Source of the DNA: Neckera pumila
Lineage: Eukaryota; Streptophyta; Bryopsida; Hypnales; Neckeraceae
Reading direction: 5' to 3'
Assembly (NCBI GenBank): GCA_963969595.1
Contig: OZ018414.1
Coordinates: forward strand, 15,359,660 to 15,423,659
DNA length: 64,000 bases
Numbering within the stretch: position 1 is the stretch's first letter; every line of letters starts with the position of its first letter. The translations under genes and the position numbers were made by a program. The notes beneath the pieces are model-generated. The model made no database searches. It had not been told where the DNA came from and was given only the letters and a program-made list of their open reading frames with translations. This document shows, in pieces, positions 1 through 64,000 of this stretch.

Positions 1-99
1 AAAATATAAAAAGAACAAGCGACCATGCTAGTTAAGTAACTAAAGAATTATAATTTAATTTTTTTTCCCAACAAGTATGGAAGTACATCATCCATTTCT

Positions 100-440
100 T
101 ACAGCTATAGTTCTAATAATCTACCTTTTTATTCTTTCTTATTCTTTTTCTAAAATTTTATAAATTGTATTTTTGTGATGCTTTGAAGATAGCATCTTGA
201 AAGCTTCAAATACACCACTTTCAAACTTTTCTATCAAATTTCTCTTAGTATAAGCTCACAAAGTACACCAATTACACCATGGTGTTTATCACTATCATCT
301 CCAATTTTGCTAATCAATTTTTACTATTTAAAAAAATTGTGATTACTATAATTTCTACAAAAATATTACTTTAAAGAATCATATAAATTTCACTTTCATA
401 TTTTTAATTATTAAATTTCATTTGCAAACAAAATGTTGAC
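100..440. repeat. Dispersed AT-rich repeat, copy 1
   Basis: This stretch resembles 13760-14085 in the same orientation. Shared blocks include aaattgta-tttttgtga, tagcatctt, aatacaccactttcaa and ttacaccatg-tgttt, in the same order and at similar spacing. No ORF, TIR or target duplication is visible, so the repeat class is unknown. The copies differ at many positions and look old. Confidence 0.6.
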
Positions 441-637
441 ATATAATAAGATTGTCTTTTTGTTTAAGGGGAATTAACAAAGTAAACCCTTAGTGCTTGA
501 ATCTTTTCTTGAATTTTTGCATATTTTCTTTACATCTTTATAAGTATATATTATTTACCTCAATTTGATATACAAATTGTTTTTAAAAACAGAATGGTTT
601 GGATTAGCGAGAACCTCTGTGGCGGGTCAAACAAGAC

Positions 638-1175
638 CCTAGTAACAGATCATGTCTAAAGTAGTGATGAGAGCGTTTTGCAGAGGTAAAGAGCAATGTG
701 AATGTAAAAGAAAATTACCCCCTATTTTGTGCCATCTTTCTTCAATTTGCAAAAACAATCATGCGTTGCAAATACGTTCCTGCATTTTTTCCAGGGGAAG
801 CAAAACGGCCTCCGCAAAATGCTCCCATCTTATCCATCACTATCCTAATAATGGAATTTATGAGCATAGGTATTGAACGGCTTGAGCAAAATGGCCTCCG
901 CAAAACGCTCCCATCTGACCCATCACTACCCTAATGATGGTATTTTGGAGCATAGGTATTGATATGTTCCAAAGTTGCAGTTCTCAATGGATGTTGTTTG
1001 TAAAAATATTCATGAAGAGTAATAATTTATGGCATTTTGAAAGCAAGTAGTGTGGGTAACACTTGGTAAAAATATTCATGAAGAATAATAAGTTATAACA
1101 TTTTAAAAACAATTAGTGTAGGTAACACTATTTACCATCATTAGTGTACTTTAGACACGACCCTGGTAACCTCTC
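638..1175. repeat. Locally duplicated block with imperfect inverted ends
   Basis: Two direct duplications sit here. An approximately 80-bp unit at about 797-876 recurs at 887-963, sharing gcctccgcaaaa-gctcccat and gagcataggtattga. A roughly 65-bp unit at about 1000-1060 recurs at 1068-1130, sharing aaaaatattcatgaag and ggtaacact. The outer parts form an imperfect inverted repeat around tgtctaaagta (near 653) and tactttagaca (near 1148). It may be a degraded transposon, but no target duplication could be fixed. Short ORFs across the block follow the duplications and are not credible genes. Confidence 0.45.
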
Positions 1176-1249
1176 TGTAGTCATCTGCCAAATTTGGGAA
1201 GTCGGTTAACTTTTTACTTGACGCAGGTGGCAATGTGCTGCCAAGTCTG

Positions 1250-2260
1250 GCACTGTCTGGCAGTCAGACGGTGTGTGTTGCAGCGAGGGAGGACGGAGGT
1301 CTAAGTTAGCTATGAAGAGAAGATAGGCTTCTAGCGATCCCACTTGGCACATGAGGATTCTCCGAGACTATTTGCCTGCCTGCCTGCACAGGCTTGGTGA
1401 TGACTTTCCAAAAGCAGAAGCGAGGGCGAGTTGCTTCTTCTAAACTCTGCAGTCAGCTGTGTGTCTGTGATGTTGTTGTTGCGAAGATTGTCGAAAGTTG
1501 CAATATATAGTAGACCAGTCTTCTTCTCTTCTTGAAACTCTTTGTACTGCATAATATATGTTGAAGAGCGTCGTCTTCGAGAGGCTCTGCTTGCCGCTCA
1601 GTCTGCTTGCCGCTCTCCTTTTGAAGTTTAAGGCAGGGCTAGCTTCTTGCAGATGTACGGGTGCAGGCTGCTCTGAGGGAGCCACTTGAGCCGAGTGAAG
1701 CGAAATTCATTAGAATCGCGTTGTACTGATCATGGAGAGCCTTTCATTGGAAGGTCAGCAATAGCGTCTCTGTGAGGAGCAGTACTTCTTTTCTCGGGTG
1801 AATATGACCGTCAGGTTTCATTGATCTTTTCCACGTCGACATGTCCGTTCTTGATACATGTCCTCGCAATGAATCTTAAACGATGCTGAGGTTGCAAATT
1901 GGTGGCAAGAACTCGGTTGCAATGGCGCAGGGGACGGGCAAAATTGAGATCGTGTGCCGTGAAATAGGATTAAGATTAGTTTGCAGATTAGTCGGTGAAT
2001 AGTGCGACACATTGATTGCGCAGGTTACAGGTCGTTATCAATCCAGGGAAAGAGAGGCATCGAAAGGAGAAACGTACTCTATTTCTGCACTGGATCAATT
2101 GATTACAAGGACAGGAGTTGGTAGCCGAATTGACGGGGGCTTGAGGATGAAAGGTTTATCACTTTGTAGCTGAGAGCAGGAAACTGGCGAAGGCGTTGCT
2201 GGGATAGACCGGTTGTCGATATTTCGAGCACGAGGTTGAGATTAGGAATCGCTGGCAGTT
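1250..2260 (+). promoter_or_regulatory. Probable leader and promoter region of the bHLH gene, with several uORFs
   Basis: Base composition becomes less AT-rich from about 1140 and stays so up to the bHLH start at 2261, as expected of a transcribed leader. Several short upstream ORFs lie ahead of the main ATG: one of 10 codons at 1732-1764 (ending in TAG), one of 26 codons at 1922-2002 (MAQGTGKIEIVCREIG...), and shorter ones near 1311, 1804, 1841 and 2148. The transcription start cannot be placed from sequence. A leader intron is possible but I could not define one. If the leader is transcribed as drawn, the uORFs would be expected to reduce main-ORF translation. Confidence 0.4.
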
Positions 2261-3621
2261 ATGGATATGGAATTGGAGGAGATATTCCAGTGGCAGACAC
2301 CATTCTGCTCGCTCTTGGAAGACATTGGCGGCATTGAGGAGGACGGCATTGACAGCATGCTCGACCAAATCGAGCTTCCTGACCTACAAGACGATCTCAT
2401 CCCCAGCGCTGTTGTTGTTGATACCGTCGCAACAAATCTGTCGAGCTCGTCTATCACCAGCAACACGGAGCCAGTGTCGAGTCCACTGTGGCCTTGTGAC
2501 CTTCAAACTTCAGCACTTAACAACAACGGCATCCTAAGACTTCCTCCTGTCCAACTCTCCCTTGATTCTGTAGGATCGCCGCAATCATCCACTGCGCCAC
2601 TGACGGGAGCAGCGCGAGAATCACAAGGCTCTCAACGAGAAGTGCCTTTAACTCCCGCAGCAGCGAAACCTAAGAGAACTCGTGCGACTCCACGTGCATC
2701 GAAGTCGACTCCGAAGGCGAAGAAACCATGTCCAGACCCGGCGGTGGTTACGGAACAGGCGAAGGAGAAGGAGAACAGATTACCGACTCAAGCTGAGCAC
2801 ATCATCCGTGAGCGTCAACGCCGCGACGACATGGCTGCCAAGTACTTGACTCTAGAGTCGCTGCTGCCATCCGCTCCAAAGGTAACTCGAAGATCTATGC
2901 CTGCTCGATGTCGCTGTTTCCTGTCGATCTAATTAAAATGAAGAATATATATTGTGATGCTCTTCTAATAGTTGATGGTTTAAATTAAATAATTATTTTG
3001 CAACAGACAGTGTGTTCATTACAATTGACGGAAGATATGTGTTTCCAATGTTCACAGCGGGAGAGAGCCGTGGTGGTAGAGAGCGCAATGTTGTTCGTGA
3101 AAGACCTGCAACAGAAGCGGAGCGATCTTCTGAAGAGGCGGGCTCAATTAAAGCTCATGGCACCAAGCCAGTCACCGGCGCAGCAAGATCAAAGCAAGAA
3201 AATGGCACCTCAACACGATTCGTCGGGGTTTGTCACGGCCTCTGGCTGTAAGAAGCTGCCGGAGAATTGTAAGACGGATTCCCCAATTTCGTCCTCAATG
3301 GTGGCCACACAGCAGGAGTTGATCACATCGCCGGGCACTTCCAATCCACCGAGCGCGGCGGTAGACGATCCGACCACCGGGAGTGTTCAGCACCTCCATG
3401 TCCACGTCCATTTCTCGGACGACGAGATTATCATCGAGATGGTTTGTCACCAACCTCGCGACAATTTCCAGAGCTTTCTGCTGCAAGCAGTGGAATCCTT
3501 TGGCTTGGACATCGTGCGTTGTTGCGTCCACAGAGTGCCGCATGGATTCCTGCAATGCACGATCACATGCAATAAGGTACTGACCGATCCTTTCGAGTTC
3601 ATTGAACATTTCTGCAATTAG
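2261..3621 (+). CDS. bHLH transcription factor with C-terminal ACT-like domain (two exons)
   Basis: The model joins 2261-2881 and 3058-3621, giving 394 aa. The intron at 2882-3057 is phase 0, with donor AAG|GTAACT and acceptor TTCACAG|CGG. It lies in the bHLH loop, and joining it restores a continuous bHLH. The basic region starts at H180 (HIIRERQRRDD); H180, E184 and R188 form the H-E-R signature of E-box/G-box binders. Helix 1 ends at ESLLPSAPK, and helix 2 begins RERAVVVESAMLFVKDLQQ (residues 208-226), running into a basic coiled stretch. A lysine/proline-rich segment before the domain could help nuclear import. The acidic N-terminus (MDMELEEIFQ...) may activate transcription. Residues about 319-385 (HLHVHVHFSDDEIIIEMV...) have the alternating pattern of a plant bHLH ACT-like dimerisation fold. 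The bHLH core recalls the bHLH95/ZHOUPI-type group, but this is a weak assignment from memory. The ATG at 2261 gives the whole acidic N-terminus. Confidence 0.9.
2882..3057 (+). other. Phase-0 intron of the bHLH gene
   Basis: The 176-nt intron has a GT start at 2882 and an AG at 3056-3057 after a T-rich tract. Reading through the donor gives VTRRSMPARC and then a stop before 2933, with no domain match, whereas splicing joins loop to helix 2 exactly. A second AG near 3006 (caacag) would add about 17 codons inside the loop and is less likely. Confidence 0.85.
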
Positions 3622-4640
3622 CCGAAGATAGGGTTTAGGAGGATCGACAAAGAACGGTTCATGGCTCTTGGCGCAATGGCCAATCGCGTCGAGAATTTGG
3701 TTTTCTCACTCCCATTTTCAGTCGAACTACGAGAGACGTAATGTGGTGGATACTGCCTTATTGAGCTCATTTCGGTTGGGATCAGAAAATCTGCAAGGAA
3801 TTAGCCTCACGTTTTGGTAATCTTGTTACCCGGTTTGGCATTTGCCTCGTGTTGATGACCCATGTTTCTTGGTTTTGCAGTCGCGAGTAATGAATGCATC
3901 ACTACCTTCTTCGGAGATACGAACCTCTGAAACACTGATTGGAGCATTAAAGAATGCACTCGCCCGGAGTTGAACATGCTGCACAGCTGCCTGCAGCATT
4001 TTGAGCCCTAAAGCTGACAATCGCTTTCTCCGCCTCGATCTTGACTTGAAACGACTCTCGAATGACCGAATGCACATAGTCTTCATCAGATAACCTTTGG
4101 TTGGGACGTACAAGGAAGGAAAAATGGGTTCATAAAAACACGCTCCAAAGCATAGTGAGTACTGGAAGGCGAGTTGCAAGCTTAACACCCGTCTCGATCG
4201 GATTGCCTGACGAACTCAGACTCAGGTTCCATGCAAGTTTGATCGAGCTGCTGGGTTGAATCATCAGCAAACGCTCCGAATCAGCCAGGTGGAATGACAC
4301 TGCCACTTGGTGCAAATGCCGCAGTGACCTACAGTAAACACACTTGTGCTGATTGAAGACGAACTTATATTCCCATGGGATATGTACGAGTTCAGCACTT
4401 TCAGCAATCAGGAATATAATCGAGAAGTATATAAATCTTCTGGTGAGTTGCCTCCATTAAATAGCTTGGTTTGTATCTCCTGAAGGAGTCGATGAGCTTG
4501 TAGCTTACGTATATTCTGTACACTTTGTAATGCGGTTTGACAAGCTTTTGTTAAGCAAAGAGTTTTTGCTTGTGAAATACCAATCGGCATATTCTATTTC
4601 TTGCAAATCATACCTGACTAGCTATACGTAGACGCACCGC
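3622..4640. other. Region downstream of the bHLH stop, no gene recognised
   Basis: Base composition stays moderate through here, so the 3' UTR of the bHLH gene probably covers the start. I see no canonical AATAAA close to the stop. Open frames on the - strand (for example 3826-4188) have no recognisable domain and are probably chance. Confidence 0.35.
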
Positions 4641-4714
4641 AGCATTGTTGGTTTTCAGCCGAAATGGTGCAGATTTGTTGCACGATTGTGCATGCATAAA
4701 GCGCTCAGGCTGTG

Positions 4715-4815
4715 AAAGCGTCCACCTCTTGAACTGTACATCCCTTATACATTTTGCTTTCTCATTGCACCAGCAATGTACAAAACGTGTACATTTCATG
4801 AGATGGACGCTTTTA
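4715..4815. repeat. Small imperfect hairpin of about 100 bp
   Basis: The left arm starts aaagcgtccacctcttgaa and the right arm ends ttcatgagatggacgcttt. The two are complementary with a few mismatches, and the centre holds cattgcaccagcaatg, itself a short palindrome. It could be a very small MITE or a folded RNA. No target duplication is clear. Confidence 0.45.
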
Positions 4816-4828
4816 GGGACCACTGCGT

Positions 4829-5012
4829 TTCAACTTCCGTGAAGTATAAAAAAAGATGAAACCACTTCAGTCACATGCCAATTCCATTGGTCTTTCCAGA
4901 GAAATTTCAGCTTCCGTGAAGTTCCAGAGAAATTTCAACTTCCGTGAAGTTTCAGAAAAGATGAAACGACTTGAGTCACATGTCAATTCCATTTGTCTTT
5001 CTAGAGAAATTT
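4829..5012. repeat. Tandem pair of roughly 80-bp units containing cttccgtgaagt
   Basis: A unit at about 4829-4909 recurs at about 4937-5012. Both contain caacttccgtgaagt, agatgaaac-actt-agtcaca and the block ending ctagagaaattt or its variant. Between them cttccgtgaagt occurs once more, so this self-complementary 12-mer appears three times within about 120 bp. No function is assigned. Confidence 0.6.
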
Positions 5013-5195
5013 ACTGTAAAGTATTGCAAGAAGTCCAATCTAACCTCCCCAAATTAATTTCCAACGCTGAAATGGGCGCTTCGTGCACCTCCTACCTGAC
5101 CTCTTGCAGAAACTGGAATGCGCACATTAAGTAGAAGATGCAGTTGCATGTTCTTCGTCCGATTGTGGCCTTTCCCATCCAGGAAAGGCCCCACG

Positions 5196-5485
5196 CCCAG
5201 TCTCATTCGAAAAACGTTAAATCGTGCCATCCTTTGTGGGCCCAGCAGGGTAAATTTGGGTTTCACGAGGGTAAAAGTCAATAAAAGCCCCCTATATTTG
5301 AGCCGTGTCTAGGGATACTTACTAGCCCCCCTAGCTAATTTGGGGCCTCTGATTGCAAATATGAATTCAGATTTTGAAAATAAATAAACTTGTGGCAAAT
5401 AAAAAATTTCAGCGTTTTCCCCGGGATAAATTTGGCCCGCAGGGCCCACAAAGGATGGCACGATTTAACGTCCTGCGTCTCATTC
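5196..5485. repeat. Inverted repeat (about 65-bp arms)
   Basis: The left arm at about 5196-5265 contains acgttaaatcgtgccatcc and tttgtgggccc. The right arm at about 5420-5485 carries the reverse complement, with ggatggcacgatttaacgt at its core. The 150-bp centre is non-coding. The structure suggests a small foldback transposon. Target duplications were not resolved. Confidence 0.6.
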
Positions 5486-5489
5486 CATG

Positions 5490-6194
5490 AGTTGGATGAG
5501 AGCGATTCTTGTCACCCACTCACCTCGACTGCGAGCTTTAATAAATTAAGATCCACGGAGCTCCACAGGCTCTCAAGTCATTCTGACGGAGGAGGTCAAG
5601 TTTCTGTCAGGATGTCAGGAGTGGGAAACACATAGCCATGATGTCAAAATGGCATTGGGTCTGTCTGGTTAAGATAACTTAGTACAATATCTCCCATCCG
5701 GTGTCAGAGTATTTTAAATCGTTTTCCTATTTTGTGATCATGCGAACACAACTTCAAACTGAGCTCGCAGTGAAATTTTGGAAAATTGAAACTTATAAAA
5801 ATATATCCTCCACCCTAATTCTGCAACATACAGTATGTTCGTGTTCAAGGCAGGGTAATGAGCAATTTAATAATTCAATTTCGGCAGCCTTCCCAAAAAT
5901 CAGCTTGAAAAATGCTTTTTTTTTAATTTATTTTAATTTACAAACACACGAACATTGAATTCCATTGAAAAAATAAATAATAAAATTCGAGCAAATTGTC
6001 AGCGGCAGTTGGCTGTCACACAAGTGGCAGAATTTCGTTATTTTATTAATTACTTCTATGATATTGCGAGTTCAGTTTGCCTTTGTTTATGGCCTTTGTT
6101 TATGGCCTTTGTTTTGCCAGCGTTGGGCGGTACAGGACATATTATTGTATTTATACATACGGTACTATACTTGCCCAGTTTTATACTCAAATGT
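5490..6194. other. Intergenic, no gene recognised
   Basis: Open frames here are short, AT-rich and without recognisable domains. The only local pattern is a short tandem repeat of tttatggcctttg near 6085-6115. Confidence 0.3.
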
Positions 6195-6198
6195 TTAA

Positions 6199-6379
6199 CC
6201 CTGTAAGGACGGACTGGTAACCATGGAAATCATGCTTTTTGGTACAGTGTGACTCTACTGGGCAAGGTCCCTCCCCTTTTTGCACAAAATTCCAAGGATG
6301 AACATACACACTTTTATCTTGTATAGAAGGATTTTCTATCATCCATTAGACCTCTCTAGTCCGTAGCATCCAAATAGGG
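6199..6379. mobile_element. Candidate 181-bp piggyBac-type MITE flanked by TTAA
   Basis: TTAA lies on both sides (6195-6198 and 6380-6383). The left end reads CCCTGTAAGGACGGACTGG, and the right end read inwards is CCCTATTTGGATGCTACGG. Both start CCCT and share a GGAC core further in. There is no coding capacity. The TIR match is weaker than in the larger families, so this is the least certain of the TTAA-flanked elements. Confidence 0.5.
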
Positions 6380-6858
6380 TTAAATGATTCAACTTGTTCT
6401 TATCTTCAGAAGGATGCTGAGGCCAAAGTGGCCTGTAGATGGCTTTCAAAATTACTATAGAAATTGTACCTACTGGTTCACAAATTGGATCATTTTGGCA
6501 AAGTACCATGGTGATAGGTCTTGTCTTTGGTGGTCTTGGTGAATTTTTGGTCTTAAAATCTGAAGGATGGCCACTGGGTGATAGGTGTTCACTCAAAAAT
6601 CATTCAATTTTTGGACCAATAGGTGCATTTTTTCATTTATATAGAAACAGAGAAAGTTATCTATCAAACACTTTGTTTGTCCTCAATGTTGTTTCAAGGG
6701 TCAAATTCTTTGGGAGAAGTTATCTACAAAACACTTTGTTTGTCCTCAATGTTGTTTCAAGGGTCAAATTCTTTGTTTGTATTGTGAACGAAACTACCTC
6801 AAAAACAAGGCTAAAATTTTAACGTAAGTGAATTCAAAATCCGTTAGCGGCAGATTAA

Positions 6859-7427
6859 CCCCTAAAGGACCAAGCTGCGGGTTTTTTTGGCAACATAGCG
6901 ATTTTGGGCAGCTCACTACAAATGGAGTTTTTATTTTATTTTCTTTAAAAATTTTACACAACATGTGCTCAAGGAATAGCTTTAAAACCCAACAATTTTT
7001 GTAACTATTGACTATATAGTTAAAATGTTATTGCACGATATGCAATTTTCTTTGAACTTTGGATAGCCCAGGCAGTTCAAAAAATTTCTTTAAAAATAAC
7101 TTTTTTTTTTAAATAAAAATTTGAAATTGGTTCTTTAGATTTATATATATATATATATATAGGAAACTTTAAGTCATTCAATTTTTAAAATGTTTTTCAA
7201 AGAAATTTTTTGAGCTGCCCGAGCTGCCCAAAGCTCAAAGAAAATTACATATCATGCAATAACATTTTAACTATATAGTCAATAGTTACAAAAATTGTTG
7301 GGTCTTAAAGCTATTCCTTGGGCACATGTTGTGTAAAATTTTCAAAGAAAAAAAATAAAAACTCCATTTGTAGTGAGCGCTCAAAATTGCTATGTTGCCA
7401 AAAAAATCCAGTTTGGTCCTTTAGGGG
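6859..7427. mobile_element. 569-bp palindromic piggyBac-type MITE (left-end derivative)
   Basis: TTAA flanks are at 6855-6858 and 7428-7431. The ends start CCCCTAAAGGACCAAgct on the left and CCCCTAAAGGACCAAact on the right, read inwards. Almost the whole element folds back: both arms carry the same series (cactacaaatggagttttt, acacaacatgtgc, gactatatagttaaaatg) in inverse order, around an AT-rich centre with a (TA)n tract at about 7140-7160. Each arm matches the left half of the full-length element at 31572-32502, so this looks like an inverted duplication of one end. Confidence 0.88.
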
Positions 7428-7431
7428 TTAA

Positions 7432-9955
7432 GAAATGAAAAGATATACACAATATCAATAGAGTTAATCGCAAAGTATGTGCCATAAGGGACTAGGAGTT
7501 GTTTTGAGAAAAACACAAGACGAAACTCCTCGAAGCACCTAAGCTTGGTGCGATGGAGTTTGGTGTTGTATTTCTTTGTACCATTCTTAGTCAAACCTTC
7601 CCTTGACACCCCTTCCACAATTGGGATTCACTTTACAATTAACTCTAGTATGCTGCCCAAGCTAAAGGTTAAATTGAAAAAAGCGTTTTAAAAATTGTCC
7701 TTTGACCAAGTTATCCCCTCCACATTATCATAAATGGATGCACTTATTATCCAAATTCCGAAGATAGTCTTCAACTCCATTCGCTTTTGTGAATTTTGTC
7801 CCACTATTTAGTAGTTTGGATATTTGGTTAGTTTACTTTCTATCAAAAAGTAGGGGATCATAGTCTTTAGGGATCAAGATTTTTTTATACAAATTGATAG
7901 GCAAACAACTTCAAGGATTACATGTTTTTTTTACCAAAAGTAATTGGATATTTTTTTATTCAATCACATAAAATTATAAATCCAAATGTATATGAGGAGC
8001 TTTGAAACATTACTCAAAACAATCCTATAATTTATAAAATGTTGCCCTTCATTTGGTCAATCTTCCAATTCTTATCAAAGATTAGAGTTGTTTGTAAAGG
8101 TTGTCTCTAAATGTAGCTGTGTCATAGGGAGGTTTTATTAAGAATACACTATTAAAGAAACACAACACCCGTGACAACACCCAATTTGTCCTGTGTTTTT
8201 TCAAATTCTGACTCCCGGTCTAATATAGCATACTCTTTGTAATTAACTCTATTATATTTGAAGTTTTATTCTAGGTTTGGAGGGGTGGAGAGGACCAAGA
8301 GAGTTACAACAAGGTATTATTGCAAGCAATCTAAGTTTTTTGAATTGTTATGTCCTTAAATTGAGGTTTTGGTTCCACCCATTGCAATTTCAAGTGCAAA
8401 GATGGTCATTAGTTTCTTATGATCCATTTTCAATATTTGTCTAAATATTTTGATATTAAAAATATGAGCATGAATGGTGAAAGAAGGCATGATAAAATAT
8501 TAGTTAAAAAAGTCATTGGAAAGAAATCATTAAATATAGAGGTGTCATTGTGTATGTCTACCATTAAGGTGTTTATTGTATCTTTTTGTCATATGTGTGT
8601 GCTTCATTAATGGGAGTCCCTAGCTACTATCATTTACTGGTGCTCTACTATGATGCGCTTCATAAGTGAATACCTCTCTATTTGCGAGGCAAAATTCCTC
8701 CTTTTTACTTCAATAGGCCTTCTCTTCTAATTGCTAAAAAACACATGTTGATTACTCATTACAATTCCAACGCAATACTAAGTTCTAATTTTTGCTTAAT
8801 TGCAATAAATAACATTTACACCTTAGTTTATTAGCAATTTATGGAGTAATAAATACACTTAATAGGTTTCCCTCCTAGTATATATGTCCAAGTTGAAATT
8901 TTGGATTTCAAAATCTACAATGTGAATATATAATGATAATGGTACATTCACATCTGGCATTTGATCATAACATCAATTATAAATTCATAATCTTTTTTAC
9001 CCAAAGATGGAAAGGTGCACGTTTTATGGAAACATTTGTTTTTGGTTGGTTTGGCATTGGTTTGGCATAATTTGGATCATCTTAACCTTGTAAAGATGGG
9101 CCCATGACCATTGACTTCAAGCCTCAATTGGCATCACTCTTTTTGCTTCCATTTGTAAGTAGATATAAATGAAAAAAGTTTAAATTTATGTTTCAGAGAT
9201 GAAGTCATATGTACACTACAAGTTATAAAATTTACTTATTTTGGAAAGATTTGATATAACAATGAATTCTTTAAGAAAACAATGAAGAAAATTCATATCA
9301 AATACAAAATATACTAAAAAATATATAATTTTCACCACATATGTATATTATAGTATAGAGCATCACGTATAAACCAAAATTGTTGTGTAAATTTAAAATA
9401 AAAAAATCAACAAACCATTGTTATAGCACCAAGGTTCATATTGCTATTAAATATTGAAATTTATAAAATTTTCAAAATTTTCAATTGGAGTAGAAACTTA
9501 ATTTGATAATTTTTAATCCAATTAGTTAAATTGAAATTCAAAAAACATCATTTTTATAGCTGAAATTCATGTCAAGTGAAAATGGCAAGAAATGGTCAAA
9601 TACATTATAAAGGTGATATATGGCTTGAGCATCTTCTTCTTTAGAAAAATCAATAAGACTATAATAAAGGATTTTATAATACTATTCACTAAAAGTGTAC
9701 CCTCCAAATAAATAAATTGGATGAGAAAATATTTTTTTCCATCCTTCTATGCCAAGTAAAGTCATCCATCAAACAAATAGTGATACAGGGTTAAAGTGCC
9801 AATTGTTCTTAATAGGGGCTTAATTTTCAATGGCCTTTGTAGAGGTTGTCTTTTCCACTTTGGAGTCCTCATCCACAAAATTCATCCGTACATTATGGAA
9901 AATTAAAATAATTAAACCTCAATACCAATGTCATTTGACCATCTACTGTAAAAAA
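7432..9955. other. AT-rich intergenic DNA, no gene recognised
   Basis: Only short open frames without domains occur. No strong inverted or tandem repeat stands out apart from homopolymer-rich tracts. Confidence 0.3.
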
Positions 9956-9959
9956 AATT

Positions 9960-10620
9960 GATGACTAAGTGAAGGGACTGCTTTATTGACATTCGTGGGA
10001 GTGAAGGGTGGAAATGTCATTTTTATAATGAAATCCATTGTCCATCATAAATCTTCAAAGGATGTGGGATAATTTGAAGATGAGAGCTTGACCGCTCACT
10101 GTCAAAACATAGGAAGTATATGTGAAGTAGAAATTTAAACCTCATTTAGGCATAGTTAGGCATAGTAAAATAACTTTTTTCAAAAGACTTTGAACTAATA
10201 AAAGTTGTAAAATCAAGCTAAATTTCATCTCCCAAAATCCATTTGAAATTTTAAGCGTCCAGTCAAAAGTTATGAACAAAATTCTAGGATGCTTGAAAAT
10301 GTCAAAGAAAATGTTCCTTCCAATCCCTCTATGAAATTTGTTCATAACTTTTGACTGGACGCTTAAAATTTCAAATGGATTTTTGGAGATGAAATTTAAC
10401 TTGATTCACCAACTTTTTGAAGTTCAAATTTTTTGAAAAAGTTATTTTATCATACCTATATGAGGTCTGAAGTTCTACTTCAAATGCAATTCTTGCTTTA
10501 ATTTGAATTGATTGAGTGGTTGAATTCCTAGTAATTCCAATTTACATATCCCACATGGATTGTTTTACTTCGTACTACCCCATACATGAATATAAAGATC
10601 TTGTCTTTTCAATTCTTAGC
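9960..10620. repeat. Foldback repeat family, copy 1 (palindrome 10124-10481)
   Basis: The 358-bp core is an imperfect palindrome. Its left arm begins gaagtag...cctcatttaggcatag and its right arm ends catacctatatgaggtc...ctacttc. The inner arms share ccagtcaaaagttatgaac with its complement. Flanks on both sides also match the copy at 19225-20130 (for example aatgaaatccattgtccatc upstream and tttacatat-c-acatgg downstream), so the repeat is longer than the palindrome. There is no coding capacity. Confidence 0.7.
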
Positions 10621-10799
10621 GCACTCCATGAAGGGCTTTTGAAGCAAGTGAGGTACTTCAAAATCATTGTTCTCACATGGTGTTGCAGGTGCTTGCAACA
10701 ATGGCAATTAGGTTACATAGTTGTGCATATCTCCTTGCTTTCTGAAAGACTATTGTCAGTTCATGAAAATCTACAAAAAGAAAATATTGAAATTTAAAT

Positions 10800-11475
10800 A
10801 ACAACCTGCAATGTCAGAGGGCTATGAAAAGTCGTAAGCTTTTCTCCAATGAACAACACTCGTAAATGCTCGTAATCCTTGCGAGCTCTGCAGTTGCATA
10901 GGTTCAATAGATATGAAGTAAGGATAGTCTATACACCTGTTGGAAAAAGTAGCCTTTCTACCTAACAAAACCCTTGCAGTGTGTTGTTCAATGCGCTTGT
11001 GTCAAAATACATAAATAGACACTTGCTAGAAAAGTCACGTACCATTGCAGCAAAAGAACGCTTGCTAAGTCCAGGTATGAATGTACCATAAACTCACACC
11101 TCGACTTAGGGCACCCCCACGCCTGACCCGCCAAGGAGGGGCGCCAAGTGCAACCTTGGCGTGTGGATTTGGAGAGTAGGGCTTTGCCACTCTTGCTCTG
11201 CCCTTTTGCTAACGTGCCAAATGAATATTATTGCAAAGAATTTAAAGGTTTTGATATAAAACTTTAAATTTTTTTAATTTCAATGCATTAATATGCACTC
11301 CCTCACATTGTTTCAAAAGCACTTTCAACTTATTTTGAGTTTATAAGAAAGAAGCATAGCTCACTATATACACATGGGGTGGTAGGAGGGAGAACAAACA
11401 ATGTGAGATAAGTAAATTAGATGTAGTAGGAGCTCCACCACTCATAGTTTATTCAAAAGTATGAAATGTGTTAAA
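10800..11475. other. Intergenic, no gene recognised
   Basis: A GC-richer patch at about 11095-11190 (ggcacccccacgcctgaccc) stands out from the AT-rich surroundings but has no ORF or repeat partner that I can see. Confidence 0.25.
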
Positions 11476-11478
11476 AGA

Positions 11479-11570
11479 GGAATTTTAGACCTCATTTAGG
11501 CATAGTAGATTAATTTTTTTCAAAAAAGTTTGAACCACGAAAAGATGTTAAATCAAGATAAATTTCACCT
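11479..11570. repeat. Fragment of the foldback repeat family
   Basis: The block with gacctcatttaggcatagta, the following tttttttcaaaaaagtttgaac and aaatcaaga-aaatttcac matches the left arm of the palindrome at 10124-10481. It ends abruptly and the second arm is missing. Confidence 0.6.
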
Positions 11571-12284
11571 TCATTTCACTGATTACATAGATTAGTGTGA
11601 AATGTCAAAAAATAGTGTCGGGCTGGTGCAACCTGATGGTACAGTATTTGGTCAGTGTAAGTTAAGTGCTTGGGTTTCCAGCTTTCCATCTGCTATTTTT
11701 TTTCTTCTGTTTTTCTGTTTTTATTTTACACAATTGAAGGGCAGCTTTTACTTACATCTTTTTGATTCTGGCTTCCCAAAAGTGTCCTTGCCATTCATTG
11801 TTGTTGCCTTTTCTTTTGTTCCATGTTGTTGCAATCTGCCAATCTTCAACTTTCTGACCTCCTGGGGGACATGTAAAGCTAAAATCTTATCCTGAATTCC
11901 TGACCTGAATATGAACTCAAAATTTACTGCAGCCATCCATTTGTACGACTGTCCTGCCCCAGCATTTATTCTTCCTTTTCTCTACATTTTCTGTCAATAA
12001 TCAATAGATTTTTTTCACCACAATCAATCATTTCTGAAGATTTGGCTTTTGCGGAACATGGCTTGGTTGTACTCTTGTACCCCATTTGTCTTAAAGCAGT
12101 TCTGTTGTACTCAGAAAACTGAAGGTGGGTAAGAATGGGCAAGAACAAGATTGTACCACAATCCGGATTTTTGAATGAAAGCTTGGATAGATGTATGACA
12201 CTAGTAGCAGAAAGGAGGTCGTGGGACACGCGGCTACAATGCAATGTGAGAGCATGGTGCTAAAGATTTGGGAGGTCAAGGTGT

Positions 12285-12493
12285 AAGGTAGAGGCACCCA
12301 ATGGCAACCATGTATCCAATGGCGTCCTATTCTAAAAAAGGGCATCATTTCAGAACCTAAATGTAATGTAGACAGTCCAAATATAGCTTATTATTTGTCG
12401 ACTGAATTGATAAGCCATGTATGGTTTGCCTAAATTTGCGTTCCAGAACGACGTGCCTTCCTAGAAAGAGATGCCATTGGGTGCTTCTACCTG
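12285..12493. repeat. Inverted repeat of about 210 bp
   Basis: The left arm starts aaggtagaggcacccaatgg and the right arm ends ccattgggtgcttctacctg. These are complementary over at least 20 bp with one or two mismatches, and pairing continues more loosely inwards (tcagaacctaaat with the complement of atttgcgttccaga). It is probably a small TIR element. Target duplications were not resolved. Confidence 0.55.
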
Positions 12494-12499
12494 AGTCCA

Positions 12500-13740
12500 A
12501 CTCCAAAAAGGAAGGGCTCCCTTTGGAATGATATTATGGCCATAGAGTTGCATAATCACGCAATGGTAGGGCATTATGCCTCTTGAGATGCCTCGGAGAG
12601 ACTTTTGACAAATGCAAAGATTGGGGTTAGAGAAGGACAAAAGTTGTTGAAGATAAATATGTTAATCCTTATAGGGGTCTCCTTTTCAAGGACAGATGCA
12701 AAAGGATCCTTTGCTTCATCAATAAATAATAGTATGATAAACACTTTACCACAATGTTTTCTAAAGTGAACAAATTGTTAGGCTTCCTCAATCCAAAAAA
12801 GATCTTTCTATTGACTTTAGTTTTCTATCCCCAAATGATCTTCCTGTTGATTTTAGTTCTCTATCCTAAAATGATCTTCCTGTTGCACTTTGTGATGTTG
12901 CAAATCAATTAGGACAAGCAAAACAACTCCAAGTAGTAGTTTTCCCTCCCTCCATGCAATCATCAATCAAAAGACAAATGAAATGAGTGAAGGGGTCAAT
13001 CGACAATTTTCATTCTTATTTTTTGCATCTCTATGAGTGTTGACCAATTGAAAGAGATGAAGCTTTGGGAGGTGGAAACAGAGGTCCACACATGGTCTTG
13101 GGCCCATATTAATTGCCCACAAAATGACAACCTCACATCAACAATTAAGTGCTCATCAATGCTCCTTGAAAATATTCAAAAGATTTTACTTTTTAGTACT
13201 CCAAAACTACATTTTGAAAAAGGCTTCAAAACTCAAAAAATTTAGGATGATAGGCGTGCACCAAACTCTACTTACAGTGCAAAACAAGTTTATTTTTTTT
13301 TGTTGGTAGCCTTATTTTGAAATATTTTCTTCAATAGGAAGATTTTTTAGTGACAAAGGGAATACCATAGTCATTAGCCATGCAATTATCCACTAACCAA
13401 ATGAATATATGCATTCTTTGCTTCTATAAAAAGGTTGAATAATGTTCATTGAACACTTTTTGTCCTCCAAGTCCTGACAAAGATCATTTCTCTATAGAAG
13501 GATATTTTAGCCTATGGTTGCAAAATGGCCTCACATGGGTGTTTTTTTGTTTTGGAGAGGCCAATAGGAAGGATGTTTTAGCATATGAACAAGATTATGT
13601 GTGTCATTCCGAATTGAGAGAAGAAGCCAAGTTTTTACTTTGCCATAAAGGTAACTCTTAGAAGACAAATAATTGCCCAAGGGTCAAATCTCAATTTTCA
13701 CAAAGTTCTCGATTTTAAATGTCTTAAACCTTAACTAAGA
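12500..13740. other. Intergenic, no gene recognised
   Basis: Short open frames (for example 13033-13245 and 13449-13661) lack recognisable domains. Near 12805-12880 a phrase around ttgactttagttttctatcc is repeated two to three times. Confidence 0.3.
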
Positions 13741-13759
13741 AAATGTAGCTCCAATTATC

Positions 13760-14085
13760 AAGATTTTGTTTCATTATTTATTTTTCAAATTGTTTAAATT
13801 GTAGTTTTTGTGACACTATGAAAGTAGCATCTTAAAACCTTAAAATACACCACTTTTGAACTTTTTCTATCGAGCTTCTCTATATATGAACTCAAGGAGT
13901 ACATTAGTTACACCATGATGTTTGTGATTATGATCGCTATTTTGATAAAAATTTCATACTATTTTAAGTATTTTTATAAATACAATGATATTTACAAAGA
14001 AATTACTCATGAAATTACTTCAAAAAATTAAAAAAAATTCATTTTAATATTTTTATTTTAAAAAAAGAAGTTCAATCTTAGATAT
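13760..14085. repeat. Dispersed AT-rich repeat, copy 2
   Basis: This is the partner of 100-440, collinear with it over about 320 bp. Shared blocks are tttgtga-ac, tagcatctt, atacaccactttt, and ttacaccatgatgtttgtga. It is diverged and non-coding. Confidence 0.6.
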
Positions 14086-14089
14086 ATTT

Positions 14090-15095
14090 CAATATGAGAA
14101 AATATCAAATTTTTAAAGGTATATGTTATTATTTATATCTTTCAAGGGTTAAATCCCTTCAATACTTTATTTGTTACATTGCATGACCCACTGTGCTTGA
14201 GTCTGACCTTTACTGCTATACATGGTGGCACGTTCGGCATAAAATATTTTTTTTAATTCATGATTTAATATTCGAAAAAAAATCTTTTAAAGAAACTAAT
14301 TGTATAGGATGAAAATGAATATTTCAATTTCTAAGCATATGCAAAATCATACTTCCTAACTTTAATTAATTATTCGGGAAGGAATGCAAATCTTGACCAT
14401 TGAGTATAGTACTTTTTCTGGATCATTATAGTAAGCACATCTAAATTGCATCATAATGTGTAATCCAAATTTATTTTATAACCAAAATCCATGCTTGTCA
14501 TTCTTCTCTTATTCATGTGACACAAATCTCACAAGACAACTATGATTAATTTAAATTTAGGTTATGAACTAACTAAGAGGTAACATTGTGATGCAATTAG
14601 GTGAGAATTGCATATAGGTGAAGTCACCTTAGAAAGGATTTGAATCTTTGAAAGGGTTGTATTCATTATTAATTTCTTAACAAGGTCGGCATATTCATTA
14701 TGGATGCTTTTCCTAATATTGCTTCTTTCTACATTTGTTCAACATTTTAGCCCCTAAAATGTTAGAAACATATAAATAAGGACACATTCGAAAAAAAAGT
14801 CTATAATGGGAAAATTTACCTTAGTGGCACAATCATTGCAACATTTGCAATAATTCCCTATTGTATAAGGAATGTAACGTTTTCTTTACTCTTGTAGATT
14901 TAATTTGTGAACACAAATTTTTTAGGGATTGAGAAGTTTGAGAGAAGCCAATTGCAAAAAGAATCAAGACATTCCAAGAAGAAATGAATTTTCTGTGATT
15001 TTTCAAAGTTTGTTGGGATTGAATTGATTAAACGTAGATAGACCCCACATGATAAATCAAAAGTTGCCACGGCCCCTCCCCAAGTACATTATCAT
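14090..15095. other. AT-rich intergenic DNA, no gene recognised
   Basis: No long open frame, TIR or tandem array is visible in this kilobase. Confidence 0.3.
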
Positions 15096-15099
15096 GATG

Positions 15100-16222
15100 C
15101 TAAAGAGTTGCTAAGATTGGGATAATGGGTGAGTGACTGAAGCAAATGGGAGGGTCCAATAGATGCCGGATAGAATTGGATGATTGATGCAAATAGAGGG
15201 TCCAATAGATGCCAAAATTGGGTGATTGTGGTCCTTGGATTGTTCTACCTTACTTTTCTTTCTTATCTTATGATAAATTTATTCTCTCACACGTGAATTT
15301 TTTGGGGTGGAATGGGGCTTGCCTTTGCAATCAATGAATCATTAGCGTCCAATGTTGCTCTCTCTTTGACTGACATGTGGCTTGTAATTAGTTATGTGAA
15401 TTCTTGTGTGGACTCAAAAGACCTCAAAATACAGTGGGTAGAGCATTGTAGCATCTCTCTACAAAGAGCGGAAAAAAACAATAACAGTGATGTAGTGGAG
15501 CCCAAAGTATTGCCTTCTTGCTACAATCGTGGTCACATTTGCCTTCAAGTTTGCGGTGGAGCTACTCTAAAATTGGAATAATGGATGGGTGATTGACGCA
15601 AATGGAAGGATCCCGTAGATGTCGGGCAGAATAGGATGATGACGCAAATGGGAGGGTCCAATAGATGCCAAAATTGGGTGATTGACAATATTGAATTGTT
15701 CTAGCTTACTATTCTTTCTCACCTTGCTATGAGTGCATTCTCTCCCACGTGAATTTTTTGGAGAGGAGTGGGGCTCGCCTTTGCAATCAATGAATCATTA
15801 GCATCCAATGTTGTTCTCTCCTTGACTGACACATGGCTTGTAGGTAATTATGACCTCAAAAATACAATGGGCAGAGCATTGTGGCATCTCTCCACAAAGA
15901 GCTGAAAGCGGTAATGGTGACATAGTGGAGCCCAAAGTGTTGCTTTCCCGCTACAGTCATGGTCACGTTTGCCTTCAAGTTTGTGGTGGAGCTACTCTAA
16001 GATTGGGCTAATGGATGGGTGATTGACGCAAGTGGAAGGATTCCGAATGGGATGATGAATGCAAATGGGAGGGTCCAATACATGCCGAAAATTGAGTGAT
16101 TGACGGCATTGAATTGTTCTACCCTACTTCTCTTTCTCACCTTGCCATGAGTGCATTCTCTCCCATGTGAATTGTTTGGGGTGGAGTGGGGCTCACCTTT
16201 GCAATCAATGAATCATTAGCGT
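15100..16222. repeat. Large tandem repeat, about 2.5 units of 430-460 bp
   Basis: Successive units begin near 15108, 15565 and 16000. Each opens with aagattggg or its variant, then taatgg-tgggtga, then gggagggtccaatagatgcc. They continue through gaattgttct, gtgcattctctcccac, gggtggagtggggct and aatcaatgaatcattagc. The first two units also share cagagcattg-agcatctct and ggagctactcta. The third unit is cut off after about 225 bp. An 89-codon frame at 15312-15581 lies in unit 1 but is not kept in unit 2, which argues against coding. Confidence 0.75.
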
Positions 16223-17285
16223 GCCATGTTGAGCGCACTGCTCGGCCTGCTTGGACTAGGACCAATCCCAGACTTGCGGTGGCTGACCAAGAAGTTGGTC
16301 TTTTTCTACTCAGTTCACGTGAACGAGTGTTGGCATAACTTATGCTGGGGCATGGAGTTCACGTGCACTTCCCAAAGCCCATGTGCATTTTTATCTTCTA
16401 TTTTGATATGATTTCTGATTTTGGCACAAACAAAGTAAAAGGAATGTGACCCTTGTGCATTTCAATGCATGCCAAAACAACAACAAAAAACAAAAAACAA
16501 AAAACAAAAGCATGTGCTCTAGTTCAGATTCATCCATCCCATGGTTCTTGTTGCCAACACATGAAAAGTCTTGTTGATTCTTCTGCATTTTTTTGTCTCT
16601 TTTGGACCCCCATCCCAGCCATTCCCACTTTCCCAGAGGCCAAACTGATATCCAGCCCATTTCAGGACGGAGTTGGTCTGACCGTCTGAGAGTCAAGTGG
16701 CCACTGACCCAGCCACTGCCAAGGAGTGCAGCTTCAAAAATCTTCAGTACTTCAAATAGTTTCAATAGTTTCGCGATTTCCGAGGAAGAACATGAAAGCC
16801 TTGCCCACCCTAGCCCATTGAGTGCTCTACCTCACCTCAGGCGGAAGGACGGGATCAGCAGGGATGGACCGATGGACGGAGCTCTGGACTCGATGCAAAT
16901 CCCGCTTTGCCAGATGCTGTCAGCGCTCCATTAAGTTAGTGTAATTACAGTACCTCCATAAGTGTTAAAATCTCGTACTCTATGTGCTCATGTCACCAAT
17001 GGTTTTTTTTGACAAGTGTAGCCAGAAGCCTTCATATCACTGGAGCAAAGCTGGAGGGAGGGCGTAGGACAAGCTTAAACCCTTTGACAAGTGCAAAATT
17101 TTGCTCAAAAAAAAACTGCTGCATGTCACCCTTTCGGTTTGAACTTGTCAGATGGGGTTCCACGGGGAGAGTGGTGATTGGTGAAGTCAAGGATGTGGTG
17201 GCAAGGCGGGGCTAGAATATCTCTTGTGGCATAGAGTAGGGGGGCTGGTAAAGGACATAGCACAACATGATTGTGAAAAAACTAG
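16223..17285. other. Less AT-rich stretch, no gene recognised
   Basis: Overlapping open frames on both strands (16391-16934) reach up to about 124 codons, but none has a recognisable domain or splice-joined model. It could be an exon or UTR of an unknown gene, or old transposon sequence. Confidence 0.25.
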
Positions 17286-17294
17286 AGCTTTTAA

Positions 17295-18115
17295 CTCTGA
17301 AAGGACCGAGGCCATTTTTATGCCAAAAAACACTCAAAACTGCCATTTCTGTAGCAAAGAGTAAAAAAATGGAAAATTGTTTTTTTTTGTCACATCTAAC
17401 CATATGATCTTATACCTAACTAGTATGACAATATGTGGAAAAAAATTTCAGAATTTTTGACCGCACAAATTGCAAGATATCTGGGTTTAAAGTGAAAAAA
17501 ACAAGTTTTTCAGCACATTGCGGGACTAGATTTTATGACTTTGAACATTTTTAACTTAAATCTTTTGCACTACAGAGTTTTGAGCTTTTAATCATTGTAG
17601 TGGAGAATTGAGTTGAGAGTCTAGGAAAAAAAAAATCCAAAAAAAAACTTACTAATCCAAGTGGTGAGATTGTTCTAGCAAAAAACCTTAACCTTGTGGA
17701 ACTTTTTTATTGGAAAAATTATAAAAATTGCATTTAGAAATGAACCCTACAAGTAATTTTTTTCAGGAAGATGCTCTAAGTGCTCAAAAAACAAGATTGT
17801 CCATAACTCTCTCATAACAAATCCAAATGAAATATATGAAAGCTTTCCAGATAGACAAAAATATAATCTATAAGAAAAAAAAATGTTAAAAAAAAAATTG
17901 CAAATTTTTTTTGCTGCCCCTTGTCCCTTGTTTTGAGCTTATTTGGACATAACTTTTTTTCCTGGGCACAGATTGAGAAAAAAATCATATTCCCGTAAAG
18001 CTTAGCAATTTTTCTATCTTCAAAAAAATTTCAAAAAATCACAACAAATATGCAGCCCATAGGTACTTGCCCAAAATCCCATTTGTGCTCCAAAGGGACA
18101 ATGGTCCTTTTGGGG
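17295..18115. mobile_element. 821-bp piggyBac-type MITE, family B
   Basis: TTAA is present at 17291-17294 and 18116-18119. The left end (CTCTGAAAGGACCGAGGCC) has drifted; the right end read inwards is CCCCAAAAGGACCATTGTCC. It is collinear, in inverse orientation, with 22075-22997, sharing aactgccatttctgtagc, the hairpin around TTGTCC/GGACAA near the end, and gttatg or its complement. AACCATATGATCTTAT begins at 17398, 103 bp from the left end. There is no coding capacity. Confidence 0.85.
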
Positions 18116-18175
18116 TTAAAGAATGCTTTTGAATTTGTATGAAGGTGCTTCAAAAATGCACCTTATATGATAATT

Positions 18176-19080
18176 TAATTCCTAAACCAATGTTTTTATG
18201 GCAATATAGCAATTTGAGGCAACTCACTACAAACAAAAAAGTTCATTGTAGGGTCGTTGAAAGTAACCAACTTGTCCTTTTTTTTGTCCCTTTGGCCTTG
18301 GACAGGTAGTTTTTTGCTCATAACTTTTGCATCTTATATCCATTTCCTATGAAATTTGAAATGAAGGTACATGTTGTAGTTTCAAACATTGAATATCTTT
18401 TTTTAAATCTTTTTAAATTATTTTATTATTTTTTAACTGCCTCCAACTGGAAGTCTACCTTAGCCATTTGGGAAGGGGGGGAGGTAGTACTATTTCCAAT
18501 CCAAAAATGCAAATTTGAAGGTGAAAATTGGGAGACAAGGATTTCTACTAAAGTTACACAAGCCTACGAAGAGATTTTGCAAAATAGTAAAATGTCCACC
18601 TTCCACATGTGCTCAAACTAAACTACCTTTGCGCACGTGCAGAGAATACAATTTTTTTCTCAAAAATGAAGATGGTTGAGAAGAAGCATCTTCAAGTTAG
18701 AAAAAAATGGCTTTGGGGGGGGAATTTTATTGAATTTTTTATTATTTTCTAAAAATAAAATCCTAAAGTGTCTATTTTTTTGCATTTTTCAACACTCTTT
18801 GACTGTACATAACTTTAGACATAAATTTTTCTAGGTCTGAAATTTTCACACACATACTTTTTTCCAACTGGATGTGCCCATAAAGAATTATGGGGAAAAA
18901 TGTTATTTTTCATGGATGGGGGACAACACAGGCAAAGTTATTTTTTACTAGAGCAAAATTTGCATTGCAATGCCTGAAGGAGCTTGGACAAGGCTTTGGG
19001 CAGCTTCTTGTCCCAAGTTCAGACTAGGATACTTCTTTGACATTTTTTGGGATTCATAAATTTATCACACAATATACAAG
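18176..19080. mobile_element. Degenerate piggyBac-type element, left end only
   Basis: From the TTAA near 18176 the sequence runs ttcctaaaccaatg, then ggcaatatagcaattt, then ggcaactcactacaaac. This is the order seen at the left end of 31572-32502 and of the palindromes at 6859 and 41263. The remainder is diverged and no right end could be placed, so the right limit is a guess. Confidence 0.45.
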
Positions 19081-19224
19081 TAGATGGTGAAAAAGAGGCG
19101 GTTGTATTGTGGCTTCCTTTGGCCTAACGGCAATAACTCCTATCTGCCACATTTGAACATAAAAAATTTAGTGCCCAAAGAATTAATTGAGTCAATTACA
19201 AATTTGTCACTTGAAAAACTACCA

Positions 19225-20130
19225 CTCCAAATAAATGAATCAATTCCTTCATTGACATTCTTAGAAAAGAAGGTTGGAGAGGTCTTTTTAATAATGAAAT
19301 CCATTGTCCATCATGAGTTTTCAAAGGGTATGGGATAATTTCAAGATGAGAGCTTGACTGCTCATTGTCGAAACGCATTAGAGGGAATTTGGAGGCCTTG
19401 GAGGACCATTTCAAACCCGTTCCTCAATCTGGCCAGATTCAGTGAACAGCGGTACGTGTGTATTTAAAAAAAAGCTGTTTATCAAAATATCATTCTAAAC
19501 AAAAAAATATTCAAAAATGATGTGGCAGTCGCTGTGCCATATCAACCAGCTGCTGCAGTTGTGTTTTTGCAGTTTGAGAACACAAGGGAACTCGTAGCCC
19601 TCCAAGACCCCAAAATCCCCTCTAATATTGGAATTGTGTTCAAAGTAGAATTTTCATACCTCATTTTGGCTTAATAGAATAATTTTTTTCAAAGAATTTT
19701 GAACTAGAAAAAGTTGAGAAATCTAGTTATATTTCATTTCCAAAAATCTACTTGTGATTTTGAGCCTCCAAAAAAAAGTTAAGGACAAAATTCAAAGAGG
19801 ATTTTTGAAAATGTCAAAGAAAATGTCAAAGAAAATGTCCCTTCCAACCCTTCTCTAAAATTTGTCTATAACTTTTGATTTGAGACTCAAAATCTCAAAT
19901 AGATTTTTGGAAATGAAGGTTAGCTTGGTTTTCCAACTTTCCTTAATTCAAAGTTTCTTTAAAAATGTTATTCTACTATGCCACAACGAGATCTAAAAAT
20001 CTACTTCAAATGCAATCCCCACTTTTGACTTAACTATGAGCAGTTGAGCTCTTACTAATTCTAGTTTACATATTCTACATGGGTTGTTTTCTTTCATACC
20101 ACCCACTTATATAATGAGCTTCTCTACTCA
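19225..20130. repeat. Foldback repeat family, copy 2 (palindrome about 19643-20007)
   Basis: The copy matches 9960-10620 across the palindrome and both flanks (aatgaaatccattgtccatc, gagcttgac-gctca, then aagtaga and catacctcatttt). It is interrupted at 19381-19622 by a separate TIR element that copy 1 lacks. The direct triplet aaaatgtcaaag near 19809-19840 marks a small local duplication at the palindrome centre. Confidence 0.7.
19381..19622. mobile_element. 242-bp TIR element nested in the foldback repeat
   Basis: The left end GAGGGAATTTGGAGGCCTTG pairs with the right end, which read inwards is GAGGGGATTTTGGGGTCTTG. TA flanks both ends (19379-19380 and 19623-19624), as in Tc1/mariner-type elements, although a longer duplication such as TAAT or ATTA cannot be excluded. 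The homologous site in the repeat copy at 9960-10620 is empty, which supports a true insertion. It is non-coding. Confidence 0.65.
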
Positions 20131-20134
20131 TCTC

Positions 20135-21585
20135 TAAGCATATTAAATAAGTGGTTATAGATGCTATGGGAAATAACTACCATATACGTTGATTTCCTTA
20201 AAATTTAACTTTGAATACTCAAAAAATCTTTAAAATCGATGAAAAGGGGAACAACTTCAAAATCAAGGAGAACATGATCCAATATCAGTGATTTAAGAGG
20301 AGTCGGGCTTTGCTAATCCTAACCTAGCTTCTTCCCATGCCAAGCCCAATATGCCAATTTGCCCTTTCCTTTTAGCTTAGAGATAGATTGATCAAGCTTG
20401 CCAAAGTTTGATATTTGGGGCAATCTTTTTCTTCCTCTAGAAGTCTTCAAACCCTACCATTCACATTTTGAAAAATAACTATACATGCAAGCCATAAAAT
20501 GTTGAAAACAAGGTTTTATATGAGACTTTTCTTGAAGCTAGTTCCTTATTGGAATTTTTTGATACATGTTCCCTAATTTGAAATAATTTGAAATTTTTTG
20601 AATATGTAACCAACTTTATCATAAAAAAAAAATTAAAAATTTCAAGCAAACAATCGAAATTAACTTGTGCAGAAGCCTCCTCGAATCAGAGCTGCCTAGA
20701 ATTTGGATGTTGCCCCTCCTCCCCCCAATTTCAACTTCAAATGCTATAATCTTGCAATGAGATATCTACCACTACATCTTACTATTAGATGCTATAAGAT
20801 TTCATTTGTCATTTTTGAGGGCCTTTCCCATCAATACAGCCCATTTTGAGTGTTTTTTTAGTATAAACATAGTCAAAAAAATTTAGAGGTTAAAGTTTAA
20901 CTTTTAAATTTCACAAAACTCTGAATATCTCCTCAAAAATATAATTTCATATGAAATTTTATGATTTTCAGTTCTCTACAAGTCAAAAATTGAATTCCAT
21001 TTATGAACATATCTATGTACATTAGCTTAAAGGCACATCTACTTTATTTAGGTTCAAGAATGATTTCAAATTTTTGTTATGTACTTTAGTAAGTAGATGG
21101 AGAGAGGTCAATGAAAGTGATCAATGTGCAATAATTCAATTTAACATTGCTAGAATTTTTCACTTTGGAATTCCACTTTTAACTCTTCAAGGACTATTGT
21201 TACCTAATATGCAATTGTTAGAAGAAAAAACAATTTTAGCTTAGAAATCATGTTGGAATAGGAGTCAAGCCTTATTAATTATTTTGGACAATCTTGAAAA
21301 TAAACATTTTCTTCTAACTTTGAAAAAAAATTCCCCATTGCACAAGAAATCATCAAAAAATAGCTAGTATATTGTTGCGTTACTTTACTAAGTATTGCAG
21401 GGGGGTTTATAGTGAGTTAGACCCTTTATTTGCTTTTGAAATTTGCTTTAGAAATTCTAAATGAGTGTATCTAATAAGATATACTAATGAATGGTGTTAA
21501 TTCTCATTTTTGTATAAAGAAACAATTTTAATCCAAGAAGGCTTGAAGTCTGGTGCTCCTATCTCACAAAGTCAATTTTTTTCTC
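20135..21585. other. Intergenic with a solo piggyBac-type right end near 20897
   Basis: No gene is visible. At about 20865-20900, agtataaacatagtc followed by tttagaggttaaag resembles the family C right end (gaacatagtc...ctttaggattaaac at 46169), so a degraded element probably ends here. Its left end was not found. Confidence 0.35.
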
Positions 21586-21589
21586 CAAA

Positions 21590-21774
21590 CTTCAAGTGTT
21601 ATAATTTTACAATCCACATGATCAAATGTCCAAATTTTTTTTCCATGCATTGAAAAAATGGTCTTGTACAGTTGGAATTCAAAAATTAATTTTTTATTTT
21701 CGATATTGGTCTTTGTCCTAGAAATTGATAGCTTTTGACAATTTCTCTTGAAAAACACTATTTGTCCTTTAGGG
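21590..21774. mobile_element. Right-end fragment of a piggyBac-type MITE
   Basis: The fragment ends TTTGTCCTTTAGGG followed by TTAA at 21775-21778, which is the right-terminal pattern of families B and C. Upstream, the order of motifs (attttacaatccacatgatc, then a T-rich tract, then an ATATTGG-like stretch) loosely follows the family B right half. The left half is absent. Confidence 0.5.
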
Positions 21775-21811
21775 TTAAAGTAGGATTGAAAAGAGTGTTT
21801 CTTAGATTTAA

Positions 21812-21860
21812 CCTCTAAAAGTCCCCACATCCTAAAGTGGATGTCCATTGGTCAACCTAT
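21812..21860. mobile_element. Left end of another TTAA-flanked element family
   Basis: After TTAA (21808-21811) the sequence cctctaaaagtccccacatc, then ctaaagtggatg and ggtcaacct, matches the start of the element at 44941 over about 45 bp. The rest cannot be delimited, and the family B element at 22075 starts soon after. Confidence 0.45.
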
Positions 21861-22074
21861 TCATAATATTTAAAGTATTTATCAATTATTTATTTATTAA
21901 CTAAATTAATAACAATTAAAATTTATTATAAAGCTAATAGAGATTTCCTACATTGATATATAACACATAGTTTTATATAACAAAAATGTTACTTTGAAAC
22001 TTGAATATAATTTATAAGGCTAAAATAGGCTCAAAAATAAAGTTTGACCACGTAGCAATGGAATTGGTGCTTAA

Positions 22075-22997
22075 CCCCTAAAGGACCATTGTCCGTTTGG
22101 AGGACAAATGCGTTTTTGGGCAGGTACCTACGGGTTGAAATTTTGTTGTGATTTTTTGAAACTTTTTTGAAGATAGAAAAATTGATAAGCTTTGTGGGAA
22201 TATATTTTTTTTCACAATTGGTGGCCGGGAAAAAAAGTTATGACCAAATAAGCTCAAAACAGGGGAAGACGGGCAGCAAAAAAAAGTGGACAAAAATTTG
22301 AATTTTTCTTTTAAATATATTTTTTCTAATAGATTATATCTTTGTCTATTTGGAAAGCTTTGATTCATTTCATTTGGATTTGTTATGAGAAAGTTATGGA
22401 CATTCTTGTTTTTTGGGCAATTAGAGCATTTTCTTGAAAAAAATAATTTCTAGGATGCATTTTTGAATGCAATTTTTCAAGTTTTTAATTTTTCTTTTTT
22501 TGCATGGTTTATATTACTTTCACAAAAAATCTCACCATTGGAATTAGTGCATTTTGATTCCATCTAAAATGTATTAATATTTTAGATTTTCCTTCTATCT
22601 TGTATCTACTTCTACTTAACAATTTTTTAAAGAATGATAATTAAGTTTTTTTGAATTTTTTTTTTTTTCATAGACTTTCAACTCAATTCTCCACTAAAAA
22701 GATATAAAGCTCAAAACTTTGTAGTGCAAAAATTTTAAGTTAAAAATGTTCAAAGTCAAAAAATCTAGTCCTGCAATGTGCTAAAAAACTTGCTTTTTTC
22801 ACTTTAAAAGCAGATATCTTGCAATCTGTGCGGTCAAAAATTCTGAAAATTTTTCCACACACTCTTATACTAGTTAGGTTTAAGATCCTACAGTTAGATG
22901 TGAAAAAAAAACATCTTTCAATTTTTTTTACTTTTTGCTTTAGAAATGGCAATTTTGAGTGTTTCTTGGCAGAAAAAGGGCCTCTGTCCTTTAGGGG
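22075..22997. mobile_element. 923-bp piggyBac-type MITE, family B
   Basis: TTAA flanks are at 22071-22074 and 22998-23001. The left end CCCCTAAAGGACCATTGTCC and the right end (inwards CCCCTAAAGGACAGAGGCCC) share 12 bp. A short subterminal hairpin TTGTCC...GGACAA follows the left end. GTTATGACCA at 22237, with GGGCAGC about 35 bp later, recalls the same pair in the 6.3 kb element. AACTGTAGGATC (on the - strand) lies 102 bp from the right end. No conserved ORF is present. Confidence 0.9.
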
Positions 22998-23001
22998 TTA
23001 A

Positions 23002-23550
23002 GAGATTCACAAATAAATAAACTTTGAAAAAATTACTAAAAAATTACTAGAAATAGATCATTACATTTTGAGTCCATTTAAAATTCTTTTCAACAAATTT
23101 CACTCCACAATTATTGATTTTTATAGAAAAATCAAGTTTAGAAAGAATTTGAAAGTTCAAGTATTAATTGTATATACAAAATATTGGCAACAACTATGAT
23201 AGAAGTTAGCAATATAGAAAAAATATTAGGCCTGATTTATACCAAATCCAGAGGGGAAGGGATCAAATTTTAGAAGTTTTTTACTGGATGAAATCAAAAA
23301 ATCCTTCAAAATTGGTTTTCCACCATGAAATGATAGGTCACATGTTTCCAAAAAGGCCCAATGATGTGGAGTGCAACTTTTCCAATGTGGTAACAAAAGT
23401 CTTTAAATTTTGAGCCTCCTCAAATTATAGTCAGACCTACCTCAAAGAGGTGGATTTGACTCAAATTTCGAGGGTCCTCGCTAAAAAGCCTTGTTTTAAA
23501 TACTTTTCTTTTTAAATATTTTTTGGCATTTCCTGCCTTTGTTTGGCAGT
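23002..23550. other. AT-rich spacer between two piggyBac-type elements
   Basis: I see no gene, TIR or tandem repeat in this spacer. Confidence 0.3.
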
Positions 23551-24821
23551 TTAACCCTTTAGCGGACCGATTCAAGAGCACAGCAGGAAAAGCTCTGTAG
23601 ACATGGAAATGTGGGATGCCGTGATTGAATCAGCCAACAATTTCTGTACAGAATCCAACCGTATGATCTTATGTTGTATCAGTTCTAGAATGCAGAAGTG
23701 AAAACTTTTCATTCATATATATTGGCGATGCGCAGATTATAAGGTTTGACCAACGGGAAAACGCCGTTGACCACTACGGGCAGACACTGCACTCCTACTG
23801 CACATGCAGTTATGGGGTTCTCCAATTTTTTTTTAAAATCTGCAAAAAATAGGAGCAGCTCTACCTCATCTTCCAAATATGTCCGAATCAAAAAATCCCT
23901 GAAATTGCTAATCGTTCGCTACCTGCGCACCTTGCAATGCTGCACAGTCGGAGCGTCTTCTGCAGAAACGCTTCTCCTGGCTTTTCCGCGTCTCTACGTG
24001 GACGTGCCCGGCATGCAGGGTTGGGAAGAGTTTGCGCTGCCCCATTGACCGGCAGCTTTCTCGGTCGATGCCCAGACTGAATAGGACAGAAAGTTTGACG
24101 TCACTTCCGGGGATGAGGAAGAATGCTTCCTCCATAAAATACTGTTTCCAATCTGAACATCGGATTCCGATTGAAAGGAATGTGAACACGAGAATGTGCT
24201 GGTTCTAACATTCGCGGAACATGTGCAAAACAAATATCATGTTAGCAATACACTTTGTCACTGTGCGTGGACGGCATGTGCCCATCGCTTGAACTTGTCG
24301 AAAGGAAAAAAAAAATCAAAATCAACTTCCAGACACTGTTGTTACAATGTTTCACATAACAAAAACGGAGCTTTGCATTACTTCAGTTTTTTACATTCAC
24401 AGTAACTGCACCGACAAGGAAGCCCACTAAAACTTCTCGGTATGCTGCTCGTCGCTCTCACTTCCTCTCTATATTACCATCCACAACATCTTCAAAATCT
24501 CCAAGGCAATGTCCAACACCACAAAATGATGGTGCCATTCTGAATCTGCACCGTCTGCCTACGCCACTGGAACAGTGGTCACAAAACATCTTCTACGTCT
24601 ACCACTGCTCCAAACTACCTCATACTCATCGTCCTTGTCAATATACACATACGCTGGAGCTAAGCAACAGTCTTGACGGTTGCTAGAGCTCCTATAACTG
24701 CTACAAGCCGCTTCTTGTCTATTCACGACCTCTATACAAGTGAAGCACACCATCATCATTCACACTTTCTACAAGCTGCAACGTCCAGGTCGTCTGCCTA
24801 TCGCCTCAAGACAAAATGACT

Positions 24822-27800
24822 TCATTGGAAACACTCTCCGAGATGAAGGTACACGCCGCCACATTGCGGGCACAGTAAATTTGTCCTCCTCCTACCCATA
24901 CAGAATCTGCATTTCCGACGCATGTTGCTGCGAACCAATCCATGAACACCTGGACTGTGAAGACGAAAATGAGAGACCGCTCCCCTCTGCATAGACCATG
25001 GCCTCGTCAATTCATCAGCTAGCTGAAGCTGGAACTGCAAATGTGTTTGCGGCCCTTTGCAAAGCTGGTCAGCGGCTACTTTGTGCAAAATGTACGCATT
25101 GACAATTGAAGTGTCCACCAAATACAGGAACACTTTGTGCCACCACTTATGGCTTCTGGTTTGGCACGAGTATGAGCCTCGAAGCTGATCGCTTACGTCC
25201 ACACCTCTCATGAAGTCGACGTAACCTTTGTGAACAGGCGAGGTGTCCAAGTCCTTGACCTCGTCATCCACTTGTCTTGGTACTGTTGGCCACACAACAT
25301 TCGGTGCTGGAACTGGTGTGTAGTAAGTGGACAGCAGAACTACAGGTCGACGATCCACGAAGACAACACACGAAATCTCGCGGCTGCTGTGCATGCGCCA
25401 ACGAAGGGTTCCTTGTGGCTCCCTCGACAAAGCCTTCATGTCAAGCAAAGACTTCGGCAATCCAAGGCGATTGATTCAAACTGTCCCAACGCCGAAGGTG
25501 CCAACGGATAGCAGCTCAGAAAGGAGTTTCACGGACGTGAAATAGTTATCGGTGCATACAACGTGAAAGCGACCATGCAACCCTTGCATCAAATGGAGCA
25601 CTACCTCATGAGGGGACTTGGGTTCGCCAGCCGGACCTCCTGTCAAGGATTGACGACTTTCAGAACCCGTGTAAATTTCGAAGTCATATATGTACTTGTG
25701 AACAGCATCAGCAAGGCACCATACTTTCACACCCCAACGCGTTGGCTTCCGTGGCATGTATTGGCGTACGGGACAGTACTTGCCCTTATAAGCCACCATA
25801 GTCTCATCGACGGTGACCTCCTGATGAAGATTCCAGTTCGCCTTGAATCGGGTCCTCATCTCTACAAGCAACCAACGCATTTTTCTCAGACGATCCAACT
25901 CTGCATCTTCGTCAGGAACACCAACAACTCTATCATCAGCGACATGTAAACAACGACTGATATCCTCGTAACGTCGGCATGTCATTATATTGGATATGCT
26001 GGGACAGTACAGAAATTGGTTCCCGCGGTTCCAATAGCTACGGTGACTGGGGAGCCTTTTTATGCCCATGAGCAAGTTCACTCCAATGTATGCTTTCAAC
26101 TCCGGCTTCTGAATGCGCCACCACCATCCTCCACCAACCGGTAAGCGTGTTCTGGGATGCAACTGACTCGCATATCTATTCATCTCGTCGCAAATACGTT
26201 GCAGCGTCCTCTCAGACCAGAATCGAGAGAAAAGAGCCGTCTTTGATGGCATTCGCAGGATTGGAAAGGTAGGTCCGCTAGTAGGTCCTCTGAAAGGTGG
26301 GCTTCCATGCCCGTAAGACCAATGATGCATCGCCCACGTCTGCTCGGCGAATGCAGCCAGAAATGCGAGACGTGCTGCCGCTGCAGACACCGGTCTGTCG
26401 CGATGCCTTTGTTGCGGACGAGGCGCAGCACGACCTGTTCCTTTGGGCATTCCTTGTGCTGCAGGTGCCCCTGTCGATGGCCCGGCCGCCGTGTTCACGC
26501 TTGCCGTAACGGGTCGTCGACATTGCTGAACATGAGGTACAGTCTCTGTTGGTGCACTGTTCTGAACGACTTCGACAGGTGGCACAGTCGCAGCAAATTC
26601 GATCGGCGGTGCATTCAGAGGACCGTCGGGTGGAGGGTCCTCTGCGATGAATGCAGCTGACGAGTGACTATCGTCCATTCCTCCTATGTGACGTACAGGA
26701 ATGCCACACAGGGGAAGAGCTATTTCATTGACTTCATCAGCCGTTTGCGATTGTAATGGCTGTCTCCCTGACAAAGCGCACGGGACATGTGCGGCGACAG
26801 TCCCCGACGTCCCTTCATGCGAGTCACAGTGCGTCGGAATCCGGAACGACGTCGGCATGGCAGTGACAGGAGAAGAAGTCATCTGCGGCGTCAAAGCCAT
26901 TTGGGTTCGAGGTTCCACAGTACCTGGAACTGTGGTGTTGGAGTGCTGAAGTTGGTTCGTTCCAGGCGTGCTTGGAACGGAGTCTCTGAGAATCGCTCGC
27001 AAAATTTGAGCTAAGGGGATGTCAGTGGTCAATGATCGCTGAAGCTCAAGCGACGCAGGACGGGTAGTTGAACTGACCGTCACGCTACAGGGCAAGTGTG
27101 CTGAAGAATCGGTGGTGCATCTCTGCACCGGGGGCGTGCTCAAAGCTTCCGGCGATTCAACAGCAGTGAAGGCAGTGGAGGCGGTGTGCTGACTGAATCC
27201 ATCGAAATCGTACCAAGACTGCCAGGAGTTGTCCTCTACAGGTCGGGTACTGTGAAATTTATCGAAAAAATCTGTTTTCGACCAGGACTGAGCACCCACA
27301 TCTGAGTTGAAACAGCGGTCAAGAGAAGCAGTGGATGAACCAAAAGATTGAGGAGTGATCTGCATAGCGCTTGCCGTGTCTTGACCGCTCGTGTATCCTT
27401 CGTTGTTGTCGTCGACAATGAAAATGGGCTCCACCTCCCCGTATGGTACGTGAAGCTGTCTACCGTTGTCGAGAAGAACAATGTAAATGAGCATGTCTGT
27501 CTGTGGCTGGATGTATGAATCCACAGCCAGTCCTACAGCGGAAAGGTCATCCGCTGGCGTTGCTTCACTGGGTCCTTCATGTGTCATGGCCACTGTGTAG
27601 ACACGGACAGGAATAGGGTTGTCGAGCGTGGGGGAGAACGTCTTCACGGTAGTGGACAATGCGGACCAGCGCGTTGTAATTGGAGGTACGTTCGGCTTGT
27701 CACTGGTAGTGGCCGCCTTCGTCATTGAATCATGAAGTGGCACGTTGAATGCAGGTGCAACTACTTGAGACAGAGGAAGAGGACGCGCTGATGACTCCAC

Positions 27801-28001
27801 TTGTGTGTATCGCGCTTTTTGTCTCTTGCTGTCATCACATGGAGTGTGCACCTTCTCTTTGCCGTGCTTTCTTTTCCGAGATTGGCCGACGTCTTCTACA
27901 GAAACTGTTGTTCTGTCGCTGTGTTGTGCAGATCGAGTGGCTTGCCTAGTTCGAAAAGCTGGAGCTTCTTGAGTAGCGGAGGCTTTGGCGGAGGCCGACA
28001 T
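24822..28001 (-). pseudogene. piggyBac transposase, intact except for one in-frame TGA
   Basis: Starting at ATG 28001, the frame runs 841 codons to a TGA at 25476-25478, then continues in the same frame for 218 more residues to a stop at 24822. Full span is 1059 positions. Residues 1 to about 550 are Ser/Thr/Pro-rich and probably disordered, with a basic RKRKHGKEK near residue 42 that could be a nuclear signal. The DDE_Tnp_1_7 domain follows. Catalytic Asp candidates are D732 (TVDETMVAYKG), D818 (VCTDNYFTS) and D935 (MRGVDVSDQLRGSYS), matching the piggyBac DDD triad. The C-terminus is cysteine-rich (CRFCMGRRRTNLLCPQCGG), as in the zinc-binding tail that recognises the ends. The TGA falls in FGVGTV(stop)INRLGLPK, where the family usually has Arg or Lys; CGA to TGA is the change expected from deamination of methylated CpG. 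A truncated product would lack D935 and the tail. Assembly error or a very recent mutation are both possible. Confidence 0.92.
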
Positions 28002-28040
28002 GCTCGCAACGACAATGCGAAATGGTGTCCCTAAAGATAG
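28002..28040 (-). other. Possible intron acceptor just upstream of the transposase start
   Basis: On the - strand a T-rich tract (attttcattttctatctttag) ends at about 28033 and is followed by ggacaccatttcgc and then the ATG at 28001. This is a good-looking acceptor, so the transposase mRNA may have an upstream non-coding or coding exon in 28040-28720. No donor could be chosen with confidence. Confidence 0.35.
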
Positions 28041-28058
28041 AAAATGAAAATAAAGGTA

Positions 28059-28427
28059 CTAGCTGGACGCAGCTCCAATGCACAGTCGACAGAGGCACAC
28101 TGGAGAGGTGACGTTGGGCCAGAGGAGGACACAAAGGGCGTGGTTCACTTCTTCGGAGAATCCTTGGGGATGTCCCTCAGGTAAGCGTTCTGTCCAACCT
28201 AGAATTCGGGCACAATGGTGTCGGAACAAGTATCGCAGTCCTCTAGGCGTATCAAGTCTTCGAACTCCTTTCTTGACAGCTCGTCGGAGTAATTGCCGTC
28301 GGTCCAGGAGTCCAAGGATTTGTCTTGTTTGTCCCTCGCTCGCTCCGACAGTAGATGACCACTGCCGGACTGTGTCTCGAATGAGTGGCAACGTCGGTGG
28401 CAAATTGTAAGCGGAAGACATCAGCAC
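28059..28427 (-). CDS. Hypothetical ORF upstream of the transposase within the piggyBac element
   Basis: This 122-codon frame (MLMSSAYNLPPTLPLIRD...) lies on the same strand, 57 bp upstream of the transposase start. It is rich in Leu and Arg and contains CARILGWTERLPEGH. I recognise no domain. Another open frame on the same strand lies at 28504-28719. Either could be a second element-encoded protein, an upstream transposase exon, or chance in this less AT-rich segment. There is no comparative support within the window. Confidence 0.25.
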   Translation of the reverse strand: MLMSSAYNLPPTLPLIRDTVRQWSSTVGASEGQTRQILGLLDRRQLLRRAVKKGVRRLDTPRGLRYLFRHHCARILGWTERLPEGHPQGFSEEVNHALCVLLWPNVTSPVCLCRLCIGAASS

Positions 28428-29892
28428 ATAGAGGACATGAGGTCTTCAAGCTTGTGGCATGACATTCACAGCGACGAAGAAAGTAGAGCTATCTTCACAG
28501 GCATCAGAATTCCCTGTCGGTGTGATCAGCACTTGTATAGGTGTCACGAACAACACCGTCAGTGATGAGCTGTGGAAGTAGATGACGCAGCGTCCGATTG
28601 TATGTTGGTCCCTGCAGCTTCCAGTTGTCGACGACTGATGACGTGGGCGGATTCGTCAGAGACCTACGAATGTTCAATGTCGACACTGAACTCCGGACGT
28701 CTTGCATGGACTGCTGCACTCTGATGTAGCTGGCGTTTCTGTGCAGGTATTGATGACAGTGGCAAGATGCAAAGCGACTACTCAGTAATGGTAACAGAAG
28801 ATGTGTGACTGAAGCAGTGCACAGGTGAATGGAGACTCAGAATGAGAAACGGGTGAAGACAAAGCTCACATAGGCAGAGAGTACAAGAACTGGAGAAGAG
28901 AAGAGAAGATTGTATTTGAAAGTTTTGAGAACTTCATGTGTGAAGGAAATACTCCAATGTAAACAAATGTATGATTAGATTTCTGTAAAATGAAATGTGT
29001 GAAGGCAAAGATAATTGTGTGTGAGCTGTGTGACACTACATGTTTCATTTCCGTTTTATGAGTTACTGAAGAGTGTCATCCAAGTAGAGAAATCAGGAGT
29101 TATTGAAATCTAAGGACAGGCTAGTCTTAGCAGCCACTTTGGAGCAGTAATTGAAGGTATTGACGGCTTGTAAACTTGGACGCTGTCTAGAGCCTTCCTT
29201 TTTGCTCGACTTATGCAAGTATTCCACATGTAACTCTACACATAGTGTGCCTCTATGAGCAAGCTAAACAGTAAATGCAAGTTGGAAAAAACAAAACTGT
29301 CTTCAGTGCAAATAAGTGCGCTTAGTCCGACTTGTGCTCCTCTGGAAAGACTGTGTACATACTCTTCGAATGCTATTTTTCAATGTATTAGTGACTGCAT
29401 TGAAGAGGCAGCCGGAATTGTTATGTAAACCATTTTTTTATGGAACCTTTCTACTGAAAGAATGCCAAGTGTGAAAAGTTGATGCCTTGTCGCCTACACT
29501 ATTTCATCATGCAGATTTTCGCTGTCGTACCGATTTCTTAAAAAAGTATTTAAAAACATTCTTCGAGAAATTTTCAGGTCAAGTGACATCATCCGCCGTA
29601 TTCAACTGTGGCTGCCCAGCAGGCGAAATTTTCTGACCGTTTCTGGTCATAACTCACCGCTTCCAAGACTGGCTGACAAAAATTTCAGCGATTCCTGGTA
29701 CCTTTGCTCTTGCGGATTTATCAAAAAACACAGAAGTGCTATTTGGGGGAGGACTTCCCGGTTTCCTGTGCCCAAGTCATCCAACTGTCTCCACGAAATT
29801 CGATGAATGAATTCATGTCAGTGCCTGCGAGATATGGCTGTTCTCTTCTGTACATCGTCCACTTTCTGGACGTCGACCCGCTAAGGGGTTAA

Positions 29893-30317
29893 ACCAATCC
29901 AAATGTCATTACCCCTATAGAAGGACTTTTCAATGGCAAATTGAAGAAGGAGACTTCTCAATTTTATAGCCTCTGTAATTTTTATTCATAAATAAATTTC
30001 AAAGTATTTTCTAATTTATTATAATAATACAATAACAATAATAAAAACCAATGTGGCCTTGTGTCGTTGGCTCGTAGTGCATGGGCCAAAAGATCCATAA
30101 TTTAGGATAATTTAAGATCCAAAAATAATTCAAAAATCCATAACTTTCACCCTGTACGTCCAAATGCTACAAAACATCATCCGTGCAACTCTCCTTATAG
30201 AGCTTTCTAACAATACCATGAATGCAACTGGGGGACATACGGGTCCATGAGATTTCACCATTACAAACAAACAAACTAAATAACCAAATTTTATGTATAT
30301 AATCCATAATCCATACT
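29893..30317. other. Spacer between the piggyBac element and a family C MITE
   Basis: AT-rich DNA with no recognisable gene. An AATAATAATA-type run lies at about 30020-30045. Confidence 0.3.
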
Positions 30318-30321
30318 TTAA

Positions 30322-31244
30322 CCCCTAAAGGATTAACATGCGTTTTTTGGCCGTATAGAAATTTTGAGCAGGTACGTGTGACTAGAGATATCCATATTTG
30401 AGGCTGAAATTTTAATAGAAGGTGGGGGCAAGGAATATCTTCATGTGTACCAAGTTTCATGACATTTTGAAATACGAGTCAAAAGTTGTAACCTAATATG
30501 TTGCTTTTTTTCGTAACCGGGCAGTTTGGGCAGATCAGAAAAAATCATTTTTTCCGGAATTTTTTTTTTGAAATTGGTTCTCTACATTTATATATACTTA
30601 AAAAGCTTTGATTCATTCCATTTCAATCAATGAGTCAAAAGTTATGAGGGTTTTTGGTTTGCGGGCAGTTATGGATTGTCTACTCTAAAAAAAATTTTAA
30701 AGTCGTTTATTTAACTCAATTTCCAATTTTTTGGGAAAAAAATAAAATCCTAGGATGTAAATTGATTATTACAACATTACAACCGTTGGGATTGGTATTT
30801 TTAAATTCCATGATTAAAATTTTAACAATTTAGTATTTTGAATCATTTCTACTTCTTTCTACTTACTATTTTTTTCCTATATGTTGTACAATTCCAAATG
30901 ATGTGAAAATTTTCAAGCATATAGACAACTTGTTTAGGAAACTGAATTCAAAGAAGCACCACCTTTATCGGCATTTTTTCATTGAAAAGTGAGCTTGCAA
31001 AGTGCAGCTGCCTGGTTTTTCGCAGGATTGAAAAAATGATTTTCAAGACTTTGAATGCTTATATCTTATGATCCACACGGTGGAATTTTCTGAAATTTTT
31101 ACCACATGTTTTCAAAATACCATATTACAAGATCCTACGGTTTTATTTGTCAAAAATTGTTTTTATCCAAAAATTTGGTAGTTGTATTAGAAATGGCAGT
31201 TTTGGAGCGTTTTTGGTGAGAACATAGTCATGAAACTTTAGGGG
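30322..31244. mobile_element. 923-bp piggyBac-type MITE, family C, near-identical to 61378-62298
   Basis: TTAA flanks are at 30318-30321 and 31245-31248. The left end is CCCCTAAAGGATTAACATGC and the right end (inwards) CCCCTAAAGTTTCATGACT, so only the first 9 bp are a perfect TIR. Along its whole length it matches the reverse complement of 61378-62298 with few differences by eye. AACCGTAGGATC (- strand) lies 102 bp from the right end. It has no conserved ORF. Confidence 0.92.
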
Positions 31245-31571
31245 TTAAGTTAGGCTATTTGTTTTGTTTTGTTTGTTACTGTGCTTTTTTGGGACCGTGC
31301 ATCCCTTGGGCACGTTTTTTATATGTTCGGAAAGCTCTCCAAGAGGAGGGATGCACATGCTTTGTATTCTAGTGTTCCGACCTATTGTATGGAAGTGATA
31401 AATTTTAGTTGTTTTTTAATTTACTTTTATAATTAAAAAATCACTTTTACATTTATTTTGGTTGGAGCAACAACAGAAGGCAAACTTAAAGTATGTTTAC
31501 ACTTGATGTTAAAGAGTGTTGTTATTGAGGGTCTTAGGAACAAATTTAGACCTACTTCTTGACCTAATTAA

Positions 31572-32502
31572 CCCCTAAAGGACCAAATACCGTTTTTTGA
31601 CAATATAGCAATTTTGGCCAACTCACTTTGAACAAAGTTTATATTTTTTTTCTTTGAAGTTTTCATACAAGATGTATCCGAGGAGTAGCTTTGAGGCCCA
31701 ACAATTTTCATAACTTTTGACTACATAATTAAAAAGTTATTGCATGATATGTGATTGTTATTGATCGGCGGGCAGCCTGGGCTGTTCAAACAAATTCTTT
31801 AAAAATCACTTTTTAAGAAAATAAAAAATTGAAATTGTTTTTTAGATTTATACATACGCGGAAAGCTTTAAATCATTCCATTTTTTATTAATGAGAAGAA
31901 AGTTATGAAGATTCTTAGTTTAACGGTAGTTATGGAATTTCTACTCTAAGTAAACTTTAAAGTCATTTATTTAACTCAATTTTCAATATTTTTGAAAAAA
32001 ATCAAAAGACTAGGTGTAGATTGTTTATTACAACATTACAACCTTTGGGATTGGCATTTTCAATTCCATATCTAAATTCTTAACAATTTTATATTTTGAA
32101 TCATTCTCTACTTCTTTCTACTTACTATTTTTTTCCTATATGTTGTGCAATTCCAAATGATCTAAAATTTTTCAAGTATGTAGCCAACTTGCCGTGAAGA
32201 ATGTAATCGAAGAATACCCACCATTTTAGAATTTTTTCATACAAATGTGACCTTGTGAAGTGGAGCGGCCCAGATTTTCACAGGGGCAAAAAAAGGATTT
32301 TTGTGAATTCAAACATTACTATCTTGCAATCCTCACAATGGACATTTCTGAAAATTTTACCACAACTTATCAACCTAGTGTACTACAAGATCCTACAGTT
32401 ACGTGTGTCCAAAAATGTTTTTTTTCTAAATTTTGGTACTTGTATTAGAAATGGCAGTTTGGGAGCGTTTTTGGTGAAAACATAGTCTTTGACCTTCAGG
32501 AG
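31572..32502. mobile_element. 931-bp piggyBac-type MITE, family C variant with A-type left half
   Basis: TTAA flanks are at 31568-31571 and 32503-32506. The left end is CCCCTAAAGGACCAAATACC; the right end has drifted (TTGACCTTCAGGA before TTAA). The left 300 bp match the arms of the palindromes at 6859 and 41263 (ggagtagctttgaggcccaa, aacttttgactac), while the right half matches family C (tctacttctttctacttact, tatatgttgtgcaattcc). AACTGTAGGATC (- strand) is 102 bp from the right end. Confidence 0.88.
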
Positions 32503-32546
32503 TTAACCCTACAAACATCACCACTAACACCAAGTGCAAACATATC

Positions 32547-32549
<3 letters not shown>

Positions 32550-32592
<43 letters not shown>

Positions 32593-32601
32593 TTATTATT
32601 A
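32550..32601. repeat. (TTA)n microsatellite
   Basis: A run of about 16 TTA or ATT units, nearly perfect except for one extra T near 32592. Confidence 0.9.
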
Positions 32602-33269
32602 TAACTCAAGTCAGCTCGGTGCAAGTAGACTGGGAACTCCCTGGAAATCCGGAGGTGGTATCATTCCCTCATGAATTCCTGATTCTCTCGGTCTGCAAAC
32701 AAATGCCAACATGGAGAAATTGGCGCTCCTGTCGGACTCTGTTGGATCCAGCCCTGTTTTTAGCCCATTTTTTTGAAAGCCAGAGTGGCTTCAGATTGGC
32801 TTCAGCCATTGCCCACTTGGCGAAAGCTACATGTCAAGTTATGAATTATACTGGCGATGCTCTGTCACACGTATGGGATATCTGGCACAAAGGTTTACAG
32901 TCGTGTTGATAAATTCTGGCACTTTAGATTAAAAATTTGAAGTTAAAAAGGTGAATGTTTTTGAATTGAAGGTGCAATATGGCACTCCCACACATTTTAC
33001 CAAATCAAATAAGGCGATTTCTTATAGTGCTCACAGTGATTTTGGGCACCCTATGATTTAAGATTGATTAAAAATTGTAATTGATTCAAAACTAGATCTT
33101 TACAATGACAATATATATAGAGCACATGATATAAAATAAATAAATATGTATTGATAAATATCAGCCATGGATACAACTGGCCTAGAAAAGGCCCATCCAT
33201 TGACTAGAAAGTCCTACATCAAGTAAGGCTGTTGGACTTTACTAGTACTAATTGCCTTGAAAAATCATC
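32602..33269. other. Intergenic, no gene recognised
   Basis: A 96-codon frame at 32619-32909 (+) has no recognisable domain. It may be part of the 3' flank of the hAT-derived gene that ends at 33270 on the other strand. Confidence 0.25.
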
Positions 33270-34492
33270 TCAAAGCCCCCCATATCTACGATCAGCTCCT
33301 TCCACCCATTGGTTATAGGCAGCCTCATAAGGAAAAGACTCCAAGGAAAAAATTTTCTGTGCATACATTCCTACAACACACTCTAGATGAGTATCCAAAG
33401 CATTTCTCAATTTGTTCTTCAGGAATGCCAAAGAACTGAAACATCGCTCATCCTCAATAGACCCTATGACTTGCACAATTGCAATTTGAGCTAATTTGTA
33501 GTACTCAGGAAAAGCTTTGACCCTGAGTACAGTACAAGAATCTAAATATTGCCAAAGTCGGGTGAGTGGGTTCAAGTCATAAGGCGGCTCCATATGCTTC
33601 TTGGAATTGTTGAGCATGGCCATCTTGAACAAACTCTGCTCAGTTTCCAACCTGTACCTGTCCAAAATAGGAGGAACCAACTGCTTCACCTTATCAGGGT
33701 CAATTAATTTAGGTTCACAGTAGAATGACATAAGGATGGACAAATGCTTAGGGAAGCACTCTTCAGCTTCAGGCTGCAACCAATATTGGGGGTACACCAC
33801 CCCCAAAGCATCCATAACATTGTGGGATGGAAATCGAGCAGTCAACTCCCTCAACAGCTATCGGGCTGCCCCTGTAAAAATCAAGTATTATGTAATCAGC
33901 CATCTAGGACCAGAAATAGATCAATGGCAAATTCAATAAAATTACAAAGAAGAATTTAAACAATAACCAAAACAAAAGTCAGCCTAAACAAAAGAATTCA
34001 AAATAGTAGTCAAAACAAAAGTCAGTCAAAAAGATTCATAGTAAGCATTTAATTTACAAGGAAGAAAAATACAAATAAGACATATGTTTAAAACCTATGC
34101 ACTCTGTCTTCACAGAGTTGATAATTGATGCCATCACATCTCTATCCACTGGTGATCCATCATGCATAGCCCATAGCTTTTCATTATTGGCCACAAAAAC
34201 GAGCTGGGCAGATTCATTGTTTAGATCAGACATCCATTTGGTGTGGATCTGACTGTGAAAACACTCAAAGAGGTTCTTAAAAGCCCAAAAATCGTCCCCA
34301 GCAAAGGCAGTGGTCTTGTCCACGTAATGTGTATAGTTGGCCTTCAGCTATCTTAAGTGCAGCTACAAAATCACATATAAAAACGTCCCTCTTTTGTGCA
34401 AAAGTGACCAGCAAATCCACTGTTTCTAGGAGCGGCATTAGAGCAATCATTCCAAGAAGTGAATATGGGTCCAGCAGGAGGTTTAAACATTT

Positions 34493-37400
34493 CTGCAAAA
34501 TAACCACACATTCCAATCAGATACTGTCTTCATTTCGGGTCAAGGTTTGCTGAAAACTAAAAATGCAACACACTATAGGAAACTAGGCAGACCTTTCAGA
34601 GACCTCTAGCATACCATCCCCAGATTCCCAAGGAAATTCTAAAAACTACAATTAGTCAAGGGAGGGACCAAGGATCCAAGCATTATGCATTGGTTGTCCT
34701 GAACAACCTACAGGGATAAAAACTCGGCCACTTAAATGCATTTCCAGTGGTCTTGGTTCAAAAGCTAATGATTATAAATTCCTACCACTCATTCAATGCC
34801 TACATGTAACATATTCTTGGTAATACTAAATTGCTTCAAGAACATTTTGACATGATAAAGTTAAAGAATCTTTATTAGAAATAGAATCTTCGCATGAGTA
34901 ATCTGCATCCCTTGATAAGAAGAAATTCAAGTCTTAAAGATGAAAACAGGACTTTAAGAAATTGTTTAGAGAGTTCAGGGTTAACTTAGACTCTGGTAGT
35001 ACCTTCTAACGAGCACAATATTGCAATCACCATGGACCTAGCTGCTAAATCAATGAACAATCAGGGAATCAGCATACTCCAATTCTGTCACAAGTTTTGT
35101 GGTTCACATCTGAACAGGTGGCAAGGTTGTGATAATACGGAGTAACTTCAACTCAACCCAGCCTATAAATGGAATGGAATCAAACGGCAGGGAATCCTAA
35201 TCTGGAATTAAAAGCAGTGGGATGCACCAATTGTATTTTTACACATTTGACTTCGGACAAATTACAACTGGGTACTAGGATTTCATTTCAAAGTCTAGCC
35301 TATGTACTAAATCCTGATAACAATAAATGACCTAAAAGGGGACCAAGTTTAGCAATCAGCTATGAATCAGGTCTCGAAATTTAGTAAGTTTAAATCTAGA
35401 GTACATCAAATTGCAATCTTCATTCTTCTTCAAACACATGCATCAGACAATTACATGCACCGAACCATCAAATATCTCAAACACTGAAGGTGTCATGGTA
35501 GAGACGGAATTCACACAATCTTTCGGGGTTTTAGTGCGGCAGGAATGAATGCTACCTTTAGTCTACAGTTGAAACGTGAAAGCTTTAGTTCTTAACCAAC
35601 TATTATAGGCACAACACTACTATAGTAAAAAGTGTAAAAGCAATCAATGGAAATTGTCCATATTTCAATTAAAAAAAGAAGAAGAGTGAAAGCAGAATTT
35701 CCAAAGTAGCGAAGACCATAAACTGAAAAGACTCCGCAAGCTGCTTACTCAATAAAATGCAAAAAAACACCGAAAGCTTTTGTGGCCCACCATGGCCGTG
35801 ACCACAGCCACCCAGACAACTCCCCAAAAGCAGTCAAAACACAAGGCAGTTTGACAAGTGGTCAGCACTGATGGGCGCCACAACCTGAGCTTCACAAATC
35901 TTGACCATTAGCAAGCACCAGGATTTACGTGCATAACAAGCACACCGGTGACAAGTGATTCTCAGATGCAATAGACAAAAAAGTTTACTACAATTTCGTC
36001 TGCGGATTTCCACCCCAAAACTATTGCTTCACCATTTCCCTATTTGCAAGTCCCCAGTCCGCTAGCTCCGACCCTAATGTCGCAATCCCATGCAAATTCA
36101 TACATGCATACAGACGTATATCACTTCCTTGAATTTAAGGCTGCACAAAATTAACCCATTTTCCACGAAATTAACCGCACTAGTTATCCAATCTGAAAAC
36201 AAAGAATTACATCCTTCCCCTCAAAAGCTCTGACATTTGTTCAATTCTTCCCTGTAACTTCTCACCACCTCAACCAAGCTTACCCTTGATCTGTGTATAC
36301 ATATAATCCCAATCAATGCATGCCACAGTCACAGAAAACCAGTATTTAATTCTTTAGTTTCCCTGGAAGATTTTCACATCTTTTTCTTGACGTAAGCTTG
36401 CTAGAAGTTTAGAAACTCATTTGTTAAATTAGTCGCAGGCTCGCGGTCATTCCACATTCACTAATAAGATGCCATGACTCACCCCCCCAAAACAAAAAAG
36501 GGGGCATCATAATAGTTGTTGCTGTAATCAATACAAGCAGAAAGCTACCAGATGTTCATTACATGCAAGAATTCTGCAAGTAAAAGCCTCAAAATACTCA
36601 AAAGTGTTAACAACGAGATACCAAAAGCAAAATTACCAAAAGCAAAATTTGGAATCATTAAGAACACTTTTACAGCGCCTTGAATTCTTGAATTCGACAG
36701 ACAAACTAATTCCTTGGCTGGCGCAGGGAATCGCCCAAAACATCATGGCATACCGTAAATCAATAAGCACCTTTCCTCGTGGCAACAACCAAGCAATGAA
36801 TAACACTACAGTAATGTTGGACAAAAATAGATCAATTCGGCATCGAATTCAACAGGAAAGGACAGAGTGATTAATGAAATTCACGTTGATATCAACAGTG
36901 CCGACCTAACCAATTTTAGAAGCACTGAGATCATAATTAGGCACCTAGTGGTCTATAATAGGAAAGTTCGTGAGTGAAAGGATATCTATAAAGCCTAAAC
37001 TGGTTGCAGCAATCTGGTTCATTCAGAAGATAGCTAGATCCAGACCTATTCTTTAAAACTTCAATTTTCCTAGTTTGGTGAACCTGCATACCATTTGTCT
37101 GGGAGATGTAATTCACTGACCGTATTCGTTCCATATCGAACTTCAACGAATCAAACACATCTATAAAAATCAGTACTATCAGCGGCAGAAAAGAACAGTA
37201 GATCAATTGAGTAGCTTTGTAGTATTACGTCCTCTCCCCTAGCTAGCTTGATTGACAACATCGGTAAGTGAGCTCGAAAACACTCTATTGGATCAAGCAA
37301 AAGTCTTCAATGTTACATCCTGTCTAATCACTAGTCTTAGTTATCCCAATGTGGGGTCGACATGTTAAACAATTGCGTCTTTCCCCAAGGACCTGTGACT

Positions 37401-38187
37401 TGTTATTAAGCAATGACCAATGCAAATAAGTTCTAAGTTTGACCTGAAAATGAAGCTCATAATTGCTGGGTCCCAATGCTGGTCAAGACAAGCCAGCGTT
37501 GTCTCCACTTGATGGCCTCTGAGGAGAACCGATTTGGGGTTGACAATTATAAAGTGAAAAAAAAAAGGAAAGCAGCCAACAATGACAAAATCACATAAAT
37601 CGAGACAGGAGTTGGAAAACGACGAGGGCTCTACCAAAACACGGCAGGGCCAGGATGGGAGCATTTTTACTGCGTAGTGGCTGCCACCTAGTTCTGTGAC
37701 AGCAAAATGAAGCTCTACCAAAAATCGAAGCATAAGCTGGCTATCGGACTGACCACTATAAGAAATCCACGTTTTAGGAGACGTTAGCGTAACCTAAACA
37801 GACGCATTTTTGTGGACGCAAAATAAAACAACGTGTGTTTTTATGTCAATAATAATGTCCAATGTAATATCTGGATGTTACATTGGACATTATTATTGAC
37901 ATAAAAACACAAGTTATTTTATTTTGTGTCCACAGAAATGCGTCTGTTTAGGTTACACTAACATCACCTAAAACGCGGGTTTCTTATAGTGGACGCAACA
38001 AACAGCTGAAGAACTTCGTAGTCCTAATTTCTACCCGCCCCAAACTCCACAGTTGACACCCACCCCAAAAATCTGAAACAATAGGGCATAGAAACTACAA
38101 CATGCAAATTGGAAATCCATAACCTTCAAGTCTCCAACCATGGCTTTCCAAAAAAACAAAAAGGACAAAGTTTGGGGATGTTCTCAC
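34493..38187 (-). other. Intron 1 (about 3.7 kb) of the hAT-derived gene
   Basis: The donor at 38187 (GTGAGA) and acceptor at 34493-34495 (CAG) join codons in frame across the two parts of the hAT core (MGKNDAAE to KCLNLLLDP). The intron contains the CACTA-type MITE at 37754-37991 and otherwise no recognisable gene. Open frames at 36604-37733 lack domains. Confidence 0.7.
37754..37991. mobile_element. 238-bp CACTA-type MITE, near-perfect hairpin, 3-bp duplication GAC
   Basis: The ends are CACTATAAGAAATCC on the left and, read inwards, CACTATAAGAAACCC on the right. This resembles the En/Spm end CACTACAAGAAAA. GAC lies directly outside both ends (37751-37753 and 37992-37994), the 3-bp target duplication expected of CACTA elements. 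The arms are complementary over nearly the whole length (gtgtttttatgtcaataata and its complement near the centre). There are few mismatches, so the insertion is fairly recent. It sits in the intron of the hAT gene and is non-coding. Confidence 0.92.
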
Positions 38188-39963
38188 CTCAGCAGCATCG
38201 TTCTTCCCCATGTCTGCCTTCATTTTTGCAACAAGAGTCCTGTAGTCTGCCAGCAATCTCCTTAGCGGCTCAAGCAGTGACACCCACCTGGTTGAAACTT
38301 GAAGGAGAGGCTTGAGTCCTTTCGTTTCCATTACCTCTGCTAATTTTTGGTATTCAGAGAACCGCTTTGGACTCTTGCTAAAATACGAGTGAGTCTTCTG
38401 AATCACCTGCTCGACAACTGCAAACAAAGGTAAGGCAGATAATGATTTTGCTGCCAGATTGCATCTGTGGGCCATGCAATGCACCCCAATACAAAACGGA
38501 GCAAATTTCGTAGTGATTTGGATGGTCACTCCACTGCGGACGCCCTGGAACGTGCTGACGCCATCAGCCCCAAAGCAAATCAATCTCTTTGATACTTGCT
38601 CGAAAGTGAGGTTGTCACCAAGCTGTAAGGCCTTCATTATGATCAAAGTGAGGCTGTCTGCACCAGACCCATCCACCAAGCGCTGCAAAGAAATCAAAAG
38701 TAGAATTCTAACATAACTTTCTACCACGTATGCATGAATGCATAGCCAGCTCCCGTTATCAACAGTTGTGACCTCGTCACAAGTCAAAGACACAAACTGG
38801 GCAGCTTCTAGTTTTTTCTTCATAGCTTCTTTGACTTGGTGGTACAAGGAATCAGCCATCTGCCAACCAGAATTATCGCTCCAGTGCATCCTTGGCAAGT
38901 TAGGAACGTTGAGAAAAGCATAAAGTGCTTCTCTTTCCTCATACTCCAACATGGGACGGCCACTTGCCAAAATCTGATAAATCGTGCATAATTGCACGGT
39001 TTTTTTGGAGCGAGCCATTGATGGATTAGCCTGCACTTGCTGAAGCACAGATGCTTGCTGCATACTTGCAAAAAGCCGTAAGTTGACTTGATGACGACAA
39101 GTTTTTGAAACATACCACTCACCTTTCTTTACTTTGTACCTTGTCATATCAAATGCAGCCTTCCTCCTTCCTTCATGTTTTAAAAGTGTATCCCACTTTG
39201 GACCCAAGACCTTCGGGTTCTTTTCAAAAGTGGAGCACACAGTACATTTCACAAAGTGAATGTGTCCATCAGTCCCTCGGATAGGCTCTGCCCAGACCAA
39301 CTTTGCAGCCCACTCATTTTGGAAGCGTCGAGTTTTGTCATAGTTCAACTTTGCTTTCTTGGATGGAGGCGGAATCTCCTTGAAGTCGTCGTCAGACTGC
39401 AGCTCCTCTTCTCCATCGGAAATGCACACCAAATCTTCTCTCAGTTGGTGGTGCGCATCTACAAATGATGCTACATCTTCAACGAGGCCATTGCTTGTAC
39501 TTCCATGTTGTGACTCAATCTGAGGTTGAGGATGCAGACCCTCTGTGTCTATAGACACAGAGATGAAGGAGGTGTTTTGGGAAGGAAGTTGAGAGCTCAG
39601 AGACTTGGGATCTGCTAACGTTAAGTCACACAATAGAGGCAAAGGCTGTGGGTAGGACGAGTTTCGTGAACTGTTGAAGTATTTGGCGATCGATGTGGCT
39701 TCTCTAGCACCTCGACGAGCTGTACTGTCTTGAATGCAGACCTCCTTGCCCTTCATCTCGCGCCATTTGAGAGCAACCTCGCGCTCAGTCTTGCGTGCCT
39801 CTGCTCGCACTACCTTTGCAGAGATGGATCCCGCACCCTCCTGCACAGTTGTACCAACCCGTCCAGCAACCTCCTGCACAGTCACCTCCCCGAGTAGAAT
39901 GTTGATGCTCGCAGGCGCTCCAGTCACAGCCATGGCTCCCTCCACATTTTGAGAAACGGCCTC

Positions 39964-40012
39964 CTCACCCTCACCTTCACCTTCACCCTCACCTTCACCT
40001 TCACCCTCACCC
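39964..40012. repeat. Hexanucleotide microsatellite encoding a Gly-Glu run
   Basis: About eight units of CACCYT on the + strand translate as (GE)n at the N-terminus of the hAT-derived protein on the - strand. The repeat is in frame, so unit gains or losses would not break the frame. Confidence 0.9.
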
Positions 40013-40041
40013 ATTGCAACCTCACTCTGCCTAACCAACAA

Positions 40042-41258
40042 ATCACAGAAACAAGAAGGAACTCAAAAAACCAAACTCCCGTTGGCGATCAAATCAAACC
40101 ATGGGGGGTTACTTAAAGCATAAACACCGCAATGTTTACCACCACCTTTGGCGAAGAACTCTCAAACCATGGTGATGTTGATAGGACCCAAAACCAAAAA
40201 CAGAGCTCACAAAGGAGACACAAAGCGATGCAAGTGTATTTTAATCTATAACTCATTGCACCCAACTAAAAGACAATGAAATGACCAAAGAATAGGAAGA
40301 GTGATCAAACCCTAATATACTCCACAAGCGATTTTTGTTGCCTCCCATCTGCATTCTAAGCCCAAGCCTAATGCAGTAAGTGCATTGGAAACCGAAGCGC
40401 CTCCCAATGCTGTCCATCTCCATTGCCCTAAACACCAGCGCCTCCAACAGAGTAATGCAGGCGCCGCCAAAACACCTTTACAAATGAACTACAAATCACC
40501 CAAAATCAATAGCACAACACCACAACTTCACAATGCCATAGCGTCCTGTGGAGACAATTAAGGGAGAGGTGGCGAAATTTGAATTCTAGTCAGAGTGCAA
40601 AGATCTCTATTAGATCTGGCGATTGTGCATTGGAAGCCAACATCCTTCTGGCGATGAAGAAAATTGCGAAACAAGAAGGCTGGCGATGAACACAAACGGG
40701 AAACAAGAAGGCTGGCAATGAAGAAGAACCTGAAAAAGGAAGGAAGGCGATGGACAAGTGGTGCCCGTTGCGCGGCGGGTGACGAAGGTGGCAAGCAGGT
40801 GGCAAACAGGCGCCCAATTTCAAATTTTGGGCGCGTAGGGAGTGCGCCAGGAGGCGACGGGCTTGGCCGCGACAGGCGCTATCAGGCCACAGGCTAGATA
40901 ACCTCAGTGGGAGTCTGGCCCTGGAAACTTTTTTTTTTTTAAAATCCTAAAGGCCTGTTTCGCCTGGAATTTTGGCCGGGTGATTTCTAGCACCATTTCG
41001 CCAAAAAAAAAAAAGGCTGGTTGGATTAGGCCCACCTTGGCTGTCACACCTCCTTTCAGAAAGGTCCTTCAGGACTTCGTCAGGAGTAGGGCCGAGAAGT
41101 TACTAATATATTTACTTCTACAGTACCTACACTAAATAGTGAAATGAGGTTGCCTCACACTAATATCTCAACATTCTACAATATATAAATATATGAATTT
41201 TCAGAGCTAGAGCCCTGTATAAGGTAGTATGCTCTTAAACCCTCAACGCCTTGCTTGT
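40042..41258. other. Upstream region of the hAT-derived gene
   Basis: A less AT-rich stretch (40560-40900) lies upstream of the - strand gene and may hold its promoter or the end of the transposon. It includes a 31-bp direct duplication at about 40662-40722 (acaagaaggctggc-atgaa). No protein domain is seen on either strand. CAGGGCCAGACTCCC on the - strand at about 40909-40923 would fit a hAT terminus but no matching end was found. Confidence 0.35.
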
Positions 41259-41262
41259 TTAT

Positions 41263-41629
41263 CCCCTAAAGGACCAGTCACCGTTTTTTGGCAACATAGC
41301 GATTTTGGGCAGCTCACTACAAACGGAGTTTTTAGTTGTTTTTTTGAAAATTTCACAAAACATGTGCCCAAGGAGTAGCTTTAAGGTCCAACAATTCTCA
41401 TAACTTTTGACTACCCACAAATTGGAATTCTTAATAACTCTCACTTCATTAAACAAAATGGAGTGATTCAAACTTGTAGTCAAAAGTTATGAAAATTGTT
41501 GGACCTTAAAGCTACTCCTTGAGCACATGTTTTGAGAAATTTTCAAAGAAAAAAACTAAAAACTCCATTTGTAGTGAGCTGCCCAAAATCGCTATGTTGC
41601 CAAAAAAACGGTGTTTGGTCCTTTAGGGA
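41263..41629. mobile_element. 367-bp palindromic piggyBac-type MITE with TTAT on both sides
   Basis: The left end is CCCCTAAAGGACCAGTCACC and the right end (inwards) TCCCTAAAGGACCAAACACC. The arms of about 160 bp carry ggcaacatagcgattttggg, cactacaaa-ggagttttta and aactttttgacta-type blocks in inverse order. The flanks read TTAT at 41259-41262 and TTAT again at 41630-41633. The arms match the left half of 31572-32502, as in the 6859 element. Confidence 0.88.
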
Positions 41630-41639
41630 TTATTAACGG

Positions 41640-42670
41640 AACCTGTTTTCCTGACCCCCGTTCAATCTGAAGAGTATAACGTGCAATGTACAAAGTATCT
41701 CAAGGATGCACCGTTGAAATGGAAACTACACTCCGTGAGGATCTTGGTGGTAAGTTATTTTTGGAAATCCAACGCATGGATTGAAAGCTTGTAACCTTTG
41801 ATTTGCAGCAAGTACAGTTCAAAAAATGCATGTTTTGGAGTACCTCCACAATGTAGTCGATGAATGCCGTAGTTGTAGGGATCAGATTGGCCCCAAAATT
41901 GAATGCATGCAAGATGACGAGGTTAAGAGTAGGGCTGTAAATTTTGAGTCTGAACGGACATGATTTGCACAAATGAGGGCCCTTTGAGTGTGGATCGCTT
42001 GGCAAATTTTGAAGACCGGGCCTGTAGAGGAGACTTGCACGGCCCTGTTGTACAGATTGGTGCGAATGAGTGTTTTGACACTTCGTGCAGCGTTAGCGCA
42101 GAGAGGTTGTCTTTGTTGCAACGGATTCAAGGTCCCTCCCATGCTCAACTGCAAGTTACCAGCTTGTCTCGGTCACCTTTTGAATAAGGCATAGCAACTG
42201 CCTATCCTCGTTCGACAAATTCCTTTCTTAATTTTCTTACAAAATAATTTGCAGAAATTTTGTATATATTTTGTATTATAAAAATATATAAGAACCAGAG
42301 TTTGGGAAACTTTTGGAAGTCCTTCAGCTCATTTCCTCCTTCCACCAAAATGAACTGTTTTTTTTCCAATGGGCACCGGTTGCATCCTTTAAATCACAAA
42401 ATATATCGGTTTATTTCCTCCAATATCAAATTCTCATTGGCTAATTTCCTCTAAATTGAATTGGCATCGGCTAAACTTTAGGGGCCAAATAGTGTCACTA
42501 CTGTCGATCTTGTAGTTGTATGACAAGCCCTTGTGCAGGCCGTTTTGCCACATAGTTTTATCCCTTGGAAAAATGTAGGAACTTTTTATTTGAAAAAATT
42601 TGCAGATTTTGAATTCGTATTTGCTATCAAAGGCTCCAAATTAGCTAGGAGAGGTACAAAGAATAGACTG
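41640..42670. other. Intergenic, no gene recognised
   Basis: Overlapping frames at 41700-42194 on both strands lack recognisable domains. Base composition is mixed. There is no clear repeat. Confidence 0.25.
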
Positions 42671-42676
42671 ACCCAT

Positions 42677-42830
42677 ATAACATTCAGTAGCTCTACAGTG
42701 ATGGTGTGGTATATTCTACACCCCATTGTACTTCATCAGTAGCTACTGATGAATTAGACAGGTGGAGGATGTAGAGGCACACCATCATTGTAGAATCAAG
42801 GCAACACCAACATATGCTACTGAATGTTAT
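42677..42830. repeat. Structured 154-bp hairpin element, copy 1
   Basis: The ends taacattcagtagc and gctactgaatgtta are perfectly complementary. Inside, ctacagtgatggtgtg pairs with cacaccatcattgtag, and the tip is the 22-bp palindrome ttcatcagtagctactgatgaa. The heptamer cagtagc or its complement thus occurs at both the base and the tip. It resembles a small MITE but could fold as RNA. It lies 66 bp upstream of a second copy. Confidence 0.75.
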
Positions 42831-42896
42831 GCACGAATATCACAACTCAGGGGAAGTTAACAGAGACTTTGACGGAGATAGACCCACCAAGGATTC

Positions 42897-43051
42897 ATAA
42901 CATTAAGTAGCTCTACGGTGATGGTGTGGTATATTCCACACCCCAATAGTGTTTCATCAGTAGTTACTGATAAATTAGACAGGTGGAGGATATAGTGGCA
43001 CACCATCACTGTAGAACCAAGGCAACATCAACACAAGCTACTGAATGCTAT
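42897..43051. repeat. Structured 155-bp hairpin element, copy 2
   Basis: It is collinear with copy 1 with about 10-15 differences. The base is taacattaagtagc with gctactgaatgcta. The middle stem is ctacggtgatggtgtg with cacaccatcactgtag. The tip cagtagttactg is preserved in pairing form. Several differences convert a Watson-Crick pair to a G-T pair, so the fold is kept. Confidence 0.75.
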
Positions 43052-43054
43052 GTT

Positions 43055-44935
43055 TCACAACCTTTTATTGCTGAGGATTTTTTAAAAAACAAACAAATGG
43101 AAATTCCTTGCTAGAGTTTTAGTTAGCAGCTGATTTCCTCCATTAACTTCTCTACAGCTTGGTGGCAGGCCACGCGGCAGGTAAGGTCGTTTTTTGTTTA
43201 TGTGTTAAATATTTTTGAAAATTGTGAATGGCCAGAGCAGATATTTTAAAGAAAACGCAGCCTAGCTCCTAGACTTCAGACTGTGATTTCATCCACTAAG
43301 AGGTTGATATCCGAGACATTGAACCCTCCACTAGCCGGGTATTAGCCACTAAACTTTTTTCTATGGCGGCTAAAATCCTCCAAGTACAAGAAGGAGGCAG
43401 CAAAATATCCTCCATTTTGAGGGGGTCACCGGCTAATTTCTGGTCCTACAAATTTCTTCCCGATTTTGCATCCTTCAATTTCAAAATGCATACCGGTTTT
43501 TTCCCCAAATCCACCGGCTAACTATGAACTAATTGCCTATTTTTTTCATTGATAAGGACTCTTCTGATAAAAATTATTTTATTTGTCAGCAAGGTTATTT
43601 TTGGTTGCTCAAAATTTGCATGGTACTTCGGTCTGACAAATTCACGATTACCTGAAACGACTCTGATTCTACAGCCCTGTCGATGTACATCTGACAAGTT
43701 GCAAAGATCCAGACGCCTAGACCTACTTTTACAATCCAGAGGGGCGCTATTTGAGCCCCGAGGGCATTGAGGGCTTAAAGCAACCATTTAAGCTTACCTA
43801 ACTCACCATTGACAGTAGAAGATATTTCAAGCAACAATGTCAGTCCTTCCTAGATAGGGGTCGCAATTAGAACACGGTCGCTTTTAGAGCAGACTACCTT
43901 ATGGCATACACTAGTGCACCAGTTCAAGGCCCAGTTCAGAGAGTTCCATGCGCCTCCATGTGTACAAGCATTGAGTCATGAGGTATTCATCTGAGGTAAG
44001 ACAACCTAATTTTACTATTTTGTGTATAGTAGAAGCTTACAACCCATTTTCAACCACTTAATGAATTACACATAAGGTAGAAGCACCTAATTGTGACACT
44101 TATTCAAGATTTGTAGATCTTGAGGATAGCAGCAGAATAAAATGATGTACACTTGTTTGGAAATGATTTAGAAAATCAACAAAATTAGTTTCGTATTTTT
44201 CTAAGGTTGTATGAATATAATACAAATTTTTAGAAACAATTGCATAGATGCACCTACTATGGACACTAGACTGACACTAAAGTGGGCACATAAACACCCA
44301 AAAGCGATACATTGTAAGCTTGGATCACTCGTGGGGGATTGGCTAACGTTAAACTTGCCCTCATGATAGTGACAACCTTTTGGAACCCCACCTATCTACT
44401 TTGGGTCCAGCTGTGCTTGGATACAAGTCATTTCTTAGGTGGTAGAAAATGACTTGTGTTACATTTGGGTGCTCCTATCTTACTTTGAGTATGTATTTTT
44501 TAATTGCAAAAATTTCTTGCATGTGGAAATAGAGTTTAGAAGGATTCCAAAAATTTATGGAATTTTTTCTCTCAAAACATAATCATCGTGAATTTTTTAA
44601 TTGAAGATATGTAGCTTATATATACTGGTCATATAGACCTTCCAATTTCCAACTACGGACTGCAAACAATACCGACCAAGAATTGATTGCAATAGTGAAA
44701 GACTTGTAGCCAATCATAATGTGCTACAATTATGCAAAGACCTACATCATAATTGATCATTATTCATCTCCCACGTGCAAAAATAAAGCAGTCTATACCA
44801 TTATAATGGGGTCAGCTACTCTAATATAGATAGATATTATTACCTTCTAATTCACCAAGAGTTACCTTTAGCCATGACTCTGAGTGAGTGCACCCATCAT
44901 CAACTAAAATACAATAGAATTAGCAAATGAGCACA
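43055..44935. other. Intergenic, no gene recognised
   Basis: Short frames at 43518-43787 on both strands have no domain. I see no TIR pair or tandem array here. Confidence 0.3.
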
Positions 44936-45172
44936 CTTAACCTCTAAAGGTCTACGCATCCCAAAAGTGGATGTGCCTTAGTCAACCTCAATTGTAACTT
45001 GCAAAATAACTACTTATGGAATTTGATTTAAACTAGAAAAATGAAGCTTGACAAGTATTATTTCTACTTCAATTCATTTCAAAACTTTGAAAAATGTCAA
45101 AAATTGAAAAAGTTATTGCAACTGAAAGCTCCATGTGTTAGAATCCAAATAATACAGTATGGTGTGTTTTTA

Positions 45173-45175
<3 letters not shown>

Positions 45176-45227
<52 letters not shown>
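45176..45227. repeat. (TA)n microsatellite, about 26 units
   Basis: A perfect TA run immediately upstream of the family C element. It is a likely site of length variation. Confidence 0.95.
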
Positions 45228-45232
<5 letters not shown>

Positions 45233-45262
45233 TATTTTTTTTTAAATTTATTTTACATTTAA

Positions 45263-46169
45263 CCCCTAAAGGACCAACATGTGTTTTTTGGCAATATAGA
45301 AATTTTAGGCAGGTACTTGTAACTAGAGATTTGCATGTTTTGGGCTGAAATTTTAATAAAAGGTGGGGACAAGGAATATCTTTCATATGCATAAAGTTTC
45401 ATGACATTTGGAAATATAAGTCAAAAGCTATTGCATATACGTAGTTTGTTTCTCAACTAGGGCAATCCGGGCAGATAAAAAAAAATTACTATTTTCAAAA
45501 ATAGAAATTTGAAACTGGTTTATTAGATTTGTATATACGTAGGAAGCTTTCAATCATTCCATTTTGATCAATGAGTCAAGAGTTTTAGTTTGCGGGCAGT
45601 TATGGATTCTCTACTCTAAAATATACTTTGAAATTATTTATTTTACTCAAATTTTCATTTAAAAAATAAATAAATAAATTTGTAGGATGTGTATTGATTA
45701 TGACAATTACCACCATTGGAATTGGCATTTTTCAATTCCAAAACAAAATTCTCAACAATTTAGTATTTTGAATCATTCTCTACTTCTTTCTACTTACTAT
45801 TTTTTTCCTATATGTTGTACAATTCCAATGATCTGAAATTTTCAAGCATGTAGCCATCCTACCCTGAAAAATGAATCCAAAGAAGCACAACCATTTTGGA
45901 ATTTTTCATAATGATATGACCTTGTGAAGTGTAGCTGCCAGTTCTTTTGCAGGGCCAAAAAAAAGATTTTTACCACTTCAAATGCTAATATCTTGCAATC
46001 TATACAGTGGAAATTTCTGAAATTTTTTCTACATCTTTTCAAATCAAAGTACTACAAGGTCTCCGGCTACATGTGTCCAAAAGAGATGTTTTTCAAAAAT
46101 TTGGTAGTTGTACTAGAAATGGCAGTTTTGGAGCATTTTTTATGAGAACATAGTCAAGGAACTTTAGGA
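45263..46169. mobile_element. 907-bp piggyBac-type MITE, family C
   Basis: TTAA flanks are at 45259-45262 and 46170-46173. The left end is CCCCTAAAGGACCAACATG; the right end has drifted (CTTTAGGA before TTAA). It is collinear with 30322-31244: ggcaggtac-tgt-actagag near the left, aatcattctctacttctttc in the middle and ggcagttttggagc near the right. More diverged than the 30322/61378 pair and therefore older. Confidence 0.88.
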
Positions 46170-46680
46170 TTAAACTATAAAATTGCATTTCTCATTCTAC
46201 CTTTATTTATGGTGAAAATTATAGATTATTCTAATAGACATATAATTGATATAATTTGATTTCTAACTTTAGCATTAAAAAATTACAATAATTTGATTTT
46301 CCATAAAAAAAATTTGGAAAAAGAAAAAAAATAGAATTTTTTTTTCCACTAGCATAAAATATCAAAAGTTTATACATCTGTTAAATAGAAGGGTAAAAAA
46401 TTGGTAAAAAAATTCACACTAATCTTCACTACTATTTATATGTCTTGAAAAAAATTAGATCGCTTTTGCTATTTTTATTTATTTACATTTAATTTTGCAA
46501 CAAAATGATAACAATTACAATTCTTCACAAAACAAATTGAAACTTCTCACAGTGTTTAATAATTCATAGTTTCAAATAATATAAATATAAATTTTTTGTT
46601 GAACACAATTTAAAAGTCTAAATTTAGTTCAAAAAAGAAGTTTTATCTTTTCACAATGGATCAATTTGTTTAGGGGTTAA

Positions 46681-48880
46681 AATAAATTTTCATTCTTCAT
46701 GGGGCAGCTTGAGGAATGTGTCATAGTATTTCTAAAGATAACAAGTAGGAGAATAGCTTGTAGCAAATGGCTGTACATACATCTACTACAAGAAAAATCA
46801 GGCCTCAAGAAGGTTCCCAAATCTAGACCGGCAATGATGTCATTGATGAGGAAGTCAAGAAAGGACAATTCTAGCTGGTAGAATTTTGGCCAGCAAGGAC
46901 TGTGATTATTAAATAGTGAAAAATATTATTAAAAAATATTTCAACAAAATATTTTCTTTAAAAACAATTTAAAATTCAGTAGGTGATGTCAATGCTGGTC
47001 CAGTTTCATTGTCTTCTTCAAGCCCCATTTTTCTTGCAATGGTTACTATGAACTCAACTTCTATCTTTGAAAACCTTGTAGAGAAAGCATCTCCCACCTG
47101 AGCACCTACTGATCTAAAGTGATTTCCTAGAGGCAATGAAAATTAAAAAAGTTTAGTGACAATTTGCCCGCAACTAAAATTCTTGTATCTTTTAACTTAC
47201 AATTGGAAATGAATGAATAAAAGTAGTTTGTATATATATGACTCTAACCAAACTAGAATCCATAGTGGAAACAGAAATCATTATTTTTTTGACCTAATCT
47301 TGGGCATTTCAAAAGAACCTAGTAACATTTAATTCATACATTTCAATTTCATTTAATTTGGTTGTCTATGAGAAATTGATTCCTAATACCTTTCTAATAG
47401 ATTTGAAAGAAAAATATCAATACTTCTAATTACAAATAGGCATGAAGTTTCCTATTCAATTTTCCAAAGTGATGTAAATCGTAACCTTAATTGGAGTGAT
47501 AAAAATGGTTACTTCTTGAAAATAGGTTGTGATCAAAATGTCATTTATTCGTTCAAATTTATAATCATTTGACCAATTATGATGTTATCATTTGACTTCA
47601 AAAAAAAATTGGGTGATTATTGGCAAATTCATTTATTTAAATTTAAAAAACATGTTACAAAACACTCCAAATTTTGTATCCGTAATTGACAATACCAAAA
47701 TCCTTGTAAAAAAGGAAATGATTAATGAATAGGACTTTCTACATATACACACTTGCTATGGAGGACAAAATGAGGTTTTAATGAGATTTCATGAGATTAA
47801 TGAGGTTTTTTATTTGAAGAACCTTGATGAAGAAATCATTTCCTAACAGAAGGTAACGCAAAGGAGTTTTTTTTATGAATGTCTTAGTTCTAACATATGA
47901 AATTTTTTAATTTCTTGTTGTGCTATTTTCTAAAGATTCAACAAAAAATCCTAATTCCATCCCTCCATCCCTTCCTCCAATCCCTTTAGGAAATGAATTG
48001 GTGGTGTTTTATAGAAAAAGACATAAATTTCATATTGTAATATTTGTTTTGTCCCCCCCCCCCCCCCCCCCCCCATTGATGCTTTGAAATTCAATTGATC
48101 TACAATGAATAGATTCAAGTTTCAACACCAAAAACTGAAAATTTCATTTATAAATGTTTTTTTACCTCTTGTGTTGTTTGTATGACATTTAAACTATTTC
48201 CCTCAACATGATCTATATTTTAGATGAGGAATGAATTCAAAGATGTCTTTTAAAAATAATAACTTGTTCTCTTTATAAATGCATTCATTAGATTTCTAAA
48301 ATTCTTGCGTTAATCTTCTAATATTTTGATATATGAGGTAGGAAGGTAAATTTTTGCATTGTCTCTCTAAACTTTGTAGTTTTTGAATAGAGAATTCATA
48401 TCACAAACTCATTTTTGGAGTTTAAAATTAATTTTTATTATTTCCAAAAAATTCCAAACTAATAGCATTTGAATTGGAATTGCAACAACTTTATGTTTAG
48501 AGCAGTAGACAAGTATTAAAAAAAGCCGAATCTATGTCCATAATTATAAAAAGTAATTTATAATATGCATATTTACCAAGTTATAAATTGTGAATAAAAT
48601 TAATATTTAACAATATCTAGGTGGCATGCCTACCTAATGGGTTGTTCATAATAGGCTTGTTAGTGCCTATATGACATTCAAATTTTGTAGGAACTATGTC
48701 TCCATCCTATTATTTACTCCATACAAATGCATTGTCTTTGCACAACATTTTCAATTGAAAATATGTTGAAAATTATATTAAGAGAGGAACAGTGGGGAAT
48801 GATGTTTTGCACTTGTAGTAGAATATGCCGCTTTAATATTTGTTATAAGAAACACCAATTTGTCCTAGTAGTTGGAGATG
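46681..48880. other. AT-rich intergenic DNA, no gene recognised
   Basis: No long frame or inverted repeat stands out. The only notable local feature is the poly-C tract at 48053-48074. Confidence 0.3.
48053..48074. repeat. Poly-C tract, 22 bases
   Basis: An uninterrupted C run in very AT-rich DNA. The exact length may be affected by sequencing. Confidence 0.9.
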
Positions 48881-48884
48881 TTAA

Positions 48885-49125
48885 CCCCTGAGCGTCCAAG
48901 AGACGGGATCATGTCTCTTGAAATTTAAAGATTTCTTTGTTTGCCTTCTATAATCTTTTCAATAGTACGGTCAAAGGACATGTCCCTTTCCCTTGAGCTC
49001 CGGGGCTTGTCTCCACTACCAATAGGTACGGTTAATTTATGTAGATCTCTTGTTAGATGATAGTATGATTGAAATGAGTTCAAAAGGGTCTAGATTTTAG
49101 TAAACACGCTCTGGGCGCTTAGGGG
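48885..49125. mobile_element. 241-bp piggyBac-type MITE with termini close to the 6.3 kb element
   Basis: TTAA flanks are at 48881-48884 and 49126-49129. The left end is CCCCTGAGCGTCCAAGAG and the right end (inwards) CCCCTAAGCGCCCAGAGC, an imperfect TIR of about 18 bp. These carry the AGCG core that the 6.3 kb element has (CCCTTTAGCGGACC, CCCCTTAGCGGGTC) and that the 0.9 kb families lack. The interior is unrelated to families B and C and non-coding. Confidence 0.8.
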
Positions 49126-49669
49126 TTAAGCATCTAGAATTGTCATCTCTCCAAGGTGGAATTTGTGGATTTATACTTGCAATTGGAGGACTAAATATTT
49201 TTAGCAATTCAATTGAATATTAAACCATAAACTTATGCCATTTTACAAAGTCAAATATTTTTTTCATAAAGAAAATGCTTGAAAAACATGTGCAAGCTTT
49301 TTGAAATTGTAGACATAATTGAAATTGAAAAAATAGTTGGTAGACAATTGTAAAAGTTCATTCATAGTAGGCCAATTGTAGTTTCACATACACATTTACA
49401 TACAACATGATATCAATATCGATATAGAGGGGACCATTAAGTTCATTGTGAACTAACATAATATTTTAAAATTCCTATTAAATTCAAAATATATCTAAAG
49501 TTATAATTTACATCCATAATTAGATTTAGACATTGTTAGGGGACTTTACTTTAGGATTTTCTTAAAAGATATCATTTGATTGTACTACAGATTTGAATAC
49601 TTGCAAGAGTATTGGAAGCCACCATAAAAATGAAACTTAGTAATAAAATACATTTTGCTATAACTATAT

Positions 49670-49890
49670 CACTACAAGAGAATGGGATGTCTCAAGTGAG
49701 TTTTTAAGTATAATCCTAGACATAAGGTTTTAAGTAATGACCTTAAAAGCAATTTTTAGCAAAATTTTATTAGAAGTACATGTATTTCTAGATTTTTTTG
49801 CTAAAAATTGCTTTAAAGGTCATTACTTAAAACCTTATGTCTAGGACTATACTTAAAATCTCACTTAAAACACCCCATTCTCTTGTAATG
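49670..49890. mobile_element. 221-bp CACTA-type MITE, hairpin
   Basis: The left end is CACTACAAGAGAATGGG and the right end (inwards) CATTACAAGAGAATGGGG, very close to the En/Spm terminus. The arms are nearly complementary throughout, around a short centre near 49785 (aagtacatgtatttct). The 3 bp outside the ends are TAT and ATA, so a 3-bp target duplication is not exact, although ATAT occurs on both sides. It is non-coding. Confidence 0.82.
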
Positions 49891-49999
49891 ATATAGTTTA
49901 TGACCAGAATCTTTGGAACTTGCTGTTCACATACCGTATGCTTGCCACCCCAATTTCAACATTTGAATTTCAATGGTAGGATAGAACACTAGGATCTTT

Positions 50000-51332
50000 T
50001 TTTTTCTTACGGAATTAAACCACAAGAATTAAAATGGACATTGAAATACAAGTTAGTTATGGAGTACAAATTTCTGCAATCAAGAAATAACTTTGAGTTT
50101 CTGCATTGCCTCACTCTGCCTTCTTCTCCAAACTTTTCACAACCAATTGCATTCTACCTGATAAGCATTTGCCATCTGTGCAAAAAGTTCTTCATCATTT
50201 TTCATCATGCCCATGGTGCCACAGAGCTAATAAGGTCGGGTTTTAACCAGGACAAGCGTACATACAATAGACATGCAAGTGTCACATCACCAATTTTACC
50301 TTACATTCAGTGCACTAAACATCACCAACACTGCTGGCATCAGTGTCCTCAGGTGTATACCTTGGCATGGGCATCTAGAAATGTAGAAATGTAGGAACGA
50401 AACAAGTCTCAAATTAGATAATGGCAGGGACATGACGCTTGCAAGTCCAGTCGATTAAGAGACTCCTTACAGGTTAAGCATATGTCAGTTCTTGTCAAAC
50501 TACAACCACAACAATAACATCTGTGGAATACCAGCAACCCGACTCACCGTGACATCCACGAAAACTTCAGCCACAGGATTTCTTAATCAGCTGGAGCTCG
50601 ACGCAACCTTGCGAGAAGGCCAGCCTCGCACAGCTTGCATGAAGACCGTGCGGCAGAACTTGCGTGCAGCCATCTACAACTCCAGGCAGCCGTTCGACGG
50701 TGACAATGAGGTCTACAGCTGCCAATCGACAGTGACCTTGCATGTAGATGTGCTCTGCAAATGACAAGCTCAGTACAGGCTTCATTATCTCACTCAAGGA
50801 CCGTGAAGCAACAAGACTTCAGGCGAGCCATGTTTTCCACATGGCCTGGTTGAAATAACGTCATGGACAACGCTAAACGAGCCATGCAGCTCATATGTCA
50901 CCATGGAGACCACCTGGATATAAGGAACTTACGTAGTTTTCCACAAATAAACACTAGTAGCAAGGGTTTTCTCAGAATGGCAGAGCGACCATTAGTTCCA
51001 AAATACTTACAGCAGGACTTGCGTAATGCCCATGTCTAAAGATCTTGACAGAAACGAATGCTCAAATCTAGTACACCAAGAAGCATACAACAGCACATCA
51101 AGGACACAGAGGGACGCCAATGAGAACCAGAATCCTTTTACATTTACACCTAAAGAAGCAAGTGACTTCTTTAGATTGAGAAATCAACCTACAACTCTGG
51201 TCGTATTCTTCTAAATATAACCGAGGAAAGGGACGAAGCTCAAGTAGAAGCAGCAACAGCACCAGTCACGAGAATGTACTGTGGACACAGAAGGTGGAAT
51301 CTATAGGGTAGCGTTGAAGCTGCGCACTTATG
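50000..51332. other. Less AT-rich stretch downstream of APC13, unassigned
   Basis: This contains the probable APC13 3' UTR near 51000-51332 (- strand). The segment at 50560-50760 is GC-richer and open on both strands (50492-50764 + and 50567-50797 -), but neither reading has a recognisable domain. An unknown gene or old transposon sequence is possible. Confidence 0.3.
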
Positions 51333-52128
51333 CTACTGAATAGTACGCAACCCCAAGTCTGTCCACTTGTCTTGATTTGCTAGTAACTGTTCTTGATCTG
51401 TCACATGAAAAAGATAGTAATGTTAAACTCTTCACAAGAGTGCTCTACAAAATGGCAATTCTAGTTATATCTTGGAGACAGCAATCTCGACATGAGGTCT
51501 ATTTCACACAATAATTCAAGCTTTTATTCAACCACAGAAACATCTACGACGACAGAATATTGTAAAGAACGACCAGTACAACAGTACTGATGTACTGTAC
51601 TGTACAGGCGGAACCCCTTGTTCATGGGGAAAATTGAGTTTTCTGCTCCGCATTTGCGGTGTAAGAATCTTGCGAAGGAAAAGGCACCCTAATCACTCCT
51701 GGAAAAGACAAAATCATATTTGAAGCCACTCGCCACTTCAACAGAGAAGCAGACCACGTGGGATAGTGCATCCATAGAGTTGAGGACTTCAAAAGGATGA
51801 CTCAGTAATTTTGTGCAAGGGAAAGTGGAGAGGTAAGGAAGAGTCGGAAGAGAAATACATACTTGCTTCATCGATCTCATCAGCTGGAGGCGTGACTCCT
51901 GCAGGAAATGGGACATCTGTAGAAATTGCAGCAAAGAGTGAGATTAGCTGAATAAGCTAGGCCACCAAATTGAATACAGCGTCACATGCAGATCTTTAAT
52001 TCCATATCATGATTGTTCAACCTTGATACTCACAGATGAGGATACGTACCGTCGTCAAGTAACTTATCCGTCAGCCACTCGTCGTCAACAATGTCAAGAA
52101 GAATGCCTGGATTCAATAACTCCGCCAT
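51333..52128 (-). CDS. APC13: Anaphase-promoting complex subunit 13 (APC13/BONSAI), three exons
   Basis: The model joins 52128-52050, 51916-51863 and 51397-51333 on the - strand, giving a 65-aa protein. APC13 is a small scaffold-stabilising subunit of the nuclear APC/C ubiquitin ligase that drives mitotic exit; in Arabidopsis it is called BONSAI. The start MAELLNPGILLDIVDDEW matches the conserved N-terminal ILIDIVDEEW signature, followed by DKLLDDDVPFP, equivalent to the usual LPDDDLPLP. The end NQEQLLANQDKWTDLGLR matches the family's NQE...W-DL-L tail. Length fits the plant family (about 63 aa). Introns are 52049-51917 (133 nt) and 51862-51398 (465 nt), with donors G|GTACGT and A|GTATGT and acceptors CTACAG and GTGACAG; both are phase 1. 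The start has A at -3 and G at +4 (AAAATGG). No exon exceeds 27 codons, which is why it is easy to miss. Divergence from angiosperm forms suggests an early-diverging land plant. Confidence 0.88.
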
Positions 52129-53165
52129 TTTTCAAAGCAATATCGGTATGCAGGCTTTTGCACTTCAGCTTCCCTGAAGGGCGATGATATCAAGTCAGCT
52201 CTTCACATCTCACAAATCGATGAAGTATCACTAGTTCTCCAAAGAAAAATTCATTTGGTCATTTGGTCAACGGGGATCCAATATCCTAAATCTTCATCAT
52301 GATCTTCATCACACCCAAGTATTCAAGAGAATATAATTGCCAATCACAATCCCAGAGACGGTTGCCCAAACAATCCAAATCCCTTCCACCAATCGAACAG
52401 TGAAACCCAAACGAACGCACACCAGCTCCCACCCCTCAATCAACGAAAAATTCTTCAATAAGCCCCTCAAAACTCTCTCCGAGACGCAAACCCTAGTCCA
52501 GCAGGCTTACAGCGCACATGAGGCTTACAGAGGTTTACAGACTCCTTCAATTTGTTGGTGACAAACCCGTAAGCCACTTGTGGGAAATGTCCCGTTCATC
52601 CTCTGGCCGGATTGTGCGCCAGAATTAGGGTTTCCTTGCCCGACTATGGTCATCCTAGATCGTTAATTTTACATCTTTGTCATCTCTTTAACTACGGGAA
52701 TTCTTTATCATCCAAATTTTTCAATGACGTCTCAGAGCATCCGAAACCTCCAACTAACATCGCATCCTTGGCACGGCAAATCCAACAAGAACCCTAATTG
52801 GCAATGTACGAGACGACCACAATTAACTCCAACACAGACACCACGCACCCCACAGAAATAGAAAAATGAAGAACACACAAAAAATGACCCAAGTGAAGGC
52901 CAATTCACTCCCCAAACGCCATCGCCATAGCCAAAATCGACAACCGAATGCAAACTCAACCCTCAAACACAGAGAAAAGCGCAGGAGCAATAAAAGCAGG
53001 ACGCACAACAAGGGGGAAAAACGGAAAGACACAGAGAATGAGCCCCACCAGATGGCAATAGCAGCAGCAGCTACAGCAGCAGGACGACGACGACAACAAC
53101 AAGAACAATCAAACTCTCTTCCCCAATTGCAGCGGCAGTGGTAGCACCACCATTCCTGCAACACA
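52129..53165 (-). promoter_or_regulatory. Upstream region of APC13 (leader and promoter, limits unknown)
   Basis: Compositionally distinct from the AT-rich flanks, this kilobase precedes the APC13 start on the - strand. It contains triplet-repeat runs at about 53055-53105 (agcagcagc, gacgacgac, aacaacaac), typical of plant leaders. Frames on both strands have no domain. I cannot place a transcription start. A divergent gene on the + strand is possible but not supported. Confidence 0.35.
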
Positions 53166-53514
53166 AGAATGGCAAAGGTTTTCCTGTTTGGAAATCCCGA
53201 AACTATCTGGGGTGAAGGCAGTTTTTTTTTTTTTAATTTTGGAGAAGGAGCCAGTTGTTTCTTCAGTACTCATGTGATACTTGGGTGATACTTGGTGGTA
53301 TCTATATCAAAATGAAGTGATACTTAGGTAAGTTTTAGTTACTAGTTTTAAAATACAATAGTAATTTGGCTATTTTGACTTCCAAAATGAAAATTTCCTT
53401 TACGAGAAATAGCCAACATCTTTTGGTTATAGCCAATTGGTGAAAAGTCGTGTATAAAAAAAAACATTGGGTGAAGGTGAGAAAGAGTGTTCTTTCCTTT
53501 GTTGTTTTCTATTA

Positions 53515-55165
53515 TATAGTCAAATATTGTAATCTTACAACCGGCCAATTTGAGCCATTCACATTTTTTTGTACAATGTGCAATATAGTCGATCTATTTT
53601 GGTAAGACTCAATCCTCACGCAATCCCAATCAAGCACACAAAATTTCAGTTTCAAAAAAGCAAAATTCTATTTTTGGTGAATTTTTAAAGTTAATTTTTA
53701 TGGTTTTATAGGATATTTTATTGAGATCAATTGATGATGAACTTTTTTAATCCAATAGCATATATATGTAGGGAACATCCACCTGCACATCTTCCATATT
53801 AAAAAACACCCGATGAACCCCTAAAGTCCCATTGTCCCTTCGAGGGACAAAATGGATTTCGGGCAGGCTACTACGGCTTCAATATTCATCATTATTTTCT
53901 GAATTATTTTGTGAAGATAGAAAAATACATTAGCTTTATGGGAATATAACTATTATTTCAATTGGTGCCCGGGAGCAAAAGTTATGGCACAAAAGTTTCT
54001 CATAGATTGTATTTTTATCTATATTTGAAGCTTTGATTCATTCCATTTGGATTTGTTATGTGAAAGTTATGGACAATCTTATTTTTCGGGCAATTAGAGC
54101 ATCTTTTTGAAATAATAACTTGTAGGACTCATTTCTGAATGCAATTTTCACAATTTTTCAAATAAATTGTTTGACAAGGCTAAGTTGACTTGCTAAAACA
54201 ATCTGTCACCTTTGGGATTATAGTGTTTTAATCCCATCTTAGAGCTGTTGACAATATAATTTTTCTTTCAATCTTGGACCTACTTCTACTTAATAATTTT
54301 CTAAAGAATAAAAATCAAGTGTATTTGTTGGAATTTTTTTTTCTAGATTCTCAACTCAATTATTCAATATTAAAAAATAAAAAAATTTAAGTATGTAGTG
54401 CAATTTTTATTTACAAATGGGGGTCAAAGTCATCTGAAATTGCAAGTTAGTGTTCAAAAAATCAAAATTTTCCAACTTTGAATACTAATATCTTCTAATC
54501 TGTATGATCAAACTTTATGAAATTTTTACTACATGATCTAAGATAAATTAAGTATAAGATCCTACGGTTAGATTGTCAAAAAAAAAAAATTCTTTTCTTA
54601 GATGAACGCAACAGAACTGGCAATTTCGAGTTGTTTTTGATAGAAAAATGGCCTTGGGACTTTAGGGGTTAAGTAATAAAATATGAGCTAGGAAAGGTTA
54701 AATGTGAGTTGTCATATGACCAAAGTTTGTGAAATAGATATCTTTATATTTTAATGAGATTTTGGCAAAATGATTGTAACATCATGCTGAAATGTAATCA
54801 TATAACGCCTCACATCCAACTCTTCCTAGCTCATACTTTTGTACTTCATGGGGTGTTTTTTAATATGAAAGATGTGCATATGGATGTTTCCTACATATCT
54901 ATGCAATTGGATTAAAAAAATTTATCACCAATTGTTTTCAATAAAATTACCTGTAAAATCATAAATGTTAACTTTAGAAATTTATCAAAAATGGAATTTT
55001 GCTTTTTTGAAATTGAAATTGTGTATGCTTGATTGGAATTGCGTAAAGATTGCGTGATAATTATGAAAGATGAAAAATTCCAATTCTTTTTCTATGCTAT
55101 GCAAAAAACTTTGAATGGTTCAAATTGGCCGGTTGTAAGATTAGTTTACCCGACTATACAACCTT
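53515..55165. mobile_element. Foldback element interrupted by a family B MITE
   Basis: Without the insert at 53818-54668, the sequence folds back on itself. The left arm at about 53515-53813 (tcttacaaccggccaatttg, caatcccaatcaagca, ttaatccaatagcatatat) pairs with the right arm at about 54846-55164. The inner arms (atgagctaggaaaggtt near 54682 and its counterpart near 54830) also pair. Pairing is imperfect, so it is older than the MITE within it. No terminal duplication was resolved; both arms start near tatagtc. Confidence 0.75.
53818..54668. mobile_element. 851-bp piggyBac-type MITE, family B, nested in a foldback element
   Basis: The right flank is TTAA (54669-54672); the left is TGAA (53814-53817), a one-base change. 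The left end CCCCTAAAGTCCCATTGTCC and the right end (inwards) CCCCTAAAGTCCCAAGGCC share 13 bp. Collinear with 22075-22997 but lacking about 70 bp after gttatggcacaaaag. AACCGTAGGATC (- strand) is 99 bp from the right end. Confidence 0.85.
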
Positions 55166-55169
55166 GAAG

Positions 55170-56080
55170 GCAATGTACATTTTCCATATTGTTTTTCATT
55201 ATAAGTTCTATTTATATAAATAATCTTAAGGTAGTTTGTTCCTAATGTAACTTTTTAAGAGTTGATTGCATTTGGGGGAAGTCAAATTTCTTGAAACAAT
55301 TGCTAGTAAGATTTTGTAGGAAGAATAATGGAATTGGTATCTAATACTAGTTGTTTCATATGTCTTGGGTCTTTGTGAATTAATTACCAATTTTTGGAGT
55401 TGAAACACAATAGACACTAAAAACGACCACCTCCTTGAAAAGTACATTATTGGTACATTGAAGAAAGCAAAATGTACCTTTGTGTTAGTGGTCATTTTTA
55501 GAGCATCCTACCTTACTTGAGACTCTTTAAACCACAACTGGGTGACTAATTAGTTGTTTTGTGCCTCAAGCTTGGTCTAGTTCAAATGGGCCATTGTAGT
55601 GGAAAAAATCCTTTGACTACTCAATCATCCAGCTTGGTGTGGAAGGAAATTGTCGTGTCATTATTGATTTTGCTTATTTGGTAAATGGTTTCACACTAAC
55701 AATTGGACATTCAAGTGAATTATATTTTAGCATCTGCATGTCATTATTTTATATTTATCTCCATATCAAGTGAAATTCAACATGTGTACGGGTGGTATTT
55801 ATGTTTTGTGTGTAGGAGGTGAGTATTCTATTTATGTTTGTTTTTGTCTATGTGTTTTTGGTGTATTTTTTTTATGTGTTTGAACATGCATTTGGGAATG
55901 TATTTGGGGCGGCATATATATTTTGTATTTGAACATGAGTAAAAAAGAGTTCTAGTTTATTCTCATTTTCTATTTAGACATACCAGTATATATCAAGGGC
56001 TTCAATTGTTTTTTGTAATAATTGCATATATATGTATGGTTCCCCAAATTGAAAGAATTTAGGACTCTTTAACATCACGG
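55170..56080. other. AT-rich intergenic DNA, no gene recognised
   Basis: The 89-codon frame at 55226-55495 (-) has no recognisable domain. Confidence 0.3.
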
Positions 56081-56085
56081 CTTAA

Positions 56086-56996
56086 CCCGTAAAGGACCAA
56101 GGCCTTTTTTTTGCCAAAAAACACTGAAAAACTGCCATTTCTATAGCAAAGAGTTAAATAAATTAAATTTTTTTTCACATCTAACCATAGGGTCTTATAT
56201 CTAACCAATATGAAAAATTGTGGAAAATTTTTCAGAATTTTTGAACGCACAAATTGCAAGCTATTTGCATTTAAAGTAGAAAAAATAGTTTTTTCAACAC
56301 ATTGCGGGACTATATTCTTGACTTTGAACATTTTTAACTTAAATTTTTTGCACTACAGAGTTTTGAACTTTAACTTTGTATAGTGGAGAATTGGGTTGAG
56401 AGTCTAGGGAAAACAAAAAATTCAAAAAAACTTAATTATCATTCTTAAGAAAATTGTTAAATAAAAATAGATACAAGATAGAAGGAAAATCTAAAATATT
56501 CATATATTTTAGATGGAATTAAAATGCACTAATTCCAATGGTGAGATTGCTCTAGCAAGTAAACTAAACCACGCTAATAAAATTTTGAAAAATTGCATCC
56601 AGAAATGAATCCTACAAGTTATTTTTTTCAAAAAGATCTCTAACTGCTCAAAAAATAAGAGTGCCCATAACTTTCTCGTAACAAATCCAAATGAAATGAA
56701 TTAAATATTTCTAGATAAACAAAAGTATAATCTATGAGAAAAAAATACTTAAAAAAACAAAAAAACTTTTGCAAATTTTTTTCTGTTGCTTGCATTGCCC
56801 CCCGTCCCCTATTTTGAGCTTATTTGGTCATAACTTTTTTTCCTGGGCATTGATTGTGAAAAAAATTACACTCTCACGAAGCTAATCAGCTTTTCTACCT
56901 CCAAAAAAGTTTCAAAAAATCAGAAGAAAATTTCAGCCCGTAGGTACCTGCCCAAAAATGCATTTGTTTCCCAAAGGGACAATGGTCCTTTAGGGG
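56086..56996. mobile_element. 911-bp piggyBac-type MITE, family B
   Basis: Flanks are TTAA (56082-56085) and TTAG (56997-57000, one-base change). The left end is CCCGTAAAGGACCAAGGCC and the right end (inwards) CCCCTAAAGGACCATTGTCC. It is in the same orientation as 17295-18115 and collinear with it, including aactgccatttctatagc and the TTGTCC hairpin near the right end. AACCATAGGGTCTTATAT begins at 56183, 97 bp from the left end. Confidence 0.88.
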
Positions 56997-57000
56997 TTAG

Positions 57001-58050
57001 ATGCACTTTTTAGCATGATGTGCATTTGTCTTAAAAAACAAGCTTCTAAATCAATTTGAATATGCAGCAATGATATAGTGAAACTAAAGTGAACCAATAT
57101 AAATTAGGTACACATTAACAATAGAATATAATCTTAAATTTTCAAAATTATTTTATCTTGAAGATTTTGAGTATCAAAATTCTCATACTAATAACCATCA
57201 CTTTGAAAATTTTATGATTAAATTTAGAAAGTAATTATAGTAAATTCTTGATTTTATTATTGAATTTCCTAAAATAAACCCACATGCAAAAAAAATCCCA
57301 AGCTAATTTGATAATGAAATTTATTAAAAAGAATTTTTGGAAATAGAGAAATGATCCAACGATACCAAATATGATACCTTTTAAAATTTTAAAATTTTTT
57401 AAAAATTTGAACACATTATTTCTTCACATATTATTATGGACATCAAAAACATTCTATAGCTCAAAATTTAATGAACAACCCTATTTTTCCCTTCAATATA
57501 TAGAATTTCTAAGTGTACTTTTACATTTTGATGACACACTACTTTTTTACATAAACATTAGTTTAGATTACTTGCATGTTATTTTTAACATTTTTTTTGT
57601 CATTGGTAGAAGACATCACTCTATTTCAAGTACCTCTATTTTTTTGATAGTTTAAGGTACTAATTTCTATCTGTGAATTTCTAAAAGCTTTGAAAATTAC
57701 AAAGTTGTGCAATGTCATACAAGAGTTGAATGGTAAACTCTACCATGCAAATACTAATATGAAGTGACACATTTTGTTTTAGAATGCAAATTGGTCCGTT
57801 ATATAGATATGAAAACCTCGGTTTTAATGGGCTTGTTATCTTATCTCAGGTGTATTGCATCTTATCACAGTTTAGAGGGTAGATAGCGGGTTGGCTGTAC
57901 AATTTTCCCGCATAGTTTAGGCAACAATGCCAAGCCACAAGCTCTTGTGTTGCTCAACAAATCCATTGGAGTCCCAACTTGGACCAACCAGAATAGCAAG
58001 GACTTATTCAACCAACCAAATCCACAACTTGATGGCTGATTTTGTATCTA
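57001..58050. other. AT-rich intergenic DNA, no gene recognised
   Basis: The 94-codon frame at 57371-57655 is Phe/Ile/Leu-rich, as chance frames in AT-rich DNA are. Confidence 0.3.
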
Positions 58051-58531
58051 TCATTAGGAAAAAGTTGAACCCTGGAAGAGGCCGTGAGACCTGAGAACGC
58101 AGGGTACGAAAGCCGAAATTTTTTATTTTTATTTATTTTTATTTTTTGCGACAGCGAACTGTAGGCGCGGAACAGTGCGGAACAGCAGGGAACAGTGCAG
58201 CTGAACTGCTTAAAAAAACATTAAAATTTTTTTTTATTAAAATAAATTCAAAAGTACAAAATTTTCAGATCTGACATGGCACCACACATGCCATGTCAGA
58301 TTGCAATCATTACAATTTTTATTATTTATTATTATTATTTTTTATTATTTATTATTGTTTTATTAATATTTTAATATTTTTAATATTTTTTATATTTTTT
58401 AAATATTTTTTAAATATTTTTTAAATATTTTTTAATTGTATATCACTGTTGAATTCCCTTAAGTTCCCTGGAAGGGAAGCTTACACTACAAAGCAGCCCC
58501 TCCCAGGGTTCATTTTTTTCCTAATGAGAGG
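58051..58531. mobile_element. Candidate TIR element of about 480 bp
   Basis: The left end catTAGGAAAAAGTTGAACC continues ctggaagaggc. The right end read inwards is cattaggaaaaaaatgaacc, then ctgggaggggc, giving an imperfect TIR of about 31 bp. The interior has gcggaacagtgcggaacagc, short tandem copies of ggaacag, and long ATT/TTTAAATA low-complexity tracts at about 58310-58435. No clear target duplication was found. The superfamily is unknown. Confidence 0.5.
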
Positions 58532-58539
58532 CCTTTGTT

Positions 58540-61125
58540 TGATGAATGTTGAGTCCTATTTTCTTAAAACTTCTTTCTTTGAGTACTTTTCATATTAATT
58601 TGAACTTGATTGAATTATTAAAAAAAAGGTAAAGCTTGTTTTACCTTCTTTATTGTTCTTTGAGATTTTGTGGTAAAAGAAAGGATATGGTTAGATATAG
58701 GGGATGTAAAAAAGATAGTCAATAGGTTTTGAGGTGCCCATCTTCTTTACCCCCCTCCTAACCATATTTTTTTTTGTGGTCAAGGTATGGGCCACTAATG
58801 TATCTACCTTAAGGTTGGATAAGAAGAGGCTCTTCTTCTTCCTTACCCTCATAGTGTATTTGTAGTTCTTTATTTGAGGAACAAGAAAAAACTGTATATA
58901 TTTTGGATTGTAATGAAATTTCGTGAGTATGTTTGATTTCCCTTTTTTATTCCAAAAATTTATGACTTACTTCATTTAAAGTTGGGGTGTAAAAATTATG
59001 CTTGATGGAATAAAAAATGATCAACTGCCAATAAAATTGGAGGGCAAATTTTTTGAACGCTTGTAGAAGTTGGATTAAAATTTGTTTAATTTAAAAATTA
59101 AACGGAATTGTATATAAATTTATTAGCTTTCTACTAAATTTAATGGAATTAAAGTTATAAATATTTTAACTTGAAGTTGAGACAAGGAAGTTATGGGTTT
59201 GGAAGTAAGAGGGTGTTGAATTGTCCATGAATCTAAGACTTAGAGAAAGTTCCAACTTTGACAAAGTGAATGAATATTTTAGTTATTAAAGTTAAGATTT
59301 AGGAGGATGTAAATGATCCAATCAACTTTCTAAAAAGACATGACAAAAAATATTTAGAACTTTTATGAGACCACAATATGCTCAAAAAAATATTATACAA
59401 TTTTGGTTCATGTCTGATATTTTATAAATTATTCAACTATGAAAAAATTTCAATGTTGGTAAATATCCAAAATTATTCTTGAGAAAAAAAAAAAAAAAAA
59501 TGGATTTTTGCATGAATAGAAAAAATCAATCCAAAATTAGGAATGTCTAAATATTAGAAAAAACAAAGTGCTAAAAGCCTAGAAATCCAAATCAAGCTGT
59601 TGAATTGTTGAATTATAAAAAACAAAATATTTTGGTAGTAAAGCGCCAAAATTGACCTATGCAACGATAGTATTTATATATGATATATACAAAATATGAA
59701 TGTACTTGACATATACATATTGTACAAATATTTACATATGCCACTTTATACATGTTATAGATATTATACATTTTATATTGTAAGACAATTTTATACAACA
59801 AATGATGCAAATACTTTATGTAAAGTGGTACATTCTACTACTATTATTACATTCCCTCATATTTTAAATTGAATCTAATTGTAGCTACAAATACAAAGTT
59901 TTTCCAAAGCAAAGCCCTCTTTATCTAACAGCAAGCACTAATTAAAGGTCTGTTTACACTAAGGCTAGTCTAAAAAACCACAAGCATTCCAAGGTACTCT
60001 ACTTGATTAGATGTGACTATGGGAAGCAAGAGTCTCAAATGAAAATAATAATGACAATTTGTATGGTCTTGGTACAATCCAAGAAAAACCATAGCTGTGT
60101 TCATTTCTATTTATAGTATTATTAGATCTAACATTGTCAATCGCAAGATCAAATAAATAAATGACATATATGTATTTTACAAATCTTCACTTGAGACTGT
60201 AGAATGGGAAAAAACGTTTTTTCCATTCAATATTTTCTAAAAGTTGTTTGAATACATATTCAATAATAGTATTGCAAATTCCTTCATTACATTATTATTG
60301 ACTTTTCTAAAGAAGAAGATGCTAATTCCACAAATCACCCTTGTAGTGTATTTTGGCCATTTTTTGCTATTTACTCTTGAAGTGAAGTTTAGCAATAAAA
60401 ATGATGCTTTTTTGAATTTGAGTCCAACTAATGAAATGAAGCTTATCAAGTTTAGGGTCTACACCAATTGTAAATTTTGTAAATTTTATAAATTTAAATA
60501 TTTATTGAATTATGATTTTTGGGAGCGACATGATAACTTTGGATTATACCATGATGTTATAGATTGTAATTTAAAACTTCAAAGAAGATTGCAGATTTTT
60601 CAAGTGTATTTTGCATTTGATATGAATTTTCTTCACTTTTTTCTTATGAAATACACAATAATTTCAAATTTTTCCAAAATATTTGAAAATTTTATAGCTT
60701 ATAGCAGATGTATGATTTTATCTTTGAAAAATAAATAGAGATTTTTTCATTCCTATCAAGTTGCAAAATGGCACCAAACAGAGTGATGGACAATAAGGCT
60801 TGAAATCAGTGGTCATATGACTGCAAAACCTATGTGCCCAAGAAAAAATAAAATAAAAATGTCTGCCGTAAAATCTTCTCACTTCCTTTACACAATGTGC
60901 CCTAAAGATGCTAGCAGCTTTGCCTAAGACCAGAAGGCACCCCTTCTAATGTAAAAAATTGCAACCATTGATAACTATATGACCCATCCTCTAATGCCGT
61001 CAATTTGCATTATTTGGAGAAAATTCCCGCCGTAGATTGCGTTGTCCTTATAGACGATCTTGGCCGTTGAGATTAGGGTTTACAGATATGATATAGAGAC
61101 TTATACAATACAATTTATGGAATAA
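58540..61125. other. AT-rich intergenic DNA, no gene recognised
   Basis: The longest frame, 164 codons at 60244-60738, is extremely rich in Phe, Leu, Ile, Lys and Asn and shows no domain, so it is likely chance. No strong repeat was found. Confidence 0.3.
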
Positions 61126-61131
61126 CATATA

Positions 61132-61212
61132 CTACCTCTGTTTCTAAAAAAGACCCGTGTTTTCTTTGTAAAATACAAAGGAAACGCGTGTTTTTTTCAG
61201 AAACAGAGGGAG
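61132..61212. mobile_element. Tiny (81-bp) Stowaway/mariner-like MITE
   Basis: The left end CTACCTCTGTTTCTAAAAAA and the right end (inwards CTCCCTCTGTTTCTGAAAAA) resemble the plant Stowaway/mariner end CTCCCTCYG. The arms continue complementary through cgtgttttctttgta and its complement, leaving almost no loop. TA precedes the left end; on the right the sequence is ATATA, so a TA duplication is plausible but shifted. Confidence 0.7.
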
Positions 61213-61377
61213 ATATATTGAATACGTATGGATAATGTAGACGGTATATGAGTATGATACAAGGTATATACACAAATATTGATACAAGATATGGAATATT
61301 AATATTGTGTCAATATCCCATACTGTACATTGACACTACTGTTTACAGTCAACAAACCGGTATTAACTGAGTATTAA

Positions 61378-62298
61378 CCCCTAAAGTTTCATGACTATGT
61401 TCTCACCAAAAATGCTCCAAAACTGCCATTTCTAATACAACTACCAAATTTTTGGAAAAAAACAATTTTTGACACATGTAACCGTAGGATCTCGTAGTAT
61501 GATATTTTGAAAACATGTGGTAAAAATTTCAAGAAATTCCACCGTGTGGATCATAAGATATAAGCATTCAAAGTCTTGAAAATCATTTTTTCAATCCTGC
61601 GAAAAACCGGGCAGCTGCACTTTGCAAGCTCACTTTTCAATGAAAAAATGCCGATAAAGGTGGTGCTTCTTTGAATTCAGTTTCCTAAACAAGTTGTCTA
61701 TATGCTTGAAAAATTTCACATCATTTGGAATTGTACAACATATAGGAAAAAAATAGTAAGTAGAAAGAAGTAGAAATGATTCAAAATACTAAATTGTTAA
61801 AATTTTAATCATGGAATTTAAAAATACCAATCCCAATGGTTGTAATGTTGTAATAATCAATTTACATCCTAGGATTTTATTTTTTTCCCAAAAAATTGAA
61901 AATTGAGTTAAATAAACGACTTTAAATTTTTTTTTTGAGTAGACAATCCATAACTGCCCGCAAACCAAAAACCCTCATAACTTTTGACTCATTGATTGAA
62001 ATGGAATGAATCAAAGCTTTTTAAGTATATATAAATGTAGAGAACCAATGTTTAAAAAAATTCCGTAAAAAATGATTTTTTTTTATCTGCCCAAACTGCC
62101 CGGTTACAAAAAAAAGCAACATATTAGGTTACAACTTTTGACTCGTATTTCAAAATGTCATGAAACTTGGTACACATGAAGATATTCCTTGCCCCCACCT
62201 TCTATTAAAATTTCAGCCTCAAATATGGATATCTCTAGTCACACGTACCTGCCCAAAATTTCTATACGGCCAAAAAACGCATGTTGGTCCTTTAGGGG
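61378..62298. mobile_element. 921-bp piggyBac-type MITE, family C, near-identical to 30322-31244
   Basis: TTAA flanks are at 61374-61377 and 62299-62302. It is inverted relative to 30322-31244 and matches it almost base for base by eye, including aggaatatcttcatgtgtac (complement) and ccgtatagaaattttg (complement). AACCGTAGGATC begins at 61480, exactly 102 bp from the left end. Frames within it are shared between the copies only because the sequences are near-identical. Confidence 0.92.
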
Positions 62299-62302
62299 TT
62301 AA

Positions 62303-63750
62303 CTGGCAATCTAAAAGTTTAAATCTGGATCACAGTAAATTGCCCATTAAGGTAAATGACCCATGATGGACACCTAATGACCCCATTGTGGTTTTTTAGA
62401 CCACAATCAATGCCTTACATGGTAGTTATGGAGTAATTAGTGACCTCAATAGGTACTTCCAACTTTTCAGTGTAAAATTCTTTGAAAAAACTAACTTTTT
62501 AGGTCTTCCATGTTTGAAAATGTTGTGACTACATTGGGTAGGAAGATGACCATATTGGATTCAGATTTTGTTGGTCATGAAGTAGCCTATAGACTCCTAT
62601 GGGCTGATCACTTCAAAAATTCAGAACTAATTCATACTTAGTCCAAAAAATATAATTTCAAATGCCCTCACTATCTCTCACACTTATCTTTGTGTGGGAA
62701 AAAATTTGAAAAATTTCAGCAATGGCATGTAGGCACACTCCTAATTCTGACCGCAATGGAGTCTTTTACCTTATCTTAAGTTGGAGATTTGTGCTCGCGC
62801 AGGCAGGAAGCAAAACGTGGATGAGTATTTCACCCTTTGCAATGAAATTCCGTTTCATTTGTTTAAAAAACAAAACAAAACGCGGATGCCACCACCATGA
62901 TTCCACCACCATCTCCAACTGATAAGTTACTGTAGTACTCTGCCACCAAAATCACCTTCCTACCTGCTTTCAGCAATCAACAGAAATTCAGTGCAATTGA
63001 ATGAAGAACATTATTTTGGCTACTATCTTAAATGTGACGCCTGATTGCGTGCAGTGAGCATACTGAATAGCTTCGAACATACGTCAGCTATCTTCTACGG
63101 AGAATGTCGCTAACAGAAAAGCATTAAAGAAATAGAAACAACGACATAATGCAGTCAAATGTCATTTAAAAACTCTACAGTATTGCCTAGAAGAAGGCGA
63201 AGAATAATAATTTTGGCACCATCGTGAATGGAAGTGTTCGTACGTTGGGAATGGTTCTACAATCTAGGCCACATGCAACTATGGAAGTGAGTTCCTCCTT
63301 GCACAGGGAGACCTACAGTACTAGCACGAGCTGCCTATGAAAGCACCGACATGTTCTCCACCAAGATGATCTTCCTTGTGATTACAAGAGAGTTGGAGAA
63401 AACTTGGCCTTTTCTGGGTACCCAGGATAGATTGACTTCAAGTTTTTTTCGCTACTTTCAGAAAACTAGGACAAAATCACTGGTTGGGTGGACTGTTGGG
63501 GTGGATTATATTGGTTTACCTTGCATATAATCAACGTGAACGTTCGCTGATTCTTCGCAAATGTCCAAACATTCGAGGATTTAGTTTCGCGAAGTCTGCT
63601 CTATAATCTGAAAGATATATTCACACAATTCTAGGTCAAGGTGTGGATAAGTGCAATTTCGACGCAAGTACCTGGAAATCATTGAGCCTCCAGTCTGCGA
63701 TGATGCTCTTGGTCTTTGATCAGCACGAAGACTTTGCACCCTTTTTATTT
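62303..63750. other. Intergenic, no gene recognised
   Basis: From about 62720 the sequence becomes less AT-rich. A 66-codon frame at 62722-62922 has no domain. It may be flank or UTR of a gene beyond the window. Confidence 0.3.
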
Positions 63751-63802
63751 GTCAAGATCTAAAGCTTATCAGTGTCAAGATCTAAAGCTTATCAGTGTCA
63801 AG
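63751..63802. repeat. 23-bp tandem repeat, two copies plus a partial third
   Basis: gtcaagatctaaagcttatc plus agt is repeated exactly at 63751 and 63774, and a third copy starts gtcaaga before diverging. Confidence 0.9.
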
Positions 63803-64000
63803 AATTGGTGCCAGTAATTGGTGCGCAGTTCTTTGGGGACTCTGCAGCCAGCGGGCGTGGACCTGAGTCTTCGAAAACGGAATAGTGTTGACGACTGTCG
63901 TTGAAAACTTTATGCTACTGTTTACCAAAGTATGACTCTTGACCTCTGCTGCAGCATGGGGTGGTTCTTCACTTCTTCTGTCGTGCGTCTCAGCCACGAT
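63782..64000 (-). CDS. Possible partial gene at the window edge
   Basis: On the - strand a frame is open from the window edge for about 70 codons (AETHDRRSEEPPHAAAEVKSH) and ends at 63782. A possible donor (TTG|GTAAAC) lies near 63930, so only the first 23 or so codons may be coding. I recognise no domain. The low AT content supports a nearby gene but nothing more. Confidence 0.2.
   Translation of the reverse strand: MVAETHDRRSEEPPHAAAEVKSHTLVNSSIKFSTTVVNTIPFSKTQVHARWLQSPQRTAHQLLAPILDTDKL

Follow-up and report, generated by a model that had tools for sequence, protein, structure and literature searches.

The 64,000-nucleotide stretch of Neckera pumila contig OZ018414.1 analyzed here (the window) contains, at 23555..29888, a sequence which raises the question of whether a near-intact piggyBac transposon, stopped by a single TGA, resides in a plant genome and could still be moved. 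Our analysis suggested that this copy is very probably a dead two-gene piggyBac transposon, belonging to a host-genome population that is large and diverse and has moved recently. The element is 6,334 bp in length with the target-site repeats excluded, its genes are located on the minus strand, and its extent is backed by two full-length copies with other flanks, L009 and L010. As the original prediction had stated, TTAA is found on both sides upon inspection of the flanks (23551..23554 and 29889..29892), and the ends match and start with CCC, with the left terminal inverted repeat (23555..23570, plus strand, CCCTTTAGCGGACCGA) and the right one (29873..29888, minus strand, CCCCTTAGCGGGTCGA) agreeing at 13 of 16 bases; short inverted ends starting with CC[C/T], as expected for piggyBac, are therefore present in the element. 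TTAA together with a terminal repeat was found at both ends for 19 of the 29 genome copies, two of the 19 being doubtful. A weak 16-base subterminal repeat was also observed at 23642..23657 and 29846..29861.

The transposase frame (24798..28001, minus strand) is broken. The frame of 1059 positions that had been described was recovered, from ATG 28001 down to 24825, and its translation places an in-frame TGA (25476..25478, minus strand) at position 842. The reading frame is unchanged across this codon, as had been claimed, and the DDE_Tnp_1_7 domain (PF13843) was found on either side: the part ahead of the TGA (25479..26237, minus strand, E 2.2e-53) carries D732 (25806..25808) and D818 (25548..25550), and the part beyond it (25092..25472, minus strand, E 8e-11) carries D935 (25197..25199). 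All three predicted catalytic Asp residues were confirmed in a 55-row alignment of relatives of at least 400 aa, with D at position 732 in 54 of 55 relatives and, counting those with a letter at the column, at 818 in 53 of 53 and at 935 in 47 of 48; a further set of relatives contained 57 rows of at least 395 aa, the window included. At columns of the 55-row alignment conserved at 90% or more, the window copy agrees with the consensus in 56 of 60 (0.93), in comparison to 0.79 to 0.93 for six relatives of the same alignment. The transposase has the piggyBac fold, and the ends, PF13843 and the catalytic triad support the assignment to piggyBac, with its TTAA target and DDD transposase.

The claim that one TGA is the only break did not hold. 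Comparison of copies and relatives showed that the TGA at 24822..24824 (minus strand, position 1060), which had been taken as the end of the frame, is a second break preceding the last zinc-finger His. A His two codons past this TGA is present in 29 of the 30 relatives with a letter there, the window frame retains the same His and then reaches its natural end at TAG 24798..24800, and CFQRSH(F/Y)(V/S/A)LRR is the C-terminal end of copies L009, L012, L013, L014, L017 and L018. The Cys-rich tail of the original prediction is real, in that the relatives' alignment shows a C-terminal Cys/His zinc-finger region (24801..24905, minus strand) whose pattern is retained in frame, though severed by the TGAs in the window copy. 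The transposase frame contains two stops in 1061 codons in comparison to about 45 expected from base composition, and the other five frames of the region contain 21 to 45 stops each. The window product ends at the first TGA, ahead of D935, the third catalytic residue, and ahead of the zinc finger. Autonomy calls for an unbroken transposase gene, and with two in-frame TGAs the window copy is not autonomous. In working copies, the transposase would bind the terminal repeats, excise the element at TTAA and reinsert it. The window copy, predicted to make no working transposase and retaining both ends, could be moved only if a transposase made elsewhere recognizes those ends.

An intact sister copy had been anticipated, and none was found for the subfamily of the window copy: L009 (97.6% identical) and L010 (90%) are the only close full-length copies among the 42 matches listed, a number that counts the window copy and comes from scoring 40 of 45 candidates, and each of the two is interrupted at positions different from those in the window copy. 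Unbroken transposase frames are present in another subfamily, about 67% identical to the window copy, which makes a trans-acting source of transposase possible. The idea of a very recent break is compatible with the data, since the stop at position 842 is absent from both of the closest copies, so that a family of many copies all carrying the same TGA was not what we found, and since the end branch of the window copy in the protein tree is short (0.007, in comparison to 0.029 for L009). Private changes since the split from L009 number 73 for the window copy and 76 for L009 over about 6,300 bp. The lack of the first TGA in both closest copies would also fit a nearly intact single copy with one TGA and an unbroken copy of its own subfamily at another locus, as would the young appearance of the copy, in which the CpG observed/expected ratio is 0.86 within the element versus 0.23 and 0.39 in the flanks; against this stand the second TGA, the breaks in both close copies, and the finding of no third close copy among the 42 matches listed for the scored candidates of this assembly, which together make that version quite improbable.

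The dead copy is instead a member of a large, diverse and partly intact piggyBac population in the host genome. The expectation that the superfamily is rare in land plants was contradicted for this genome, where it is abundant: at least 116 transposase domains were found, some of them open, and nearly identical copies are present, which makes current activity directly testable. A protein tree was built from 18 chosen relatives and those copies, 19 of 29, in which a single match covered 420 residues or more; in it, the copies from this genome group as a separate clade (support 100/100, stem 0.70). The piggyBac content given in the genome tables of two other plants is little, being 1,230 pieces (122 kb) for C-fern (PMC6890710) and one piece for Stipa (PMC8319324).

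The GC content of the element, 0.49, is unlike that of the flanks, 0.31 and 0.35, as might be expected if the contig or the element were a contaminant or an assembly artefact. Such an origin is extremely improbable, as the window is embedded in a contig of 24.67 Mb (C7:15.36-15.42 Mb), C4 and C10 carry full-length copies flanked by different sequence, and relatives are spread over C1-C11. A plant host is tentatively suggested by a bHLH gene on the same chromosome, the spliced model of which matched bHLH with E 3.5e-06; MYC2 was the sole solved chain at E 0.1 (E 0.0041), and the match to a plant ACT-like domain was weak (E 0.025, below the cut-off).

The second gene, ORF B (28059..28421, minus strand), lies directly upstream of the transposase, and comparison of the copies showed it to be a conserved, separate 120-aa gene with its own stop in most copies examined. 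Its product is small and basic with conserved His/Cys (HHC, and CxCRxC near the C-terminus). It was revealed by the copies alone, the codon-usage scan upstream of the transposase giving no signal for it. ORF B gave 128 matches and has decayed in many copies, in L019 a transposase is present with no match to ORF B, and 75 of the 116 transposases have no match within 6 kb upstream in a survey which scored 150 of 212 candidates with a single-protein query and so loses distant relatives. No Pfam family matched (best E 0.093, for one of six members), the best E against the PDB was 0.31, and none was confirmed in viral and prokaryote contigs by scans seeded with two short peptide patterns. ORF B could alternatively be a 5' exon joined to the transposase by splicing, with no separate protein, in keeping with its place just upstream on the same strand, with the agreement of the two frames in three of six copies compared (window, L011, L017), and with the longer frames, up to 377 aa, in which it sits in some distant relatives. 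We consider this unlikely, because the frames, as we read them, disagree in L012, L015 and L016, with the N-terminal frame of L012 itself broken, and because, in the loci with a match (21 of 28), the C-terminal part with CxCRxC is conserved and a stop comes within 1 to 8 codons of it. Another open reading frame, ORF A (28504..28836, minus strand), was rejected as a gene; among 13 sequences, tblastn finds it in the window, L009 and L010 only, and L009 and L010 carry stops in it.

As a separate gene, ORF B would most likely encode a partner binding DNA or the transposase, for end recognition, regulation or nuclear targeting, which is a guess. The transposon piggyBac, one of the main genome-engineering tools, is known as a one-gene transposon; if a partner gene is conserved in a natural lineage, that lineage would reveal how piggyBac activity comes to be regulated or enhanced. 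Plant transposons with two genes are known from PIF/Harbinger, with its Myb-like gene, Mutator and En/Spm, which resemble the window element in having a second gene beside the transposase and differ from it in superfamily. Neither a two-gene piggyBac nor a land-plant piggyBac survey was among the literature matches listed, subscription journals being mostly outside their scope. A broader reading, which we put forward tentatively and hold to be possible rather than probable, is that piggyBac works in this host as an obligate two-component system in which ORF B is required along with the long transposase, that the pair is old, as its occurrence beside highly diverged lineages would indicate, and still active, that short passengers of the superfamily number in the thousands, and that piggyBac is thereby one of the main DNA transposons of a plant in which it was thought marginal.

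The window transposase frame, of about 1,060 positions, is much longer than the solved chains of Trichoplusia ni piggyBac (6x67 and 6x68) and piggyBat (9c0f), which have 594 and 578, respectively, and are 21 to 23% identical to it in the aligned core; the 560-residue N-terminal extension and ORF B are what the window element has in addition. Environmental piggyBac proteins from database clusters (P0001-P0005, P0019, P0022 and others) reach 35 to 43% core identity and share the catalytic residues, and most of those extending that far share the zinc finger, and they fall outside the clade of the 19 genome copies. For the N-terminal 560 residues, scoring 7,994 candidates yielded no homologue at E 0.01. 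A patch at about residues 150-195 (27417..27554, minus strand) resembles the other subfamily by eye and is possibly an SH3/Tudor-like unit, as yet unproven; single-sequence fold prediction for residues 100-220 gave no usable model (pLDDT 42.5), and matches to P0050 and P0088 were weak (E 0.08 to 0.5) and prove nothing. In the codon comparison of copies, pN/pS was 0.574 for the patch and 0.572 for the remainder of the extension, and such equal values argue against the patch being a domain under special conservation.

The window also contains ten short non-autonomous elements with CCCCTAAAGGAC ends: E1 (6855..7431, 577 bp, palindromic), E2 (17291..18119, 829 bp), E3 (22071..23001, 931 bp), E4 (30318..31248, 931 bp, 97% identical to E10), E5 (31568..32506, 939 bp), E6 (41259..41633, 375 bp, palindromic), E7 (45259..46173, about 915 bp), E8 (53814..54672, 859 bp), E9 (56082..57000, 919 bp) and E10 (61374..62302, 929 bp). 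The repeats of E6 are TTAT. At least 40 full copies of E10 are present in the genome, E10 and E4 counted, and terminal-repeat-like sites number 28 in the window versus 0 to 6 in 20 shuffles. Judged by their sequence, these elements are probably piggyBac-type passengers served by another lineage of the superfamily. Membership in Tc1/mariner or PIF/Harbinger, with mere resemblance to piggyBac, would be in line with the lack of recognized coding sequence, with internal similarity to the 6.3-kb element being limited to a 15-base match (E 0.042), and with the fact that TA and TTA/TAA are contained within TTAA. That assignment appears doubtful, since exact TTAA was found at 16 of the 20 ends, symmetrical CCCC ends adjoin TTAA directly, TTAT flanks E6 on both sides as fits a four-base repeat, and TTAA with CC[C/T]T is given as the mark of piggyBac MITEs in the coral paper (PMC2872659). 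The coral CMITEs are like these piggyBac-type passengers in their TTAA repeats, CCC ends and absent coding sequence, and differ in host and in size (about 100 bp in comparison to 375 to 939 bp). A further TTAA element, E11 (48881..49129, 249 bp), has the ends CCCCTGAGCGT and CCCCTAAGCGC, which come closer to CCCCTAAGCGCG, as seen in some full-length elements.

The original prediction placed a single TGA in the transposase frame of the window copy, at 25476-25478 (position 842). Alignment of the relatives and the copies found later showed that the frame end it had assigned is not the natural end but a second nonsense codon (24822-24824, position 1060). A His two codons beyond this second TGA was found in 29 of the 30 relatives with a letter at that place, the window frame retains the same His and reads on to a TAG at 24798-24800, and the same frame ending was observed in six later-found copies (L009, L012, L013, L014, L017 and L018); the window copy therefore has two TGAs. 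Owing to the first of these, any product of the window copy would lack both the zinc finger and the last of the three catalytic Asp residues. Taken alone, the window element is an ordinary dead piggyBac copy, and the noteworthy point is the surrounding genome, with its large, partly open and recently mobile population and a conserved, unnamed second gene.

The host assembly consists of 18 contigs (339.5 Mb), with the window at C7:15359660-15423659. Of the 42 matches to a 1-kb probe, among them the window itself, two were close full-length copies: L009 on contig C4, with 97.6% identity to the window element (6,191 of 6,342 aligned bases), and L010 on contig C10, with 90.6% (5,735 of 6,329 aligned bases; 89.7% by BLAST with gaps). 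Both TGA places are sense in L009, which has two other stops, and position 842 is sense in L010, the frame of which has many breaks, so the breaks differ in position among the three copies. When L010 served as the outgroup, 73 private changes were counted in the window copy and 76 in L009, mostly C>T and G>A. The dS between these two copies was 0.042 and the dN/dS 0.51, a pattern as expected if decay replaced selection. At plant substitution rates of about 5-10 × 10^-9 per site per year, this divergence corresponds to a few million years.

For the genome as a whole, at least 116 places matching PF13843, the transposase core, were found above the cut-off (872 first-look candidates; all 116 scored), 35 of which have no stop inside the domain as counted from the result table, while the same search of 14 control genomes found none. 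Among 29 copies (the window and loci L009-L036), the core was unbroken in one frame in four, and in two of these four the whole frame was seen unbroken. A second subfamily, which shares about 67% identity with the window element, is represented by five copies of 6,181-6,183 bp, two on contig C1 and one each on C2, C7 and C8. TTAA and terminal repeats are present in all five, which are 98.6-99.3% identical to one another, and two carry an unbroken 959-codon frame. Loci L021 and L022 are further, more decayed members. Two adjoining diverged copies, L023 and L027, were also observed at C8:11.65-11.66 Mb, their probe-match starts lying about 6.6 kb apart.

The second gene, ORF B (28059-28421, 120 aa), corresponds to a second block of DNA similarity between the subfamilies, located upstream of the transposase (28117-28365 in the window). 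It was matched in 28 of the 29 copies, L019 being the exception, with stops inside the match in 15 of the 28. The dN/dS across subfamilies was 0.148 and 0.177 for two pairs, and a third pair, in which synonymous sites were saturated, gave a pN/pS of 0.233. A stop follows the CxCRxC motif after 1-8 codons in 21 of the 28 loci, that is, in all those fitting the search pattern (the other seven did not fit it); one of the 21, L016, has an additional stop within the motif. With 150 of 212 candidates scored, at least 128 ORF B matches were found genome-wide, and 41 of the 116 transposases have one within 6 kb upstream on the same strand, in comparison to one with a match downstream, none with a match on the opposite strand, and a mean of 0.115 (maximum 2) in 200 random placements. 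Even among the 74 weakest matches (<49 bits), 16 lie upstream of a scored transposase, so the pairing extends to distant lineages; the other 58 do not. No ORF B homologue was found in Pfam, in the PDB (best E 0.31), or in viral or prokaryote contigs scanned from two short peptide patterns. The conserved LFRHHCARILGW and CxCRxC motifs suggest a metal-binding protein, one that probably binds nucleic acid.

A homologue search with transposase residues 1-560 found none at E 0.01 in 7,994 scored candidates, and the identity of this region to the second subfamily is 25-32%, in comparison to 69% for the core. A patch at about residues 150-195 (GLAVDSY...LDNGRQLH; 27417-27554, minus strand) was conspicuous by eye as resembling the second subfamily. 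Similar patches may occur in the environmental piggyBac proteins P0050, P0088, P0005 and P0032, to which the matches were weak and not significant, and the codon constraint of the patch was no stronger than in neighbouring residues; it is maybe an SH3/Tudor-like unit. A transposase tree of 19 genome copies and 18 environmental relatives placed all the genome copies in a single clade (support 100/100; stem 0.70), in which the window copy and L009 are sisters. An earlier 57-row tree grouped the window copy with environmental proteins P0002, P0019, P0022, P0035 and P0037 (support 92/75). The mosquito protein P0124, among the listed relatives, is distant.

The window also contains ten related non-autonomous elements with ends CCCCTAAAGGAC, totalling 8,203 bp (12.8% of the window): TTAA elements E1 (6855-7431), E2 (17291-18119), E3 (22071-23001), E4 (30318-31248), E5 (31568-32506), E7 (45259-46173), E8 (53814-54672), E9 (56082-57000) and E10 (61374-62302), and the TTAA-type element E6 (41259-41633). 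Terminal-repeat-like sites numbered 28, in comparison to 0-6 in 20 shuffled sequences. E4 matches E10 at 903 of 929 bases, and a genome search with E10 (5,522 first-look candidates, 40 scored) gave at least 40 full-length copies at 96-100%, E10 and E4 included, one of them without the last base. Twelve E-like places were found, within 10 loci, in the 252 kb of 28 loci outside the window, so the window is richer in these elements than this deliberately chosen sample of mostly piggyBac elements. Because E1-E10 and the 6.3-kb element have no internal sequence in common beyond a 15-base match, E1-E10 would probably have been driven by another lineage. The 249-bp TTAA element E11 (48881-49129) has ends CCCCTGAGCGT and CCCCTAAGCGC, which resemble those of some full-length two-gene elements; on these ends, E11 is possibly a direct passenger of such elements.

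In published reviews, piggyBac is included in the angiosperm MITE superfamilies (PMC10004981) and in the plant superfamilies (PMC10794571), an animal survey describes the superfamily as isolated from plants (PMC10813416), and tables give 1,230 piggyBac pieces for C-fern (PMC6890710) and one for Stipa (PMC8319324); passages of PMC10619864 and PMC13325672 deal with topics other than native piggyBac elements.

The only host gene recognised within the window is a two-exon bHLH transcription-factor gene (2246-3621, plus strand; intron 2882-3057), the tail of which gave a weak plant-type ACT-like match below the cut-off (E 0.025). The host is likely a land plant; if it is, the number of contigs and their sizes might suit a bryophyte or a small seed-free vascular plant. 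Frames at 33273-33857 and 38095-40062 (minus strand) resemble parts of a hAT-type transposase in our own reading, with no Pfam match above the cut-off. Strongly palindromic short elements of other families, 77-91% self-complementary, were observed at 37753-37992, 49662-49898 and 10120-10485.
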